From Opitutaceae bacterium (GTDB taxonomy: Bacteria > Verrucomicrobiota > Verrucomicrobiia > Opitutales > Opitutaceae), in NCBI GenBank assembly GCA_028284235.1, contig JANQSC010000022.1, forward strand, positions 1 through 64,000: a stretch of 64,000 nt of DNA, read 5' to 3'. A program made the position numbers and the translations under genes. The notes beneath the pieces were generated by a model. It searched no databases and was not told the origin of the DNA. It saw only the letters and a program-made list of their open reading frames with translations. Shown here piece after piece: positions 1 through 64,000 of this stretch (position 1 is its first letter; each line of letters opens with the position of its first letter).

Positions 1-3000
1 TCGGGCAATGAAAGCGTCACGTCGAACGACACGGCATCCTGTCCCGCTTCGCCTGGATTGCCGTCGTTGTCCTGGTCGAGCAAGCTTCCACCCGGCGTGG
101 CGATGTTGGGACCGACCGAAATGCTGTAAACGCCGTCCGTTCGCTGGACCGCGAAGGCGACGCGGTAGGCATTGCCACCCAAGGCCGTGATGAGTCCCGC
201 CGCGATCGATCCTCCGGGACCGGTGATCGTGACGTCGTCCAATGTGAACGTCGACTCGTCGATGGTTTGGTTGAAAGTGATATCGAAGGAGCTGAACGCG
301 GCAGTGACGGTTCCGCCCGGAGAGGTACTCGTCACCAGCAACGCCACTGTTTCGATATCTATCGTGGAGGCGGAGGTGGCGACATTGTTGTTTCGATTGG
401 TATCCGGAACGACTTCGCCCGAGTCGCTTGAAACGATGATGGTATAGCTGCCGTTGGCGACCGCGGGTACATTGGCCGTGACGCTTCCATTGTACGAAGC
501 GCCGATGGCGAGGTCTCCCGCCCGTACCGATGACCCCAGCAATATGTCGGAACTGTCGAGCACACCGTCGAGCGACAAGTACACCGAATCCGTCCAAGGA
601 CCAGTGGCGGAAGAGCCGCTCAAGTTGGTTACCGTGAACGTAACCGTCGCCGATTCGCCAGGCGCCCGCGACGCGGGGCCGGAGATATTCGAGACCGACA
701 AGTCCGAAGCGGTCGTGATTGAATTCAATACGATCGAAGTCGACCCAATGATACTCGAAAAGAATGGAGCGACGCCGGTCTCGGAAGCGAAACCGCCGAA
801 GCGCGACCCGAATGTCGACACCGTGTAGGTGTCGCCGCTCTGCGGTCCGTATCCATCGACCAAGCTCACGTCGAACACGCCATCGAGCGTAGCCAATCCC
901 GTCACATTCAACTGCCCCTGTCCGTCGTTCGCGGACGAATCTCCAATCTCGATGCCAAGGGTAGCTCCCGCATCCTGAACATAGGCGCCGCCCACATCCA
1001 CCGACCCGCCCGTGCCAATCGTCAGCGTGCCATTGTTGAAAAGGTCTCCCGATCGAGTGAACGTCGCATCGTCCCTCACCGCGAGCGAACCATTGTTTGT
1101 AACCAGATCGTCGAGACCGATAAAGCTGCCCGTTGCGCCTGCGAGAATGAGAATCGCGTCGTTCGTATCGATACTCGTGTTGAAATCGAGCGTGCCGCCA
1201 TTGGCGATCCATGTGCCGCCTGTGAGGGTTCCCGACGTGACTTGGCTGTTCACCGCATTGACGTCAATCGTGCCCGAAAGCGATTCAATGGTGCCGGTAT
1301 TGTCGAGGGCCACTGCAGATCCGCCTCCCGAGAAATTGGTCGTGCCCGAACCTCCTGACTTTCTCAACACACCCGCGTTGTTCACCTGGCCTCGAGATCC
1401 GCTCCACCAGCGAAAGTCTCCGTCTCCTGTAAAATCGATTACGCCCGACGCTTGATTGTCCAATATTCCATTCCCAAAGAAGAGTGAAGCGGTCGCCGCG
1501 TTTATGATCGTTCCCGTGTTAGTCAACTGGCCCTCGAGAAAGCGACTGCTATTCCCGGTCATCGTCAGTTCGCCACTATTTACAATTGGGCCCGCGAGCG
1601 TGCCGCCCGACCATTCCAGCACGCCTTCCGCGAAGTTGAATTCCGGAGTATCGACTCCATTGATACGCCCGCTGTCGAGAAGGACCGTGCCAGCGCCGGT
1701 GCCGGTATAGGTTCCCGAGAACGTATGCGTCGAACCAGCCGTCAAATCCAGTATCGCGTTCGCCGAAACGACGAACGCCCCACCCGCCTGCGCTCCGCCG
1801 CCGCTCAGCGCCAAGGTGCCCATCTGCACTTCGACGACACCCGCAGCGGCATTGTTGAACAACACGCCGGATCCGCCGCCATTCATATTGCTGGTAGCCA
1901 GCCCAGCCGATTTGCGAACCGTTCCCGAATTGTTGAACTGCCCTTGCACTCCGCTCCACCAGCGAACATCGCCATCGCCCGCAAAATCGAAAATGGCTCC
2001 CGACTCGTTGTTCAATACGCCGTTGCCGAAGAAGATGCTGGCAGTCGCCTCGTGGCTGATCTGGCCGCGATTAGTCAGCGTCCCTTCCAAAAATCGGCTG
2101 GAGGTTCCAGAAGACGAGATCGACCCGACATTGACCCAATCTCCCGCCAGCGTACCTCCGGTCCATTCGAACAGCCCGCTCGGAAAGTTGAGTTCGGCGC
2201 CGCTAGCGCCCTCAACCCTTCCGCTGTCCAACAATACCGTGCCACCGCCCGTTCCGACAAATTCGCCGGCAAAGGAATGGGTCGCCCCGCCGGTCAAATC
2301 GAGAACCGCGCCCGCGGACACCGCGAAACTTCCTCCCAAATGAGTTCCCCCGCCGCTCAGCGACAAAATTCCCGATTGGACATCAATCACTCCGTCAGCC
2401 GCGTTGTTGAACAAGACGCCCGAGCCGCCGCCTCGCATATTGCTTTCTCCGGCGCCCGCCGACTTGCGAACCGTGCCCGAGTTGTTCACTTGGCCTTGAG
2501 TGCCGCTCCACCAGCGGAAGTCCCCGTCGTTGGTGAAGTCGATGAGACCGCCCGATTCATTATTGATAATGCCCGAACCGAAAAAGACCGACGACGTCGC
2601 TCCGTGAATAAACGTTCCCGAGTTATTCAATGTACCCTCAAGAAATCGGCTGGAAGATCCAATCGACTGGATAACGCCGGTGTTGGCGATCGTACCCGAC
2701 AAATTGCCACCGGTCCACTCGAGCAAACCCGCGGGGAAATTGAAGACCGTCGACTCGGCCCCGTTGATGCGCCCGCTGTCGATCACGATCATGCCCGCGC
2801 CGGAGCCGGTGAAGGTTCCAGAAAACTCGTGCGTCTGTCCGCCGGTCAAATCGAGGACCGCGCCGCTGGCGACCGTGTAAACGCCGCCCTCGCTCGTTCC
2901 GCCGCCATCGAACGCCAGGGTTCCGGATTGCACGTCGACCACGCCGCTCGCCGCATTGTTGAAAAGAACGCCCGAGCCGCCGCCGCGCATATTGCTTTCC

Positions 3001-4052
3001 CCGTCGCCCGCCGATTTGCGCACCGTGCCCGAGTTGTTGACCTGACCTTGAGCACCGCTCCACCAACGGAAGTCCGCGTCGCTCGCAAAGTCGATCAAGC
3101 CGCCCGATTCGTTGTTCAAAATGGCGCTGAATAAGAAGAGACTCGAAGTTCCCCCATGCGCAAACGTGCCAAAGTTGGAAAACTCGCCCGTCAAGAATTT
3201 CGACGTGCTGCCACTCGTTTGGAAGGTCCCGTTATTCGTCACGTCGGCACCCGAGAAGGTTCCTCCCGTAAACGAAGTCGTTCCGTTCAACACCGTCTCT
3301 CCGGTGATCGTGAAATTCCCGTTCGTAAGCTCCAGCGCTTCGTTGCTGACCAAGTGAGCGACCGTCGCGCTGCCGCGAACCGTTACTGTCACGTTCGTCG
3401 CTCCGCGATCGATGAGCACGCTGTCCGTGGCAGTCGGCGCCACCCCTGTGCTCCAGTTGCTTCCCTCGTCCCAAAAGCCGTCGCTGTCCGACACCCACGA
3501 AATCGTCGCGGCGGGCGGGGCAGCGAAATCCAATACATCCCTCCTGAAATCCAGTCCTCCATCACCTGCGCTCAAGAATGCTTGAGACGCGCCTTCGCTC
3601 ACCGGAGGACCGTTGCCCGCCCTCAAAGTAGTGACTAGTATCGATGTGTAATCGTTGAAATTCTCCACCTCCTCAACCGGTTCGAACGCGTTTTCCGGCG
3701 CTGCGAAAACGCTCGCTTCGACCGCTTTCAATGTCTCCGCGTCGGCCGCTTGGGCGCCTGAATTCGCGCCGTCCTCATCGTTCGATTCCGCGTCTTCCGA
3801 ACGCGTTGCCGGCGCTACAAAATCCGTTTCGCCTGCCTCCGCGGGACCGGATTCAATAGCGTCGAACCCTTCGAAAAGACCCCCGGACTCGAAGCCTTCG
3901 AACACTTCGATCGACTCGCTTTCCGGCGCTTCCCACGCCGTTTCAACCGTCTCGCCCATCAACCCGCTCGCCAAGGATTCCGCCATCGCGGCGTCCGCCG
4001 CGAGCATGATACGCGGCTCCAGAGCTTCTAGTTGAAAGCGGGAAGAACTCAT
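1..4052 (-). CDS. LEPR-XLL giant surface/adhesin-like repeat protein (3' end beyond window)
   Basis: The frame stays open from the ATG at 4052 to the left edge (at least 1350 codons), so the C-terminus is missing. The N-terminus carries LEALEPRIMLAAD (about residues 9-21), the LEPR-XLL signature of giant secreted proteins. There is no hydrophobic Sec signal peptide, and the next 100 residues are acidic and low in complexity. From about residue 270 come four copies of a 184-residue beta-rich module (see the repeat entry). A CARDB-like domain lies at about 1110-1230, with its end near VVPDTNRNNN, and an Ig-like domain at about 1235-1350 contains SFDITFNQTIDESTF. Family knowledge suggests a large exported cell-surface protein; adhesion is an inference. 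It sits 135 bases downstream of the SecA/HlyD/TolC operon on the same strand and is its probable substrate. There is no clear Shine-Dalgarno sequence. Confidence is high for the gene and moderate for export by its neighbours. Confidence 0.88.
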   Translation of the reverse strand, partial: MSSSRFQLEALEPRIMLAADAAMAESLASGLMGETVETAWEAPESESIEVFEGFESGGLFEGFDAIESGPAEAGETDFVAPATRSEDAESNDEDGANSGAQAADAETLKAVEASVFAAPENAFEPVEEVENFNDYTSILVTTLRAGNGPPVSEGASQAFLSAGDGGLDFRRDVLDFAAPPAATISWVSDSDGFWDEGSNWSTGVAPTATDSVLIDRGATNVTVTVRGSATVAHLVSNEALELTNGNFTITGETVLNGTTSFTGGTFSGADVTNNGTFQTSGSTSKFLTGEFSNFGTFAHGGTSSLFLFSAILNNESGGLIDFASDADFRWWSGAQGQVNNSGTVRKSAGDGESNMRGGGSGVLFNNAASGVVDVQSGTLAFDGGGTSEGGVYTVASGAVLDLTGGQTHEFSGTFTGSGAGMIVIDSGRINGAESTVFNFPAGLLEWTGGNLSGTIANTGVIQSIGSSSRFLEGTLNNSGTFIHGATSSVFFGSGIINNESGGLIDFTNDGDFRWWSGTQGQVNNSGTVRKSAGAGESNMRGGGSGVLFNNAADGVIDVQSGILSLSGGGTHLGGSFAVSAGAVLDLTGGATHSFAGEFVGTGGGTVLLDSGRVEGASGAELNFPSGLFEWTGGTLAGDWVNVGSISSSGTSSRFLEGTLTNRGQISHEATASIFFGNGVLNNESGAIFDFAGDGDVRWWSGVQGQFNNSGTVRKSAGLATSNMNGGGSGVLFNNAAAGVVEVQMGTLALSGGGAQAGGAFVVSANAILDLTAGSTHTFSGTYTGTGAGTVLLDSGRINGVDTPEFNFAEGVLEWSGGTLAGPIVNSGELTMTGNSSRFLEGQLTNTGTIINAATASLFFGNGILDNQASGVIDFTGDGDFRWWSGSRGQVNNAGVLRKSGGSGTTNFSGGGSAVALDNTGTIESLSGTIDVNAVNSQVTSGTLTGGTWIANGGTLDFNTSIDTNDAILILAGATGSFIGLDDLVTNNGSLAVRDDATFTRSGDLFNNGTLTIGTGGSVDVGGAYVQDAGATLGIEIGDSSANDGQGQLNVTGLATLDGVFDVSLVDGYGPQSGDTYTVSTFGSRFGGFASETGVAPFFSSIIGSTSIVLNSITTASDLSVSNISGPASRAPGESATVTFTVTNLSGSSATGPWTDSVYLSLDGVLDSSDILLGSSVRAGDLAIGASYNGSVTANVPAVANGSYTIIVSSDSGEVVPDTNRNNNVATSASTIDIETVALLVTSTSPGGTVTAAFSSFDITFNQTIDESTFTLDDVTITGPGGSIAAGLITALGGNAYRVAFAVQRTDGVYSISVGPNIATPGGSLLDQDNDGNPGEAGQDAVSFDVTLSLP
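1300..3240 (-). repeat. Four in-register 552-base tandem modules inside the LEPR-XLL gene
   Basis: The NNESGG-type landmark recurs with its first Asn/Asp codon at 3116, 2564, 2012 and 1460, an exact 552-base (184-residue) period. Each unit contains FRWWSG, a QGQVNNSGTVRKSAG-type stretch, GGGSGVLFNNAA, VLDLT.G.TH.F.G, LLDSGR, a LEW/FEW-TGG turn and SSRFLEG. The fourth unit diverges after its first third. The exact spacing suggests recent duplication or selection on module length. Confidence 0.85.
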
Positions 4053-4127
4053 CAGAGGGGGCAAACGCTAAGCCGAAACGGATTAGCAAGGTTTTTAAAA
4101 ATGGGCCCAGGTGGGGTGTGGAAGCAA

Positions 4128-4148
4128 GTTTTATTCACGTTTTATTCA
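4128..4148 (-). promoter_or_regulatory. Direct repeat upstream of the LEPR-XLL gene
   Basis: The 10-mer gttttattca (plus strand) occurs at 4128-4137 and again at 4139-4148, an 11-base period close to one helical turn. It lies about 76-96 bases before the LEPR-XLL start, in the A/T-rich 135-base gap after the SecA paralogue. It could be an operator or an activator site for separate transcription of the substrate gene. No promoter was assigned with confidence. Confidence 0.35.
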
Positions 4149-4187
4149 TACAACTGGGTGACGAAACATCAGAGAAATTCGAGCGTT

Positions 4188-6179
4188 TCAGGTCCGCTGA
4201 CTGCCGGCGAATCCGAGTGAATCCTCCAACCATTGATCGCTTTGGAGCACCTGCCGACGTTGCCGGAACGCCCGTCTCTGGGCAATTTTCTGAGCCCATT
4301 CCGCGGCGATTCCGAGCATAGCGGGGGCCACTGCAGGGAGCGTTTTGGCGAGCAACCGGATCAAGAACTTGGCCGGAATCGGCAGAAATCGAGCGAACAA
4401 TTCGTCCTCGAAACTGACAAACGCCCGGGCGCTTCCGGCATCCCCTTGCCGTCCGGCGCGGCCGAAAAGTTGACGGTCGATCCGCCCCGCCTCGTGTCGT
4501 TCCGTGGCGATTACGTGCAGTCCGCCAAGCTCCGCCACGCCTTGCTCGAGCCGAATATCCGTCCCTCGTCCCGCCATATTGGTGGCGATCGTGATGGACG
4601 AATGTTTGCCCGCGGCGCTGATAATCAACGCCTCCTCGGAATGTCGCCGCGCGTTCAAAACACGCGCGTTGATCCCCTTTTCCAGCAGCCGGTCGTTGAG
4701 GGCTTCGCTCGCTTCAATGCTCCGCGTACCCACCAAAATCGGACGCCCCGAATCGTGGAGCATCTGGATCTCCTCGACAATCGCTTCCCACTTTTCCTCC
4801 GCGTCCAAGAAGCGTTTTTCCCGTTCGAGCGTACGGGCAACCGGACGATTCGTCGGAATGGCGACAACCGGCAAACGATAGATTTGCCACAGTTCGCCCC
4901 GCGATTCTCGAGCCGTACCCGACATGCCGCTCAGCCGTGGGAACAAGCGAAAAAAGCGCTGGAAACTCATGCGGGCGATCGTCTCGCTCGGGCTGGTGAC
5001 CGCGACTCCCTCGCGCGCTTCGATCGCTTGGTGCAAGCCCTCCCGCCAAGTGCGCTGCGGCATGAGTCGACCCGAAAACTCGTCCACGATGACGACCTCG
5101 CCGTCTTGAACGATGTACTGCTTTTCCCGAAAGAAAAACGACCGCGCTTGCAACGCTTGCTCCACGAGTTCGCGACGCCGATCGGCGCCCCGCCAAAGAG
5201 GCGGCAACGCGTCCGCCAACTCCGAAAGCCGTCGTTCGCCGCGCGGGGTCAAGTCGACCTGCTTGTGACGAGGATCCGCTCGGTAATCCGTTTTCGCGTC
5301 GAGAATTTCCGCGAGCCGGTAGGCTTCGATGCATGCTTGGCGTAGCTCCTCATTGGGCTGTTCGCGGGAAATAATCAACGGCGTCACCGCTTCATCAATG
5401 AGGATGCTATCCGCCTCGTCCACAATCGCGGCGCCCAGCCCGCGCTGCACGACATGCCGCCCTGCCCGGTCCGATCCGGAAAGCTGCCGCAAGGCCAGCC
5501 GGTCCGCGGCGGAGGCCGTTCCCAAGGCGATTCGATCTCTGAGAAAATCCGCCAAAAGCTCCTTGCTCGTAGCGTAGACGACATCGGCCTGATACGCCGC
5601 TCGACGCTCCAAAGGCGACAAGGTCGAAGTCACCGCGGCGACCGACAAGCCCGTCCATTCCGCGATCCGTTGAAACTGCTCCGCATCCCGCTGGGCGAGG
5701 TAGTCATTAACAGTCACTACGTGGCACGGCTTCCCCGACCAACCGGCTAGGACCGCCGCCATGGCCGCCACGATCGTCTTTCCTTCACCCGTCGCCATTT
5801 CTACAAGACAACCGCGATCGAGGCCGAGCACGCCCGCCAGCTGGACGTCGTAGGCTTTCAACCGCCACGCCCGCCAACCCGCTTCGCGTAACGTAGCCAA
5901 CGCTCGGATACGCAATTCCGAACCGACCGATCCGCGCACGCGTCGGTAGGTCATGCGGAGACGCTCCAATTCCACGCGCAGGGCCGCATTGGAAAGCGAC
6001 TCGATTTCCTCCCGCAGATCGTTCGCTTCCCGCGCTTCGTCGAGTAATTCAGCCCGCATTTTCCCCACGCGTTTGAGCTTCCCGCGCAAGGCGTGGTTCA
6101 GTGAATCAAGTCCTTTGGGAAGCTCCTCGGGATCAGGCGAGGCAAGGAGGTCGAGAGCAATCGCGTGTGTCGCATTCAT
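4188..6179 (-). CDS. SecA-like ATPase, C-terminally shortened accessory paralogue
   Basis: This is a SecA-family motor ATPase that would couple ATP hydrolysis to protein movement at the inner membrane. Numbered from the ATG at 6179 (663 aa), Walker A is ATGEGKT (129-135) and the DEAD-like box is VDEAD (253-257). VDEFSGR lies near 365, TNMAGRGTDI at 533-542 and GRAGRQGD near 573. The protein ends soon after the second helicase domain. Housekeeping SecA is usually above 800 aa, so most of the helical wing and scaffold and the zinc-binding tail are absent. An in-frame ATG at 6242 would add 21 residues but overlap the preceding gene by 58 bases. The 6179 start leaves a 5-base gap, like the other junctions of this operon. 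The context (M50-HlyD, GAF-HlyD, HlyD, TolC upstream, LEPR-XLL substrate downstream) argues for a dedicated export motor and not the general translocase. Confidence 0.88.
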   Translation of the reverse strand: MNATHAIALDLLASPDPEELPKGLDSLNHALRGKLKRVGKMRAELLDEAREANDLREEIESLSNAALRVELERLRMTYRRVRGSVGSELRIRALATLREAGWRAWRLKAYDVQLAGVLGLDRGCLVEMATGEGKTIVAAMAAVLAGWSGKPCHVVTVNDYLAQRDAEQFQRIAEWTGLSVAAVTSTLSPLERRAAYQADVVYATSKELLADFLRDRIALGTASAADRLALRQLSGSDRAGRHVVQRGLGAAIVDEADSILIDEAVTPLIISREQPNEELRQACIEAYRLAEILDAKTDYRADPRHKQVDLTPRGERRLSELADALPPLWRGADRRRELVEQALQARSFFFREKQYIVQDGEVVIVDEFSGRLMPQRTWREGLHQAIEAREGVAVTSPSETIARMSFQRFFRLFPRLSGMSGTARESRGELWQIYRLPVVAIPTNRPVARTLEREKRFLDAEEKWEAIVEEIQMLHDSGRPILVGTRSIEASEALNDRLLEKGINARVLNARRHSEEALIISAAGKHSSITIATNMAGRGTDIRLEQGVAELGGLHVIATERHEAGRIDRQLFGRAGRQGDAGSARAFVSFEDELFARFLPIPAKFLIRLLAKTLPAVAPAMLGIAAEWAQKIAQRRAFRQRRQVLQSDQWLEDSLGFAGSQRT

Positions 6180-6184
6180 CGTCT

Positions 6185-8293
6185 CTATACGCTGCTTCGC
6201 TTCTCCGTAAATTCGCGCCAGATTCGCTTGGCCTGAATCCACGCGCTCTCCGCCGGCAACGAGAACCGGATTTGCCCCCTTAACCCGTGCAGCAAGGTCG
6301 CGTCGCCCGACTCCTCGATCGCTCCTTTGAACTCGAACGACGGGGCGGGCTCATCGGGGTTCGCTCCGCCGTCTCGGTTTTCTTCGGACGATTCCGGAGC
6401 CGCTGCGACCAGCGAACGTTCTCCGATCTTGAGACGCGTCCACGGCTGACCATCCAATCGTACAACCGCAGGACTGTCGACTGCGGATACGATTTCGGGA
6501 ACACGACTAACCGGTACTTGAACTTTGAATTCAAACGAATCCGTATCCACCACGTCCCCGATGAGCGAGCCTCTCGAAATCCACGAACCGAGAGAATCCT
6601 CCAACGTGGGAGCCACCCACCATCCCGCGTGAGGAGCAACGACCGTGAGAGCCACTTGCCTCGCTTCAAGTTCCTCGCTCCGTTTTTCAAGCGCCGACAA
6701 ATAGCCCCGCAAGACCGTCTGCGCCGCAGGATCCTCGGCCAGCGCCTTCCGCATTCGCGCCCGAGCCTCCGCGAGCTGGGCTTCAATTTCCTGGATCGCG
6801 ATTTGCAATTCCGGATCCTCCAGCTCCACGAGGGCCTGCCCCTCCTCGATCCGGGCGCCCGGTTCTATTAATAGAGAGACGATGCGTCCTCCCGAGCCAA
6901 CGGTCACCGAGGAAGCGCGCTCCGCTTCGAGCACGCCTTCCACCCGCACCGAATGCGGCAAGGGAAGCAGCCGAATCACAACGCCGAGAAACAAGGCGAT
7001 CCCGACGACCGACGCAATCGCCCGAGAACGCTGCAAATGCAACTTGGGACCGCTCGCGAGGTAGTTGACCAGCTTGCCCATCGGAACCAGCACCCAAGCC
7101 ACAATACAAACCGAGCCCATGATCACTCCGAGCAGGAGAAAGCGGTCCCAAACGAAAAAGAGAATCGAGCCAAAGAGGAAGAAGCGATAAATCGCTCCGG
7201 CAACCCCGTAAATCGCGAACACCCACGCTTCGGTTTTGTCCTCCGCGGGCGAACGCTCCCGCCTCAAGCCGAACAGATAGCGCTCCGCCAAGTAGCGGAG
7301 GAACTTCAAGCTCCTCTGATAGAGATTGGGAATCCCAGACAAATCCGTCAGGATGAAGTACCCGTCGAATCGGAGCAGCGGATTGAGGTTGAAAAGCAGC
7401 GTGGAGACCGATCCCACCAGCATCGCGTTGAAGGCCAAGTCGCTGGTCAGCCCGGGTCCGCTCTTGGCCCACACAATGCCTGCAATAGAGGCGAGGAAGA
7501 CTTCCACGATCATTCCTCCAAAACCGACCGCGAGGCGCTTGCCCCGCTCCCGGAATCCCCAAGCGGAGGTCGTATCCGCAAAGGGCATCGGCGTGAAAAT
7601 CATGAGGAGTATTCCCGCTCGCTTCACTGCGCCGCCGTACTTCTTGCACAGGGCCATGTGGCCGTACTCGTGCAAAGTCTTCATGATCGCGGTTACGAGA
7701 AACAGCCAAGGCAGATTTCCTGGATCGAGTACGCGTCGACTTTGAGCAATCAACTCGTTGGCGGTGCCCACGACCGCGCTCACCCCCCAGACAACCACGA
7801 CAACCCAGAGAATCAGTCCCCAACGACTGAATACCAGATTCGAAAAGGGCTTGATCCGATCGAGGAATGCGTCCGGATTGAAGAGCGGAAATCGAGCGAA
7901 CATCGCCCCGAGGATCTTTGCGGTCGCCTCGCGCTTTTTGCGCTTCTTGTAGCGTTTGAACAACGACGCCGTGTCCGCGGGAACGTCGGCATAGAGCAAA
8001 TTGGATGCGTAAAGTTGCGAAAGCAGCTCCACTACGTCCTGCTGCCCCGGGGCGTCGTCCGGACGTTCCTCCAACACGGTCTGCCACGCAGACGCGACCG
8101 TTCGCTTCGGACCCAGACGCAGCAGAAACGCGTACGCGGCGGGCCGGACGCGGAAGAACTGGTTATTGTACGGATCGTGGAGCAAGTACCAGCGTTCGCC
8201 TCTAAAGTACTGTCGACGCACCCGTACCTGCGGACGCAACTGGACATTCAGTCCAGCAATCCGATGCCACGATTCGCTGAATGTCTTGCCCAT
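6185..8293 (-). CDS. PqqD-like / M50 site-2-protease-like / HlyD fusion membrane protein
   Basis: This 702-aa protein has three parts. Residues about 30-105 resemble PqqD-type peptide-binding domains (WYLLHDPYNNQFFRV onward). Residues about 155-440 are a polytopic membrane region with the M50 zinc site HEYGH (208-212) and the matching NLNPLLRFDG (302-311), whose Asp would be the third zinc ligand. Residues about 445-660 are an HlyD/biotinyl-lipoyl-like adaptor with an alpha-helical hairpin (EIEAQLAEARARMRKAL). The protease motifs look intact, so it may cut or simply bind its client. I infer that it is the inner-membrane platform linking the SecA paralogue to the periplasmic adaptors and TolC. 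It starts 7 bases after the GAF-HlyD gene. The arrangement recurs in Planctomycetes/Verrucomicrobia from memory, but I know of no assigned function. Confidence 0.88.
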   Translation of the reverse strand: MGKTFSESWHRIAGLNVQLRPQVRVRRQYFRGERWYLLHDPYNNQFFRVRPAAYAFLLRLGPKRTVASAWQTVLEERPDDAPGQQDVVELLSQLYASNLLYADVPADTASLFKRYKKRKKREATAKILGAMFARFPLFNPDAFLDRIKPFSNLVFSRWGLILWVVVVVWGVSAVVGTANELIAQSRRVLDPGNLPWLFLVTAIMKTLHEYGHMALCKKYGGAVKRAGILLMIFTPMPFADTTSAWGFRERGKRLAVGFGGMIVEVFLASIAGIVWAKSGPGLTSDLAFNAMLVGSVSTLLFNLNPLLRFDGYFILTDLSGIPNLYQRSLKFLRYLAERYLFGLRRERSPAEDKTEAWVFAIYGVAGAIYRFFLFGSILFFVWDRFLLLGVIMGSVCIVAWVLVPMGKLVNYLASGPKLHLQRSRAIASVVGIALFLGVVIRLLPLPHSVRVEGVLEAERASSVTVGSGGRIVSLLIEPGARIEEGQALVELEDPELQIAIQEIEAQLAEARARMRKALAEDPAAQTVLRGYLSALEKRSEELEARQVALTVVAPHAGWWVAPTLEDSLGSWISRGSLIGDVVDTDSFEFKVQVPVSRVPEIVSAVDSPAVVRLDGQPWTRLKIGERSLVAAAPESSEENRDGGANPDEPAPSFEFKGAIEESGDATLLHGLRGQIRFSLPAESAWIQAKRIWREFTEKRSSV

Positions 8294-8300
8294 CGCGCGT

Positions 8301-10112
8301 TCACCACCACAGCTGCCTCCGCAGCCAATCAGAAGTCGAATGCGTCAAAATCCAACCCGCGTTGCGCCAGCCCACGTCGATCTTCACCGAACCACTCATT
8401 CCAGGCCGCCACCAATCGGGAGCCGCGTCGACACTTCGAGCCCGCAACTGGAAAACCACCCCAGACTGCGTTTGCACGCCGACTGGCTGAATACGCTCAA
8501 TCGACAACTCGAACGCTTCTTCCGGCTGAGCGGCGAACAGCATTCGGGCCCGTTGGGTATCGCTCACCTCATGCGCTTCGCTTTCGGGTACTTCCACATG
8601 TATATACAGATCGTCCAGTCGGGCTTGCTGAAAAAGCACGTCGCCCTTTCGCACCGGAGCGCCGAGCCGTTTTCGCAAATCGCCTTCCACGATCACGCCG
8701 TCAACCGGCGCCTTGATCTCGGATTGTTCAATCTGATATCGCGTTCGCTCCAAAACCGCCGCCGCCTGCTCCAACTGCGCTTCCGCCACCCGCATGTCCG
8801 CCAGAGCGTTGTCAGCGCGAGCGCGCTCCACTTCTTTAGAATAGCGATTCATATTCGCCATCTCCGCAGCTTGTTGGACGAGAAATTCCTGAGTATCAAA
8901 CGCGACAAGTGGAGTCCCCGCATCAACTGTGTCCCCAACTTCGTAATACGCGTCCTGGATAAATCCGTCGAACGGCGCCGTAGCGAAGACCACGTGCCCG
9001 CTTCGCACCACCGCCGGAGCTTCTACCGAATACGGGAGCCGACCAAAAACCAGGAACAAGATCAACGCAGCCGCTCCCACGCCCGCGAGTTTCGGGCCCG
9101 TGTGCTTCGTCCCGAGAAATCGGGACGCGCTCTCCTTCAATCGCCTCCAGAGTCGCGACGGCCACCAGCGATCCCGCTCCCTCAGATCCGCCAACTTCGG
9201 CGCTACCTGATCCGCCATGACACGCAGCAACTCGACTTCCTCCTTCGCGAACGGCGTTTTGCCACGCTCGAGCAAGAATACGCCCCTCGGGCTCCGCTCA
9301 ACTCGCAAAGGGACTGAACAAAGAAAGCCCACCGCCGCGTCGCGGGCGTACTCCCCGTGCTCGCGGACGATCGCGTCCGAGCCTTCCTCTTGCGGGTAAC
9401 GGAGAGTTTCATCCTGATCGAAGGTCTCCTCCATCGCCGCCTCGACCTGACGCACGATCGAGGTCCGCGAATCGAACTTGTCCGCTTGGCTGATCGCTCG
9501 CAGCTTCATCGCTACATCGTCCTGCCACCCAAGACTCACCCGATCGCATTTCATCCGAGCCGCAAGCTCGTTGCACACCGCGAAGGCTCCGGAAGTGAAT
9601 TTCTTTTGGGCGTGAGCTACCAAGGCGATATCCAGCGCCCCCGTCAGCCCCGATAGACGCGACTCCAGTTTTTGCAAAGATCGTTTGGACTGCCAAATCT
9701 CGGGAATCGACCCAAGCAAAGCGATGCGGGTAGTCAATTCTGTATCCGAATACTTGTCACAGTCCGATAGGACAATCACGCCCTCGCCGAGCTCCTCGCT
9801 TCCGATTGAAAACACAACCGTATCTCCGTCCCGACTGATGCCCTCTGCCAACGCTAGATTCAACAATTGAGCGTCGGGCAACGTCGCCCCTCCGGACGGG
9901 TGGGACACCAAAGTTCGCCAGCTTTCCACAGCGACTTCATCCCCTTTCGGAGGTCGCATCACACGAACGCCCAAAGTGGCTCGGGAAGCCGATGCGACCG
10001 CTCGGGCCGTCTTCAAATACAAGGCCCAAAACTCGGGAGGCGAACCGACAAATTCGCGCAACTGAGCGATCAAGGACGCGCCACCGTGGTCTGTATAGAT
10101 CGGTTCGTCCAT
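8301..10112 (-). CDS. GAF-domain / transmembrane / HlyD periplasmic adaptor fusion
   Basis: In this 603-aa protein, residues about 1-140 are an uncharacterised cytoplasmic domain. Residues about 157-310 fit a GAF domain (TSGAFAVCNELAARMKCDRV near the start, VFLLERGKTPFAKEEVELL near the end). A single membrane helix lies at about 342-358 (LAGVGAAALILFLVFG). After it comes an HlyD-type adaptor with paired lipoyl-like halves and a coiled-coil hairpin (EFLVQQAAEMANMNRYSKE onward), ending near 570. GAF domains bind small ligands or mediate dimerisation, so this adaptor could pass a cytoplasmic signal to an envelope channel; that is inference. It begins 4 bases after the small HlyD gene. It lacks obvious kinase or phosphodiesterase domains. 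Confidence 0.87.
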   Translation of the reverse strand: MDEPIYTDHGGASLIAQLREFVGSPPEFWALYLKTARAVASASRATLGVRVMRPPKGDEVAVESWRTLVSHPSGGATLPDAQLLNLALAEGISRDGDTVVFSIGSEELGEGVIVLSDCDKYSDTELTTRIALLGSIPEIWQSKRSLQKLESRLSGLTGALDIALVAHAQKKFTSGAFAVCNELAARMKCDRVSLGWQDDVAMKLRAISQADKFDSRTSIVRQVEAAMEETFDQDETLRYPQEEGSDAIVREHGEYARDAAVGFLCSVPLRVERSPRGVFLLERGKTPFAKEEVELLRVMADQVAPKLADLRERDRWWPSRLWRRLKESASRFLGTKHTGPKLAGVGAAALILFLVFGRLPYSVEAPAVVRSGHVVFATAPFDGFIQDAYYEVGDTVDAGTPLVAFDTQEFLVQQAAEMANMNRYSKEVERARADNALADMRVAEAQLEQAAAVLERTRYQIEQSEIKAPVDGVIVEGDLRKRLGAPVRKGDVLFQQARLDDLYIHVEVPESEAHEVSDTQRARMLFAAQPEEAFELSIERIQPVGVQTQSGVVFQLRARSVDAAPDWWRPGMSGSVKIDVGWRNAGWILTHSTSDWLRRQLWW

Positions 10113-10116
10113 ACAA

Positions 10117-10950
10117 CTACAAACTGTTGGAGAAACCCACCCGAGCCGGCAAGCCAGGCAAGATCCGACCCTCTTCGTTCGGAATTGAAATCTGGATACG
10201 TCTCAAACCACTCGCGCCGTCCACGACCGGAGACACGAAATCGATCACGCCCTCCACTTTCATCTCCCCTCCGGGGGCGTCGATGGCGATGGCGACGGAT
10301 TTACTGGCGACAATCCCGACCGTTTCCAACGCGTCTACATCCAATGCGACTTTCACCGTACGCGCATCTACAATGCGCACCAACGGCTGCCGCGGCTCGC
10401 AAACCTCACCCGCCATAGGGAATATCTCGACGATCGTTCCGTCTTGCGGCGTCTTTATAATCCTTCGGGACACTTGCTCGAGCGCCAGTTTCCATTCCAG
10501 CTCCTCGACTTTCTCTCTCTCCTCGAGTTGCGAGATCTCGGCTTCCGCAAGCTGGTACTCCAGCCGCGTTCGCTCAAGCTCCTCTTTGCTCACCGATCCC
10601 GAAGTCTCAAACAACCGCTTGGTCCCTTCGAACTCCGAGCTGAGCACTTCGAGTTTCGCTCGGGCGAGATCCAACTCTACAGAGCTTTCGGACACAATCC
10701 GGCGGCGTTCCGCATCCAATTCTTCCATACCGCGCTCGAGCGAGACCAGCACGTCCCCGGCCTTGACGCGATCGCCGACCTCGACATCGATGCTCTCGAC
10801 CCGACCCAAGACGGTCGGGGCCAAAGTCGCTTCCCAGAACGGTTCAATCAATCCGGTCGCTTCAAATTCCGCTGCCGCCAGAAACACCGGCGTCGTTAGC
10901 GAAATCGCTAGAAACGACGCCCGCCTGCACATCATCAAAATCAATGTCAC
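10117..10950 (-). CDS. HlyD/RND-type periplasmic adaptor (membrane fusion protein)
   Basis: This 277-aa protein has an N-terminal hydrophobic signal (about residues 1-27, ending FLAAAEFEA). A lipoyl-like half (LGRVESIDVEVGDRVKAGD) is followed by a long heptad-rich hairpin (about 75-165, rich in E, L, K and R), the second lipoyl half (IIKTPQDGTIVEIFPMAGE) and a beta-barrel. Such adaptors bridge inner-membrane transporters to TolC. It is short for the family and lacks a clear membrane-proximal domain. Its ATG overlaps the TolC stop in an ATGA arrangement (10947-10950), so translation is probably coupled. It is the second of three HlyD-type proteins in this operon, yet no RND or ABC pump gene is present. 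Confidence 0.9.
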   Translation of the reverse strand: MTLILMMCRRASFLAISLTTPVFLAAAEFEATGLIEPFWEATLAPTVLGRVESIDVEVGDRVKAGDVLVSLERGMEELDAERRRIVSESSVELDLARAKLEVLSSEFEGTKRLFETSGSVSKEELERTRLEYQLAEAEISQLEEREKVEELEWKLALEQVSRRIIKTPQDGTIVEIFPMAGEVCEPRQPLVRIVDARTVKVALDVDALETVGIVASKSVAIAIDAPGGEMKVEGVIDFVSPVVDGASGLRRIQISIPNEEGRILPGLPARVGFSNSL

Positions 10951-12464
10951 CCCTCCCCGGACCCTTGAGAATCGTCTAAGTCGATTTCAAATCCGCGCGC
11001 TCTCAAATAAGAGCCTTGCTGTACGAGCAACGCCACACGGGCGCGTTGTTGTTCGAGCATGGCGGCAAGGGCCTCCGCGCGGGCTTCAGAAAGATCTTCC
11101 TCGACCTCCAACACTTTGCGAATCTCGCTTTTCCCCGCGCTCAAGTACTCGCGCTCGTTCTCCAGCACGCGCTCGTGAAGGTCCACCACTCGATCCAATG
11201 CCGAGGCGCGTCCCCCCAAACTGGATACCTTTTCTACCAGCACGTGTATCCCATTCATCAGCTCTATTTCTATCGCCGACAGTTCTAGGAGCGCTTGTTG
11301 CTCGCGCATTTTCGCCGCGTTCAACTGGTGTCTTTCGCGTTTGCTATCGAAAATGGGGTACCTCAATTCCAAGCCCGCGTACCAAGAAGGAAACTCGTTG
11401 TTCAACACGCTCTCGTCCAACGTGCCCTTTAGCGTGCCCGCCAATCCATTCAATCCATAGCTCGCCTTTAGATCCAATTGTGGCAATCGTTCGTTCTTGG
11501 CATAGGCCACGCGGATTCCCGCCTGCTCGATTCGCTTGGTTTGAGCGAGATAGGCAGGATGCGATCGGAAACTCTCCGCGAGCGCATCGTAGAGCGCGGG
11601 AGCCGTTTCTTGCAGCTCGAGTTCATCCGTTGGACTCACGCTGCCTGAACTGTCCGCTCGCCTTCCTAGAAAAGCGTCCAGCCGCGAAGCCGCGTCCAAC
11701 TTGGATTGATCGGCATCCGCTTGATTAGAAATGCGCAAGGCGAGGCCTGCTTCCGCTTGCAACACGTCCAGTTCGGTCGCCTTGCCCGCATCGAGACGAG
11801 CTTGCGTGTCTTTGAGAATCACTTCGGCCGTATCCACAGATCCCTTACTCATATCGACGAAAGCAACCGCGGCTGCCAGATCCCAATACGCCATTTCCGC
11901 CTCCGAAAGCACAAGCGCCAATTGGCTCCGGTAGTCCTGGAGGGCGACCTCCGAGTCCGCGGCGGCAATTCGAATCTGACTGGATACCGCCTTCCAGCCA
12001 CGACTCTTGAGCAGTGGCTGCGTCAAGGTCGCTCCCGTGAAGCTCTCCCATTCCCGCCTTCCCGTAACTTGCAAGTTGTTGTCCAGTCCGCGCGCTTGCG
12101 AACCAAGCCGCAGGTTCCCGCCACTCGGCAGCGTCCCTTCAACGGCGGCCGAGTAGATCGTGTTGTGCTCGTCGAATACACTGACGCGCTGGCTCAAAAA
12201 CCGCTCCGTGGAATTCTCCCGATTATTCGCCTCTCGAGCGAGCGTCACGAGCAACACCGGCTCGAAAATAGACCATTCCGCTTTCGACCGCTCCACCGCC
12301 ATTCGGTGGTCCAACTCGCTCGCCTGCAAACGGAGGTTCGCGTCGAGAACGCGGGTTAAAGTCGCTTTCAACGAAAGCTCCTCTTGAGCGTGCAGGGGCA
12401 GCGAAAACGCTGCCACCAGAATCACTAATGCGCTGATTCGCGGGGCATTCACTCCAGTTTTCAC
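10947..12464 (-). CDS. TolC-family outer-membrane efflux/export channel
   Basis: This 505-aa protein has a signal peptide (ALVILVAAFSLPLHAQ, cleavage near residue 27) and two OEP-type repeats of long amphipathic helices (for example DLAAAVAFVDMSKGSVDTAE and ARLDAGKATELDVLQAEAGL). The ELDVLQAEA and EIRKVLEVEEDLSEAR segments are typical of TolC and related channels. It would form the trimeric outer-membrane duct. It is the first gene of the operon TolC - HlyD - GAF-HlyD - M50-HlyD - SecA paralogue, so the promoter is expected in 12465-12722. Confidence 0.92.
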   Translation of the reverse strand: MKTGVNAPRISALVILVAAFSLPLHAQEELSLKATLTRVLDANLRLQASELDHRMAVERSKAEWSIFEPVLLVTLAREANNRENSTERFLSQRVSVFDEHNTIYSAAVEGTLPSGGNLRLGSQARGLDNNLQVTGRREWESFTGATLTQPLLKSRGWKAVSSQIRIAAADSEVALQDYRSQLALVLSEAEMAYWDLAAAVAFVDMSKGSVDTAEVILKDTQARLDAGKATELDVLQAEAGLALRISNQADADQSKLDAASRLDAFLGRRADSSGSVSPTDELELQETAPALYDALAESFRSHPAYLAQTKRIEQAGIRVAYAKNERLPQLDLKASYGLNGLAGTLKGTLDESVLNNEFPSWYAGLELRYPIFDSKRERHQLNAAKMREQQALLELSAIEIELMNGIHVLVEKVSSLGGRASALDRVVDLHERVLENEREYLSAGKSEIRKVLEVEEDLSEARAEALAAMLEQQRARVALLVQQGSYLRARGFEIDLDDSQGSGEG

Positions 12465-12487
12465 AGCTTTTTTAAATAGATGAACTC

Positions 12488-12508
12488 ATCATGAATGCAA
12501 TCATGAAT
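12488..12508 (-). promoter_or_regulatory. Twice-repeated atcatgaat motif before the export operon
   Basis: The 9-mer atcatgaat (plus strand) occurs at 12488-12496 and 12500-12508, 12 bases apart start to start and 24-44 bases upstream of the TolC start. It lies in an A/T-rich stretch that could also hold the core promoter. It may be a regulator-binding site. The rest of 12465-12722 shows no gene. Confidence 0.35.
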
Positions 12509-12722
12509 CGCCTTAATATCTACATTATGAGGGGTTTAGGGAGCGAAACGGGAGCGATTTGGGACAATTGTAACGCAATCGGCGCGCGGCGAGGGTGAAT
12601 TGTGGATGACTTCGACCCAGTTTTGACCGGTTCAGACGCAAATATTACTAAGAGTATGTTAAAACGCCTCCCTTGAGCGGAACGGTTCTTGCGCCATCGT
12701 ACTATTTGTCGATCAATCACTT

Positions 12723-13169
12723 ATGGGAAGCGCTCGTATATCCGCCAAAGCGATCATTGTCGAAGCAGGCAAGTTGCTCGCGATCCGAAACACGGGAAAA
12801 AACGGTGAAACGGTATTCAAACTCCCAGGTGGCGGGCAGAAGCGCAGCGAATCCGTGAATCGAGCCCTTACTCGGGAAGTGTTCGAGGAAACGGGCGCCA
12901 AGGTGAAAGTAGGTGAGCTCGTCACGATACACGAGCGGGAACTGGCCTCTCCGAAAAACGGCGCCGAGGGGGAATCAAAAGTCGAATTCGTCTTCCACTG
13001 CGCTCTGAAGAATGAATACAGACTCCGGGTTGGCGACAAGCCGGACTCCAAGCAGGTTGGGGTCGATTGGCTCGATCTGCGCAAGTTGAGCACGTACGAT
13101 ATTCGCCCTCGGAGGATGAAAACGCTGCTCGACAACCTCGTGGGCGAAGAGATTCTAGCTGCGAGCTAA
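12723..13169 (+). CDS. Nudix hydrolase family protein
   Basis: This 148-aa protein carries a complete Nudix box, GGQKRSE followed by seven residues and REVFEETG (about residues 37-58), the Mg-binding site for hydrolysing nucleoside diphosphates linked to another moiety. The substrate cannot be told from the sequence; ADP-ribose, oxidised nucleotides and others are all possible. It is divergent from the export operon and monocistronic as far as can be seen; the next gene starts 189 bases on. The start is ATG without a good Shine-Dalgarno sequence. Confidence 0.9.
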   Translation: MGSARISAKAIIVEAGKLLAIRNTGKNGETVFKLPGGGQKRSESVNRALTREVFEETGAKVKVGELVTIHERELASPKNGAEGESKVEFVFHCALKNEYRLRVGDKPDSKQVGVDWLDLRKLSTYDIRPRRMKTLLDNLVGEEILAAS

Positions 13170-13358
13170 GGACCGACTATTCTCACTTCCGCCCGCCGGA
13201 GCGAGGAGCGCGTCGCCTCCCAATGTTCACGGCCGTCCGTTTGATCTGCAGGGAACAAAACGGTCCTCTCTCACACCTATTCCTAGCGCCTGCCGGTTTC
13301 TATTCTGGAATTCCGCATCGCTATCCGCTCGAAGAGCCACTTATCTGTTCTCTCAACA

Positions 13359-16304
13359 ATGGAAGTCAGCTGGAGATCGAAGTGCATCAAATGGGTATTG
13401 CGACTTTCCTTCGCCCTGCTCGCGCTTCTTTCGGTTTCTCTCGCCGGACTGTATTTCGCGCGCGTAACGATATCCAACTACATCGTTTCTGAAGTTTTGT
13501 CGGACTTGGGCTTCGACGGTTCCGGTATCGAGATCACCTCTCTTACTAAGGAAAGTCTCAGCGCGCGGAACCTCGTATTCGTTACCGACTCGATGCGGGT
13601 TGAAGTCGGACAGATCGATGTTGGTTTTCGCATTTCCGACATCCAAGAGAATTACAGAGTCGAAGAGGTATCGCTCGAAAGAGTCGCAATACGGTACGAT
13701 TTGAGAGGGCCCTCGACCTTGGATATGGAAGAGCTCGATTCACAAATCAAATCGGGCTTCCCCATCCCGTTTCGCGCCTTGAGCTTGGAGTCGGTTGAGT
13801 GGGAACTTTTGACCGACGCGGGCCCCTTGCGATTCGACGGAGCGCTCGCGCTCGCTGTCAGCGACGAGAACGAACTCAACGGAACGCTCCAAATGGAGTC
13901 CGACATCGAGAAACTGAATTTAGACATTCGCATGAACGACCGAATTCGCTACGATGCTAAAATAGAAATCGCTCGCATCGACGACTCCCTTGCCCGACTC
14001 GACTATGCAATCGAGGATTTTGCCCCCTTGCCCAGCGACGCTCGCGTCGAATTTTCGGGCGGGACCGTGCAAGTCGAAGGGACCTTCTTTGGAATCAGCC
14101 CTGAAAACGCGACGGTCTCAGTCCAACTGGATTCGGTGGACTATGCGGACACCGACGGTGCCGCTAGTATTCAATTAGTCGATGCGTCTACAAACTACGC
14201 GAATGGCAAGATCGAAGACACCCGAATCGAGTTCACCCTGGAGGCGCTTAGAAAAGGACCCTTGGCGCTGCAAACACCTGCTCGAGTCACCCTTGAGTCG
14301 CCGACTCTCCGCGCGGTTTCGGCGTCAATTCCAGAGCTCGAATGGAGTCTCGATTCAGGGGAATCGGGTTCGCTATTCGCCCGACTCGAAGCCCAAATCG
14401 ATGACGCTTACGAGCTCCAGCGATTCACCGCTCGCATCGAATCAAACGAACTCGCTGCGAGCGGCCACGAATTAGCGCCGTTTACAATCCAAGCAAAGGG
14501 GACGAGCGACTCTCTTCAGCTAGAGTTTTCACCCCTTTCGAGCCGCTCGGTTCCGTCGATACGTCTCGAAGAACTATCGCTTAGCATTACCGAATTTCTC
14601 GAAAATGGTCCAAGAATTGAATACGCGGCTCAGTTACATTCAAAACCTGCCTCACCGAATTCCGATTCCGACCTGCCCATCACCGGGAGTTGGCAACTCA
14701 ACGGCGCGTGCGACACGGCGGCTGCGCCAATGACCGCCCAACTGAATTTGTCTTCCGTCTCCGGAACGTCAGTTGCGGCCTTCGAGGGTAGTTCGATAGA
14801 AGGAAACGCAAGCGCGTCTATCGATGCTCGCTATTGGCTGGAGGACCAGGCGATTGGTCTGACGCTCGAGCTCACGGGCGCAGAACTGACTTCCGAGAGC
14901 CAACAGTGGAAGTTAGGGGGAGGCGCTTTGGAAGTGAATGCCTCGCTTTCATCCGCTCAACTCTCCACGCTCGTCGAAGCGAATGAGAACCCGGGCGAAC
15001 TCCTCTCCTACCTCGCTCCGCGAACACGCTACAACATTTCTCTGCAAGGATCCGAGTTATCTCTTCCCGATACGGCGAGCCTAAATTGGATTTCAGGTTC
15101 GCTCCAATCTGTGGATACAGAAATCGGCGACTTCATCAGTCAACCGCTCAACTCCGTCCTTCAATTCGGAGTCGGGATCGTTCGCGTCGGTTCGGAGGAG
15201 ATTCAGCAACTGGCCGTCGAATCATCCTTGTCGGGCGGTCTCGATTCGCTCGTCGCCCAAACAACGGGCCAACTGCTATTCGAAGGGGAAACCGTATCGA
15301 TCGAATCCAGACAGGCGCTCGATTTTTTGGAAACGGGAATGCAATCGAATGGCGAATACAAAGTGTCGGGTATTCGACTAGTCAATTCAGATCTCCTCTC
15401 CAGGCATGTGGAAAGTCTGACAGGATCCGTTTTGAGCGGCGAGATCGGGTTCGGTGGCAAATTGGAGCTTGCCGATCGATGGGACGCCAGTGTTGCCGCT
15501 CAACTCCGCCAGGGGTCGCTGGTTTTGCCCTATCAGGATCTCACCGTAGACGCGATCGAATCGGACTTTGAACTCGCGTCGATCGCGAGTCAGACCACTC
15601 CCGGCGCCCAGTCGATCAAAGCAGGCAAAGTCGCTCTAGGCGACTTAACGGCTGTCGATTTCCTCGCCAAAATCGCCCTGCCCCGTTCCGGCCAACTGGC
15701 CGTCGAGCACGCTCAGCTATCGACTTTCGACGGACTTGTATCCATCGACCCCTTCGCGTTCGAACTGGAAAAACCCGATGCGAAGATGGTCGTGCGGTTC
15801 GACGGGATTTCCATCGCCCCCGCCATCGCCATGCTGGACTTTTTCGATGGCGAAGTCCAAGGCCGGCTCAACGGAAGCCTGCCGATCAACCTCGAGAATG
15901 GCTATCCCGTTCTCGGCGAAGGCTATCTCGAGCTCGACCCGAGCACCGAAGCCACCTTTTCATACAACGCCCGCGGCTATTTCACTGGCGAGGACGAAGC
16001 TGTCCCGAGCAAGAAAACTCTCGGCGACAAACTGCTTGAGAAACTCGGCCTTGAACCCAACGCGCTTCTCGAGGACGCCCTCGGCGACTTGGATATTCAG
16101 GACATGCGACTGGATCTGTTCAGCAGGGACCTCCCGGAAACCCCCATGCGCATTCAAATGTCTGGAACCGCCAACGCAGGCGAGACGGAGATTCCGCTGC
16201 ATATTACCACGAATGTAAATGGCACGGTCGCCGAGCTGCTCAATTTCCTCACTCGCCTCGATTCGCTCGGCGTGGCGGCCGCTAATCAAATCTCAAACCG
16301 CTGA
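13359..16304 (+). CDS. ydbH: YdbH-family AsmA-like envelope protein (intermembrane lipid transport)
   Basis: This 981-aa protein has one N-terminal membrane anchor (residues about 11-34, LRLSFALLALLSVSLAGLYF). It then has a very long beta-rich periplasmic region with alternating polar and hydrophobic residues, as in AsmA/TamB-like bridge proteins. The C-terminal third (LSTFDGLVSIDPFAFEL, FFDGEVQGRLNGSLPINLEN) matches YdbH-type proteins. In E. coli YdbH works with lipoprotein YnbE and periplasmic YdbL in phospholipid movement to the outer membrane, redundantly with TamB. The identification rests mainly on the two following genes, which match YnbE and YdbL in order, size and motifs. The length exceeds that of E. 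coli YdbH. Confidence 0.8.
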   Translation: MEVSWRSKCIKWVLRLSFALLALLSVSLAGLYFARVTISNYIVSEVLSDLGFDGSGIEITSLTKESLSARNLVFVTDSMRVEVGQIDVGFRISDIQENYRVEEVSLERVAIRYDLRGPSTLDMEELDSQIKSGFPIPFRALSLESVEWELLTDAGPLRFDGALALAVSDENELNGTLQMESDIEKLNLDIRMNDRIRYDAKIEIARIDDSLARLDYAIEDFAPLPSDARVEFSGGTVQVEGTFFGISPENATVSVQLDSVDYADTDGAASIQLVDASTNYANGKIEDTRIEFTLEALRKGPLALQTPARVTLESPTLRAVSASIPELEWSLDSGESGSLFARLEAQIDDAYELQRFTARIESNELAASGHELAPFTIQAKGTSDSLQLEFSPLSSRSVPSIRLEELSLSITEFLENGPRIEYAAQLHSKPASPNSDSDLPITGSWQLNGACDTAAAPMTAQLNLSSVSGTSVAAFEGSSIEGNASASIDARYWLEDQAIGLTLELTGAELTSESQQWKLGGGALEVNASLSSAQLSTLVEANENPGELLSYLAPRTRYNISLQGSELSLPDTASLNWISGSLQSVDTEIGDFISQPLNSVLQFGVGIVRVGSEEIQQLAVESSLSGGLDSLVAQTTGQLLFEGETVSIESRQALDFLETGMQSNGEYKVSGIRLVNSDLLSRHVESLTGSVLSGEIGFGGKLELADRWDASVAAQLRQGSLVLPYQDLTVDAIESDFELASIASQTTPGAQSIKAGKVALGDLTAVDFLAKIALPRSGQLAVEHAQLSTFDGLVSIDPFAFELEKPDAKMVVRFDGISIAPAIAMLDFFDGEVQGRLNGSLPINLENGYPVLGEGYLELDPSTEATFSYNARGYFTGEDEAVPSKKTLGDKLLEKLGLEPNALLEDALGDLDIQDMRLDLFSRDLPETPMRIQMSGTANAGETEIPLHITTNVNGTVAELLNFLTRLDSLGVAAANQISNR

Positions 16305-16402
16305 TCTCGCGCAATTCGCCTCGTATTCCCAGTCTCCACGCTCCATTGTCGGAAAAATAGCGGTGAATTTCTTCTACACACGTATCGTCCTATAGCCGAA
16401 TC

Positions 16403-16612
16403 ATGAAACCTCAATTCCATACGCTCGCGAAACGCGCCTTGATCGCACCCTCAATTCTCGCCCTAACCGGATGCATCAGCGTCAAGACCCACAGCTCGTT
16501 CGAGCCGATCTACATGACTCTCGACGTGAACCTCAAAGTAGAACTCCAGCAGGAGCTTTCCGACGTGTTCGGCGACATCGACGCCGCTTCGAGCTCCCTC
16601 TCCGATTCCTAG
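16403..16612 (+). CDS. ynbE: YnbE-like small outer-membrane lipoprotein
   Basis: This 69-aa protein has a lipobox ending LTGC (Cys near residue 24), so it is a predicted lipoprotein. The mature part, EPIYMTLDVNLKVELQQEL, resembles the YnbE segment that is rich in beta-strand residues (N-V-K-I/V-E pattern). In E. coli YnbE sits in the outer membrane and continues the beta-groove of YdbH. It lies 98 bases after ydbH and 22 bases before ydbL, as expected for the ydbH-ynbE-ydbL operon. Confidence 0.8.
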   Translation: MKPQFHTLAKRALIAPSILALTGCISVKTHSSFEPIYMTLDVNLKVELQQELSDVFGDIDAASSSLSDS

Positions 16613-16634
16613 AAAACCCAATTTACTCAATCCG

Positions 16635-17021
16635 ATGAAAACAACCAATTGGACACTCATTCTTTCCTTCGCGATCCTCGCTTTCGGGCTTTCGACCGAA
16701 AGCGCCTTCGCCCAAAACGACGAGCAATCCGTCAAGCAGCGGCTGCTGGAACGCGTCGGCGCCGTAGACGCCCTTAAAATCAGCGGAGCCGTTGGTGAAA
16801 ACAACAAGGGCTACCTGGAACAACGCGCCAATCTCAACCCGGCTCAAACCAAGACCATGAACGAGGAAAATGCCGATCGCAGAACGCTCTACACGATCCT
16901 CGCCAAGCGGTTGGGATTGTCGGTCGCCGTTGTCGGGCAAGGACGAGCCGAGTCCATTAGGAAAAAGTCCGCATCGAACGTCTGGATACAAGACCCATCC
17001 GGAAATTGGTCTAAGAAATAG
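16635..17021 (+). CDS. ydbL: YdbL family protein (DUF1318), periplasmic
   Basis: This 128-aa protein has a signal peptide (residues about 1-25, ending SAFAQ) and the DUF1318/YdbL pattern: GAVGENNKGYLE, then NEENADRRTLYTILAKRLGL, then a C-terminal WIQDPSGNWSKK that parallels the GINGQW ending of E. coli YdbL. YdbL modulates the YdbH-YnbE interaction in E. coli. It is the third gene of the operon, convergent with the SCO gene that ends 11 bases downstream. Confidence 0.85.
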   Translation: MKTTNWTLILSFAILAFGLSTESAFAQNDEQSVKQRLLERVGAVDALKISGAVGENNKGYLEQRANLNPAQTKTMNEENADRRTLYTILAKRLGLSVAVVGQGRAESIRKKSASNVWIQDPSGNWSKK

Positions 17022-17031
17022 ACGCGGGCAA

Positions 17032-17688
17032 TCAGCCCTCTTCCAAAAGCGTCCGGACGTCCGCGATGATCCGCTTCATATCGACGGTCATCACGCCATT
17101 GTAGACGCCGCGAATGCATCCGTCCCCATCGACTAGAAACACCTTCTCGGTGTGCAGGAACCGATCTTCGTAGTTCTCGACCGACGCGCCTTGATCGTCC
17201 GCGAAATAGGAATCCCTGGCGAGGCGATAGATGTCGCTCTTGTCCCCGGTCAAGAGCCGCCACGTCCCGCCCGTCAGCCCGTGTCTCTCTTCGTACGCCT
17301 TTAAAACTGCGGGAGTATCGTATTTGGGAGTAACCGAATGCGAGAGGATTACAAATCGCTCATCGCCCGCGCACGCCTCCTGGACACGCTTCAGATTATT
17401 TGTCATGGTCGAGCAAATACCCGGGCAGGTGGTGAAAAAGAAGTTGGCGAGATACACTTTTCCCGCCAATGACCGCGATTGCAGGACCTCGCCGTCCTGA
17501 TCGGTAAACTCGAAATCCGCAACGCGATGAAACTCCTCTCGCTCGGACGCATCCAGCCATTGCGGCGTCAATGTCTGCTCTCCGTAGAAGGGCATCGTCG
17601 ACTCAACCGCGTCCGCGCTCGCCAATCCCGGCGCCGCGACGCAGGCGAAAAACAATACTAGCCTGAGAGAGATTTCCATCGACTTCAT
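17032..17688 (-). CDS. SCO1/SenC/PrrC family copper chaperone-thioredoxin
   Basis: The 218-aa protein is read from the ATG at 17688 (MKSMEISLRL), which overlaps the stop of the MORN-like gene as ATGA. Much longer in-frame starts upstream run through that gene and are rejected. It has a signal peptide to about residue 26, then the SCO fold with FFFTTCPGIC (Cys88 and Cys92) and a conserved His179 in EDRFLHTEKVFLVD, the three copper ligands. SCO proteins deliver copper to cytochrome oxidase CuA or act as thiol reductants. No oxidase gene is in the window. It is third in an operon with a YHYH protein. Confidence 0.9.
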   Translation of the reverse strand: MKSMEISLRLVLFFACVAAPGLASADAVESTMPFYGEQTLTPQWLDASEREEFHRVADFEFTDQDGEVLQSRSLAGKVYLANFFFTTCPGICSTMTNNLKRVQEACAGDERFVILSHSVTPKYDTPAVLKAYEERHGLTGGTWRLLTGDKSDIYRLARDSYFADDQGASVENYEDRFLHTEKVFLVDGDGCIRGVYNGVMTVDMKRIIADVRTLLEEG

Positions 17689-18233
17689 TGCTCGACTGTC
17701 ACGCAGCGTTTGGAACCAATAATCCCATAACGGGCCCCGTCCTTTACGACATAATTCGCTCGAATCGAACCGTCCGGCTCCCACATTTTCTGCGAACCGG
17801 ATTCCCGACCCATTTCGTAGTTGAATTGCGTGTACAAAGACCCATCCAGATAGAACTCCTCGCAGCGGCCGTGATACACGCCCGATACGAAATGGAACAC
17901 GAATCGCGGGGAACCGTCCTCGTACCAACCCTTGTGCTCGCCGTCTTTCCGGTTCGACGCGTAATAGCGCTCCTCCCTCAATTGCCCGTTCGCGTACCAA
18001 CTTCGGTGCAGCCCTTCCTTTTTTCCGTCCTTCCATCTAGTTTCGGTCATCGGCTGCCCATCCGCGAAAAACGCGCGCGTCGTCCCGGTGAAAGGCGCTC
18101 CATCGTGAAGCATAATTCCATTCACCCGCTCGAAACCCGTCTCGTCACTCCCCATCGACACCCCGTGCAGGACAATCGCCGTTGATAAGTGCAAAAGTGG
18201 AATGCCGTATTTCTTGACGAGCCGAGTGATCAT
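17685..18233 (-). CDS. MORN-variant repeat (YwqK-like) secreted protein
   Basis: This 182-aa protein has a series of about 22-residue repeats of the type DGKKEGLHRSWYANGQLREE, GEHKGWYEDGSPRF and YHGRCEEFYLDGSLY, as in YwqK/MORN-variant proteins. I chose the ATG at 18233, just after the stop of the YHYH gene (18238), because it begins a plausible signal sequence (MITRLVKKYGIPLLHLSTAI). The longer 18281 start would overlap the preceding gene by 44 bases. Its function is unknown; the repeats form beta-hairpin sheets. It is translationally coupled to the SCO gene by a 4-base overlap. Confidence 0.78.
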   Translation of the reverse strand: MITRLVKKYGIPLLHLSTAIVLHGVSMGSDETGFERVNGIMLHDGAPFTGTTRAFFADGQPMTETRWKDGKKEGLHRSWYANGQLREERYYASNRKDGEHKGWYEDGSPRFVFHFVSGVYHGRCEEFYLDGSLYTQFNYEMGRESGSQKMWEPDGSIRANYVVKDGARYGIIGSKRCVTVEQ

Positions 18234-18237
18234 AGCG

Positions 18238-19200
18238 CTAGTTGGTTCGCGTTCCCGGCGCTCCATAATATTCGCCGCCATTTAAATAAGGATCGGTATC
18301 CGTAAAGTGGTAATGATACACGCCATCCGGGAACTCATCCGTCGCGTGAAAGTGGCCGTGGTACTCGTCCAAGTCGTCGTTGGTGACCACTTCTTCGTTC
18401 TCCATCGGCCCATAAACGGGAAAGCCGTCGAGAAGCACACCTAAGAGCCCCTCTTCCCCTTCGAGCCCCGTCAAGTACAAAGGCTCGACGTGATAGTGAT
18501 ACACCCCTGTATTCTGTGGATGGCCGCTGTATTGATCGAAACTGTCAATCTCGTTCGTCAACGGCTGATCCGGTCCCGCGTATTGATTAAAAAACGCGAC
18601 CCCGTTGATGGCGATTCCGATCGAGCCAAGCATTGTTTCGGTCTTGTTCGTCGCTTCCACCGGATTCATCGGGATGCGATAGACAAAGCTCTGCGCGGCG
18701 ATGGTATTCGGGTTCTGCCGGTAGTTCGTATTGTCGCCGTTGTAGGCTTCGTATCGCTCGTCGGACTCGGGAAAGTAGGGACTGGGATGATCCGGGACGT
18801 TCGTCGTTTCGATCACCATGAAATCGCCGTCTATGTACATGACGAGGTCCTCGGAAAACGCGCTGAACGGCGCCGGCAGTCCATTGCCGGTTTCCACGAA
18901 GCTGCTCCGAAAGTACCGCGTCTCGCCGGTCCACACGACCACGCGGTTTCCGTTTCCTTCCTCGTCCAGCGTTACCGCGCTGTCCTCTCCCAGGTTCAGC
19001 CACTCGACGAGATCGTCCGAATACTCAAGATTCCAAGTCTCGCCGGACTCGCCGCTCACCACTAGGCGTACCGACTCCCCGTCCTCCGCCGGCTCGATCG
19101 ACAACTGGGCGAACACGGACCCGAATAACGCGCTTACGGCCGCGAACGCCCCAAAGGCGCAGCGGCCACCGACAAAGTGGATTCTTTTCAATGCTGACAT
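18238..19200 (-). CDS. YHYH-domain secreted protein
   Basis: This 320-aa protein is read from the ATG at 19200 (MSALKRIHFVGG), which gives a signal peptide ending SVFAQ. An upstream ATG at 19269 would add 23 residues with no signal character. An N-terminal beta domain resembling verrucomicrobial fibronectin-like segments (GETWNLEYSDDLVEW) is followed by the YHYH domain with GVYHYHVEP, LDGFPVYGP, DEYHGHFHATDEFPDG and VYHYHFT. The His clusters suggest metal binding. YHYH proteins have no firmly known role. It is the first gene of the operon with the MORN-like and SCO genes, which hints at copper handling (inference). Confidence 0.88.
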   Translation of the reverse strand: MSALKRIHFVGGRCAFGAFAAVSALFGSVFAQLSIEPAEDGESVRLVVSGESGETWNLEYSDDLVEWLNLGEDSAVTLDEEGNGNRVVVWTGETRYFRSSFVETGNGLPAPFSAFSEDLVMYIDGDFMVIETTNVPDHPSPYFPESDERYEAYNGDNTNYRQNPNTIAAQSFVYRIPMNPVEATNKTETMLGSIGIAINGVAFFNQYAGPDQPLTNEIDSFDQYSGHPQNTGVYHYHVEPLYLTGLEGEEGLLGVLLDGFPVYGPMENEEVVTNDDLDEYHGHFHATDEFPDGVYHYHFTDTDPYLNGGEYYGAPGTRTN

Positions 19201-19269
19201 GTGTTTGTGATTTAAGCTGATTCCTACCGGCCCAGCGAATTCCGGAACGGCATTTTTCATCACAAACAC
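19201..19269. promoter_or_regulatory. 10-bp perfect inverted repeat upstream of the YHYH operon
   Basis: gtgtttgtga at 19201-19210 and tcacaaacac at 19260-19269 are exact reverse complements, 49 bases apart. The inner arm ends right at the YHYH start codon. A related cagaaacacaaac lies just outside. Such spaced arms could bind a dimeric regulator by looping or be two half-operators. Confidence 0.35.
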
Positions 19270-19775
19270 ATCAGAAACACAAACGGGCGCTAGATTCGGG
19301 TGGTTTCAATCTTTTTTCGACGGATTCCGTCGGGGGACTCCGCATTTTGACGATCCGTTCAAACCGCGGGTGGCTCCCTGACCCCCGACCCCATCAAACC
19401 GCGCCGGCATGCCAGACCCCTAACGATCCAGTCACGACTCGAATTCGACTTGAGAGCGACAACGAACGGTTGTTTTTCGCCCACCTCGTCACGCCCCCTC
19501 CAAGAAACTCAAAAATCGTATTTCCTATTGCTCAACAACGGGTTACAAATCACGCGCGAAGAGCATCTCTAGAACGGTCGTCTAGGTACTCGCCGAAATT
19601 ACACTAAACCTGGAGCAAAAACCGTCCCCTTAGTCGACGCTCGCCTCAATCCATCTCGATGAACCGGACAAAAATGGGCCGGAGCGAGCCCATCAAAATC
19701 GAGGGTCGCTCCATCGGAATCCTGTCAATTCGAGCATTGCTCCCACCAGAATAAGCCAGCAATCTACCCGGACCA
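19270..19775. other. Non-coding gap between divergent genes
   Basis: There are about 500 bases between the YHYH operon and the sugar isomerase-like gene. Short open frames here have no coding character or start context. I see no repeat, RNA or convincing promoter beyond the expectation that both divergent promoters lie in it. Confidence 0.5.
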
Positions 19776-20723
19776 ATGACCTGTATGAATACACGTAGAC
19801 AATTCCTAACTCGCGCGGCCGCCATCGCCGCTGGACTCAGCTCCCTGAAAGTGAACGGCGCCACTCGCGCATCCAACCAAAACTCGCAACCCCTTCCTCC
19901 CAATCCAATCGGCGTGTCCACCTATTCCTTTTGGGGATTTCGCCGACCCGAATTCCGCTCGATCGAGAAGTGCATCGAGCTCGCTTCAGGAATGGGATTC
20001 GACGGTGTGGAAATCCTCCACCGTCAAATGGAGGACGAGTCCAACCAAGCCCTTCAACGCATCAAGCAGCGCGCGTTCACGCTCGGACTCGACCTCATGG
20101 GATTCTCTACGCACCAGGGATTCGTCAGCCCGGACAAGCAAAAGCGGCAAGAGAACATCGAGCTCACGCGCTCGCAAATCGAACTGGCCTACAAAATGGG
20201 CATTCCCACCATGCGTATCAACACCGGCCGGTGGGGCACCACCAAGAGTTTCGACGACCTCATGGCAAACAAAGGGATCGAGCCTCCACTCGATGGATAC
20301 ACCGAGGAGGAAGGATTCAAGTGGGTCATCGATTCTATCGAGAAGATAATTCCGAAAGCGGAGGAATGCGGCGTCACTCTTGGACTCGAAAACCACTGGG
20401 GACTCGGCCGGACCGCCGAAGGAGTCGAACGTATCGTCGCCGCCATCGACTCCCCATGGCTTCAGGTCACTCTCGACACAGGTAATTTTCTCGAAAACCC
20501 GTATCCAAAACTTGAACAACTCGCTCCCCGGACAGTCTTGCTCCAAACCAAAACCTACTACGGCGGAGGCACTTGGTACACACTCGACCTCGACTACGCG
20601 CGAATCGCCAAGATCATGAAAGCGTCAGACTTTCGTGGATACGTTTCACTGGAGTTCGAAGGAAAAGAGGATCCCGTCACTGCCATCCCCAAAAGCCTCG
20701 AGCTCCTGCGTCAGCATTTCTGA
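19776..20723 (+). CDS. Sugar phosphate isomerase/epimerase-like TIM-barrel protein, Tat-exported
   Basis: This 315-aa protein has a twin-arginine signal (TRRQFLTRAAAIAAGL, residues 6-21), so it is predicted to be exported folded. The rest fits the AP-endonuclease-2/xylose-isomerase-like TIM barrel: IGVSTYSFWGF, GFDGVEILHRQM, GIPTMRINTGRW, VTLGLENHWG, LQVTLDTGNF and GYVSLEFEGKEDP. The Glu/His/Asp residues in these strands normally bind a divalent metal. Family members isomerise or epimerise sugars, including 3-keto sugars in verrucomicrobial and Bacteroides pathways. The substrate here is unknown. A second possible start (ATG, codon 4) fits the Tat signal equally well. Confidence 0.85.
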   Translation: MTCMNTRRQFLTRAAAIAAGLSSLKVNGATRASNQNSQPLPPNPIGVSTYSFWGFRRPEFRSIEKCIELASGMGFDGVEILHRQMEDESNQALQRIKQRAFTLGLDLMGFSTHQGFVSPDKQKRQENIELTRSQIELAYKMGIPTMRINTGRWGTTKSFDDLMANKGIEPPLDGYTEEEGFKWVIDSIEKIIPKAEECGVTLGLENHWGLGRTAEGVERIVAAIDSPWLQVTLDTGNFLENPYPKLEQLAPRTVLLQTKTYYGGGTWYTLDLDYARIAKIMKASDFRGYVSLEFEGKEDPVTAIPKSLELLRQHF

Positions 20724-20744
20724 GAGACCGTCTTTAAAACGAAA

Positions 20745-20769
20745 AAGAGCCCTCGATTGGAGGGCTCTT
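20745..20769 (-). terminator. Intrinsic terminator of the azurin gene
   Basis: The stem aagagccctc / gagggctctt has 10 bp and a 5-base loop. On the minus strand it is followed by T-rich sequence (complement of gaaa, with the stem's own A run). It lies between the convergent isomerase-like and azurin genes and may serve both. Confidence 0.8.
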
Positions 20770-20794
20770 GTGGAAAGTAAATTGAACGACGCGA

Positions 20795-21247
20795 TTACTT
20801 CGCGGTAATCGTCCCCTTCATCAGCGCGTAGTGGCCGGGGAACGAGCAGACAAACTCGTAAACGCCCGCTGTTTCCAGCGTAAACGTGATCGTATCGCTT
20901 TCGCCCGGGCCGAGTAGCTTCGTGTGGGCGACGACTTGCTCCGCCAGCGGACCGCTTTCGGGGACGTACTCGGTCGCCGCCGCGGCAACCGCGCCCGCGC
21001 CGAATCCCATCACGTCTGAGCCCGGTTTCAAAATCACCACGTTGTGTCCCATGGCCGCCTTAGGCAAGGCTCCCACGTTCTTGAACACCAGCGTGATCTC
21101 CTCTCCGGCAGGGACTTCAAACGTCTTCTTGTCGAATTGCATGGTGTCGTTCGCCGTCAACTCCAAGGTCGTTCCGGCGAAGGACGCCGCGGCGAACACG
21201 GTCATTCCTAATAGGGTTGCGAGTAAGGTTGAGAACTTGTTTTTCAT
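20795..21247 (-). CDS. Azurin-like type-1 copper protein
   Basis: The 150-aa precursor has a signal peptide to about residue 24. The type-1 copper site is complete: His68 in GHNVV, then Cys134, His139 and Met143 in CSFPGHYALM. Azurins shuttle electrons in the periplasm. The start is the ATG at 21247 (MKNKFSTLLA); an in-frame upstream ATG at 21379 only adds a non-signal extension. It is monocistronic with its own terminator. It may exchange electrons with the c-type and b562-type cytochromes seen elsewhere in the window (inference). Confidence 0.93.
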   Translation of the reverse strand: MKNKFSTLLATLLGMTVFAAASFAGTTLELTANDTMQFDKKTFEVPAGEEITLVFKNVGALPKAAMGHNVVILKPGSDVMGFGAGAVAAAATEYVPESGPLAEQVVAHTKLLGPGESDTITFTLETAGVYEFVCSFPGHYALMKGTITAK

Positions 21248-21481
21248 CTTTATTCTGATTAACGTTCCTTCAGGCTTGGGAACAATGGACAGCCCTATGG
21301 AACGTTCAACTGAATAATTGTTCCAATCGAACCGAACTTTGTAAGTCGCTGCTTGTCGTGCGCTTAGAAAGTTGTTCAAGGACCGCTCAACTCAATTTCG
21401 GGCGTTGATTCAACCCGCCGAACCCTCTATTCTCCCATCTACACTCGAACCCGCGCACTCGCCAAACCCAACCTGTCCGCC

Positions 21482-22018
21482 ATGAAACGAACGCTCGCAC
21501 TCGCACTCTTCGCGCTCTCCACTCTAACCCAGCTTTCCGCCGAAATGATCTACGACATTCCCGTCACCACCATCGACAACCAATCCGAAACGCTCGCGAA
21601 ACACGAAGGCAAAGTGTTGCTCATAGTCAATGTCGCCTCCAAGTGCGGGTTCACCGGGCAATACGAAAACCTCGAATCCCTGTATCAACGATACAAAGAC
21701 AAAGGACTCGTCGTCCTCGGATTTCCTTGCAACCAGTTCGGCAGCCAGGAACCTGGCACGAACGCCGACATCGCGTCTTTCTGCTCCTTGAACTACGGGG
21801 TCACCTTCCCGATGTACGAGAAGATCGAAGTGAACGGCGACGGGCAGCACCCGCTCTACGCTTACCTCACCGGCGAAAACGCCGCTTTTCCCGGGAAAAT
21901 CCGCTGGAACTTCAACAAGTTCCTCGTCGGTCGAGACGGCGAGGTAATCGCCCGCTACGGGAGCATGACCAATCCGGAATCCGCGAAGGTCGTCCTCGCC
22001 ATCGAGAACGCCCTGTAG
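21482..22018 (+). CDS. Glutathione peroxidase family (thiol peroxidase), exported
   Basis: This 178-aa protein has a short signal peptide (MKRTLALALFALSTLTQLSA). The catalytic tetrad motifs are present: Cys55 in NVASKCGFTGQY, Gln85 in FPCNQFG and the Trp/Asn of IRWNFNKF. It has Cys and not selenocysteine. Bacterial members usually reduce hydroperoxides with thioredoxin and not glutathione; the periplasmic location here makes the reductant uncertain. The next gene starts 44 bases downstream and may be cotranscribed. Confidence 0.93.
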   Translation: MKRTLALALFALSTLTQLSAEMIYDIPVTTIDNQSETLAKHEGKVLLIVNVASKCGFTGQYENLESLYQRYKDKGLVVLGFPCNQFGSQEPGTNADIASFCSLNYGVTFPMYEKIEVNGDGQHPLYAYLTGENAAFPGKIRWNFNKFLVGRDGEVIARYGSMTNPESAKVVLAIENAL

Positions 22019-22062
22019 CGGAACTTGACCGCAAAGCGCCTGTCCCATTCGTCCTCTTCCCC

Positions 22063-22545
22063 ATGAGGCGAACGACACTCATTCCCGCTTTACTCCTGAT
22101 CGCAGTCCCGCCGGCGCATACAATCGCCTCCGACTACGAAGACTCGGCGCGAATCCCCGCCGGCGAAACCCGTCACCCAGCCGTTTATCACTACGATAAA
22201 ATGCGCGACGCGCTCGATCATGGAAATCTTCAAACGGCAGGCCAGCACGCTCGCTTGCGGACCCAGCACCTGGGCCTGTTCAACCGTTTCAATCCATCCG
22301 GCGGTAGCGAAGGAAACCTTCGCGTTCTGACAATGCGGCGAATCGAATTGACCGAGAAGATCGCTCAAGTAAAGGCGGCAAGAGCTGCCCAGCAAGAGGA
22401 GCTCCTGCAGATCCGACTGTCCGACGCCAAGCCCGACCCAACCATCCAGCTCGAAGCCAACCCGCTGGAATCCGGTCGACTCCAGGAGATTCTGGAAGAG
22501 AGTCAGCAGCGCTTCGAAAATCTACCCGAAATCGAGACTCCCTGA
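22063..22545 (+). CDS. Secreted protein of unknown function
   Basis: This 160-aa protein is read from the ATG at 22063, which starts a signal peptide (TTLIPALLLIAVPPAHTIAS). An in-frame extension upstream to 21643 lies inside the glutathione peroxidase gene and is rejected. The mature part is helical, rich in Arg, Gln and Glu (IAQVKAARAAQQEELLQIRL), with no motif I recognise. Its position 44 bases after the peroxidase suggests one transcript. Confidence 0.65.
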   Translation: MRRTTLIPALLLIAVPPAHTIASDYEDSARIPAGETRHPAVYHYDKMRDALDHGNLQTAGQHARLRTQHLGLFNRFNPSGGSEGNLRVLTMRRIELTEKIAQVKAARAAQQEELLQIRLSDAKPDPTIQLEANPLESGRLQEILEESQQRFENLPEIETP

Positions 22546-22684
22546 TTTCGCCCCAAATAGGCTCAGCCCGTCGAGCTTTCCTCTGAATTTAGTAGACTTC
22601 GCGGTATCAATTTAGGAAAACGTCGCCCTTTTCGGCAAGGCGCCTCCGCGCCGCAGACCTTTCCCGCAAATCGATTCCACAACA

Positions 22685-24262
22685 ATGAGCGAAGGCAAAC
22701 GACCTGTACTCCTCGTCATCCGCGATGGCTGGGGCTCCAACCACAATCCCGAACACGACGCGTTCAACGCCATCAAGCTGGCCGACACGCCCGTGTCCGA
22801 CAACCTCAGCCAAAATTGGCCCCGGACCGAGCTCGCCGCCTGCGGACTCGACGTCGGCGTGCCTGCCGGCGTCATGGGCAACAGCGAAGTCGGCCACCAG
22901 AACATCGGAGCCGGCCGCATCGTCGACCAGGAAATAGTCCGCATCAACAAAGCCTTCGAAACCGGGTCCGTTCGAGGCAACAACGCCCTCGAAGGCGCGT
23001 TCGCCAAAGCCAAGGCGGGCGGCAAGCTCCACTACATGGGCATCGCCTCCGACGCCGGCGTCCACGGGCTTTTAGAGCACCTTTACGGGCTCCTCGCCGA
23101 AGCCAAAGCCGCTGGAATCGAACAGGTCTACATCCACGCCTTCACCGACGGCCGCGACACGCCGCCCAAAAGCGGGAAAGGTTTTCTCGAGCAAGTAGAA
23201 GCGAAATGCGCGGCGCTCGGCATCGGCCAAATCGCCTCCGTTTGCGGCCGCTTCTGGTGCATGGACCGCGACAACCGCTGGGAACGCGTTTCCAAAGCGT
23301 ACAACATGCTTACCGGCAAAAGCGCGGCGGGATCCAACTCAAGCGCAGTCGGCGCCGTCGCCGACTACTACGAAAACCCCAGCGACCCCTCCTCCGTTGG
23401 CGACGAATTCGTTCCGCCCACGTGGATCACCAACGAGAACGGCGAACCATTGGCCACCATCGGCAACGGCGACGCCGTCGTCTTCTACAACTACCGCGGC
23501 GACCGCCCGCGCGAGATCACCCGAGCCTTCATCGAAGACGGATTCAACGACTTTGACCGCGGCGAAAAACTCGACCTCTTCTATGTAGCCATGACGGAAT
23601 GGAAAAAAGGGCTCTGCGAGAACGTCGTCTTCTACAAACCAGAGAAAATGCCCAACATTCTCGGCAGCTACATCGCCAACAAAGGACTCGCCCAGTTCCG
23701 CTGCGCGGAAACCGAGAAGTACCCGCACGTCACCTTCTTCTTCAACGACTACACCGAGGAACCCTTCGAAGGCGAAGACTGGGGCATGGCCGACAGCCCA
23801 AAAGTCAATACCTACGACCTCGCCCCGGAAATGTCCGCGGAAGCAGTCAAGGAGCTCACCCGAGACGCCATTCTCTCCCGAAAATACGACTTCGTCCTCG
23901 TCAACTTCGCCAACCCCGACATGGTTGGCCACACCGGAGACATCGAAGCCGTCAAGAAAGCCTGCGCCAAAGTCGACGCCTGTATCGGCGAACTCCTGAC
24001 AGCGATCGACGAAGTCGGCGGCGCCGCGCTCGTCACTGCCGACCATGGCAACAGCGACCAAATGTGGGATCCCGAAGTCGACGGCCCGCACACCGCCCAT
24101 ACGCTCAATCCCGTAGAACTCGCCCTCTACGGAAAAGGCTTGGAAAACGTCACGCTCGCGCAAGCGGATCGAAGACTCGCCGACATCGCCCCCACCGTAT
24201 TGGATTTAATGGGACTAGAGAAGCCGAGCGAAATGACCGGGATCTCTCTGATCGAGCGATGA
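22685..24262 (+). CDS. gpmI: 2,3-bisphosphoglycerate-independent phosphoglycerate mutase
   Basis: This 525-aa protein interconverts 3- and 2-phosphoglycerate in glycolysis and gluconeogenesis using two Mn ions. Asp14 in VIRDGWG and the phosphorylated Ser67 in [17 protein letters not shown] are present, as are [18 protein letters not shown], and the C-terminal metal motifs [13 protein letters not shown] and [11 protein letters not shown] with the final HTAHTLNPV. The length is normal for the family. It stands alone, convergent with a cytochrome lipoprotein gene. Confidence 0.97.
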
Positions 24263-24337
24263 CGTTCCGCGCGGATTGAGGGCGCCGCTACAATCCGCTC
24301 ATAGCGAACGCCCCAATTCGGACCAGCGCCAGCCCAA

Positions 24338-24817
24338 TCAGGGACCGTATGTATAATCGCCGTACGCGTGACTGGGGATGACCACCTCGTACCGCGCTTG
24401 CAAGAACTCCGCGATGTCGATCATCTGGCGCACCGTCATCTCCTCGGAAAAGTCCGGCATCAGCGAATTTCCATCGGTGTCCGTGAACTCCGCTTTCGGC
24501 GTCGCGCTGATCACGTGAGACGGATTAATGATCGAGGTTACGAGTTGACCATAGGTCTTCACTCGCGTCACCTCGCCGCCCAGCACGACATGCACTTTGC
24601 GCGGCGCCTCTAGCTCCGGAATCAAGTCTTCACCCTCGATCGAGTGACACTGTATGCACCCGAGCTCGACAAACGCTGTCTTACCTTTCCAAATACTGCC
24701 TTCCGGCAAACGGAACCCTATTGGCGACTTCTCGTTCATCGGGCAACCGACAAACAAGAACATCGCTACTAGGCATGTGAACCATGCCACGCCTAATTTC
24801 GCTATTATGTTTTTCAT
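24338..24817 (-). CDS. c-type cytochrome lipoprotein
   Basis: This 159-aa protein has a lipobox ending FVGC (Cys25), so it is a predicted membrane-anchored lipoprotein. One haem site CIQCH (54-58) is present, with a probable distal Met in NSLMPDF. VTRVKTYGQLVTSIINPSHV is typical of cytochrome c subunits that feed oxidases. The role is probably electron transfer at the outer face of the inner membrane, or at the outer membrane. It has one of the best Shine-Dalgarno sequences in the window (AGGAGG, 8-base spacing), lying in a hairpin loop (see separate entry). Confidence 0.9.
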   Translation of the reverse strand: MKNIIAKLGVAWFTCLVAMFLFVGCPMNEKSPIGFRLPEGSIWKGKTAFVELGCIQCHSIEGEDLIPELEAPRKVHVVLGGEVTRVKTYGQLVTSIINPSHVISATPKAEFTDTDGNSLMPDFSEEMTVRQMIDIAEFLQARYEVVIPSHAYGDYTYGP

Positions 24818-24843
24818 GTGTATGTCCTCCTGACATACATGAA
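24813..24843 (-). promoter_or_regulatory. Hairpin holding the ribosome-binding site and start codon of the cytochrome lipoprotein
   Basis: In the mRNA a 12-base 5' arm (24843-24832) pairs with a 14-base 3' arm (24826-24813, 2-base bulge) across a 5-base loop. AGGAGG (24831-24826) occupies the loop and the ATG (24817-24815) lies in the 3' arm. This could gate translation initiation, for instance as a thermosensor or protein-binding site. Pairing was read by eye; no folding energy was calculated. Confidence 0.55.
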
Positions 24844-24952
24844 AATATCGCCAGGCATGCGAATAGACAAGAAGATCGAATCGAGACGGCGGCCAATCGA
24901 CGCGATTTTAGCCGATTGAATGAACCCTAGCAAATAGGCTTATAAAAGAGGC

Positions 24953-26062
24953 TCACGCGAATTGAGTCCGCATCCAAACCCCAAAAAACGGATTCGCAAA
25001 CCGATACTCGTTCTTGTGCTTGTAGATGATGCGCAGCTCTTCCAAACGCTGGACAGCCTTCGTGATTGAACCGACAACCGATATTCCGGAAACGCGTTTG
25101 AAATCAGACGAGTAAATCCGCTCCCCACCCTGTCGCGCCAGGGCCACTAGCACCTTCAACTGAGTCGCCGAGACATTGAGTACCGCATCCTCGTATTTCG
25201 AACGCTCGATCTGGAAAATAGTGTCCAAGGCGCCTTCGATCGAATCCTCGCCAATCGTCTCTCCTGGTTCGCTCGAAAACCAAATCGCCCAGCAAAGCTG
25301 CTGAACATCTCCCGTAACCGTGACCCCCATATCATGAATCGCTTCAAACAAGCCCCCTCCAACTTTACGCTTCGTCTCCGAGAACTTTTTCGCGAGAAAC
25401 CGTTGAAACGCTCCCCCCTCGTGAGCCGCCACCTCCACAGTGATCGCCGATTTGAAAAACGGACTATCCGGATCTGAGAAAATCATCTCCATTTTCTCCC
25501 GAGCCGAGCCCGAAAATACATACGGAAGATCGCCCTGAAACTGGATAACACTACGCATCCGAGCCAAGGCTGTCTTTGACTCCTTGATCCGTAGCACATC
25601 CTGAAACTCGTCGAGAATCACCACGATCGGCTTTTTTTTATGCAATTCACCCAACTTTTCCAGAGCGGCTTCTACACTGCCAATATTCAGATCCGACGGG
25701 CGCATATCCAGTGTAGCGCCAATCGCGCCCGTGTCCGGATCGACGGTCACCTTCGGACGCAATGAAGCGAACGCCTTCAAAGCCGCATCCAGAAGTCCCG
25801 CATTGCTGGCAGCCTTCATCGCCGCCTTAACGATTCGCTCCGTCACTTCACCCGCATCATTGCAGGCCAGAAAGTCGACATAGACCGCCCGCTTTTTGCG
25901 AGCCGCCCTCACCGCCAATGACGTCTTCCCTACGCGCCGCTCCCCATGCAATACCACGTTTTGGCCCGAAACGAGCATCTCCGCCAGCAGTTTCTCTAAT
26001 TTCGGCCTCGGGCAATAGTCCTTGCCCTCCACCACCCTACCATAAGCGAATGGGTTTTTCAT
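24953..26062 (-). CDS. AAA-type ATPase with C-terminal winged-helix-like region
   Basis: This 369-aa protein is read from the ATG at 26062 (MKNPFAYGRVVEGKDYCPR). Walker A is GERRVGKT (40-47) and Walker B is VVILDEFQD (147-153), as in the archaeal-type/STAND-like ATPase family often annotated only as ATP-binding protein. The C-terminal part (residues about 275-369) looks like a winged helix (LNVSATQLKVLVALARQ, VVGSITKAVQRLEEL) ending FGVWMRTQF. An upstream ATG at 26161 would translate the repeat region and is rejected. The function of the family is not established; links to mobile DNA or defence are suspected only. It is G+C-poorer than its neighbours, and preceded by three 15-base repeats. 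Confidence 0.82.
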   Translation of the reverse strand: MKNPFAYGRVVEGKDYCPRPKLEKLLAEMLVSGQNVVLHGERRVGKTSLAVRAARKKRAVYVDFLACNDAGEVTERIVKAAMKAASNAGLLDAALKAFASLRPKVTVDPDTGAIGATLDMRPSDLNIGSVEAALEKLGELHKKKPIVVILDEFQDVLRIKESKTALARMRSVIQFQGDLPYVFSGSAREKMEMIFSDPDSPFFKSAITVEVAAHEGGAFQRFLAKKFSETKRKVGGGLFEAIHDMGVTVTGDVQQLCWAIWFSSEPGETIGEDSIEGALDTIFQIERSKYEDAVLNVSATQLKVLVALARQGGERIYSSDFKRVSGISVVGSITKAVQRLEELRIIYKHKNEYRFANPFFGVWMRTQFA

Positions 26063-26064
26063 TA

Positions 26065-26138
26065 TGCTTTTTAGCGTAACACTAATCGGTGTAAAATCAA
26101 CATTTTTATGCCTTTTAGCGTTATGCCTTTTAGCGTAA
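26065..26138 (-). repeat. Three 15-base repeats in the leader of the ATPase gene
   Basis: Two abutting copies lie at 26109-26123 and 26124-26138 (tgccttttagcgtta / tgccttttagcgtaa). A third lies at 26065-26079 (tgctttttagcgtaa), ending 2 bases before the ATPase start codon. They are in direct orientation with one or two mismatches. Their position suggests autoregulation by the product or a recognition site for a DNA-associated system. Confidence 0.6.
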
Positions 26139-26170
26139 TTTTCGTATGCCTGGCCTATCACTAATTTTTT

Positions 26171-26184
26171 TCTTGATACAAAGA
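26171..26184. promoter_or_regulatory. Candidate MarR operator in the marR promoter
   Basis: tcttgatacaaaga is an imperfect palindrome 24-37 bases before the GTG start of the MarR gene. It shares the cttgat half with the perfect palindrome upstream of the pirin gene, which fits autorepression. Confidence 0.4.
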
Positions 26185-26207
26185 TTTAATAACTCCACCA
26201 AACAAGC

Positions 26208-26657
26208 GTGGCCCAAGCGCAGAACATCAAAGGCGAACACCTGTTTCTCCTCCTCTACAAAGCCGCCAAAGCAGTCGACATCTACGACCAACGGAGCGTG
26301 AAAGAACTCGGATTCGACAGTTTCTCCGACTTCGCCGTTCTCGAGCACCTCAAGGCGAAAGGCCCACAACCAGTCAACACCATCGCGCAGTCGATGATGC
26401 TCACCAGCGGCTCCATGACTACCGCCGTTGATCGAGCCGAGAAAAAAGGCCTAGTGGCCCGCTCCCGCGATCCCGACGACGGTCGAATTGTCCTCGTGTC
26501 CCTCACCCAAGCGGGCCGGTCGCTCATAGATGCTTCCTTCGATATCCACGCCGCGAATCTCGAACGTTTATTCACTTGCCTGACCCGCGACGAGAAACTC
26601 GCGTTCGCCCGACTGGTAAAAAAAGTCGGGAAGACCGCGGAAGCCCTCAACCTCTAA
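26208..26657 (+). CDS. MarR-family transcriptional regulator
   Basis: This 149-aa protein starts at GTG. The winged-helix core is visible: FSDFAVLEHLKAKGP, VNTIAQSMMLTSGSMTTAVD (recognition helix) and the wing ARSRDPDDGRIVLVSLT. MarR proteins are usually repressors released by phenolic or oxidative signals. The next gene, pirin, starts 79 bases downstream with a perfect 12-bp palindrome between. MarR-pirin pairs are common and often respond to quinones or electrophiles, so that is the likely inducer class (inference). Confidence 0.93.
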   Translation: MAQAQNIKGEHLFLLLYKAAKAVDIYDQRSVKELGFDSFSDFAVLEHLKAKGPQPVNTIAQSMMLTSGSMTTAVDRAEKKGLVARSRDPDDGRIVLVSLTQAGRSLIDASFDIHAANLERLFTCLTRDEKLAFARLVKKVGKTAEALNL

Positions 26658-26694
26658 GATCCTCGCATTCGTTTCAACTACTTGATCGTTTTAT

Positions 26695-26706
26695 CTTGAT
26701 ATCAAG
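26695..26706. promoter_or_regulatory. Perfect palindrome cttgatatcaag, probable MarR operator
   Basis: This 12-bp perfect dyad lies between the MarR gene and the pirin gene, 30-42 bases before the pirin start. Its size and TTGATATCAA core are typical of MarR-family sites. A related imperfect site precedes the marR gene. Confidence 0.65.
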
Positions 26707-26736
26707 TTAATTATCCCTATTCCTAAACCGACAGTC

Positions 26737-27528
26737 ATGAAAGAACAGAGTGCTCAAACGAACTACACAGTAGAAATCTATCCACCCGAGCAGCAAGGCA
26801 GCGGCGCCTTCGACGGTGGCAAGATCACGGAGATCAAACCCATTCCTTTCCCCCAGGAAAGCGGCGGCTCTCGGCGAGTCGGACCACTTCTTTACTGGGC
26901 CTGGGCCTCCGCCCGAGGGGACGGGGTCATCGGCATGCATCCGCACCAAGGATTTGAGATTATTTCCTACGTGATGGAAGGAGCGGTCGGCCACACCGAC
27001 ACCGCTGGAAACAATCGACGCGTTGGGGCAGGAGGCATTCAACTGATGCAAACCGGCTCCGGAATTTCCCATCAGGAAGAAATGTACGGAGAACGCACCG
27101 AGTTTTTCCAAATCTGGTTCGAACCCAACATGCGCGAATCGCTGCAAAAGCCGCCCGTGTACTTGGATTTCAAGGACTCGGATTTTCCGAGAGAACAGCT
27201 GGAAACTGGAGCGACTTTGAAACGGATCATCGGACCGCATGGGGTTACTCAGATCGACGCCCCTGCCGTCTGGGACGAAGTCCAAATCGACTCCAACGGT
27301 CGCTACACCAACGAGCTGGCGGAGAAGAGCTTGGCGGCGCTGGTCGTCACTCAAGGAAAGGCCCGCCTGACTATCGGAGACGATGCGTTCGAACTCAATC
27401 GCCGCGACTTCGCGCTCGTAAAGACTGAGACGATTGAATCGTTGATTCTGTCGGCGATAGAAACAGGAGCCACTGCAACACTGATCACCGCCCCCTTGGA
27501 TCCCGGCTATCCGCTCGTTCGCATCTAA
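26737..27528 (+). CDS. Pirin family protein
   Basis: This 263-aa bicupin has the metal ligands of the N-terminal cupin: His68 and His70 in MHPHQGFEIISYV, and His112 with Glu114 in GSGISHQEE. The second cupin covers about 150-263. Several bacterial pirins have quercetinase-like dioxygenase activity or act as redox-sensing partners; which applies here is unknown. It is probably controlled by the upstream MarR protein through the palindrome at 26695. Confidence 0.94.
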   Translation: MKEQSAQTNYTVEIYPPEQQGSGAFDGGKITEIKPIPFPQESGGSRRVGPLLYWAWASARGDGVIGMHPHQGFEIISYVMEGAVGHTDTAGNNRRVGAGGIQLMQTGSGISHQEEMYGERTEFFQIWFEPNMRESLQKPPVYLDFKDSDFPREQLETGATLKRIIGPHGVTQIDAPAVWDEVQIDSNGRYTNELAEKSLAALVVTQGKARLTIGDDAFELNRRDFALVKTETIESLILSAIETGATATLITAPLDPGYPLVRI

Positions 27529-27594
27529 AGCGAAAACGGTAAACGTGACACTACATTTATTCCGTAAACAATAGCTCAATCCAAGAAACCTTAT

Positions 27595-27787
27595 CGTTCG
27601 CGTAGCGAACGCCTATTGGCTCCGTGAACCACCGACTGTGTCGGGGTCCTTGATAGGAACGGAGACTCCTAGGTCGGAACGACCGATGACGAGAGAACGT
27701 TTCGTTTTGGGTCTATTAACAGTCGCTCTCTGTGCTCGCTAGATCGCCCTGCTCGGCGGGGCGAACAGGATCCCGGCTCTGCCGGGA
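27595..27787. repeat. Cluster of four small hairpins (REP-like region)
   Basis: In the 379-base gap after the pirin gene are four perfect stems: 27595-27611 (7 bp, loop gta), 27672-27684 (5 bp, loop gaa), 27745-27763 (5 bp) and 27771-27787 (7 bp, loop tct). No convincing coding frame covers them. They look like degenerate intergenic repeat sequence; any of them could help end transcription between the convergent genes. Confidence 0.5.
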
Positions 27788-27907
27788 GCAGGACATTCTA
27801 TCAAAGCAAGAGTTCACTTATAATAACTTAACGTTCGCGGAGTGGACGCCCATCTACGACTTGATCTTCATTCGCGGCACAGCGCAAGCGCTGGCCCTAC
27901 ATCCAAC

Positions 27908-28165
27908 CTACGGTTTCGTCAAAACGTAGAGGACGATCACCACGAGCAATAGTACGGCGGCCAGCGCCAACCGCTTCGCGTCGGATTTCTTCTTGGGGGC
28001 GGTCTCCCCCTCGGACTCGTCCAATGGCAGATCTAATCCATCGTAGGCGGTATCCTCGCTCCAGCCCGTTTTTGGACAGGCGCCGCATTCCTTGCAGGAG
28101 GTCTCTCCTGCGGCGACAAAGGCGCCGCAAACCGGACAGTCTCCCGGAGGTGAGAACCCGCTCAT
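27908..28165 (-). CDS. Small zinc-ribbon membrane protein
   Basis: This 85-aa protein has two CxxC pairs, CPVCG and CKECGAC (about residues 10-29), forming a zinc ribbon. An acidic linker follows, then a C-terminal membrane helix (LALAAVLLLVVIVLYVL). It is tail-anchored in appearance and its function is unknown. It begins 4 bases after the DUF1080 gene on the same strand and is the last gene of that transcript. Confidence 0.8.
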   Translation of the reverse strand: MSGFSPPGDCPVCGAFVAAGETSCKECGACPKTGWSEDTAYDGLDLPLDESEGETAPKKKSDAKRLALAAVLLLVVIVLYVLTKP

Positions 28166-28169
28166 CCGC

Positions 28170-29468
28170 CTAGTCTAGCTCCTTGACCGAGATTCCGCGG
28201 AACTGGAACCAGTGCTGCGGTCCATGACCAGCGAATCCAATTTTTCCGGAAGCCCGCATCTTTCCCGGGTGTGGCTTGTCCGCCAGGTAATCGTCGATCT
28301 CGCTAAGGTCCGTATCGAGAATGCGAACACCGTTCAGTTCGACCACGATCGTCGAGCCTTTCACGGTCACCTCCTGAAAATTCCATTCCCCAGCAGGACG
28401 CAAATAGCCTTGGTGGGCAGGCGCCATTCCATACGCGCTTCCGTGAGCTTGTCGCGGATCGATCGACGCGTAGCGGGGGCTCTCCGTATCCAGAATTTGC
28501 AGTTCGCACATAGCGACGTAGGCGGGGTCGCCCGTTCCGGGCGAGCGAATCGCCAGCCCATTATTCGCGCCCGGGGTCATTTTGAATTCGAACCGGAACA
28601 CGAAATCACTGTAGTCTTTCTCCGTATACAAGTGGCTGCCGTCGCTCCAGTGCAGGATCCCGTCGGAAACCGACTTGCCTTTCGTGTCGCCAGTCCAGCC
28701 TTCCAAATCACGACCGTTGAAAATCGACTGGAATCCAGTTCCGAATTCGTCTCCACGCAACAGGCGGTTCGCCTCTTCCACTCCGATCTCACGCAAGTAG
28801 ATGTTGCGCCAGCGGATTTCCCCGCCGTGGGTTTGAAGGTGGATCGGTCCGCGGGCCGGCATGGGTTTCGTCTTGTCGAAAAATGGATGGAACTCCGCCC
28901 GGTCCACAACCAGTTGCTCGTTGAGCCAGACCCAGATTCGATCGCCCACATGGCGGATTCGCAGGCTATTCCAGTCGCCAAAGGGCCGATCGGCATGGAC
29001 GAGCGGGTGCTTTCCATTCGTGTCGGCGTCCTCTTTGGGATTGTTGAACAGTCCACCCGAGCCCCGATCCGCTCCGATGTCCCACTTTCCGCCGGCCTCC
29101 GTCGTATCCCAAATCTGCACCTGGGGCGAGCCGCGCAGATAAACGCCGCTATCGGCCTTGGCCACGGTCTTGTACTCCAGCATCAATTCGACGTCGCCGA
29201 ACTCGCGTTGCGTCGTCGCGTATGGCCCTTTCCCGTCGTTCACCAGCTCGCCGTTCTCGACGGTCCAATGCGCTTTGAACGCGTCCTGCTGCTCTTTGAT
29301 GGAGGCAGCCCGATCATCCGCTTTGCGGGAGGTGTGCGGGTTGTCTCCATACCAGCCCGACAAGTCTTCCCCATTGAAAAGGGCTCGGAATCCGTGAGGG
29401 GGATTAGCAGCCAGGCTCAACGCCGAAAACAGCGTCAGCGAAACGATAAACGCGCTTACATTCTTCAT
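28170..29468 (-). CDS. Secreted tandem DUF1080 protein (3-keto-glycoside hydrolase/lyase-like)
   Basis: This 432-aa protein has a signal peptide (SLTLFSALSLAAN) and two DUF1080 (3-keto-disaccharide hydrolase) domains, each opening with a LFNGEDLSGW / IFNGRDLEGW motif (about residues 29 and 246). Each has the concanavalin-like core (DSGVYLRGSPQVQIWD and NNGLAIRSPGTGDP). DUF1080 enzymes cleave glycosides already oxidised to 3-keto forms. The second domain replaces some usual residues, so one half may be non-catalytic (inference). Its start overlaps the stop of a Gfo/Idh/MocA oxidoreductase by 4 bases, which ties the two functions together. Confidence 0.88.
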   Translation of the reverse strand: MKNVSAFIVSLTLFSALSLAANPPHGFRALFNGEDLSGWYGDNPHTSRKADDRAASIKEQQDAFKAHWTVENGELVNDGKGPYATTQREFGDVELMLEYKTVAKADSGVYLRGSPQVQIWDTTEAGGKWDIGADRGSGGLFNNPKEDADTNGKHPLVHADRPFGDWNSLRIRHVGDRIWVWLNEQLVVDRAEFHPFFDKTKPMPARGPIHLQTHGGEIRWRNIYLREIGVEEANRLLRGDEFGTGFQSIFNGRDLEGWTGDTKGKSVSDGILHWSDGSHLYTEKDYSDFVFRFEFKMTPGANNGLAIRSPGTGDPAYVAMCELQILDTESPRYASIDPRQAHGSAYGMAPAHQGYLRPAGEWNFQEVTVKGSTIVVELNGVRILDTDLSEIDDYLADKPHPGKMRASGKIGFAGHGPQHWFQFRGISVKELD

Positions 29469-30550
29469 GATAATTCGATGGTTTTCCCGGTTCGGAAACT
29501 CTCGTCCGCAGCGAGAACGATTCGGCTCGCGTTGCAGGCCGCGTCGAGCAGTTCGGTTACGTCCAGATCCTCGTCGAGAACCTTCAAGAAATACTCCTGT
29601 TCGCGCTGGAAAAGCGCGTCGTGATTGGGCTCCGACTCCATGGAGAAAAACGAGTCCGACTCGACGAAATTCCCGGAGCTATCGAGAGCGCTGGGATGCT
29701 TCTGAATCTGCTCGGTCACGGTATGGGCATCGATATTAGCGCTCTGCCCTTGGGCTCCCGCTTTTTCAGCGACGATGGAAACCGAGCCCTTCGGGCCGAC
29801 CACGTCTTTGATGAAAAACGCGTTCTCGCTCATCATCGGCCCCCAGCCGGCCTCGTACCAGCCGACCGAGCCGTCGTCAAAGGTCACTTGCAACTGGCCG
29901 TAGTTGACCTTGCCCTCCGGAAGCTCGTCCGACAAACGCGCTCCAATTCCGGATACGCGCACCGGCTTGGCGCCGGTCATCTGGCACATCACGTCCACGT
30001 AATGGACGCCGCAATCCACGATAGGCGATATCGACGCGAGCAAGTTCTTGTGGGTTTCCCACTGTTCGCCGGACGACTGTTGGTTCAGGTTCATCCGCAT
30101 CACCAGCGGCTTGCCCAATTCCTTCGCTTTCGCCACGAACTGAATCCAGCTCGGATGGTGCCGCAGTACGTATCCCACCACGAGCTTGCGGTTCACTTGG
30201 CGGGAAAGGGCGACAAGCTCCTGGGCCTCCTCGACCGTTTCCGCCAACGGTTTCTCCAAAAACACATGGCAACCCGCCTCCAGCGCCGCTTTTGTATAAG
30301 CATAATGGGTATCCGGATACGTAGAGATACAAACCGCGTCCGGCTTGGATTCCGCCAAGGCGGTCTTGTAGTCGTCGAACTCAGGATAAAACGTTCCCAG
30401 CTCCTCCATCACCGATTTCCGCGAAGCCGCGCTCCGCGTGCAAATGCCGGCGATTTCAAATCCATCCAGCCGGTGATAGGCGAGAATGTGGGAACGGCCT
30501 GTATTGCCCGCCCCAACGCACAAGACGCGGTGGTTCTTTCGTGACTCCAT
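29465..30550 (-). CDS. Gfo/Idh/MocA-family oxidoreductase (cytoplasmic type)
   Basis: This 361-aa protein has an N-terminal Rossmann fold (VLCVGAGNTGRSHILAYH), the EKPLAETVEEA loop typical of Gfo/Idh/MocA enzymes, and the C-terminal alpha/beta domain with DCGVHYVDV. No signal peptide is present, so it should act in the cytoplasm with NAD(P). The family oxidises sugars and cyclitols; with a DUF1080 partner, formation or reduction of 3-keto sugars is likely. It is coupled to the DUF1080 gene by ATGA overlap and lies 28 bases after the Tat-exported homologue. Confidence 0.9.
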   Translation of the reverse strand: MESRKNHRVLCVGAGNTGRSHILAYHRLDGFEIAGICTRSAASRKSVMEELGTFYPEFDDYKTALAESKPDAVCISTYPDTHYAYTKAALEAGCHVFLEKPLAETVEEAQELVALSRQVNRKLVVGYVLRHHPSWIQFVAKAKELGKPLVMRMNLNQQSSGEQWETHKNLLASISPIVDCGVHYVDVMCQMTGAKPVRVSGIGARLSDELPEGKVNYGQLQVTFDDGSVGWYEAGWGPMMSENAFFIKDVVGPKGSVSIVAEKAGAQGQSANIDAHTVTEQIQKHPSALDSSGNFVESDSFFSMESEPNHDALFQREQEYFLKVLDEDLDVTELLDAACNASRIVLAADESFRTGKTIELS

Positions 30551-30578
30551 TACAATCGATTATCTCTTATTCGTCTCC

Positions 30579-31898
30579 CTAAAACGCGCGGTATTCGCGA
30601 CTCAAATACTGGTTGGCCTCGGGCAAGTTGCTAATTTTCATCGCCCCCGGGTTCCATGTCAATTTCTGTCCTGGAAATCGGGCGCCGACAACGCCGAGCT
30701 GCAAGGCCTCGCACAGCGGTCCTCCGTAGGAAAACGGCGACCCGGTCTCACCCTTGCCCAAGCAGCTGTCTACCCATTGACCATGATGGTCGATCGGATC
30801 GAGCTCGGGACGCGGCACGCTGCGGATCAGCTCTCTCGGAAAAGTCTGTGGACCGCTCAAGTGCGGCATCATCAACGCGCCTTTTTCACCGATCATAACG
30901 CAACCCTGATTCGGGAGCGTGATCGCTCCGTCTTCGTTGAATCCGGGAATTCGCTTCGGCGGCGCGTTCTCCCCGTCGTACCACATCCACTTGAGTCTTT
31001 TGGCGGTGTACGGAGTCGACGAAAACTGATACTCGGTGGTCATGCTCACCGGATGCGAAAACCCGTTAGGTTGGCGACACTCGCTGCGCACCCATTTCGG
31101 CGCGCCGAGCTCCAAAGCGCGATAAGGCGTATCGAAAATATGGACACCCATATCCCCCAAGGTTCCCGTACCGAAATCGAGCAGGCGACGCCATTGGCCG
31201 GGATGAAAAATCTCGTCACGGTAGAGACGCTCCTCCGCTACTCCCAGCCACAACCCCCAGTCCAGATGATCCGGGGCGCGAGTCGAAGTGGACGGCAGGG
31301 TCTCGTCGCTTCCCCACTTTTTGTTGGACCAGACGTGCACTTCGCTCACCGGTCCGATCAGTCCGCTCTTGATGTACTCGACGGTCATTCGCTGGCCGAT
31401 CGTCGCGGCGACTTGAATCCCCATCTGAGTGACGAGTCCGTTCTCCTCGGCAAGCAAACGCAGTTCGCGATTCTCCACCACGTTGTGGGCGAGCGGTTTT
31501 TCGCAGTAGACGTGTTTGCCCAGTTTCATCGCTGCCGTGGAAATAGGCGCGTGCATGTGGTCCGGCGTGCAGACGAGCACCGCGTCAATACTGTCGCCCA
31601 TGGCGTCGAACAGCTTTCGGTAGTCGGCAAATGTCTTCGCTCTCGGCACTTCCGCGGAGGCTTCGGCCAAGGCCAGGCTGTCGACGTCGCACAGGGCGAC
31701 GATCTCCGCGTTGGGCAGTCGCAGCAGTCCAGCCCGGTTGCCTTTCCCTCGGCCGCCCACTCCAATCTGGGCGATTTGCAGCCGGGCGTTGGGCGAACTC
31801 GCTCGAACGCGGCTGGATAGTATTGAAAAAGCGGTGACAGCGCCGAGGCCTTTCAGGAAATCGCGCCGATTAGCAGTATATTTAGATCGAGTATTCAT
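30579..31898 (-). CDS. Gfo/Idh/MocA-family oxidoreductase, Tat-exported
   Basis: This 439-aa protein has a twin-arginine signal (NRRDFLKGLGAVTAFSIL). The Rossmann motif IGVGGRGKGNRAGLL, the CEKPLAHNVVE loop and GDMGVHIFDTPYRALELG place it in the Gfo/Idh/MocA family. Such periplasmic enzymes in PVC and Bacteroidota carry a tightly bound cofactor and oxidise glycosides or reduce keto sugars. It is probably the exported partner of the cytoplasmic homologue downstream, and follows the MFS transporter by 23 bases. Confidence 0.9.
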   Translation of the reverse strand: MNTRSKYTANRRDFLKGLGAVTAFSILSSRVRASSPNARLQIAQIGVGGRGKGNRAGLLRLPNAEIVALCDVDSLALAEASAEVPRAKTFADYRKLFDAMGDSIDAVLVCTPDHMHAPISTAAMKLGKHVYCEKPLAHNVVENRELRLLAEENGLVTQMGIQVAATIGQRMTVEYIKSGLIGPVSEVHVWSNKKWGSDETLPSTSTRAPDHLDWGLWLGVAEERLYRDEIFHPGQWRRLLDFGTGTLGDMGVHIFDTPYRALELGAPKWVRSECRQPNGFSHPVSMTTEYQFSSTPYTAKRLKWMWYDGENAPPKRIPGFNEDGAITLPNQGCVMIGEKGALMMPHLSGPQTFPRELIRSVPRPELDPIDHHGQWVDSCLGKGETGSPFSYGGPLCEALQLGVVGARFPGQKLTWNPGAMKISNLPEANQYLSREYRAF

Positions 31899-31921
31899 TG
31901 TTCAACAAATCTAGTCTCATA

Positions 31922-33259
31922 TTAGCTCTGCTCGTGGTTATCTGCATCCGCAACCACTTCAGTCTTATCCCAAAAAGTTGCGAAAAATACTACTGCAATA
32001 ACTGCAGCCATTATTGCTGGAAAAGTCCAAAACTCTTTCCATTGCTCCATCGCCGTATTAATCAAATCCACCTCAATACCATCTGGCATCTTAACGGAAA
32101 ACATACGAAACAACTGCTCTACAAATGTCACATCTGCGCTTCCACGCTCTGCTAATATCGCGTCGTTTAACGGGCCGTAGCCAGTGACCATGGCATTCTT
32201 TTCAAATGCTACCTTGTAGCCAAAATACATTCCCACACCCTGTGTCAGAAACACCAACAAACTCTGCGCCTGACTTCGGATCTCCTTTGGCGCAACTCTG
32301 TCCGTATACATAAAGCCGGTCACAAAAAAGAAATCGTAACAGATCCCATGGAGAGCAATGGCGGCAAACAACATCCAAGCGACTTGGTCTGGCGCCCCGA
32401 ATGCAAAGAGCAAGTATCTCAGCACCCAAGCGCCCATTCCTACCAATATCATCCACTTCACTCCAAGTTTTCGGAAAAAGAACGGTATTAGCAGCATGAA
32501 TACAATTTCCGACATCTGTCCGATCGTCATCGACGAGGCCGCTTGCTCAAATCCGGCGTTGGTCAGGTAATTCGCCGTCAGTCCATAGTAATAAGCCAGA
32601 GGAATACAAATCAAGGCCGAGCATAGGAGGAAAACAGCGAATCCTGGATTCTTCAGAAGCTTGAAAGCATCTACCATGAGAAGGGCCTTGAAGTTTAGTG
32701 GCTCCCCTTTAGCGGGAGCTGGCGTGTGCGGAAGCATAAAAGAATAGATCCCTAGCAGTATCGAACTAATAGCCGCCACGAGGAAAATATTCATGCTAGA
32801 GGTCCAACCCATGAAACCCACTACCAACCCAGCCACGATCCAACCGATCGTTCCCCAGACCCTCACTTTCGGAAAATCCACTCGATCAAGGTGCGTAAAG
32901 GTAATCGTATTACCGAGACCCAACGTTGGCATGTAACAAAGCATGTGTCCTACCATTAGCCACACCATGAGATTCCCGTTCCCCGAGGCGGCCACCGTCG
33001 GTACAGCCATCAAAAACCCTCCGCCAATCAGAAAAAGCACGCCCATGACAACTTGCGACGGGAAAAAGCGATCGGCAACGATTCCCAGAAACAAGGGAGC
33101 AATAATTGCCGCAATGGGCGCGCTGCCATATGCGCCGCCCCCAAAATCGCCTAAGCCATTTCCAGCCAGGCATTGGGCTAAAGTGGCAAACCAGGCCCCC
33201 CAGATGAAAAACTGGAGGAACATCATTGTGGAAAGTTGAAAACGAATCGTAGAGTGCAT
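31922..33259 (-). CDS. MFS transporter of the nucleoside:H+ symporter (NupG/XapB-like) group
   Basis: This 445-aa protein has about 12 membrane helices. The opening FQLSTMMFLQFFIWGAWFAT and the segment GVLFLIGGGFLMAVPTVA match the nucleoside/sugar proton symporter group common in Bacteroidota and Verrucomicrobia. Here the likely cargo is the sugar product of the surrounding locus and not a nucleoside (inference from context). The base composition is unusual: sample lines of this gene are about 42-50% G+C, while the regulator next to it is far richer. That suggests a different origin or relaxed codon use. Confidence 0.85.
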   Translation of the reverse strand: MHSTIRFQLSTMMFLQFFIWGAWFATLAQCLAGNGLGDFGGGAYGSAPIAAIIAPLFLGIVADRFFPSQVVMGVLFLIGGGFLMAVPTVAASGNGNLMVWLMVGHMLCYMPTLGLGNTITFTHLDRVDFPKVRVWGTIGWIVAGLVVGFMGWTSSMNIFLVAAISSILLGIYSFMLPHTPAPAKGEPLNFKALLMVDAFKLLKNPGFAVFLLCSALICIPLAYYYGLTANYLTNAGFEQAASSMTIGQMSEIVFMLLIPFFFRKLGVKWMILVGMGAWVLRYLLFAFGAPDQVAWMLFAAIALHGICYDFFFVTGFMYTDRVAPKEIRSQAQSLLVFLTQGVGMYFGYKVAFEKNAMVTGYGPLNDAILAERGSADVTFVEQLFRMFSVKMPDGIEVDLINTAMEQWKEFWTFPAIMAAVIAVVFFATFWDKTEVVADADNHEQS

Positions 33260-33517
33260 AACGGGATTTTAAGGGAGTGCGAAAACGATACGAGAGTGCA
33301 GTTTTTAACCGCGCTGTCTACCCATCGTTGCTCCCGGGTTGGATTAACTGCGGCCGCCGACATTCGAGAGAACGCCTCAGCGACCGGATTCTAGCACAGG
33401 CCGAATCTGCCAGAATTGATAAAACAGGTGCATTAGTTAACACTTTCGCCGATCCCTTCCCCTGGGAAACCTCCATGAGCGTGCTGTCGCAGCCGACGGA
33501 ATCCGTCCAGAGGCGCC

Positions 33518-36500
33518 CTATTCCGCGTTGGCGGACTCTTTTGTCTCGACCGACTTCTTGTACTCCGTAGGCGACATTCCATAGCAGGCCCGGAAAATCT
33601 TCCCGAAGTAACTCAAATCCAGGATTCCGACATGCTCTAACATCTCGCTCACGGTGAACCGCCCCGTCTCCAGCAGTTGGGCGGCTCGCTTCAATCGCAT
33701 GGAACGAATGAAATCCGAAGGGGATTCCCCCGTGATCGCTTTCAGCTTCCTCAGCAAGGTGCCACGGCTCGTACCCATTTTCTTGGCGAACGTCACCACG
33801 TCGAAGGTCTCGTCGCGCATCCGCTCCTCGACCAAGGCCATGGCGCGGCGCAGGAAAACCTCGTCCGTCGACGTTACTGTGACCTCGCTCGGCTGAACCA
33901 TGATCTGCTTGGCGAACCGTTCCTGGAGCAAACGCCTCGAGTCGAGGGCGCTTTCGATCCGGGCCTTCAGCAGGCCGATTTTGACCGGCTTGGAAAAATA
34001 ATCGTCCGCCCCGTTTTCGATCCCTTTCAGGCGGAACTCGTCCGACACTCTCGCTGTGAGCACGATGATCGGAATATGGCTCGTCTCCGTTTGAGTTTTC
34101 AGTCGGGAACACATTTCCAAACCGTCCATCACCGGCATCATCAAATCCGTCACGATCAAATCGGGGAGGTTTCGGCTCGCCTCGACTAATCCCGACTGGC
34201 CGTCATTCGCCGTCATGATATCGTAGTTGTCGAAAAGCTCCCGCTCCAGATACGATCTCACGTCCGAATTGTCCTCGACTACGAGTACAAGCGGGCGATT
34301 GCGCTCCGAGATGGTCTTCTCCACCACGACGATGCGCCGCTCTTTTCCTTCGAAATCGCTCTCCAATTCGGTATCCGTATTCTGGATTTCCAGAGGATCC
34401 TCGGCGAGCGGGGCGTCTTCGATTTCAATCAGCGGCAATCGCAGCGTAAAGCGCGAGCCCGCATTCGAGCCGCGCCCCGGGATCGGGCTCTCCACGGAAA
34501 TCTCCCCGCCCCACAATTGCACGAGCTCGTAGGTGTACGCCAAGCCGATGCCGCTTCCGGTATGATCCCGATCGTTGTCGCGGGCTCGGTAAAACGGCTT
34601 GAATATCAGTTCCTGACGTCCCGGCTCAATTCCAATTCCCGTATCCGAAACGGTTACCACGATCGACTCGACTTCGGACGAGTCCGCCGAAGGGGAGGCG
34701 CCGTTCGCAGATCGCTCGTACCCGATTTTCACGGCGATCTCACCTCCGTCGTGCGTGTACTTGATCGCGTTTGACAGCAGGTTGCCGACGATGTGCTGCA
34801 GCTTGTCCGGATCAAAACAGCAAACGAGGCTTTCCAAATCGCAATCCAGCTCGAACCCTTGCCGTTTCTTCTCCCAAAGCGACGCATGCGAGAATATCGT
34901 GTCCTTTAAAAACAGCACGATGTCCGATCGTATCGGTTCGTATTTCAATTTGCCCAATTCGACTTTGCGGAACTCTAGAAGCTGATCCACCAGGCCCTGC
35001 ATTTTTCGGGCATTGCGATAGGCCATATCCGCGTCCCTCCACACATCCTCGCTTTTATGGCGTTGTAGAATGCGTTCAAGCGGGCCCAAAATGACTGCCA
35101 ATGGCGTGCGCAGCTCGTGAGATATGTTCGTGAAGAAATCGATTTTGAACTCCTCGAGAGCGAGAATGTGGCGCACTCGCGTGCGAATAAGCAAGTACAC
35201 GAGCGCTCCGATCAGCGCAATCGTCAGCAATACCGTCCCCAAAAACCAAGGACGCTTCCAAAGAAACGGGACGACCGTGAATTCCACCGACGCCGGAGTG
35301 GGGTCAATATTCCAATCCGCGTCGCGAGCTCGCACCTCTAGACGATAGTTCCCCGGCGCCAGAGACGGAATCGAAACCTGTCCCTCTTTCTGAAACGGAG
35401 CCCAGCTACCCCCATTGAGGCGGTACGAGTATTCAAGATCCTTCGACCAAGTTCGCGACCAGGCATCCATGCCCGACCATTCGAAGTACGCGTTGCCCGA
35501 CTCTGGCAGTCGAGACTCGAAGGCGTCGATTCGGGTTTCCGGCGGATCGCTGTCCAGAGCATAGCGAATTGTCTTGAACGCCACCTGCTCGTCTAACGGT
35601 TCCGGCTCCGTATTGAGATTCCAGGAGCGTGTAGCCGAGTTTATCCAAATATTCCCGTCGATCGACGCATGCAGACGCGCTCCTTCGCGCTGTAACTTCA
35701 ACTCCGAAAACCGTGTGTGGGGACTCCACGAATGACCATCGAAACGACTCAAGCCATCGGTAGTCGCCGCCCAGATTCCGGGAGAACCCTCTACTGCTAA
35801 CAAAGACACCAATTGATCGCGCGCCCTTCCTTCGGAAATCGACAGTCGCTCCCATTTCCCGTCCACGAATCGCGACACTCCCGAACGCCAATCCCCTATC
35901 CACAATGCGTCGTTGGAGTCCACAACGACGTTGTCCACCAAATCTCTCTGAAACCCTCCGATTTGCTCCGGACGCTGACCCGACCGCGTCCTGAAAAGCG
36001 ATTGCCCGCCCGTCCAGAGGTCGCCATTCGACATCTGGGCCAGTTCAAAGGTCTGCATCGGATAGTCCGGAGGCAGCAAATACACGTACTCGACCTCACG
36101 CCCCGTATCGCGATAGCGAATGATACCACCAGTCAGGCCGCTCAATTTCCAGGACTCCACGTTGGAGGCGAAATAAATGTATCCATCGTTTCCTTCATAC
36201 GCAGCTGCGTGGCCAAAACGCTCGCTAATCTCCGGATGGGCATCCCGTCTCCATCGATCGCCATCCAGCCACGAAACAGCCGCCTCCCCCGCATGGCTCC
36301 CCGAAACCCAGATCCGATCCCCCGCAGTCGCGAGCATCGCGTTCGGCGTATCGATCAATCCGTCCTCGGGTCCGAAGGACGTCCATGAATTTTCTTTGGG
36401 GTCGAAACGAACCACGCGCCTGTCTTCGCTCAGAAACCAGGTTGTCCCATCGGACTCCTGACATCCGAAATTCAAGCCTTCGAACGAGTTCCAGCGCTTT

Positions 36501-37534
36501 CGAGAGACGTCAAAGAGGTAAGTTTTGTCCGTGTGTCCTCCTGTGATGAATACATCGTTTTCGAGATTGTAGAGAAACGTGAACCAGTTCGCCTGGCTGT
36601 CCATGCGCTTTAGATTCCAGGCGCCCTTGTCGAACTGCCCCAGCACGCGCGACGACGCCACCCAGAGGCTTCCGTCCGACATTTCTGCAAGCAAGCGATT
36701 TGAAGGGCTGAAGTCGCTCCAATCGGCCAGAACGGTCTCGACCGTGTCATCCCCCACTACCCTCAGCGCTTCCGTTTCGCTATCGATGGCGATCCACATC
36801 CGCCCCGAAGGACTCTCTTGCAACTCGGCATACGGAATCGACATTTTGACGTACTTCTCCGTGGCAATTCGCCAGGGCTCGCCGATCCGATCGCCACTCG
36901 ACCAATCCAACTCGTAACGAAGAATCTCTCCCGTATCCGCGTTCGACAGCCACAATCTGTTTTTTCGATCGACACGTAGACCGCTGACAGAGCCCACATC
37001 GTCGATTCGCTTCAAATCGTCTCCGATAATCTGATACAGTCTCAACGGCGGTAAAACCGGCGGATCCGGATTCGATCTGACACCCGATCGGGCAACGACC
37101 CAAATGCTCCCGTCCGCAGATTCGTCGATGAGGCTTCCCGTCGACGCATTTTTCCACACTCCGTCGTAGCGACGCCATACCCCCTCGCGAAAGCGGGCGA
37201 CAAAATCTCTCGCCAGAACGTAGATCGATCCATCAGAGGCCACTTTGATCGCCAAGGCGCTCACCTCGCCTCGCCCGGCATCTTCAAACCAATGGGGCGT
37301 CGCCTCATAGCCGTCGAACTCGAGAATGCCACCATGAATGGCGAACCACAGCGTCCCATCAGGAGCGCGGTCCACCTGCCGCACCGTGTAGGGCGAGAGC
37401 GCCTCCAACTCACGCCAACGCCAACTCGCGTCGAAGTCGACCCCTTCAGTCGGCTCGTACGGGCGGGAAGCCAATCCTGTCTCTACACAGATGGGCAGAG
37501 ACAGAAAAACAAGAGCGAGCCTCGACAGTTTCAT
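33518..37534 (-). CDS. Hybrid two-component system regulator (HTCS: sensor, kinase, receiver and AraC in one protein)
   Basis: In this 1338-aa protein, a signal peptide is followed by a two-component-regulator beta-propeller (about 35-700), a Y_Y_Y domain (YRLEVRARDADWNIDP, about 735) and a membrane helix (FLGTVLLTIALIGALVYLLI). Next come the kinase core with His806 in NISHELRTPLAVI, an HATPase with DTGIGIEPG and GSGIGLAYTYELV, and a receiver with Asp1130 in LIVTDLMMPVMDG. A C-terminal AraC-type HTH contains LRKLKAITGESPSDFIRS and FGKIFRACYGMSPTEYKKS. Such regulators sense a breakdown product in the periplasm and activate the adjacent polysaccharide-use genes directly. It lies between the TonB receptor and the MFS and oxidoreductase genes on one strand. 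Confidence 0.95.
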   Translation of the reverse strand: MKLSRLALVFLSLPICVETGLASRPYEPTEGVDFDASWRWRELEALSPYTVRQVDRAPDGTLWFAIHGGILEFDGYEATPHWFEDAGRGEVSALAIKVASDGSIYVLARDFVARFREGVWRRYDGVWKNASTGSLIDESADGSIWVVARSGVRSNPDPPVLPPLRLYQIIGDDLKRIDDVGSVSGLRVDRKNRLWLSNADTGEILRYELDWSSGDRIGEPWRIATEKYVKMSIPYAELQESPSGRMWIAIDSETEALRVVGDDTVETVLADWSDFSPSNRLLAEMSDGSLWVASSRVLGQFDKGAWNLKRMDSQANWFTFLYNLENDVFITGGHTDKTYLFDVSRKRWNSFEGLNFGCQESDGTTWFLSEDRRVVRFDPKENSWTSFGPEDGLIDTPNAMLATAGDRIWVSGSHAGEAAVSWLDGDRWRRDAHPEISERFGHAAAYEGNDGYIYFASNVESWKLSGLTGGIIRYRDTGREVEYVYLLPPDYPMQTFELAQMSNGDLWTGGQSLFRTRSGQRPEQIGGFQRDLVDNVVVDSNDALWIGDWRSGVSRFVDGKWERLSISEGRARDQLVSLLAVEGSPGIWAATTDGLSRFDGHSWSPHTRFSELKLQREGARLHASIDGNIWINSATRSWNLNTEPEPLDEQVAFKTIRYALDSDPPETRIDAFESRLPESGNAYFEWSGMDAWSRTWSKDLEYSYRLNGGSWAPFQKEGQVSIPSLAPGNYRLEVRARDADWNIDPTPASVEFTVVPFLWKRPWFLGTVLLTIALIGALVYLLIRTRVRHILALEEFKIDFFTNISHELRTPLAVILGPLERILQRHKSEDVWRDADMAYRNARKMQGLVDQLLEFRKVELGKLKYEPIRSDIVLFLKDTIFSHASLWEKKRQGFELDCDLESLVCCFDPDKLQHIVGNLLSNAIKYTHDGGEIAVKIGYERSANGASPSADSSEVESIVVTVSDTGIGIEPGRQELIFKPFYRARDNDRDHTGSGIGLAYTYELVQLWGGEISVESPIPGRGSNAGSRFTLRLPLIEIEDAPLAEDPLEIQNTDTELESDFEGKERRIVVVEKTISERNRPLVLVVEDNSDVRSYLERELFDNYDIMTANDGQSGLVEASRNLPDLIVTDLMMPVMDGLEMCSRLKTQTETSHIPIIVLTARVSDEFRLKGIENGADDYFSKPVKIGLLKARIESALDSRRLLQERFAKQIMVQPSEVTVTSTDEVFLRRAMALVEERMRDETFDVVTFAKKMGTSRGTLLRKLKAITGESPSDFIRSMRLKRAAQLLETGRFTVSEMLEHVGILDLSYFGKIFRACYGMSPTEYKKSVETKESANAE

Positions 37535-37585
37535 AGCAGACCGATCTCAGAAAAACGTGAAAACCTCAATCTACGCAATCCAAAC

Positions 37586-37646
37586 GTAGGGCCCGTCTGA
37601 AAACGGGCCCTACAAAAAGGAGCGTTGCCGGAGGCCGCTTCCGGCA
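37586..37646. repeat. Two strong hairpins between the TonB receptor and the regulator
   Basis: An 11-bp perfect stem (37586-37596 with 37603-37613, 6-base loop ctgaaa) is followed by a 7-bp stem (37626-37632 with 37640-37646). Neither has a good T run on the minus strand, so they are not textbook terminators. They look like REP-type repeats that could attenuate or process a transcript from the receptor into the regulator. Confidence 0.5.
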
Positions 37647-37702
37647 GAGAAGCGACCCCCGCAGCTATAAAGAGTTGTAGACGTTCCCGGATTGGAATTT
37701 TC

Positions 37703-40700
37703 CTAAAAGTCGTAGGTCAAGGATAGACGCCAACTCCGAGGCTGGGGCACGTCGTAGCGGGCAAACGCCAGTCCGCGGTCGTAGGGGAGTTCCCATCGGG
37801 GTCCTCGAACCGGGTTGTAGCCGACAGGAATGATGTCCTGGTCGTCCAAGACGTTCCTGACGTTCAACTGGAGCGTGATCGGCCCCTCGAACGGTCCAAA
37901 GCCGTTTCTCCACTTGTAGCGGATCATCGCATTGGTGTCCCAGAGCTGGCGCGAGTACCACACCTCTCGGGTTTCCTCGTCTTCACCAATGATCATGTTG
38001 TCTTTCCAGCTCACGCCACCGCCGATCGTCAGGCCTCTCAGCGCGCCTTCGCTAAAATCGTACGCGGTGAACACGTTAGCGTTGTATGGACGAAGCCCCC
38101 AACGCTTTCCATTCGCAATGCGAGCGTTGTTGATGTCGGCAATCATGTCCCACATTTCCGCCATCATCTGCCGGCTTCCGTTGGCGAACCCACCGGACGT
38201 CTGGAAGTTTGCCGGACTGTCGAACGGATCTTCGGTGGCAGCCGTAATATTGGCGGCATGATCGATGAACTGCGCGTAGACGCCGTCGGGATCGAGTCCG
38301 GCGGGATTGGTCAAGGTCCAGAGACTTTCGACAATGTTCTCCCCGTCGCCATTGACACCCGTCACGGTATCCACCTGCTCGAAGGGGTTGATCAACTGGT
38401 CCCACTCAGCCTCCCCTTCCGGATCCGGCAGCAAGCCCAGATGCGCTTCCAGGCCTTTTTGGTAGTTCGTGACAATGCGGTCCGTCTTCGACGCCTTGAA
38501 GGTCAAGCGCCAGTTGTCGGTAATATTGGCGTTGATCGAAAGCTCGACCCCGCGGGAAGTCTTGTCGGTCGTATCCCCATTCCAGTTGAGCGTGTAGAAC
38601 TCCTGTTCGTCGAGAGCGAAGACTTCGGCTTCCGTCATCAGACCTTGCTCAATCAACCCTCCCTGGATGGTTTCCACGGTATTCTGGTAGCGACCCGTGT
38701 TGCGCGAACCCACGAGCACGCCTGTCTCGTCCACCTCATAGTAGACCAGACGCCCGGAAATTCGGTTGTCGGCCAAGCGGAATCCAAGACCGTAGTCCAA
38801 TCCTTTCGCTTCTGGCGGAGGGGCCGGATTGCCGTCCGGAATGAGCGTACGGGTGAAATTCGGAAAACCGACGCTGTCGGAGAAATTAGCCATCAAGCGG
38901 AACTGGTCGTTGATGTGATACACGACCCCCGCGACCGAGGTTTCCCCGTCAAATACAAACTGGTCGTCCAGTTCCGGGGTGTCGTAGCTCGGCATGGGGC
39001 CGTAGAGCAACTCCTCCTCCGTCATGACGTTCTCCTGGTTCGGATCGAGCGGGTTGACGTTTATGTTCTCGCGGGTCGCCCAGGGGTTGTAGTACTGGCG
39101 CAGATCGCTCTCGTCCTTGCGCAAGCCGAAGGTCGTGACCAGGCTTCGGTCGAGCCAGTAGTTGACCATGGCGAACTGATGCGTATCGGTCGTCTGGGTA
39201 CCGGCGCGGTTTTCGTTGCCGGGAATGCGATTGGTCCAGCCGATCTCGACTTCCTCCTCTTGAAATACCGGGGTTTCCGTGGCCAATTCTCGAACGTCGA
39301 GCATAACGGTCTGTCCAACGAGATGCTCCCAACTTCCGATGTGGAAGGATTCGGGATTGTTGATTGGGTCGTCCCAGTCGAAGTAGGTACGCACTTCTAC
39401 ACGGTTCGCATTGTTGTTCCAGTGGCCATTGAATGGGCGCCCCAACATGCCAAGCTGCTGGTTGAAACGCGTGTCGAACTCTTCTGTCGTCGAGAACAAG
39501 GCGGCGAATTGGTGAGTGCCCAAGCGCTCGGTATCCAATTCGTAGGACGCGGAAAGGCGCGTCGCTTCCAGGTCAATATGGCGAAGATCGCGTCTCCAGT
39601 TCGATTCGAGATACCACTGTCCGGCATACGGGTTCACGCCAAAGCCCGGATTTCGATACCCGCCGCTTCCGTCATTTTCGCCGCCGCTCTCAATTCCAGA
39701 AAAGTCCAGGCCTCGCGTGTAGTTGATGTCCGCGTACAACGAAAATCCGAAACCACCGATATTGTACGCCGTCACATCGGTAACTTGATAGTTGTGCGAA
39801 AGGTTGACGAAGAAGTTCTCGGTCACTTTGTAGTCCGCGAAGAACGAGTAGTTTTCAAAGTCCCAGTTCTTATAGGAACCTGGACCGTCGGTATTGATCG
39901 CGCGCGGGAATACATCCGTCATGTCGATACGGTAGCGATTGCCAGTGCCCGGATTCTCGTTCTCCCAATTCGCGTCCGGCGGAGCGGATTGCCGATTGTC
40001 GCCATACGAGCGCAACACCATTGCCCCCGAGTTTTCGAAAAACCCGCCGTCGTTGACCACATAGATGTACCGATTCGCTGGGTTCACGAGATTGAAGGCG
40101 TTGTTCACGCGCTGCGTAAAGAGCTCGTCAGGAAATCCCGCGTTCAAGGGATCGCTCGAATCCTCGTTATTGTTGTTATTTGGAACAATAACGAGCTCGT
40201 CGAGATCGAGTCCATTCGCTGTGTAGTAGTTCGTCCAGTCGTACAGCGTGATTCCGCCGAAGTCGAGAGCCGGCGAGCGGCTTTGGTTGCTTATTGTCTT
40301 CGTACCGCTCTCGTAGTTTCCTCTCAACGTGAGGCGATCGTTCGCCTTGAAGGTCACAGCGCCAAAGATGCGCTCGGTATCGTCGTAGGTCCCTACTTGC
40401 CATTCCTCGTTCTCGGCATCGACGCCCGCAACGGTGAGGCCCAGTTTATCCTCTATCAGAACGCGATTGACCCGAAACTCCGTGCGAAATCCTCCCGTAT
40501 CCTCGTGAGTGATTTTCAAGCGTCCACTGTCTCGCTGCGTGCTCGCCCCGATCGAAGTCGTATTGACGATTCCCCCGGCTCCGCTGAGCCCGAATAGAAT
40601 ACTGTTTGGGCCACGGCTTTCGTCGTAGCGCCCAGCCCGATACCCGTCACTTGGAGTAATGCTTCGGAAGTAGTCGATACCTTTAGTCGCATCCACGCCG

Positions 40701-41086
40701 CGGATGCTCACTTGTTGAATCACGTTGACGGCCGTCGTAGATTCTCGATCCGAAGTCTGGTTGGCTCCGCCGAACCGGTCCTCGTTGTAGTTCACGTACA
40801 TGTTCGTGGTGTAGTCGGCCAGCTCGTCGATCGACTGGATCCCAAGGTCCTCGATGAAGGCCTCCGTGAAGACCGACACCGACGAGGCGACGTCCGCCAA
40901 ATTCGTGTTCAAGCGACTGCCCGCGAGCGTGTTCTCGGCCCGGTAGCCGCTGTCGTTCGAGGTGTCCACTTGGAAAGGACTCAGTTCGAAGACTTCTTCG
41001 TCTTCGGCGTCGTCTTGCGCGAAGACGAAGGGATTAAACGCCCATTGCGCAACAGCAACGAGCAGCATAAGCATGCGTTTGTTCAT
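37703..41086 (-). CDS. TonB-dependent outer-membrane receptor
   Basis: This 1127-aa protein has a signal peptide ending FVFAQ. The N-terminal EEVFELSPFQVD segment is typical of verrucomicrobial TonB receptors and may include the TonB box. The plug domain follows (ENTLAGSRLNTNLADVASSV, ESRGPNSILFGLSGAGGIVN), then a long beta-barrel ending in the aromatic signature WRLSLTYDF. It would import a ligand across the outer membrane using ExbB/ExbD/TonB energy. The location directly upstream of the hybrid regulator and sugar enzymes points to a carbohydrate ligand and not a siderophore (inference). There is no SusD partner, as expected outside Bacteroidota. Confidence 0.95.
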   Translation of the reverse strand: MNKRMLMLLVAVAQWAFNPFVFAQDDAEDEEVFELSPFQVDTSNDSGYRAENTLAGSRLNTNLADVASSVSVFTEAFIEDLGIQSIDELADYTTNMYVNYNEDRFGGANQTSDRESTTAVNVIQQVSIRGVDATKGIDYFRSITPSDGYRAGRYDESRGPNSILFGLSGAGGIVNTTSIGASTQRDSGRLKITHEDTGGFRTEFRVNRVLIEDKLGLTVAGVDAENEEWQVGTYDDTERIFGAVTFKANDRLTLRGNYESGTKTISNQSRSPALDFGGITLYDWTNYYTANGLDLDELVIVPNNNNNEDSSDPLNAGFPDELFTQRVNNAFNLVNPANRYIYVVNDGGFFENSGAMVLRSYGDNRQSAPPDANWENENPGTGNRYRIDMTDVFPRAINTDGPGSYKNWDFENYSFFADYKVTENFFVNLSHNYQVTDVTAYNIGGFGFSLYADINYTRGLDFSGIESGGENDGSGGYRNPGFGVNPYAGQWYLESNWRRDLRHIDLEATRLSASYELDTERLGTHQFAALFSTTEEFDTRFNQQLGMLGRPFNGHWNNNANRVEVRTYFDWDDPINNPESFHIGSWEHLVGQTVMLDVRELATETPVFQEEEVEIGWTNRIPGNENRAGTQTTDTHQFAMVNYWLDRSLVTTFGLRKDESDLRQYYNPWATRENINVNPLDPNQENVMTEEELLYGPMPSYDTPELDDQFVFDGETSVAGVVYHINDQFRLMANFSDSVGFPNFTRTLIPDGNPAPPPEAKGLDYGLGFRLADNRISGRLVYYEVDETGVLVGSRNTGRYQNTVETIQGGLIEQGLMTEAEVFALDEQEFYTLNWNGDTTDKTSRGVELSINANITDNWRLTFKASKTDRIVTNYQKGLEAHLGLLPDPEGEAEWDQLINPFEQVDTVTGVNGDGENIVESLWTLTNPAGLDPDGVYAQFIDHAANITAATEDPFDSPANFQTSGGFANGSRQMMAEMWDMIADINNARIANGKRWGLRPYNANVFTAYDFSEGALRGLTIGGGVSWKDNMIIGEDEETREVWYSRQLWDTNAMIRYKWRNGFGPFEGPITLQLNVRNVLDDQDIIPVGYNPVRGPRWELPYDRGLAFARYDVPQPRSWRLSLTYDF

Positions 41087-41103
41087 ACGTATTTTGAGGT
41101 TGG

Positions 41104-41357
41104 GCCCGTAAACGGGCTGTAGTTTGTTAGTATCTGGCTGATCAATGTTCGCTATCGCCGTTAGAGCGAACGTCCCGAATCTACCTGAGATCCCTTTCCC
41201 ACCGTTAGGAATCTCGTTTAAGATACTCTGACTCTAGCGTCATAAGCCCAAATCCATACATTCTGCACCCGATTTCCCGCTACGAGGACTCGAGGCGATT
41301 ACAGGAAAATTGGCGTTAGCGCCAAAACCAGGCGGCGCACAGCATTGACCTCGAGTC
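41104..41357. repeat. Structured non-coding region with inverted repeats
   Basis: The 364-base gap between the divergent TonB receptor and M14 peptidase genes holds four dyads. They are gcccgt/acgggc at 41104-41117, gttcgct/agcgaac at 41147-41171, and an outer 9-bp pair gactcgagg (41287-41295) with cctcgagtc (41349-41357) that encloses a 6-bp stem at 41310-41325. The last pair makes a 71-base MITE-like element. Both divergent promoters should also lie here, but none is clear. Confidence 0.45.
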
Positions 41358-41450
41358 GTTAGCGAACTCTACTCGTCCACAGACACCCCAGGTCCGACAC
41401 TTAGCCGGGTCACATCGTGCATGTATTCCATCGCCATCCGCCCCACACTC

Positions 41451-44060
41451 ATGACTCATCGCCGAATACTCGCCCTTTCCCTCTTAACATTCCTCCCGCT
41501 TTCCTACGGAAACGGGCAACTTCGACTGGAAGACCTTCTCGAACCGATGCCAGTATTGGACAAGCCGATACCCTCTCCAGCAGAGCAAATGGAGCTGGAG
41601 ATTGGAGAACGCCATTGGTACAATCATGAAATCCTGCAGTACCTCGACACCTTGGCGGAACGGTCCCCTCGCATGCTCGCTCTCGGAGAGCACGCCCGCT
41701 CGTACGGCGGCCGACCCCTGGCGGCGTACGCCGTCTCCACGCCGGAAAACCTGGCCCGAATCGACGAGATCCGAAGCGATCGCGCGCGTATCATCGATCC
41801 GGATGCGGACGTAGATCTGGACGAGCAGCCCGCAGTCTTGCACATGGCCTACGGCGTTCACGGCAACGAGCCCAGCGCGTCGAATGTAGTTCCTCTGCTC
41901 GCCTACTACCTGACCGCCGCCCAGGACCCGTCCCTCCTCGCTCAGCTCGAAAACGTGGTCATCATTCTCAACCCCGTTCTCAACCCCGATGGCGGCGACC
42001 GCTTCGCCCATTGGAGCAACAGCCATCGCGGCTTGGTCCCCAGCAAAGACCCCAACGACCGCGAGCACCGCGAGAACTTCCCGTCCGGCCGCACCAACTA
42101 CTACTGGTTCGATCTCAATCGCGACTGGCTGCCGCACCAGCACCCGGAAAGCCAGGGTCGCCTGCGGCTCTTCCATACATGGAAGCCCAACGTGCAGCTC
42201 GATTTTCACGAGCAGGGCAGCGAAAGCTCCTACTTCTTCATGCCCGGCAAACCCGAACGGACCAACCCGCTCACACCGCCGATCAATCAGGAGCTCACCT
42301 TAGCTATGGCGGAATACCATAGCCGCGTTTTTGACGAGCAAGGGACGCTCTATTTCTCCCAAGAGGGCTACGACGATTTTTTCATGGGCAAAGGATCCAC
42401 CTATCCGGACCTTTTCGGCTGCGTCGGCATCCTATTCGAGCAATCCAGCGCCCGCGGCGCCTGGCAGGAAACGCAAAATGGTCTCCTGACCTTTCCACTC
42501 GCCATTGCCAACCAGTTTAGAACCTCGCTCTCGTCCATCGAAGCCACCGCGGACTTGAGAAGCGAACTTCTCGAGTACCAGCGCGCCTTCTACGTCGACG
42601 CGGCTAAGGAGAACAAATCCCAGACCGGTCACTACCTCGCGACCGCCGAAGGCGACCCGACGCGCTTGCGGGAGTTCGTCCGAGTTTTGCAAGGCCACGA
42701 AATCGAAGTCGAACTTCTCGCCGAGTCCATCGAGATCGATGGACACACGTTCCCGGCGAACACCACCGTCGCCATTCCCGCCGCCCAAACGCAGTCCACC
42801 TACCTGCAATCGCTCTGGAATACGCAAACCGATTTCGAGGAAAACATTTTTTACGACGTCTCCACCTGGACCCTTCCCTACGCGTTCAATCTTCAGCATA
42901 CGCGCGAACCCGCCAAACGCGTATCCAGTATTCCACTGCCTGCCGACTTTCATTCGCCGAACGGCGGAAGCGAATTAGCCGAGAGTCCCATTGGCTACCT
43001 GATCGACTGGCGCGACAGCGCGTCGCCGTCCCTGCTCTACGCCGTCCTCGAATCTGGCGCCAATGCGCGCGTGGCCATGAAGCCATTGACTGCCAAGCTC
43101 GTCGGTGGCGAGGAACGGGAATTCGGCTACGGAACTATCTTAGTCGCGAAAACTTTGGATAAAGCCATCCCCGAAGAAACCCTATCCCTCCTGCGCAAAG
43201 CCGCCTCTAGAGGCGCTCCCGTCTATGCCGTCGCCAGCAGCTTCACGCGCGAGGGCTTGGACCTGGGGAGTCGCGACTTCCGGGTCATCAAGTTGCCAAA
43301 AGTGATCGTCGTCAGCGGTTCAGGAATTTCCCCGAACGACGTCGGAGAAATCTGGCACATGCTGGATCGCCGCGTACAAATGCCGATCACAATGGTCGAT
43401 CATGAACGGCTGGGATCGATCGACCTTGGCAACTACACACATGTATTAATCACCCGCGGACTCAACGCCGTGAACGATGGCGGTGTCGCCAAACTGAAAT
43501 CGTTTGTCCAAAATGGCGGCATCCTTTGGGCTCAAGGCGAAAACGCCATCAAATGGGCGGTCGACAAAGAGCTCGCCAAAGCGGAGTGGCGATTGACCGA
43601 GAAAGAGAAAGCCGAGAAAGCGGCCACGGAAGGAAAGGAAGAAGACGACAAGCGATCGGTGGAACGCCTTCCCTTCGTCCAAGCCCGCGACGAGGCCGCG
43701 TTCCGACTCGTGCGCGGAGCAATTTTCGAGACTTCCCTCGATATCACCCACCCCATCGGCTACGGATTCACTTCCGAGTTTCTACCGGTATTCCGGCGCA
43801 GCAATCGATTCTTCGAGCCGTCCCGTAATCCCTACTCGACACCCGTCCTCTACGAGGAAGAGCCCTTGATTTCTGGATACATCAACGATGAAAATCGAGA
43901 ACTCATCGCCGGTTCGGCGAGCCTGTCGATCGATCAATTGGGTCGGGGAGCCGTCGTGCTCGCTCTGGACAATACCACCTTCCGGGCGTTCTGGTGGGGA
44001 ACGCAACGACTCCTCAGCAACGCCATCTTCTTCGGAGACCTGCTCGAGGAACCGAATTAG
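41451..44060 (+). CDS. M14-family zinc carboxypeptidase, secreted
   Basis: This 869-aa protein is read from the ATG at 41451, which starts a signal peptide (ILALSLLTFLPLSYGNGQ). An ATG 30 bases earlier adds ten residues. The M14 zinc ligands are His137 and Glu140 in HGNEPSA and His253 in LDFHEQG, with the substrate-binding NRD at 223-225. The C-terminal half (about 480-869) is beta-rich and includes a glutamine-amidotransferase-like or carbohydrate-binding-like region, as in other large secreted M14 proteins of PVC bacteria. It probably trims peptides outside the cytoplasm. It is convergent with the Doc/AbrB pair. Confidence 0.9.
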   Translation: MTHRRILALSLLTFLPLSYGNGQLRLEDLLEPMPVLDKPIPSPAEQMELEIGERHWYNHEILQYLDTLAERSPRMLALGEHARSYGGRPLAAYAVSTPENLARIDEIRSDRARIIDPDADVDLDEQPAVLHMAYGVHGNEPSASNVVPLLAYYLTAAQDPSLLAQLENVVIILNPVLNPDGGDRFAHWSNSHRGLVPSKDPNDREHRENFPSGRTNYYWFDLNRDWLPHQHPESQGRLRLFHTWKPNVQLDFHEQGSESSYFFMPGKPERTNPLTPPINQELTLAMAEYHSRVFDEQGTLYFSQEGYDDFFMGKGSTYPDLFGCVGILFEQSSARGAWQETQNGLLTFPLAIANQFRTSLSSIEATADLRSELLEYQRAFYVDAAKENKSQTGHYLATAEGDPTRLREFVRVLQGHEIEVELLAESIEIDGHTFPANTTVAIPAAQTQSTYLQSLWNTQTDFEENIFYDVSTWTLPYAFNLQHTREPAKRVSSIPLPADFHSPNGGSELAESPIGYLIDWRDSASPSLLYAVLESGANARVAMKPLTAKLVGGEEREFGYGTILVAKTLDKAIPEETLSLLRKAASRGAPVYAVASSFTREGLDLGSRDFRVIKLPKVIVVSGSGISPNDVGEIWHMLDRRVQMPITMVDHERLGSIDLGNYTHVLITRGLNAVNDGGVAKLKSFVQNGGILWAQGENAIKWAVDKELAKAEWRLTEKEKAEKAATEGKEEDDKRSVERLPFVQARDEAAFRLVRGAIFETSLDITHPIGYGFTSEFLPVFRRSNRFFEPSRNPYSTPVLYEEEPLISGYINDENRELIAGSASLSIDQLGRGAVVLALDNTTFRAFWWGTQRLLSNAIFFGDLLEEPN

Positions 44061-44087
44061 CGGAATACCAATCTAAAGGCGTCGAGC

Positions 44088-44468
44088 TTAGGTCGTATTT
44101 TGCTCCAACCACTTCGCGAAAGACGCTTCATCCAATTCCCCCGCCGCAACAGCCAGCGTTCGCAGTACCGAGTCAACCTCGCCGCCTTCGAATCGCATGC
44201 CGTTTATTTCAAGAAAAAGTACGGTCGTAGCGAACCCAATCCGTTTGTTTCCATCCACAAACGCGTGGCCTTTGATAAGGCCGTATCCATAGCTAGCAGA
44301 CAAATCGAAAAGGCTCGGCTTCTTGTAGCGATACAAATTCTTGGGTTTCCCCAGAGCCGAATCGAGCATCCCTTCGTCTCGAATGCCGAGTCCACCTCCA
44401 TGACGCGAAAGCAGCATATCGTGATAAGCGAGCACGACATCTCGTCGCACCCAAACGGGTTCTTTCAT
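44088..44468 (-). CDS. doc: Doc/death-on-curing (Fic-fold) toxin
   Basis: This 126-aa protein has the Doc motif HAFVDGNKR (68-76), with the catalytic His and the phosphate-binding GNKR. Doc toxins phosphorylate EF-Tu and stop translation. Upstream, IRDEGMLDSALGKPKN is the usual Doc helix. The start overlaps the antitoxin stop as ATGA, so expression is coupled. The motif is intact, so the toxin is probably active. Confidence 0.93.
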   Translation of the reverse strand: MKEPVWVRRDVVLAYHDMLLSRHGGGLGIRDEGMLDSALGKPKNLYRYKKPSLFDLSASYGYGLIKGHAFVDGNKRIGFATTVLFLEINGMRFEGGEVDSVLRTLAVAAGELDEASFAKWLEQNTT

Positions 44469-44695
44469 TTCGCCAGCTCGTTGAGTGTATTGCGGTAGCG
44501 ATTGGCGATGTCTTCAGCAACCGCCATTTGATCCGCGAACGACTCCTTGTCCGGCGTCACTCTGAAACCCCCATCCGATGTCTCGGACAGAATAAGCGTA
44601 TCCCCCTCTTTCGACTCCAGCTTACTAAGAGCCTCCTTGGGAATAACCACTCCAACAGAGTTCCCAACCTTACGCAACTTGAGTTTCAAAACCAT
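44465..44695 (-). CDS. AbrB/MazE/SpoVT-type antitoxin
   Basis: This 76-aa protein has the swapped-hairpin AbrB fold at the N-terminus: LKLRKVGNSVGVVIPKEAL, then KEGDTLILSE. A C-terminal tail (ADQMAVAEDIANRYRNTLNE) should wrap the Doc toxin. Doc usually pairs with Phd; an AbrB-type partner is a known but less common combination. It is the first gene of the module, with tandem repeats just before the start codon. Confidence 0.9.
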   Translation of the reverse strand: MVLKLKLRKVGNSVGVVIPKEALSKLESKEGDTLILSETSDGGFRVTPDKESFADQMAVAEDIANRYRNTLNELAK

Positions 44696-44700
44696 GAGAC

Positions 44701-44725
44701 GAATGTAATTACGAATGTTATTACA
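44701..44725 (-). promoter_or_regulatory. Tandem 12-base repeats, probable antitoxin operator
   Basis: gaatgtaattac (44701-44712) and gaatgttattac (44713-44724) differ by one base and abut. They also form a tgtaat / attaca dyad (44704-44709 with 44720-44725). They begin 6 bases upstream of the antitoxin ATG, which fits autorepression by the AbrB-Doc complex. Confidence 0.6.
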
Positions 44726-44859
44726 TCAAGCTCAAACTCAATCCGCGCCGTTCGGCTCTTCTGAGCCACTCCTCAAAAAAAGAGGTAGGGTTCGATAAAT
44801 TGCGGGCCAATTCTGGACGGTGCAAAATGCGCCGGAAAAGGAATTTGCCGACCCAAATT

Positions 44860-45660
44860 CTATTTCATCGCTCGCTTAGAAATCTCTATCGCGCGCGTTG
44901 CCGCCTTTTCGAAGATCGCCCTCTCGGCTTCCGTAACGCTCAGCTCGGACCCCCAACCGGGCGTTCGCCAATTGTGAAAATGTGGATACAAGGTGGTCGG
45001 CATTCCAGTGGGCTCGTCGTCGAATAGCGCCGCGTACATCACCAACGCGCTCAAATAAGCTCCGCGGTGATTCGGATGCGAACCGTCATTGGCGTGTAGC
45101 GACAACTCCGGATGCTCGTTGCGGACAATGCCCCAAGCCAGCCCAACCGGACTCACCTCCGCTTTCAACTCCTTCGCCAATCCGATGTACGCCCGATTTA
45201 GATGCTTCTGCATGTCCTCGTATTGAAGCTCGAGTCCGGCGCCTCGCTCGTTGAACAACGCTTCGCTGGAATACGCCATCGTCAGATAGAAGAACATCCG
45301 GGCATTTGTCTTCCTAACCTCGTCAGCGAACTGCTGGGCAAAGCGCCGCATGTTGTCGGGATCGCTCAGCGGCTCGAAACTCTGGTTTTGAAACATCACT
45401 ACATCCCAGTCCTTTTCCGCAATGGCTCGCTGCGCATTGCCCTCTTCCCAGTGTCGCTCGAAGGTCCGTCCGCCGGGAACGATCATCTCGTAGTACAGCC
45501 GCTTGCCCTTGCTGTGCGCCATCTGGGCGACCAGTTCCGGAAGATTGTGGTAGTTCGTATAGCTGTTTCCGATAAAGAGCGTCTTGAGCGGCCTTACGTC
45601 CTGGGCGCAGAGCACGCTCGCAATGGCTAGGAATAGAAGAAGGAATGCTGCGGGTTTCAT
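44860..45660 (-). CDS. Secreted SGNH/GDSL-type hydrolase (DUF4886-like)
   Basis: This 266-aa protein has a signal peptide (residues 1-19, ending VLCAQ). FIGNSYTNYHNLP carries the nucleophile block, VMFQNQSFEPLSDP the Asn block, and DGSHPNHRGAYLSALVMYA the C-terminal Asp-x-x-His pair. The family includes esterases that remove acetyl or other acyl groups from carbohydrates. The substrate is unknown. It lies about 165 bases downstream of the toxin-antitoxin promoter region and appears monocistronic. Confidence 0.85.
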   Translation of the reverse strand: MKPAAFLLLFLAIASVLCAQDVRPLKTLFIGNSYTNYHNLPELVAQMAHSKGKRLYYEMIVPGGRTFERHWEEGNAQRAIAEKDWDVVMFQNQSFEPLSDPDNMRRFAQQFADEVRKTNARMFFYLTMAYSSEALFNERGAGLELQYEDMQKHLNRAYIGLAKELKAEVSPVGLAWGIVRNEHPELSLHANDGSHPNHRGAYLSALVMYAALFDDEPTGMPTTLYPHFHNWRTPGWGSELSVTEAERAIFEKAATRAIEISKRAMK

Positions 45661-45694
45661 GCTTGGATACGGTCTAACTTATTCGAATTCGCGG

Positions 45695-45764
45695 TGTAGG
45701 GGCGTTGCTTGCCCGTTCGAGAGCCTCAGGGCCATGAGCTTCGTCGAATGGCGACGCCCCTACA
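45695..45764. repeat. 70-base MITE/REP-like inverted-repeat element
   Basis: Perfect 11-bp ends, tgtaggggcgt (45695-45705) and acgcccctaca (45754-45764), flank a 48-base centre that is itself an imperfect dyad. There is no coding frame. The GTAGGGGCG-type ends and the size are typical of small non-autonomous repeats scattered in genomes. It lies between the SGNH hydrolase and MetY genes. Confidence 0.6.
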
Positions 45765-45837
45765 ATCAACCGACAAAGATTGGACGAGCTGAACGCGAAC
45801 AACAGCATCTTAGGAGTTCTTTACTTTCATTCAAAAA

Positions 45838-45869
45838 AGCTCCCGCCGGAACAATCAACGACGGGAGCT
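45838..45869 (-). terminator. Intrinsic terminator of metY
   Basis: The stem agctcccg / cgggagct (8 bp, 16-base loop) is followed on the minus strand by a run of T (complement of aaaaa, with the stem's terminal A). It lies 25 bases after the metY stop. Confidence 0.8.
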
Positions 45870-45893
45870 CGAAAATCGCGTTCAACCTGACCG

Positions 45894-47177
45894 CTACGCT
45901 AGCGCTTTTTCCAGAGCCTGATCGATATCGGCAACAATATCGTCGATGTGCTCGATCCCCACCGACAGGCGCACCAGCTCCGGAGTGATTCCTCCGGCCC
46001 GCTGAGCTTCCTCCGACAGCTGGCTATGCGTAGTCGTCGCCGGATGGATCGCCAGACTCTTAGCGTCGCCCACATTAGCGAGATGGCTGAATAATTCGAG
46101 CGAGTCGATGAACTTCGAGCCAGCTGCCGCGCCGCCCTTAATTCCGAAAATCACCATGGAACCGCCTTTGCCGTCCAAATACTTATCCGCCAAAGCGCCA
46201 CTCTTCGTGTCGTTGAGTCCTGGATACCGCACCCATTCGACTCCATCCTTCCCGGAAAGATGCTCCGCCACCGACTTGGCGTTCGAACAGTGACGCTCCA
46301 TCCGCAAAGGCAAGGTCTCGATCCCTTGCAGGAAGATCCACGCGTTGTCCGGGGAGATGCACGCGCCCAAATTGCGCAGCGGCACCGTGCGCATGCGCAG
46401 GATAAACGCCAATGGCGCCAGCGGCTCCGGCAAGTCGTGCCCCCAGCGCAAACCGTGATAAGACGAGTCCGGCTCGTCGTACAATGCGAATTTACCGTTG
46501 GCCCAGTTGAACTTGCCGGAGTCGACGACCACGCCGCCGATCCCCGTTCCATGTCCGCCGAACCATTTTGTCAAGGAATGCACGACGATATCCGCCCCGT
46601 GCTCGATCGGTCGGGTGAGGTACGGAGTCGAGAAGGTGGCGTCGACGATCAGCGGGATCCCGTTGTCGTGGGCGATTTGGGCGATCGCTTCCAGATCGGC
46701 GATATCGCAGCCCGGATTGCTGACGGTCTCGCAAAACAGGGCTTTGGTGTTTTCGTCGATGGCCGTGGCGAAATTCTGAGGGTCGTTCGGATCGACGAAT
46801 TTGGTCGTAATACCCAGATCGGGAAGGATGTCGTTGAATTGTGTATACGTGCCGCCGTAAAGGTTGTTGGCCGATACGATGTTGTCGCCCGCTTTAGCGA
46901 CGTTGATGATCGAGTAGAAAATGCCCGTGGTTCCAGAACCCACCGCCAAGGCAGCTGCCCCGCCTTCGAGCTGAGCGACCCGCTGCTCAAGCACGTCCTG
47001 GGTCGGGTTCATGATCCGCGAGTAGATGTTCCCCAACTCCTTCAGGGCGAAGAGATTCGCAGCGTGCTCCGTGTCGTTAAAGACGTAGGAAGAGGTCCGG
47101 TAGACCGGAATCGCCCGGGCGTTAGTGGCTGGATCCGGAGCTTGTCCGGCGTGGAGGCATTTTGTTTCGAGTTTCAT
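45894..47177 (-). CDS. metY: O-acetylhomoserine sulfhydrylase (aminocarboxypropyltransferase)
   Basis: This 427-aa PLP enzyme of the Cys/Met metabolism family makes homocysteine from O-acetylhomoserine and sulfide. The opening KLETKCLHAGQAPDPATNAR and the PLP Lys204 in HSLTKWFGGHGT are diagnostic, as are the phosphate site SGTTGIFY and RLSVGIEH near the end. The length fits MetY better than the shorter cystathionine enzymes. It stands alone with its own terminator. I looked for a SAM riboswitch in the 109-base leader and found none. Confidence 0.95.
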   Translation of the reverse strand: MKLETKCLHAGQAPDPATNARAIPVYRTSSYVFNDTEHAANLFALKELGNIYSRIMNPTQDVLEQRVAQLEGGAAALAVGSGTTGIFYSIINVAKAGDNIVSANNLYGGTYTQFNDILPDLGITTKFVDPNDPQNFATAIDENTKALFCETVSNPGCDIADLEAIAQIAHDNGIPLIVDATFSTPYLTRPIEHGADIVVHSLTKWFGGHGTGIGGVVVDSGKFNWANGKFALYDEPDSSYHGLRWGHDLPEPLAPLAFILRMRTVPLRNLGACISPDNAWIFLQGIETLPLRMERHCSNAKSVAEHLSGKDGVEWVRYPGLNDTKSGALADKYLDGKGGSMVIFGIKGGAAAGSKFIDSLELFSHLANVGDAKSLAIHPATTTHSQLSEEAQRAGGITPELVRLSVGIEHIDDIVADIDQALEKALA

Positions 47178-47286
47178 ACTGAAGTCTATTTTGGGAACTA
47201 GTTTTCGCCACGCGTTTGCGGCGCAATAAAAAGGACGAGTACTATGGAGTGGTTTTGGGCGACGGACCAGTCAAAATTCCAGAGAG

Positions 47287-48450
47287 TTACGACTGGGCGT
47301 ACTTCGGATTCCGCGTGCCCGCGTACAGTTCGTATTCAAGAAGCCGACACTCGATGGGCCCATTGTAAAACTCGATCTTGCGCTTGGTTTTGAGGCCGAC
47401 GCGTTTTCCCAGAGCGCGATTCCCCGTAAACACGTAGCCCCAATAGCCCGGGCACCGTTGCTTGAACAGGTTCCCGATTTCCTGGTAGACGGGTTCGAGC
47501 CGGCGCTCGTCCCCCAAGCGATCGCCGTACTCCGGATTGAAAATCATGACACCCGGATCTTCCGGAATACGCGTTTCCCGAAAGTCGCAGACATCGAACT
47601 CGATGAGATGGTCAACGCCCGCGAACTCCGCGTTGCGAAGCGCCGCTTCCACCGCCCCGGGATCCTTGTCAGTCGCGACGATGGGGAATTCCAGTGTGTC
47701 GTTTCCGTTCGACTTTAACTCGTTGCGGACCTTCTCGTAGGCAGTCGCGTCGTAGCCCTCCAAATGCATGAACGCAAAGTTGTCACGCAAGAGCCCTGCA
47801 GTCTTTCCGGTCGCCCAAAGCGCCGCTTCGATCGCAAGCGTGCCGCTGCCGCACATGGGATTGACCAGCGGAGAGGCGCGGTCCCAACGCGTCGCTCGCA
47901 AAACGGACGCGGCCAAGTTCTCCCGCATGGGCGCTTTACCGGGACTGACTCGATAGCCGCGATTGCTGATCGGCACTCCCGACGTATCCAAATAAATACA
48001 AACATCCGATTCATGCCAATAGAGGAACAGCATGGCTTTGTCGGAGTTGTTTCCCGTGTCGGGCCTTCGCCCTCGCTTATCGCGTATCCGGTCCACGAGC
48101 GCATCCTTAAGACGGAGTCCCGCGAAGTTCGTATTGCGAATAGTGTCGTTGCGGATCGACGAACCGATCGAGACGTATCCATCCGCGGGTATCCAAGTTT
48201 CCCAAGGAAGCTGAACGGATCGCGCGTATAGCTCGTCTCCGTCGGCGGCGTCGAACTCCGCCACTTGCCACAACACGCGCAAGCCGGTTCGCAGAAGCAA
48301 GTTGAGCCGCATGCAGTCTTCCAAAGTCCCGCGGGTGAACACGCCCGCGGGAGCTTCTCGCTCGATCGGATACCCCAGTTCCTCCAGCTCTTCTCTCAAG
48401 TACCGCGCACAGGCCTTAGGACAGGTAATGAGTATCGTGTTGACCGACAT
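47287..48450 (-). CDS. THUMP-domain class I rRNA methyltransferase (RlmL/RlmK-L N-terminal type)
   Basis: This 387-aa protein is read from the ATG at 48450 (MSVNTILITCPKACARYL). An earlier start at 48501 adds 17 residues without family similarity. The N-terminal THUMP-containing part covers residues about 1-150. Then comes the Rossmann methyltransferase with NPMCGSGTLAIEAAL (SAM site) and the NPPY-like catalytic motif IFNPEYGDR. Members methylate guanine N2 in 23S rRNA (E. coli RlmL at G2445). The Glu in place of the second Pro of NPPY is a variant worth noting. Confidence 0.9.
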   Translation of the reverse strand: MSVNTILITCPKACARYLREELEELGYPIEREAPAGVFTRGTLEDCMRLNLLLRTGLRVLWQVAEFDAADGDELYARSVQLPWETWIPADGYVSIGSSIRNDTIRNTNFAGLRLKDALVDRIRDKRGRRPDTGNNSDKAMLFLYWHESDVCIYLDTSGVPISNRGYRVSPGKAPMRENLAASVLRATRWDRASPLVNPMCGSGTLAIEAALWATGKTAGLLRDNFAFMHLEGYDATAYEKVRNELKSNGNDTLEFPIVATDKDPGAVEAALRNAEFAGVDHLIEFDVCDFRETRIPEDPGVMIFNPEYGDRLGDERRLEPVYQEIGNLFKQRCPGYWGYVFTGNRALGKRVGLKTKRKIEFYNGPIECRLLEYELYAGTRNPKYAQS

Positions 48451-48509
48451 TCGCTCGAACGCGACGATATTATAGTGAACGTATCCAGAATTTCGTTTCA
48501 ACGAAGGCG

Positions 48510-49283
48510 CTAGCGCATCGGAGAATAGTCAGCCGGCTCCATCAGAATGGACTGAACTCCTTTTTTCACCAGCAAGCCTTTCCCGCCAGCGCGCTCTTTC
48601 GAACGAGCCGCCGCCGCTTTCCAGTCGGGATCCGCTCGGAATCCCGCCCAAGCCTTCTCGTGGGCGTCGGCGTTGTCGTAGGCGAGGATGTAGATCAGAG
48701 TGTTACTCGCGCCTTCTTGGTCCGCCATCGGATGCCAATAGGCGACGTTGGTCATACCGTGATTCTCGAAAATCCCGATGGTATCGGTTTTAAACCGATA
48801 GTCGAGCTGCGGGAGCATCCCCTCCGCCGCGGTGTAGGTTCTCAACTCGAATAGACGCGGAGACTTCGATTTGCGAATCTTCAATTTCGGAGAGTAGTCG
48901 GCAAACTCGAGAAAGCGGCTTTCTATCTTGGCCACCAACTTCCCGTCTTTTTTAGACGCTTCGAAAGCGGCTTTCCAAACCGGATCCGAAATGAAGGCTT
49001 TCCAAGAGGCTTTGCGGGCTTCGCGGCTGGGATAGGCGAGAAAATAAATCAGCGCGTTGTCGCCGTTTTCGACCGGCGTGAAATAGCCGATATTCTCCAT
49101 GCCGTGTTTCTCGAACAGGGCCACGGTGTGGTCCCGAAAACGGGTCATCAGATCGTCGAGCTTGCCCGGGTTCGCGTAGTAGGTGCGCATTTCGAATACG
49201 CGATCGTCTGCTCCATGCAGGGAGAACGACGCGAACGCGAGGGCGAGGGTCAGCGGGAAAAAGAATAGTCTTAGAGATTTCAT
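48510..49283 (-). CDS. NIPSNAP family protein, two domains, secreted
   Basis: This 257-aa protein has a signal peptide (FFFPLTLALAFASFSLHG) and two NIPSNAP domains. Each opens with an EMRTYYANPGKLDDL / ELRTYTAAEGMLPQL motif (about residues 31 and 143) and closes with a FADYSP / PADYSP block. The fold is a dimeric alpha/beta barrel. No reaction is known; family members often sit near sugar or isomerase genes in planctomycetes and verrucomicrobia. Confidence 0.9.
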   Translation of the reverse strand: MKSLRLFFFPLTLALAFASFSLHGADDRVFEMRTYYANPGKLDDLMTRFRDHTVALFEKHGMENIGYFTPVENGDNALIYFLAYPSREARKASWKAFISDPVWKAAFEASKKDGKLVAKIESRFLEFADYSPKLKIRKSKSPRLFELRTYTAAEGMLPQLDYRFKTDTIGIFENHGMTNVAYWHPMADQEGASNTLIYILAYDNADAHEKAWAGFRADPDWKAAAARSKERAGGKGLLVKKGVQSILMEPADYSPMR

Positions 49284-49391
49284 AGGGTATTGAGATGGTT
49301 GCTAACGGTAGAGGGCGAGCCCATCGTCTTTGCATGTCGATGGCAAGGAAACGTGTGCGGAGTTCGGAATCAGATTTTCCGCAGCCACAAA

Positions 49392-49416
49392 AAAGCCTGC
49401 CCCGAAGGCAGGCTTT
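49392..49416 (-). terminator. Intrinsic terminator of the b562-like gene
   Basis: The stem aaagcctgcc / ggcaggcttt (10 bp, loop ccgaa) is followed on the minus strand by a T run (complement of aaa, extending the stem's own A residues). It lies 30 bases downstream of the stop. Confidence 0.85.
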
Positions 49417-49445
49417 GAAAAAGGTCTATTCCAAGGGAAATCCGA

Positions 49446-49892
49446 TTAATCGTCTTCCGGCTTGTACTTTTCGTGGCCGTGCTTGCGGGCGTCGTTCAGC
49501 TTGCCGACGATTTCCTGGGCGCCCGCGTTGTCGCCGTCTTTCAGAGCGGCCTCGAGATCTCCGATGAGGCCAACGGTGCGCTTCATGGCTTTCTTGTAGC
49601 CCGCCATAAACTTGTTCTTCTCTTCCCCAGACATTTCCGTCGCGAGAATCGGCGTCAGCTCCACTGACTTCATGGCCGCCTTCTTGACTTTGGCCACGAG
49701 TTCCAAAGTCGACTCGTTCTTGGCGGGATCGCTGATTTGGCGGCGGATCGAGCGCCAGGCCTTGTTCATCGCGCTCATTTGGTCTTCGAGCTCAGTGTGC
49801 TCGTGATCGCCTCCACCGTGACTATCGGCGTAGACAAATGGCAGAACGGAGACGAGAAGCGCGAGGGTTAAGATAAGGGAACGTGTTTTCAT
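49446..49892 (-). CDS. Cytochrome b562-like periplasmic four-helix protein
   Basis: This 148-aa protein has a signal peptide to about residue 22 and an acidic His-rich stretch (HGGGDHEH). A four-helix bundle follows with Met39/Met42 in the first helix (EDQMSAMNKAWR) and a C-terminal His pair in DARKHGHEKY. Cytochrome b562 binds haem through an N-terminal Met and a C-terminal His, which matches. There is no CxxCH, so the haem would be non-covalent. It could carry electrons or store haem. Monocistronic. Confidence 0.8.
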   Translation of the reverse strand: MKTRSLILTLALLVSVLPFVYADSHGGGDHEHTELEDQMSAMNKAWRSIRRQISDPAKNESTLELVAKVKKAAMKSVELTPILATEMSGEEKNKFMAGYKKAMKRTVGLIGDLEAALKDGDNAGAQEIVGKLNDARKHGHEKYKPEDD

Positions 49893-50098
49893 AAAGGTAT
49901 TTTTGATGGAATTACACTGATAACTAGAGAATTGGACCGTAAGTTACACTCGATTGTCAACGCGGATCGTGGGCCAGGGCCCTTCGATGGGGTATCAACG
50001 ACTCAAGAAATCCAATCTCACGGGGAAAGACCCGAAAAATTGTGAAACGATCCAAAAAACACGCTTTCCCGCCCTGTTTCCCAATTGTCACTCAGTCA

Positions 50099-50494
50099 CT
50101 ACCGCGACTGGAGGCGAATCTTGCTCAATCCGTTCAGGCGGCAAGCGTCCATGACTTCGGTCATGGTTTCGACAGTGGTTTCCTCGTCCAACTTTAAAAG
50201 CACGGGAATGTCGTTGGACACCTTGGCCAGCTCCGAGAGCACCGCCTTGAGCTCGTCGATCTGGATCGGCTGATTCTCAAGGTAGATCCGCCCGTCCTTG
50301 TCCGCCCCGATCAATATTCGCTCAGGGTAGTCGTTGCGCCCCGCCGACTCGATTTTGGGCAGAGTGAGATTCAAGGTGGTCATCTCCTTGAACTGCATGC
50401 TGACGAGGAAAAAGAATATCAAGATCGTCAATACATCCATCAGCGGGATGATATTGATGCTGGCCTTGCTCCGCCTTCTCGCCAGCAAGCTCAT
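50099..50494 (-). CDS. exbD: ExbD/TolR-family proton-channel subunit
   Basis: This 131-aa protein has one membrane helix containing the essential Asp20 (NIIPLMDVLTILIFFFLV). The periplasmic domain has LTLPKIES and IYLENQPIQIDELKAVL. With ExbB it uses the proton gradient to drive TonB or TolA. It overlaps exbB by 4 bases (ATGA). No tonB is in the window. It probably serves receptors such as the one at 37.7-41.1 kb. Confidence 0.92.
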   Translation of the reverse strand: MSLLARRRSKASINIIPLMDVLTILIFFFLVSMQFKEMTTLNLTLPKIESAGRNDYPERILIGADKDGRIYLENQPIQIDELKAVLSELAKVSNDIPVLLKLDEETTVETMTEVMDACRLNGLSKIRLQSR

Positions 50495-51048
50495 ACGTTC
50501 TTCAAGCCGATCTGTTCGAGCAGCGACTCAAACTCCACCGCGTACGTCTCAACCCGGCGCTGCAGGTAGCTATTAGCGACAAGACACGGGATCGCCACCG
50601 CCAGTCCGATAACAGTCGTAGTCAGGGCCAGGGCAATCCCTTGCGTGAACGCCGACGGATCCGGCATCCCGGTTTCCAAAGAAACGTTCCCGAACACTTG
50701 AACCAAGCCGGTAACCGTCCCCAACAATCCGAGCAATGGAGCCGCCCCGATGATCACTTCGAGGAACACGAGTCCCCGCTCCATGCGGTTGACTTCCAGT
50801 CGAGCGTAGGCCTTCACCGCCCCGTCGTCTTGCGAGTGGCGTTTCCAATAGGCGATGACGCGCCCTAGAGACGAGCGGCCTCCCCCGTCGGTCGGACTTC
50901 CCTCAACGACTCCTTCGACCAGATGCGTGGGAATAATCGCCGATCGCCTCAAGGCGAACATGCGCTCGAAAATGATAAAGCACCCGACGATCGAGCACAG
51001 CATCAAGGGGTAAACGAATACACCTGCTCCTTTTAAAATCTCCAACAT
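50491..51048 (-). CDS. exbB: ExbB/TolQ/MotA-family proton-channel subunit
   Basis: This 185-aa protein has three membrane helices (residues about 10-28, 95-120 and 135-160). The family signature APLLGLLGTVTGLVQVF and the segment GIALALTTTVIGLAVAIPCLV contain the conserved polar residues that line the channel. It is coupled to exbD by a 4-base overlap. TonB-system and Tol-system versions cannot be told apart from this alone. Confidence 0.93.
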   Translation of the reverse strand: MLEILKGAGVFVYPLMLCSIVGCFIIFERMFALRRSAIIPTHLVEGVVEGSPTDGGGRSSLGRVIAYWKRHSQDDGAVKAYARLEVNRMERGLVFLEVIIGAAPLLGLLGTVTGLVQVFGNVSLETGMPDPSAFTQGIALALTTTVIGLAVAIPCLVANSYLQRRVETYAVEFESLLEQIGLKNV

Positions 51049-51160
51049 GTTCTCAAACTCAATTTAGGACGCATTAGGGCGGATAAACTGACCCATATTA
51101 GGAAAACTTGTTCAAAGGCAAGTTCGCCCTCCGAAACCGGACTTACGGTATGGGACAAAA

Positions 51161-51195
51161 AAGCGGACGCGACCACCGAAGATCGAGTCCGCCTT
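51161..51195 (-). terminator. Intrinsic terminator of the leuCD operon
   Basis: The stem aagcggac pairs with gtccgcctt with one bulged base, and an 18-base loop lies between the arms. The minus strand continues into TTTTGTCC. It starts 20 bases after the leuD stop. Confidence 0.7.
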
Positions 51196-51214
51196 AAAAT
51201 TCGTCCGACTGGAT

Positions 51215-51817
51215 TTAGCGCGACATGTAGTCGAGTTTCGACGCGACCGAGGCGATCTCGTCTTTCCCGTCCGCGAGTTCGCCGATCATGTCCCACTTCC
51301 CGTCGCAAAGGGCCTTACGGGCGGTTTCGCGCACAACCGCGGTGACCGACTGATCGCCGAAACGAATCCGCTCGTTAGCGACGTCCAACGCGATCCCGAT
51401 ACTCGGGTCCGCTTCGATTGCCGCAGCGATCGTTTGGATGTCCTCCTTGGTCGCGCAGAAGCATGGGATGCCCAGCGTAGTGCAATTTCCAAAAAAGATC
51501 TCCGCGTAACTCTCGGCGATGATTCCTCTAAACCCATAGCGGTAAAGGGCTTGCGGAGCGTGCTCCCGCGAACTGCCGCAGCCGAAATTTTCTCCCGACA
51601 ATAAGACGCTCGCCCCCGAGAACCGAGCGTCGTTCAGCGGGTGGTCCTTGTCCGTGCCGTCCTCGTGCTTGCGCACGTCGTAAAACAAGTACTCGCCCAG
51701 ACCATCGAAGGTCACGCATTTCATGAATCGGGCCGGGATAATCCGGTCGGTATCGATTTCGTTGCCCGCGACATGGACTCCACGGCCGCGTACTTCTGTG
51801 ATTTTCTCTAATGCCAT
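51215..51817 (-). CDS. leuD: 3-isopropylmalate dehydratase small subunit
   Basis: This 200-aa protein is read from the ATG at 51817, which has a strong AAGGAG Shine-Dalgarno 8-9 bases upstream. A longer in-frame start overlaps leuC and is rejected. The swivel domain motifs NEIDTDRIIPARFM, SGENFGCGSSREHAPQAL and FGNCTTLGIPCF are all present. With LeuC it isomerises 2- to 3-isopropylmalate in leucine synthesis. It starts 22 bases after leuC. Confidence 0.96.
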   Translation of the reverse strand: MALEKITEVRGRGVHVAGNEIDTDRIIPARFMKCVTFDGLGEYLFYDVRKHEDGTDKDHPLNDARFSGASVLLSGENFGCGSSREHAPQALYRYGFRGIIAESYAEIFFGNCTTLGIPCFCATKEDIQTIAAAIEADPSIGIALDVANERIRFGDQSVTAVVRETARKALCDGKWDMIGELADGKDEIASVASKLDYMSR

Positions 51818-51839
51818 TGTATCAATCTCCTTCCTTCGC

Positions 51840-53264
51840 TTAGGCGTTCGCCAACTCACCCACTCCAAACACCTCGCGCGCGTCTGCGATCTCGCCGCGA
51901 ATCGCCGCGGCGGCGACCATGACCGGGCTCATCAGCACCGTCCGGCCCGTCGGGCTTCCCTGGCGGCCTTTGAAGTTTCGGTTGCTAGAACTCGCGCTGA
52001 GCTGATCGCCGACCAGCTTGTCCGGATTCATCGCCAAGCACATGGAGCAACCGGCGCCCCGCCACTCAAACCCAGCTTCCTCGAAAACCGTGTGAAGGCC
52101 TTTTTCGCGGCAAATCGCGTCGACCACTTGAGAACCCGGAACGGCGATCGCTTTCACGCCGTCCGCGACTTTATGCCCCTCGAGGTACTTCGCGGCCTCT
52201 TCGAAGTCCGACAAACGGCCGTTGGTGCACGAACCGATAAAGCAAACGTCCACCTTCGTGCCCGCGATCGGCTCCCCTGCGGGCAACTTCATGTATTCCA
52301 AGGCTTCGGCGACGAGTTCCTTGTCTTCATCCGCCGCGCCATCGACGGTTGGGACGTTCTCGGTAACGGCGATCGCCTGCTCGGGGTTGATCCCCCAGGT
52401 GACGGTCGGGGCGATGTCCGCCGCGTCGAACTCGACCACGTCGTCATAGGAACAGTCCGGATCGCTCGCGAAGGACTTCCATGTCTCCACCGCCGCGTCC
52501 CAATAGTCGCCGCTGGGCGAGTAAGGCCGGCCTTTCAGATACTCGAAAGTTTTCTCGTCCGGATTGACGTAGCCGGCGCGAGCGCCGCCTTCGATCGACA
52601 TATTGCAGACGGTCATGCGCTCCTCCATGGTGAAATTGTCAAATACGCTGCCGCCGTACTCGTAGGCGAATCCCGTGCCGCCTTTCACTCCGAGCGTGCG
52701 GATGATGTGCAGAATCACGTCCTTGGCGTAGACTCCCGGCCGCAGCTCGCCATTCACGTTGATTCGACGCACCTTCAACTTGGCCAAGGCCATAGTCTGC
52801 GTGGCCAGCAAGTCGCGAATCTGCGTCGTTCCGATTCCAAACGCAATCGCCCCGAAAGCGCCGTGCGTAGACGTGTGCGAATCGCCACACGCGATCGTCG
52901 TTCCCGGCTGGGTGATCCCCTGCTCCGGTCCCACCACGTGGACGATCCCCTGCTTGCCGCTCGGCAGGTCGAAGAACGTGACGCCCGTTTCCTCGCAATT
53001 CTTGCGCAACTCGCGAATCATCGCGTCCGCGAGCGGATCCGCAAACGGCTCCTGGCGTTGGTCCGTGGGGACAATGTGGTCCACCGTCGCGAAGGTACGA
53101 TTCGGATAGGCAACCTTCAAACCCAAGTCGCGGAGCATGCCGAACGCCTGCGGACTCGTCACCTCATGGATCAGGTGGGTTCCAATCAACAACTGCGTCT
53201 GCCCGTTCGACAAGGTCTTCACGGCATGCGCGTCCCATACTTTTTCGAATAACGATTTGCTCAT
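51840..53264 (-). CDS. leuC: 3-isopropylmalate dehydratase large subunit
   Basis: This 474-aa aconitase-family protein is read from the ATG at 53264 ([15 protein letters not shown]); an upstream in-frame start adds 19 unrelated residues. The Fe-S ligands are the Cys of FIGSCTNGR and the two of [29 protein letters not shown] and [12 protein letters not shown] mark the family. The length is normal for bacterial LeuC. It forms an operon with leuD. Confidence 0.97.
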
Positions 53265-53355
53265 CTTAAAACTCTTTCTCGCTGAATCAGACCTCCAACA
53301 TCCTCGGGCCGATTCCGTCATGCAAGCGCGAATCAGCGAAACGACGATTCTGGGC

Positions 53356-54228
53356 TCAGGGCTGATCGAGCTCGAAATCCTGCTGCCGTCGATAGGACCG
53401 CGGCGTCATTCCCAGTCGTTTGCGAAACTGGAGATTGAAGACGCTGAGATTGCGAAAACCGCTTTCGCGAGCAATCTCGGCAACCGGCAAGCGACGGCGG
53501 GCCACGAGCAACGTCGCCGCGTGCCGCACTCGGAGAGTCGATACATAGTCACTCAAACTCGTGCCACTCGCTCGACGGAAAAATCGGGAGAACGAATTGG
53601 GCGCCATCCCCACCGATGCCGCCAATGCGTCCCTCGATATCGACTCCCTGAAATGGGAATCCAAATAGGAACGTACCTGCCGGAAACGAGCTCGGTCCGA
53701 CTGTTGATTTTTACTAAGTTCCTTATCATCAATAACCTGCCAGTCATCAACATTCGAGAGCAAATCGAGCAGGGCCTGCGTCCGCGCCACTCTCAACATT
53801 CCCCGCGCCCCGATCAAAGTCCGAATCCGCGTTTGAATGCGATCAAAGGCGGACAACCGCGTCCACCCGCCTACTCCAATCCGAGCCAAAAACGCTTTTA
53901 GTCCCGCTGCCTCGCGCAGCCGGAGAAACGCTTCCGGCACAAGGTCCGACGGAATCGCCACTCCCAACGCCCCCACCTCAGCAGACCCGTCAATCGTTCC
54001 ATCGACGCTCCACGAACGCCAGGTGCCCGCGCGTACGTAGCTCAGGGTGCCCGGCTCGAATCGACCCTCGTAGGAGCCAATCTGCATCCGACCAAATCCA
54101 CGAGTGATCAGAACAATCTCGTCGAACTCAGCCCGATTCGGTTTTCCTCCAAATGACTGGCCATCAATCTCATACACAAGTATCGAGGCTTCGTCTGAAC
54201 CCAAGTCAGATCGCAATTCAGAAAACAC
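53356..54228 (-). CDS. AraC-family transcriptional regulator with cupin-like sensor
   Basis: This 290-aa protein starts at GTG. The N-terminal 100 residues form a cupin-like arm ([19 protein letters not shown]). The C-terminal AraC HTH has [27 protein letters not shown] and [31 protein letters not shown], ending FELDQP. Such proteins bind a small ligand and activate nearby genes. It lies 91 bases upstream of leuC on the same strand, but there is no evidence that it controls leucine genes. The 150 bases before it are A/T-rich. Confidence 0.92.
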
Positions 54229-54331
54229 AATGAATACTAATGAAATAATACCAATTTAGAATCAAATAGATTTTAAGAGTTATAATAACACTATTATTGG
54301 TTCGATTTCCTGGAAAACCGCCAAAACAAAA

Positions 54332-54356
54332 GGGCGGACCGAAGTCAGGTCCGCCC
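54332..54356 (-). terminator. Intrinsic terminator of cysK
   Basis: The stem gggcggacc / ggtccgccc (9 bp, 7-base loop) is followed on the minus strand by TTTTGTTTTGG. It lies 27 bases after the cysK stop. Confidence 0.85.
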
Positions 54357-54382
54357 GTTTCAAAGTCAGCGCGCTCTCCGGT

Positions 54383-55342
54383 TCAACTCGCGACCGCTTC
54401 GGCTGCTGCCGCTCGGGCCGCTTCTCCCAGGGGCGTGCTGATGTACCGCTCGCTGCTACTGGCGGCGACGGTGACGATGCGTTTGCCCGCCATTTCGGGT
54501 CGCTTGGCCAACTCCAGCGCCGCCCAAATCATGGCGCCCGAGGAGATGCCCACGCCGAGACCATCCTTCAAAGCCGCTGCTTGGGCCGTCGCGAAGGCAT
54601 CTTCGTTCGACACTTGAATCACGTCGTCGATAATTCCCGTGTTGCAGTTTCTGGGGATGAAACCCGCTCCAATCCCTTGAATCTTGTGCGGTCCGGGATT
54701 GCCCCCGGAAATGACGGGACTGCTAGCCGGCTCGACCGCCACCGTGAGCATTTCCGTTCGACTTTTGATCACTTCCGAAACGCCGGTGATCGTGCCACCC
54801 GTACCCACGCCCGAAACGAACGCGTCGATATTCCCTTCCGTCGCCTCCCAAATCTCCTCCGCGGTCGTGCGACGATGGATTTCCGGGTTGGCCGGATTTT
54901 CAAATTGCTGGGGCATGAACGACTTGTCCCCAAACTCCTCCATGAGCTCCTGGGCGCGAGCGATGGCCCCGGGCATCCCCTTCGGTCCCGGAGTCAACAC
55001 CAGTTCCGCCCCGAGCATGTTCAGCAACACCCGCCGCTCCATGGACATCGTTTCCGGCATGGTCAAAATAAGCCGGTACCCTTTCGCCGCGGCGATGAAC
55101 GCTAATGCGATTCCCGTATTCCCCGAGGTCGGTTCAATAATCACTCCGCCTTCCGAAAGATCGCCGCTTTTTTCCGCCGCCTCGATCATGGCGATGCCGA
55201 TACGGTCCTTCACGCTCGACAACGGGTTGAAGTACTCGCACTTGACGAATACCTCCGCGTCGATGCCCTCCGCCAGAGCATTGAGTTTCACCAAGGGAGT
55301 ATTCCCGATTGCCGCCGTTATGTTTGGATACGCTTTCGCCAT
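54383..55342 (-). CDS. cysK: Cysteine synthase A (O-acetylserine sulfhydrylase)
   Basis: This 319-aa PLP fold-type II enzyme has Lys45 in NPLSSVKDRIG, the substrate loop PTSGNTGIA (70-78), the phosphate site GVGTGGTITG and GISSGAM near the end. It condenses O-acetylserine with sulfide to make cysteine. Length and motifs fit CysK better than cystathionine beta-synthase. It stands alone with its own terminator. Confidence 0.96.
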   Translation of the reverse strand: MAKAYPNITAAIGNTPLVKLNALAEGIDAEVFVKCEYFNPLSSVKDRIGIAMIEAAEKSGDLSEGGVIIEPTSGNTGIALAFIAAAKGYRLILTMPETMSMERRVLLNMLGAELVLTPGPKGMPGAIARAQELMEEFGDKSFMPQQFENPANPEIHRRTTAEEIWEATEGNIDAFVSGVGTGGTITGVSEVIKSRTEMLTVAVEPASSPVISGGNPGPHKIQGIGAGFIPRNCNTGIIDDVIQVSNEDAFATAQAAALKDGLGVGISSGAMIWAALELAKRPEMAGKRIVTVAASSSERYISTPLGEAARAAAAEAVAS

Positions 55343-55413
55343 GGTTCCCCATTTAACAAAGCCCGTCGCCTCTGAGTCAACTCTTCACGCAGATCGAGAG
55401 CGAGGTTCTCCCT

Positions 55414-56802
55414 TCAGGATTCGTCTTCCAAGTTCTCAACGCCCAGGGTCAATCGCAAAGCGTCACCAAGATTCGGATACTTAAAGACGAATCCTTCACT
55501 CGACAGGCGTTCCGGATGGGCTCGAATGCTCGCGAGCAGCCCTTCCTGGGCGAATTCCCCGATCAGCGCTTTCAGAGCGAATTCCGGCGCGTCCAGGATC
55601 GCGGGCCGGCCCAGCACTCGACCCAGCGTCTTTCCAAACGCGCGATTCATCACCGGATTCGGGGCGCACAAATTATAGGCGCCGGTTTTTCCTTCCTGCA
55701 TAAGAAAATTCGCCGCTCCTATCCAATCTTCCAAGGCGATCCATGGCATCCATTGAGCGCCCGAACCCAAAGCGCCGCCCAGACCCATTCGGAAAGGCGG
55801 GAGCATTTTCGCCAACGCCCCGCCACCGCTGTCCAAAACGATTCCCGTGCGCATCGCGATTACTCGATCCGCGAAAGCGTTCGCCTTGTTTGCCGCCGAC
55901 TCCCACGCACCGCACAAGTCCGCCAAGTAGCCTCCGCCTTGGGGATCCGATTCGGTAAGCGCTCGATCTCCACTGTCGCCGTAGAATCCGATTCCCGAAG
56001 CGGTCAAGAAAACCCGAGGTGGCCGCGACACGCGCAACAGGCCAGAGACCAGCAATTCAGTCGCATCGACACGGCTCTTCCAAAAAGAGCGCTTTCTCGC
56101 CGCATTCCAGCGCCCGGAAGCCAGGTTCTCGCCCGCCAAGTGAAACACCACGTCGAATCCATCGAGCGACTCCGCGTCGATTGACTCCTTCGCCGGGTCC
56201 CACCGGACATCGCCTGGCTTGGGATTGCGTGAAAGAACGGAAACCGAATGGCCCTGCGCGCTCAAAAAATTCCTCAACCGCCCGCCGATCAACCCGTATC
56301 CACCCGAAATTAGAATGCGAAGCCGCGGCTCGGATTGGTAGCGTTTCCAGATTTCCAAGTCCGACTTCGTAATCGCATGGCGATATCGAAACGCCCGCTC
56401 CAGATTGGACCTCACGAATCTTCCCCCGAACGCCGCCCCCAGCGCTCCAAACGGCAAGGAATAATCGATCGAATCGCGCAACCGACTCCCGCCCGAATCC
56501 GTCTCCAGGAATTCGTGACGATGCGTCCAATGGGCGAACGGGCCTTCGACCTGCGTATCCACAAATTCCTTCACTGGGTCGCTCGACACGATCTCCGCAA
56601 TCCAGTCGTGCCAAAATCCGAATTGCTTCAACTGCACGCGCACGCGAGCGCCCGCTTCAATTCCACCCTCGTTCGAGACGACCCGCATCGCCTGCCAAGG
56701 CGGGCCGAGCCGCTCGAAAGCGCCCTCCCGAGCGTGCCATGCTCGCAACTCTTCAGGGGCGCAGCTTATCTGGGAGTCCTTTTGGTAGCGACTTGTCATC
56801 AA
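55414..56802 (-). CDS. TIGR01777-family NAD-dependent epimerase with N-terminal SRPBCC domain
   Basis: In this 462-aa protein, residues about 5-150 form a START/SRPBCC-like ligand-binding domain (FGFWHDWIAEIVSSDP, FVDTQVEGPFAHWTH). Residues about 162-460 are an extended short-chain dehydrogenase fold with GGYGLIGGRL (167-176) as the NAD motif, FHLAGENLASGRW and SGIGFYGDSGD. The family (E. coli YfcH is a shorter relative) has been linked to cell division and nucleotide-sugar chemistry only loosely. It is 34 bases from the GlgA gene on the same strand. Confidence 0.9.
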   Translation of the reverse strand: MMTSRYQKDSQISCAPEELRAWHAREGAFERLGPPWQAMRVVSNEGGIEAGARVRVQLKQFGFWHDWIAEIVSSDPVKEFVDTQVEGPFAHWTHRHEFLETDSGGSRLRDSIDYSLPFGALGAAFGGRFVRSNLERAFRYRHAITKSDLEIWKRYQSEPRLRILISGGYGLIGGRLRNFLSAQGHSVSVLSRNPKPGDVRWDPAKESIDAESLDGFDVVFHLAGENLASGRWNAARKRSFWKSRVDATELLVSGLLRVSRPPRVFLTASGIGFYGDSGDRALTESDPQGGGYLADLCGAWESAANKANAFADRVIAMRTGIVLDSGGGALAKMLPPFRMGLGGALGSGAQWMPWIALEDWIGAANFLMQEGKTGAYNLCAPNPVMNRAFGKTLGRVLGRPAILDAPEFALKALIGEFAQEGLLASIRAHPERLSSEGFVFKYPNLGDALRLTLGVENLEDES

Positions 56803-56836
56803 CTCCCTTTCCTCCCACTGAAACCAAGCCTGGGCG

Positions 56837-58276
56837 CTACAGCGATTCCGAGTACAGTGTTTCGTACTCTTTGACTACGTTCGACCAGGAGAAGTCCCGC
56901 TTCATGCAATTCGTCTGCATCTTTTCATAGTCCGACTTCGACGCGAACAAAGCGAGCGATGCGTCGAGCGCCTCGCCGAATGCCTCTTCGTTCGGTTCGA
57001 ACAGCAATCCAGTTCCAACATCAGCGTCTTCACGATAGTCGACGACCGTATCATGCAATCCACCCACGTTCGAGACCAGCGGCGGCGTGCCGTAGCGCTG
57101 ACTGTACATTTGATTCAGTCCGCACGGTTCGAAAATGGACGGCATCAGAAAAAAGTCCGAACCCGCTTCCAGTAGATGGGACATCGCTTCATCCAAGACC
57201 ATGCGCAGCCCGATCTTGTCCGGATGCGTCTTCGCCCAGCGCTTGAGAGCCCGCTCGTACGCTGGATCGCCCATTCCCAGCACGACCAAGCGGCAGTCGT
57301 TCTTCACGATGAAGCTCATCTGGCTCAAGAGCAGGTCTAGTCCCTTTTGCTCCGTGAGTCGGCAGACCATGCCGAAGACTGGATTATCGGTCGGCGACAG
57401 ACCGACTGTATCCAATAAATGATTGCGGCATTCCCGTTTGCCCGATCGGTCCTGCAACGAGTAGTTCGCCGGCAAGTGTCGGTCCGTTTTCGGATTCCAC
57501 TCTTCAGTATCGATCCCGTTGGCGATGCCCAGGAGATCGTCCTCGCGCACTTTCAAGGCGCCTTCCATTCCGCAGCCAAACTCCGGCGTAAGAATCTCTT
57601 TCGCGTAGTTCGGACTCACGGTGAGAATCTTGTCGGAAAAGAAAATCCCGCCTTTGATGAGGCTAATCTGCTCGTAAAACTCGATCCCATCCAATTCGTT
57701 GAACTCGTCGGGCAGATTCGTGAAACGGAACGAGCTGCTCGGAAACAAACCTTGAAAAGCCAGGTTGTGGATCGAAAAGAAGGTCTTCAAGCCAAGCGAA
57801 ATGCGATTCTCCTGCTCGACAATCCGCAAATACAAAGGGGCCAGTCCCGTCTGCCAGTCGTGGCAATGGAAAATGTCCGCCTTGATATCCAGCACATGCA
57901 TGGCCTCTACAATTGCCTTGCAAAACCAAATAAACCTCCGATCATTGTCATCGTAATCGCGGTTTGCCGTGCCGTACGGATTCGATCGATCGAAAAACTC
58001 GTCTCGACGCAATACATACAAAGTCAGGCGTTTTCCAAGCGGCAATGCATAGACCTCGCCACGGAGAAAATCGTCTTCCAACTCCACTTGAAGAACGGTT
58101 TTCAACTTGGCTTTCGCAAACTCCGGAGACTCGAGAATCTTGCGGTATCCAGGAATGAAAAACGAAACGTCGTGTCCGAATCGCGACAGCGATTTGCAAA
58201 GCGCCCCGGTTACATCTGCCAGCCCCCCTGTTTTCAGGTAAGGGAACATCTCGCTAGCGGCGTGAACTATCTTCAT
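56837..58276 (-). CDS. glgA: Glycogen synthase (ADP-glucose type)
   Basis: This 479-aa GT5 glycosyltransferase is read from the ATG at 58276; an in-frame TTG at 58288 is an alternative. The ADP-glucose site is KTGGLADV (15-22), followed by FHCHDWQTGLAPLYL and NGIDTEEWNP. The C-terminal domain has CRLTEQKGLDLLL and PSIFEPCGLNQMYSQRYGT with the catalytic Glu. It elongates alpha-1,4-glucan. No other glycogen gene is near it. Confidence 0.96.
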   Translation of the reverse strand: MKIVHAASEMFPYLKTGGLADVTGALCKSLSRFGHDVSFFIPGYRKILESPEFAKAKLKTVLQVELEDDFLRGEVYALPLGKRLTLYVLRRDEFFDRSNPYGTANRDYDDNDRRFIWFCKAIVEAMHVLDIKADIFHCHDWQTGLAPLYLRIVEQENRISLGLKTFFSIHNLAFQGLFPSSSFRFTNLPDEFNELDGIEFYEQISLIKGGIFFSDKILTVSPNYAKEILTPEFGCGMEGALKVREDDLLGIANGIDTEEWNPKTDRHLPANYSLQDRSGKRECRNHLLDTVGLSPTDNPVFGMVCRLTEQKGLDLLLSQMSFIVKNDCRLVVLGMGDPAYERALKRWAKTHPDKIGLRMVLDEAMSHLLEAGSDFFLMPSIFEPCGLNQMYSQRYGTPPLVSNVGGLHDTVVDYREDADVGTGLLFEPNEEAFGEALDASLALFASKSDYEKMQTNCMKRDFSWSNVVKEYETLYSESL

Positions 58277-58333
58277 CGACGAGAACAATTAAATGAACTT
58301 CCGCCGAATCCAACCTAATTCCTACCCAGTTTA

Positions 58334-60607
58334 ATGAAATTAAGAGAACGAATTACCGCGCTCGTCAAAGGAGCCGACTACATTCCACAACGCAAAAACG
58401 AACTATCCACTGCGCTCGGCCTGACCAAAAAGGACCGTCGCAAGCTCGATTTCGAACTACGCAATCTCCTTTCGAAAGGAGAGCTGGTTCTGATCAAGGG
58501 CGACCGCTATTGCGTCCCAAGGGACGCCAATCTGGTTACCGGCGTTATCCGGTTCCGCCAAAAGGGAACCGCATTCCTCGTTCCCGAATCGGGTTCGGAG
58601 GATTCCCCCGAACCAATCGAAATTGAAGCAGCCGACACCAGTGTATCCATGCATGGCGATCGCGTAGTGGCGCGACTCTACGACTCCTACCGCCCCCCGC
58701 AAAAGAAACGCGGACGCGGAAAGCCGCGGCCCGCGCTCTATCCGGATCGCCAACGCGGACGGGTAATCCGGATACAAGAACGCGCCCGCGGGACCATCGT
58801 CGGCAATCTCCAGAAAACGCGCTTTTTCCACTACGTGGTCCCGGACGATCCACGACTCGTCCACGACATCTATGTGCCGGATCCCAAAACATCGAAGCTA
58901 AAACCCCGACCCACCGTCGGCAGCAAGGTCGTCGTCAAACTACACGAGTGGGAGCAAAAACACGTCAATCCGGAAGGGGAAATCGTGCTCAACCTCGGTA
59001 ACACGCATGAGCCGCAAGCCGAACTCATGTCCATCCTGCACAAATACGACCTCGATCCCGAATTCCCGAAAGCAGTTGTTAAAGAGACCAAAGCCGTCCC
59101 CAAAACCGTCGGCAAAAAGCAGCTCAAAGGCAGGGAGGATCTCCGTGGTGTATTCACATTCACTATCGACCCCGACGACGCAAAAGACTTCGACGACGCC
59201 CTTTCCATCGAGAATCTTCCGGGCAATCTCATTCGAGTCGGCATCCACATCGCCGACGTCAGCGCCTACGTGCAGCCGAATAGCCAACTCGACAAGGAAG
59301 CCCACAAGCGCGGCAACTCGACCTACTTGGTCGGCACCGTCATCCCCATGCTTCCTCACGCTTTGTCCAATGGCGTTTGCAGCTTGAAGGAAGACGAAGA
59401 CCGTCTGACGAAATCAGTTTTTCTCACCTTCAGCAAAGGAGGAAAACTCAAGCGTACAGAATTCTCGAATACGGTTATTCGAAGCAACAAACGACTCACC
59501 TACAAACAAGCCTACACACTGCTCTTTGAGGACGACCTCAAAAAAGCGCGCAAGCTGAAGCTCCCACCCGCCCATCAAACCGGTTCGACCGGGCGAGCAC
59601 TGTCCGAGCTCGGCCAAAAAGAGCTCGCCAAACTGCAGCAGTCGATCCGCGTTCTCTGGAAATTCGCGTCCAAAATGCGATCCGAACGCATGCGCAAGGG
59701 AAGTCTAAACCTCGAGATGAGCGAGACGAAAATCTTCGTGGACGAGGAAGGCTACGCGGATCGACTCGAAAAAGTCAGCAACGACGAGAGTCATCAACTC
59801 ATCGAAGAGTACATGCTCGCCGCCAACGAAGCCGTCGCCCGAGCGATGCGCGAATCGAATCTGCCCTGCATCTACCGAACCCACGATGATCCCGACGAGG
59901 ATCGACTCAATGAATTGCGAGACTTCCTGGCGACATTCGGAGTAACCGTAGCCAATTTGAGCGTTCGCGCGGAAATCGTAAAACTAATCCAAATACTGGA
60001 TACACATCCTCAAGGCCATATTCTTAAAACACAGTTGCTTCGCTCCATGAAAAAGGCCTGCTACCGATCGACTCCCGATGGCCACTACGGGCTCAACAAG
60101 CGCAACTACTGCCACTTTACCTCGCCAATCCGACGCTACTCCGACCTGGTCGTTCACCGCGTATTCGACTATTTCCTCGTCAAGGTTCAAGGGCAGCCGC
60201 CACTGGAGGGAGCCCTTCCCCGCTACAATATCGCCCGCGCCAACGCGCTCTCCGAGCACTTGAGCCAAACCGAAGTCAATAGCACCGAGGCCGAGCGGGA
60301 ATCAGTCAAAGTCAAGCTGCTCGAGTTCTTCGAGCGCGAGCTCGAGAAGCCTAAGAAAACGCAATTCACCGCCGTAATTACCGAAGTCCGCAACCATGGC
60401 ATGTTTGTCGAGCTCGTCGACTCAAACGCCTTTGGCATGGTGCGCATGTCCTCGCTCAAGGACGACCTCTACCGGGTGAACGAAGCGGGCACCGCGGTCG
60501 TGGGGCGCCGAACGCGCAAAAAGTACCGCGTGGGCCAGAAGGTCAACGTCCTCGTGCATCGAGTCGACCGCTTCAAGCGGCAGATCGACTTTCGCGTGAG
60601 CGGCTGA
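58334..60607 (+). CDS. rnr: Ribonuclease R
   Basis: This 757-aa protein is a 3'-5' exoribonuclease of the RNase II/R family. The N-terminal winged-helix and cold-shock-like domains (about 1-240) are followed by the catalytic RNB domain with TIDPDDAKDFDDAL (about 277-290), whose Asp residues hold Mg, and RKGSLNLEMSETKIF. A C-terminal S1 domain ends at about 755 (AVITEVRNHGMFVELVDSNA). RNase R degrades structured RNA and helps rRNA quality control. It is divergent from glgA. Confidence 0.96.
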   Translation: MKLRERITALVKGADYIPQRKNELSTALGLTKKDRRKLDFELRNLLSKGELVLIKGDRYCVPRDANLVTGVIRFRQKGTAFLVPESGSEDSPEPIEIEAADTSVSMHGDRVVARLYDSYRPPQKKRGRGKPRPALYPDRQRGRVIRIQERARGTIVGNLQKTRFFHYVVPDDPRLVHDIYVPDPKTSKLKPRPTVGSKVVVKLHEWEQKHVNPEGEIVLNLGNTHEPQAELMSILHKYDLDPEFPKAVVKETKAVPKTVGKKQLKGREDLRGVFTFTIDPDDAKDFDDALSIENLPGNLIRVGIHIADVSAYVQPNSQLDKEAHKRGNSTYLVGTVIPMLPHALSNGVCSLKEDEDRLTKSVFLTFSKGGKLKRTEFSNTVIRSNKRLTYKQAYTLLFEDDLKKARKLKLPPAHQTGSTGRALSELGQKELAKLQQSIRVLWKFASKMRSERMRKGSLNLEMSETKIFVDEEGYADRLEKVSNDESHQLIEEYMLAANEAVARAMRESNLPCIYRTHDDPDEDRLNELRDFLATFGVTVANLSVRAEIVKLIQILDTHPQGHILKTQLLRSMKKACYRSTPDGHYGLNKRNYCHFTSPIRRYSDLVVHRVFDYFLVKVQGQPPLEGALPRYNIARANALSEHLSQTEVNSTEAERESVKVKLLEFFERELEKPKKTQFTAVITEVRNHGMFVELVDSNAFGMVRMSSLKDDLYRVNEAGTAVVGRRTRKKYRVGQKVNVLVHRVDRFKRQIDFRVSG

Positions 60608-60655
60608 AAACTTGCCTCGCAATCCAATCCCAGTTTCATCAGTTATATCGTCACT

Positions 60656-61195
60656 ATGCAGCACTATAACTATCAGGACACGTTCAAGAGCCTCTTCCAA
60701 AAGGCGGTTACCCACTACCAAAGCGGAAATCACGACCAGTCCACCTACTATACCGAGGACGAGCTCGCGACGATCGCCGCCAATGGATGGCGCGTCCAGG
60801 ACTTCTTCGACTACGCTGAAGATTTCCTGCAACTCGGCGAGCCTTCCTACGAGATCGCCCAGTCGATCGAGCAAGTGCGCCGCGAGTATTTTCTTCACAT
60901 CCAAAAGGGCGAGTCTTCGCCCGAGCGAATCTCGTCCGCCGATTTGCCCGCCAAGACCGACAATATCGACGGAATTACTTGGCTCCCTCGAATCCTTCCA
61001 AAGGCTCGAGGAAAACTCACCGGCCAGCTTCCCGACGAAACGATGTATTGCTGCGGTGGAGACCGGAATTTTTTGTCGACGCACGACATCCACCCCTCCG
61101 AGTTCCTCCGAGTAGTTTGGGCGAACTTCGACGACGACGCGGGGATCGTCGAGTTTGTAAAGAGCCGCAGTCCCGTCGCGGCCGCGAACGCGTAG
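60656..61195 (+). CDS. DUF5069 domain protein
   Basis: In this 179-aa protein the C-terminal part (about 105-172) matches the DUF5069 pattern: GITWLPRILPKARGKLTGQL, a YCC-GGDRNFL block, then ILDEF-like HIHPSEFLRVVW and IVEFVKSRS. The N-terminal 100 residues (SYEIAQSIEQVRREYFLHIQ) are unassigned. Function unknown. It starts 48 bases after rnr and ends at a strong terminator, so it may share the rnr transcript. Confidence 0.75.
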   Translation: MQHYNYQDTFKSLFQKAVTHYQSGNHDQSTYYTEDELATIAANGWRVQDFFDYAEDFLQLGEPSYEIAQSIEQVRREYFLHIQKGESSPERISSADLPAKTDNIDGITWLPRILPKARGKLTGQLPDETMYCCGGDRNFLSTHDIHPSEFLRVVWANFDDDAGIVEFVKSRSPVAAANA

Positions 61196-61219
61196 GCGCT
61201 CAACCGATTTTCGAAATAC

Positions 61220-61246
61220 AAAGGCCGCTCGTAATGAGCGGCCTTT
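61220..61246 (+). terminator. Intrinsic terminator between rnr-DUF5069 and the protease gene
   Basis: The stem aaaggccgctc / gagcggccttt (11 bp, loop gtaat) is followed by ttgt on the plus strand. It lies between convergent genes; the minus side (complement of aataca) is less T-rich, so it mainly serves the plus strand. Confidence 0.88.
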
Positions 61247-61282
61247 TTGTTGGAAATTTGCAACCGTGAACGTTTCTGTCGC

Positions 61283-62713
61283 TTACTCGACTTCGAGAGC
61301 CATGTATCGGTAGAACCCCTCGACGTACACGAAGAGAGCGACTTTCGTTCCTGGCTCCAACAGCTTCTTCGCGTCGCGCACGGTGTATACGGGCTCGTCC
61401 TTGATTTTTTCAATCACCATACCCGGCACCAATTGACGAGCGTAAGGGCTGTCTGGAGACACGCTGGTGATGACGATACCGCTTTCAACTTCATTCGAGA
61501 TTCGAAAGCGCTCTTTCAACTCGTCGTTGAGCGACTCCGCTTCGATTCCTTCCAGCAGCTCGCGATTGTCCGATCCACCGATAAACGCTTGGCCATTGGA
61601 TGGGCGCTTGCCCAGAACGACGTCGGTCTTGAAGTACTTCTTCTCGCGAGCAACGGTCAGTTCAACCGAGCTTCCCGGCGCCTCGGCAGCGATCTTGAGG
61701 CGCAAATCGCTGGCGGACTGTACTTCTTGTCCCAGCACTTTCACCAAGATGTCGCCCACTTTAAGACCCGCTTCGTCGGCAGGGGAATCGGGCACGACAC
61801 TATTGACGAGCGCTCCTTTCGAATCGGCAAGCCCCATCACTTCAACTAAGTCGCGATCCAAATCCTGGATACCGACTCCTAAAAATCCGCGTGATACAGA
61901 GCCTTCTTCAACGAGACTGACCATGACGCTGTGAGCCAGCGAGGTCGGAATCGCGAATCCGATCCCAATATTTCCGCTGCTGCGACCGTCGGTCAGAATG
62001 AGCGTGTTGATACCGATCAAGCGGCCGCGAGCGTCCACGAGCGCCCCGCCCGAGTTTCCTTGATTGATAGACGCGTCAGTTTGGATGAAGTTCTCAAACC
62101 CGCCTTGAATCATGTTCAAGTCGTCCCGCCCTTTCGCGGACACGATCCCCATCGTCACGGTTTGTCCGACACCGAGCGGATTGCCAATGGCGAAAACGAC
62201 GTCGCCTACTTCGATTTTCTCGCTGTCGGCGAGGATTGCATGTTGGAGTTCTTCATCGCTCTCCACTTTCAATACAGCCAAGTCGGTCTGAGGGTCAGTG
62301 CCCACAACTTTGGCGTCCATCACGCGGCCGTCTTGGAAATTGACTACGACTTCGCTCGCGTTTTCCACCACGTGATTATTCGTCAAAATGTATCCATCCT
62401 TGGATACGACTACTCCGGATCCTTGTCCCTCGATCTCCCGCTGGCGCGGCATCTGCCCGTCGCCGAAAAACCGCCAAAAAGGATCATTCGGCATTTGACT
62501 AGACGTGTTCAGCACTCGAGTCGACGAGATGTTGACTACGGCGGGTCGGGCCATCGCGAGCGATTCCGCATAGCTCACAACGCCTCCATTCAAACTCCGA
62601 TCCAAAGGCTCTCCATTAATTTTAACTTTTTCCGCAATCGACTCTTCCGCGATAAGTGAAGATCCGAGAGACAACGACAATATAGCGATCAACGCTTTAC
62701 GAATGTACTTCAT
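61283..62713 (-). CDS. Do-type (DegP/DegQ/HtrA) periplasmic serine protease
   Basis: This 476-aa protein has a signal peptide to about residue 22. The trypsin-like triad is His114 (NNHVVENA), Asp144 (TDLAVLKV) and Ser221 (NQGNSGGAL). Two PDZ domains follow (LGVGIQDLDRDLVEVMGL at about 277; the second runs from about 390 and contains VESGIVITSVSPDSPYARQL). It degrades or refolds misfolded envelope proteins. DegP and DegQ types cannot be separated by eye. It lies 118 bases downstream of lpxD on the same strand, possibly a separate unit. Confidence 0.95.
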   Translation of the reverse strand: MKYIRKALIAILSLSLGSSLIAEESIAEKVKINGEPLDRSLNGGVVSYAESLAMARPAVVNISSTRVLNTSSQMPNDPFWRFFGDGQMPRQREIEGQGSGVVVSKDGYILTNNHVVENASEVVVNFQDGRVMDAKVVGTDPQTDLAVLKVESDEELQHAILADSEKIEVGDVVFAIGNPLGVGQTVTMGIVSAKGRDDLNMIQGGFENFIQTDASINQGNSGGALVDARGRLIGINTLILTDGRSSGNIGIGFAIPTSLAHSVMVSLVEEGSVSRGFLGVGIQDLDRDLVEVMGLADSKGALVNSVVPDSPADEAGLKVGDILVKVLGQEVQSASDLRLKIAAEAPGSSVELTVAREKKYFKTDVVLGKRPSNGQAFIGGSDNRELLEGIEAESLNDELKERFRISNEVESGIVITSVSPDSPYARQLVPGMVIEKIKDEPVYTVRDAKKLLEPGTKVALFVYVEGFYRYMALEVE

Positions 62714-62831
62714 TTTTAAGGCTTAATTTAATTGATCTGGATTCTGACACAGAGCGGCGTATTTGGTTTCCTCCTATACAGTGTCTGGTGAATCTGCTTT
62801 CTTAGAGAGTATCTAATATACGAACAGGGAC

Positions 62832-63875
62832 TCAGGACGATTGTCGCAATTGCGATTCCAGTCGCTGCACGCGTTTAAACAACTCCGGCAGTTTTCTCTG
62901 CACGACCGTGATCCGTTGATACACGTTTAATGGAATCGCCGGTGTACCTCCCGACTTGCTTCCGGGCGCCAGGTCGCTGAAGGCAGCCGAGCAACCGGCA
63001 ACTTGAGCACCCTGCCCGATTGTCAAATGTCCCGACGCGCCCGCGCGCCCTCCGAATACTGCGAAATCCTCGATCACCGTGCTTCCGGCAATCCCCACTT
63101 GAGCGCACAGAATGCAGTGCTTTCCGATGCGAACGTTGTGTCCGATTTGAACATGGTTGTCGATTTTAGTTCCTTCGCCAACGCAGGTCGCCGCTAGACG
63201 TCCGCGATCAATGGCGGAATTCGCCCCGATTTCGACATCTGAACCGATCTCGACACTGCCGAGCTGCGGCTCTTTCTCATGGGCGGAACCGTTAAACTCG
63301 TAGCCAAAGCCGTCCGCGCCAATCACCGTGCCCGAGTGAATACGCACGCGGTCCCCCAATCGGGTGTCGCGCATTAGGCTCACATTGGGCGACAACCAGC
63401 AATTCTCGCCCAAAACCACCTCGGTCTCGATTACGGTACCGGCGTGGATTTGCGATCCGGCTCCGATCGTGGCGTTCGCCCCGATCACGCACAACGGGCC
63501 GACGAACGCAGTCTCGTGGACCTTGGCCGACGGGTCCACCACCGCGGACGGATGCACAACCGCTTCCGGTTTGGGCCAAAGGGACTGGGCGATTGACTCG
63601 CACGCCCGCGAGAGGGCCAGCCCGGGATGAGCCACTTTCAAGAACAGCTGGCCGGGCCGCGGCGTTCGCGCGCAATTGTCCGGCACGAGCACCACGGAAG
63701 CCGCGGTCGCTTCCAAATCCGAGTCGTATTTCGACGAGACCATGAACGACAAGTCGCCTTCGATCGCTTCCTTCAGCGTTGCGATCCCGCTGACGGACGT
63801 TCCCGCGAAATCGCCGGTCTCTTCCGCGACCTCTAGTCGGGCTCTAATTTCATCTAAGCTTAGTTCGGCGCGCAT
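62832..63875 (-). CDS. lpxD: UDP-3-O-acyl-glucosamine N-acyltransferase
   Basis: This 347-aa protein adds the N-linked acyl chain in lipid A synthesis. A uridine-binding N-terminal domain (about 1-110, [20 protein letters not shown]) is followed by left-handed beta-helix hexapeptide repeats ([20 protein letters not shown] onward). The catalytic His lies in [17 protein letters not shown]-terminal helix ends LESQLRQSS. This shows a lipopolysaccharide-type outer membrane, in line with the TolC, TonB and YdbH genes here. Confidence 0.96.
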
Positions 63876-63933
63876 GGGTCTTAGGTGGCAGGTCTGGGTT
63901 CCCCGCAGTCACAGGTCCTACAAGCAAACGAAA

Positions 63934-63959
63934 AAACCCTGCCGATCAAGGCAGGGTTT
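63934..63959 (-). terminator. Intrinsic terminator upstream of lpxD
   Basis: The stem aaaccctgcc / ggcagggttt (10 bp, loop gatcaa) is followed on the minus strand by TTTCG and extended by adjoining A/T pairs. It ends the transcript of the gene whose stop is at 63981. Confidence 0.85.
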
Positions 63960-63980
63960 CAAAAAAATCGTTCGTTTGGA

Positions 63981-64000
63981 CTATTCGGACGCCGCTTCTT
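63981..64000 (-). CDS. 3' end of a minus-strand gene (partial)
   Basis: Only the last codons are in the window, reading EAASE then TAG (63983-63981), 21 bases before a strong terminator. The acidic end and terminator spacing support a real gene end, but five residues do not identify it. A Skp/OmpH-like gene often precedes lpxD; that is only a guess. Confidence 0.4.

Follow-up and report, generated by a model that had tools for sequence, protein, structure and literature searches.

Gene content and layout of the locus

One end of a contig from an Opitutaceae bacterium carries genes for a TolC channel and HlyD-type adaptors beside a short SecA and a giant protein with a LEPR-XLL leader, and the question that it raises is whether these genes form an export route of which the giant is the cargo. 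The window, that is, the whole stretch of 64,000 nucleotides that was analysed, is the beginning of a 110,771-base contig (JANQSC010000022.1), and since this contig begins at window position 1 the giant gene is truncated. The features of the locus are as follows.

1..4064, minus strand: LEPR-XLL repeat protein, incomplete, with a CARDB domain at 1120-1230; proposed cargo
3984..4037, minus strand: LEPR-XLL leader match (NF012209, 29.2 bits, E 6.7e-6)
4188..6242, minus strand: short SecA paralogue of 684 aa, or 663 aa when read from the ATG at 6179, from profiles, alignment and structure model
5409..5420, minus strand: SecA DEAD motif, residues 275-278; Asp275, Glu276 and Asp278 invariant
5775..5789, minus strand: SecA Walker A motif GEGKT, residues 152-156; Gly152, Gly154 and Lys155 invariant, the others nearly so
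6185..8293, minus strand: PqqD-M50-HlyD fusion, 702 aa, from domain profiles, alignments and structure model
7361..7384, minus strand: second M50 motif NPLLRFDG, residues 304-311, from alignment
7658..7672, minus strand: M50 zinc motif HEYGH, residues 208-212, from alignment
7988..8245, minus strand: PqqD-like N-terminal domain, residues 17-102, from a weak Pfam match and the structure model
8301..10112, minus strand: GAF-HlyD adaptor, 603 aa (GAF at about residues 178-304, HlyD at residues 377-571)
10117..10950, minus strand: HlyD adaptor, 277 aa (HlyD_D23 3.4e-16; RND_mfp above cut-off)
10947..12464, minus strand: TolC/OEP outer-membrane channel, 505 aa, an open reading frame with Pfam OEP at 2.4e-35

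As the preliminary description had stated, six minus-strand open reading frames are present in the order TolC, HlyD, GAF-HlyD, PqqD-M50-HlyD, short SecA and LEPR-XLL, and the list of reading frames together with profile searches for their domains bore out their number, order and spacing. The TolC and HlyD frames overlap by 4 bases, and gaps of 4 and 7 bases separate HlyD from GAF-HlyD and GAF-HlyD from M50-HlyD, respectively. From M50-HlyD to SecA there is a 5-base gap if the ATG at 6179 is used and a 58-base overlap if the GTG at 6242 is used, while 123 or 135 bases lie between SecA and LEPR-XLL, depending on the start codon chosen for the latter. The operon assignment was made from spacing, because the scans for sigma-70 promoters (no promoter-like site, 2.2 in shuffles) and terminators (15 sites, as compared with 10.7 in shuffles, sd 3.1) were uninformative.

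In agreement with the earlier claim that the locus has no ABC or RND transporter, profile searches found no such gene among the six genes and the two upstream genes scanned, the other flank being the contig end, and no MFS transporter was found among the six. Ordinary ABC- or RND-type export from the locus was rejected, as none of the six genes is of either kind. The gene set of the module recurs in many phyla, which places it far beyond chance; of the 80 loci of a multi-phylum sample, 41 included TolC, as did 1 of the 22 planctomycete loci among them.

The visible part of the giant comprises about 1350 aa. Its reading frame, at 3-4064, scored 24 bits with NF012209 (cut-off 17) and was the one LEPR-XLL gene above the cut-off in the window's genome, while Tandem Repeats Finder detected no DNA repeats in the gene. 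Open frames of such giant proteins reach 20,466 residues. The leader often begins with a basic stretch, which is followed by E-x-L-E-x-R, three hydrophobic residues and S-A/G.

Association of LEPR-XLL genes with the module

Of 288 genomes searched in the window's phylum, 19 carried the short SecA (E 1e-130), and exactly these 19 also had close relatives of the M50-HlyD protein (>300 bits, a threshold chosen after the scores were known). LEPR-XLL genes (E 0.05) were present in 18 of these 19 genomes as compared with 11 of the 269 others, in raw genome counts that, like all the association figures given here, ignore kinship. The remaining genome, G086, carried SecA and M50 and gave no LEPR-XLL match, while two of the 11 LEPR-only genomes (G189 and G217) did possess a short SecA, below the cut-off. 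A similar pattern was observed in a planctomycete class, with LEPR-XLL in 64 of 99 SecA genomes (the other 35 giving no match) as compared with 13 of 99 others, and in the family to which a Rubrivivax MAG (G332) belongs, with 28 of 29 as compared with 16 of 270. No LEPR-XLL match was found in 12 of the 78 genomes underlying the 80-locus sample. Because the short LEPR-XLL model gives chance matches at E 0.05, counts at 0.001 were also used; among 14 known genomes serving as a control, the model matched one at E 0.05 and none at 0.001.

The linkage that the preliminary description predicted for a dedicated route was found. In the single-contig genomes of the phylum, linkage between LEPR-XLL and SecA was observed in 6 of 13 cases, as compared with 0.22 expected, and in the Rubrivivax family 21 of the 26 LEPR-XLL genes on SecA-bearing contigs lay within 10 kb of SecA. 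Distances were larger for 8 of the 21 same-contig LEPR-XLL genes of the phylum, which lay more than 10 kb from SecA. In addition, SecA, M50-HlyD and LEPR-XLL were either all present or all absent when genomes of the same genus were compared, in four genera (G000 with G223; G274 with G075, G122 and G155; G140 with G085 and G260; G039 with G048 and G108). Linkage and joint presence or absence in the phylum, the planctomycete class, the Rubrivivax family and the four genera uphold the proposed assignment of a dedicated route to LEPR-XLL proteins, and strongly support the giants as the cargo of the module.

The association could also reflect a shared lifestyle, the module processing LEPR-XLL giants that are exported otherwise, or handling something else, and the two being co-selected. 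LEPR-XLL genes that lie far from the module, at 150-696 kb in G018, and the genomes that have only one of the partners would fit such an arrangement, but adjacency in unrelated phyla, the contrasts within genera and the constant presence of an M50 protein resembling leader proteases make it very improbable.

The exceptions in the Rubrivivax family were considered as a disproof of the link, which was rejected after the neighbourhoods of 10 of its 16 LEPR-only genomes were examined. Six of the ten have a SecA profile match adjoining LEPR-XLL, from genes that had fallen below the single-query cut-off of 1e-110 (the match in G733 being partial, 269 bits). In G684 and G843 an M50-HlyD gene and a leader with D at position 8 (D-type) were present and no SecA was found within the stretch; G828 has a D-type leader and no M50 within the stretch, and G715 was assigned to neither type.

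The short SecA and possible routes across the inner membrane

The window's genome encodes one canonical SecA and one short SecA. The latter has the SecA_DEAD, cross-linking and P-loop domains and gives no wing-scaffold match; it stops past the first scaffold helix, in a structure model with a pLDDT of 90.6, and has no two-helix finger, so its mode of action must differ at least in part from that of ordinary SecA. It falls short of the canonical SecA equivalog TIGR00963 (589.6 bits, cut-off 800) and of four NCBIfam SecA2 models (399-515 bits, cut-offs 725-1100). The Walker A motif, the DEAD box and the helicase-type motor domains are nevertheless intact, and a role as motor is plausible. E. coli SecA-N68, which likewise lacks the C-terminal helical domains, is described as retaining ATPase activity but being unable to catalyse translocation (PMC5603524), which counts against the export scheme proposed below.

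A short SecA that uses ordinary SecYEG, which would take the giant as far as the periplasm and leave the later steps to the HlyD-TolC parts, is an unlikely alternative to a route of its own. SecA2 works with SecYEG in some Gram-positive bacteria. High-affinity binding of SecA-N68 to SecYEG is also reported (PMC5603524), and the SecA clade of the module is described as related to actinobacterial SecA2 (PMC4452313). However, the partner conserved with the short SecA is M50-HlyD, and the hydrophobic core of LEPR-XLL leaders is weaker than that of the window's TolC and HlyD proteins and their homologues: peak hydropathy, a rough substitute for signal-peptide prediction, was 1.11 for the window's leader (median of 33 S-type leaders, 1.38) as compared with 2.68 for TolC and 1.97 for HlyD (median of 38 homologues, 2.06), with overlapping ranges.

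The PqqD-M50-HlyD protein

We propose that the M50-HlyD fusion receives the leader, cleaves it and forms the conduit through the inner membrane. Both the HExxH motif and the second motif of RiPP M50 leader proteases are intact in the window's protein: His208, Glu209 and His212 are invariant in an alignment of 22 proteins and likewise in one of 52, in which Asn304, Pro305 and Asp310 are also invariant. The daptide protease model matched all 52 aligned proteins, the window's included, and the YydH/LiaK model matched 50 of them, although the window's M50 remained below the equivalog cut-offs (165 bits, cut-off 300, and 19 bits, cut-off 225, respectively). The M50 protein resembles leader proteases of RiPP systems and is preceded by a PqqD-like domain, which in the predicted structure consists of strands followed by three helices. 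The Pfam PqqD match of the window's protein is weak (E 0.0079; 17.0 bits, below the cut-off of 23.4), while 20 of the 52 aligned proteins, including this one, matched at E 0.01 or better, the best at 6.8e-8.

Searching the PDB by sequence gave no match for the PqqD-like domain, and with the whole M50 profile returned mostly adaptors and biotin-carrier chains, with the zinc metalloprotease MJ0392 at 0.053. The 50 Foldseek matches listed for the structure model were solely adaptors and are silent on the PqqD and M50 parts. Handling of the leader by the PqqD-M50 part, as suggested earlier, is supported indirectly by the matches to RiPP protease models, the PqqD-like domain and the precedent of EpeP.

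A sister branch of M50-HlyD loci without SecA

SecA does not belong to all systems of this kind, since in M50-HlyD loci of a sister branch, whose domain order is unchanged, LExR-ILF-DG leaders adjoin and there is no SecA nearby. In one of these loci (L258), genes for the leader protein, OEP, two HlyD proteins and M50-HlyD are consecutive, with no ATPase among them. On the M50 tree (FastTree, 144 rows), SecA-linked and SecA-less loci are separated by one change, a count that omits 11 rows of unknown state and becomes 12 changes with unknown as a third state. Six rows (L081, L087, L109, L119, L155 and L157) were scored as SecA-positive from elsewhere in the genome, and SecA-less means no profile match at the locus, which is misleading at times, as L087 shows. 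Two long branches (L095 and L102) meet on this tree, and because it is midpoint-rooted, gain and loss of SecA are indistinguishable.

The two groups also differed in their leaders. Position 8 was D in none of 26 SecA loci as compared with 6 of 7 SecA-less loci, in locus counts that ignore kinship, take L250 and L251 (one genome) as one and L094 and L095 as two loci of genome G006, and omit L100 (D) and L129 (S), where a contig end lies beside M50, and L150 (Verrucomicrobia strain IMCC26134), which is the genome of L074 again; L149 (S, with SecA) was dropped by the stricter leader pattern. The SecA-less exception, L091, has the leader LETRTLLAG on a protein of 484 aa. The rule is not absolute, because LLLD leaders occur in both G339, which has a short SecA, and G358, where none was found. 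Most of the SecA-less M50 loci examined showed no leader protein within the stretch.

These loci bear on whether M50-HlyD-TolC could itself be exporter and leader protease, with the short SecA as an accessory (a chaperone or clamp, or a helper for long cargo) and not the main motor. The SecA-less branch with its related leaders, the operon of L258, the missing two-helix finger and the precedent of EpeP, an M50 protein implicated in both cleavage and export, all speak for such a role. Against it, the short SecA retains its ATPase motifs, no energy source is known for a SecA-less exporter, and the absence of SecA from sister loci was judged by neighbourhood and by a whole-genome search at a strict cut-off. 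Moreover, on the SecA-linked side of the tree every locus of determinable state could be paired with a SecA, adjoining or elsewhere in the genome (G290 and G358, left out of the tree count as of unknown state, yielded none), which suits an important role. We consider an accessory SecA somewhat doubtful. As to the earlier description of the system as SecA-powered, a motor role is plausible, but the SecA-less branch and the missing finger qualify it.

Proposed mechanism

Our preferred reading, which we hold to be fairly probable, is that the locus encodes an export machinery reserved for giant proteins whose N-terminus carries a short leader. In the scheme that we infer, from export itself to leader cleavage, topology and SecA as motor, the PqqD-like part of M50-HlyD, assumed to be cytoplasmic, would bind the leader, which the M50 core would then draw into the inner membrane and cut. 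The short SecA, a clamp and ATPase without the usual finger, would hold the unfolded chain and feed it forward, and the HlyD parts of three proteins would bridge the inner membrane to TolC, and the chain would pass out of the cell. The GAF domain may act as a ligand sensor.

More tentatively, the locus could represent a distinct secretion class, in which a RiPP-type M50 leader protease-HlyD protein acts as inner-membrane translocon for giant proteins and a leader code sorts the cargo, LExR-xLL-S-A/G leading to a machine with SecA and LExR-xLF-D-G/A to one without. If this were true, SecA would drive export without SecYEG, of which we know of no other case. The module offers a testable case of SecA acting away from SecYEG, with a leader that has been identified and is open to mutation and a SecA-less sister branch as a natural control for the contribution of SecA, and it may be an exit route for very large proteins in Verrucomicrobia, Planctomycetes and Proteobacteria.

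Comparison with known systems

The preliminary description knew of no characterised system of this composition; the module, however, had already been described as a secondary SecA_DEAD, type-I-like module with no known role by Kamneva, Poudel and Ward (2015; PMC4452313), who reported a short SecA in which most of the wing-scaffold domain is missing, clustered with M50-HlyD, GAF-HlyD, HlyD and sometimes TolC/OEP, with no ABC transporter, in Planctomycetes, Verrucomicrobia, Proteobacteria, Nitrospirae and Chlorobi. They located the operon in Methylobacterium extorquens AM1, among others, and proposed SecA as the ATPase and M50 as a membrane pore; the accessible portion of their text names neither substrate nor leader (PMC4452313). 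The window shares with that module a SecA_DEAD protein without wing-scaffold beside M50-HlyD and GAF-HlyD, in a locus free of ABC genes across the six genes and two upstream genes. Our analysis adds the PqqD part, the kinship with RiPP proteases, the SecA-less sister branch and the link to a cargo, so that a likely cargo is now named for a module described without one; in the open-licence PMC literature, we found no paper linking LEPR-XLL to SecA or M50-HlyD.

The M50 core matches NCBIfam models of the daptide HExxH protease and of YydH/LiaK, and EpeP, which we take to be YydH, is an M50 protease of the epipeptide class for which the source consulted describes leader cleavage and proposes export. 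Neither EpeP nor the daptide protease is known to have HlyD, TolC or SecA partners, and both act on small peptides. Type I secretion and tripartite efflux have HlyD/MexA-type adaptors and TolC in common with the window, whose six genes include no ABC component and whose cargo carries an N-terminal leader, unlike the usually C-terminal signal of type I secretion. As in accessory-Sec systems with SecA2, the window's genome has a second SecA beside the canonical one, but this SecA ends past the first scaffold helix and its partner is M50-HlyD.

Organization of the gene cluster

Open reading frame and domain searches confirmed the row of six minus-strand genes in the preliminary description, from a TolC channel through a protein with the LEPR-XLL leader motif (NF012209):

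10947-12464, minus strand, TolC channel
10117-10950, minus strand, HlyD adaptor
8301-10112, minus strand, GAF-HlyD protein
6185-8293, minus strand, M50-HlyD fusion with a putative PqqD-like domain (M50-HlyD)
4188-6242, minus strand, short SecA
1-4064, minus strand, LEPR-XLL protein

The first two genes overlap by 4 bases and gaps of 4, 7 and 5 bases follow, the last of these provided that the ATG at 6179 is the start of short SecA, and 123 or 135 bases separate short SecA from the LEPR-XLL gene. The window opens with the first base of a contig of 110,771 bases, so the assembly cuts this giant gene short; of its product, about 1350 residues can be seen, including a CARDB domain. The genome has two SecA genes, one canonical and the other short, and a single gene exceeding the LEPR-XLL cut-off. 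Other genes observed in the window were:

13359-16304, plus strand, upstream of the cluster, 981-residue protein with no Pfam family at 1e-5
17032-18036, minus strand, SCO1/SenC protein, adjoining the next
18238-19269, minus strand, YHYH-domain protein
33518-37534, minus strand, sensor (Y_Y_Y), histidine kinase, response regulator and AraC-type DNA-binding domains in a single protein

The motor and cross-linking domains of short SecA are intact. It aligns with residues 23-604 of the 802-residue Bacillus subtilis SecA construct (1m6n) and stops after one scaffold helix. All 23 short forms in one alignment (A2) end within 43 residues of the column where the genome's canonical SecA continues for a further 262 residues; in another (A4), with 46 such forms, none extends more than 10 residues past the end of the window's short SecA. 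From the domain boundaries, we take the missing parts to be the wing, the remainder of the scaffold, including the two-helix finger, and also the tail.

Co-occurrence and linkage with LEPR-XLL proteins

The preliminary description proposed a dedicated export route and expected LEPR-XLL proteins to occur together with M50-HlyD and short SecA, to be linked to them and to be lost with them. We surveyed three genome sets, and joint occurrence was found. In the window's phylum, 62 of 288 genomes had an M50 match at 1e-10, and the 19 exceeding 300 bits, a cut chosen after the scores were seen, were exactly the 19 with short SecA at 1e-130. In three genomes where both forms were listed (G303, G313 and G342), canonical SecA scored at most 287 bits with the same query, versus 518-642 for short SecA. 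LEPR-XLL was detected in 29/288 genomes at E 0.05 and 20/288 at 0.001, and at either threshold in 18 of the 19 short-SecA genomes, the sole exception being G086, where it was not found. Outside these 19, LEPR-XLL occurred in 11 genomes at E 0.05; two (G189 and G217) carry more distantly related forms of short SecA and M50, and the remaining nine had open frames of 138-848 residues. As a control, the LEPR model matched 1 of 14 genomes at E 0.05 (Deinobacterium chartae) and none at 0.001.

The class of the planctomycete G362 (198 genomes) comprised 64 genomes with SecA and LEPR, 35 with SecA only, 13 with LEPR only and 86 with neither, counting the canonical-like SecA rows of G366 and G402 as SecA-negative. 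The corresponding numbers in the family of the Rubrivivax MAG G332 (299 genomes) were 28, 1, 16 and 254, and in 6 of 10 LEPR-only genomes checked, of the 16, SecA adjoins LEPR after all. In four genera belonging to the window's order, short SecA, M50-HlyD and LEPR-XLL were jointly present or jointly absent, as expected for co-loss; these within-genus contrasts account for kinship, which the other association counts ignore. Among the genomes with two or three short SecA genes are G091 and G332, hinting at parallel machines, and 16 of about 110 listed SecA matches in the G362 class contain one in-frame stop (TGA, TAG or TAA), possibly outside the gene.

The expected linkage was seen in two sets. 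In the G332 family, 21 of 26 LEPR genes on SecA-bearing contigs lay within 10 kb of SecA, as did 13 of 21 same-contig LEPR genes in the window's phylum, where 13 more LEPR genes of SecA genomes sit on other contigs. In single-contig phylum genomes, 6 of 13 LEPR genes were within 10 kb (random expectation, 0.22). The others were scattered, up to 696 kb from SecA, as for one system with several cargoes. G362 (locus L180) had 32 LEPR-XLL matches at E 0.05 and 13 at 0.001, in view of which a single exporter may serve many cargoes.

A genome contig scan for M50 relatives covered the best 80 of at least 591, ranked by similarity to the M50 protein of the window. By record name, these 80 included Verrucomicrobia, Lentisphaerae, Kiritimatiellae, Phycisphaerae, Thermodesulfovibrionia, Elusimicrobia, Spirochaetales, Fibrobacter and several Proteobacteria. 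SecA was present at 70 of the 80 loci, in some cases incomplete where the contig stops. Six of the ten remaining loci break off no more than 300 bases from M50; eight of the ten have short SecA elsewhere in the genome, and none was found in the genomes of the other two (G290 and G358). LEPR-XLL was detected in 66 of the 78 genomes behind these 80 loci (33/40 and 33/38).

Taken together, co-occurrence and linkage indicate that LEPR-XLL proteins are very probably the cargo of the M50-HlyD/short SecA module, and this part of the proposed dedicated route stood. The full export mechanism with short SecA as motor is less firmly supported, and we consider it somewhat favoured.

The leader and the M50-HlyD protein

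From 90 loci inspected, a filter on frame length and start kept 29 leaders; the search pattern itself fixed the motif's L, E and R. A glutamate lies two residues ahead of the motif in 26/29 and a phenylalanine five residues ahead in 16/29; position 8 is serine in 23/29 and is followed by A or G in all 29, the next residue being D in 16 and the one then following P in 17. Peak hydropathy of the leader is below that of TolC and HlyD homologues, with overlapping ranges. The longest LEPR-XLL open frame has 20,466 residues.

The zinc-site residues of M50 are invariant across 52 aligned proteins. Every one of the 52, the window's protein among them, matches the model for the daptide intramembrane protease, and 50 also match the YydH/LiaK epipeptide model; the window's protein scores under the curated cut-offs of both. 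PqqD is a sub-threshold Pfam match in the window's protein and was detected at E 0.01 in 20/52. The predicted structure of M50-HlyD (pLDDT 86.2) has an N-terminal domain of strands then three helices, helices long enough to span a membrane, and an adaptor part with a helical hairpin (residues 494-547); adaptors of the MexA, MacA and AcrA type were among the Foldseek matches listed. What the data show directly is the gene set with its motifs, the co-occurrence and linkage, and the M50 tree; we infer leader binding, cleavage, export, the topology and a motor function of short SecA.

SecA-less sister loci

Elsewhere in the phylum, and in the G332 family, there are M50-HlyD loci with no SecA found in the neighbourhood. 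Several adjoin proteins starting MYQLEERILFDG or with LEPRILLDAA. At one (L258), the order is leader protein (1660 aa), OEP, HlyD, HlyD and M50-HlyD, and no ATPase was found among these five genes. Leader proteins with LExR-ILF-DG/DA or LLDAA, and no SecA in the stretch, were observed at L093, L094, L095, L098, L100, L251 and L258, and we regard loci of this type as a sister system. Five SecA-less M50 proteins were scanned; the daptide model matched all five and the YydH/LiaK model three.

In a tree of 144 M50 proteins, 102 SecA-linked and 31 SecA-less loci part by one change (support 97), a count that omits 11 rows of unknown SecA state. The position that follows the hydrophobic stretch holds D at 0/26 SecA loci versus 6/7 SecA-less loci; the SecA-less exception is L091, where a protein of 484 residues carrying LETRTLLAG close to its N-terminus (15391-16842 in L091, plus strand) adjoins the M50 locus, and genome-level leaders of G339 and G358 also run contrary to this rule. 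The tree separation and the leader residue split suggest that an older M50-HlyD leader exporter gained SecA once, or that a SecA system lost it once.

Comparison with known systems

The preliminary description knew of no characterized system with this composition; the module had already appeared in Kamneva, Poudel and Ward 2015 (PMC4452313). The authors describe secondary SecA_DEAD proteins in which most of the wing-scaffold domain is missing, adjoined by genes for M50-HlyD, GAF-HlyD, HlyD and sometimes OEP, with no ABC transporter; they put forward SecA as the ATPase and M50 as the pore, and term the module's wider biological role completely unknown. Among the papers listed by our search of open-licence PMC, none ties this module to LEPR-XLL proteins, and the two that contain the term give it no more than a passing mention.

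Escherichia coli SecA-N68 resembles short SecA in having no C-terminal helical domains and, according to sections of PMC5603524, keeps ATP hydrolysis, signal peptide binding and SecYEG binding while translocation is lost. Since short SecA is missing these C-terminal parts, it would require a completing partner or be an accessory. The best precedent for one protein as leader handler and conduit is the M50 protease EpeP, which, in part of a review (PMC10885120), is thought to both cleave and export its own peptide; M50-HlyD, which shares the M50 core, may by analogy combine both roles.
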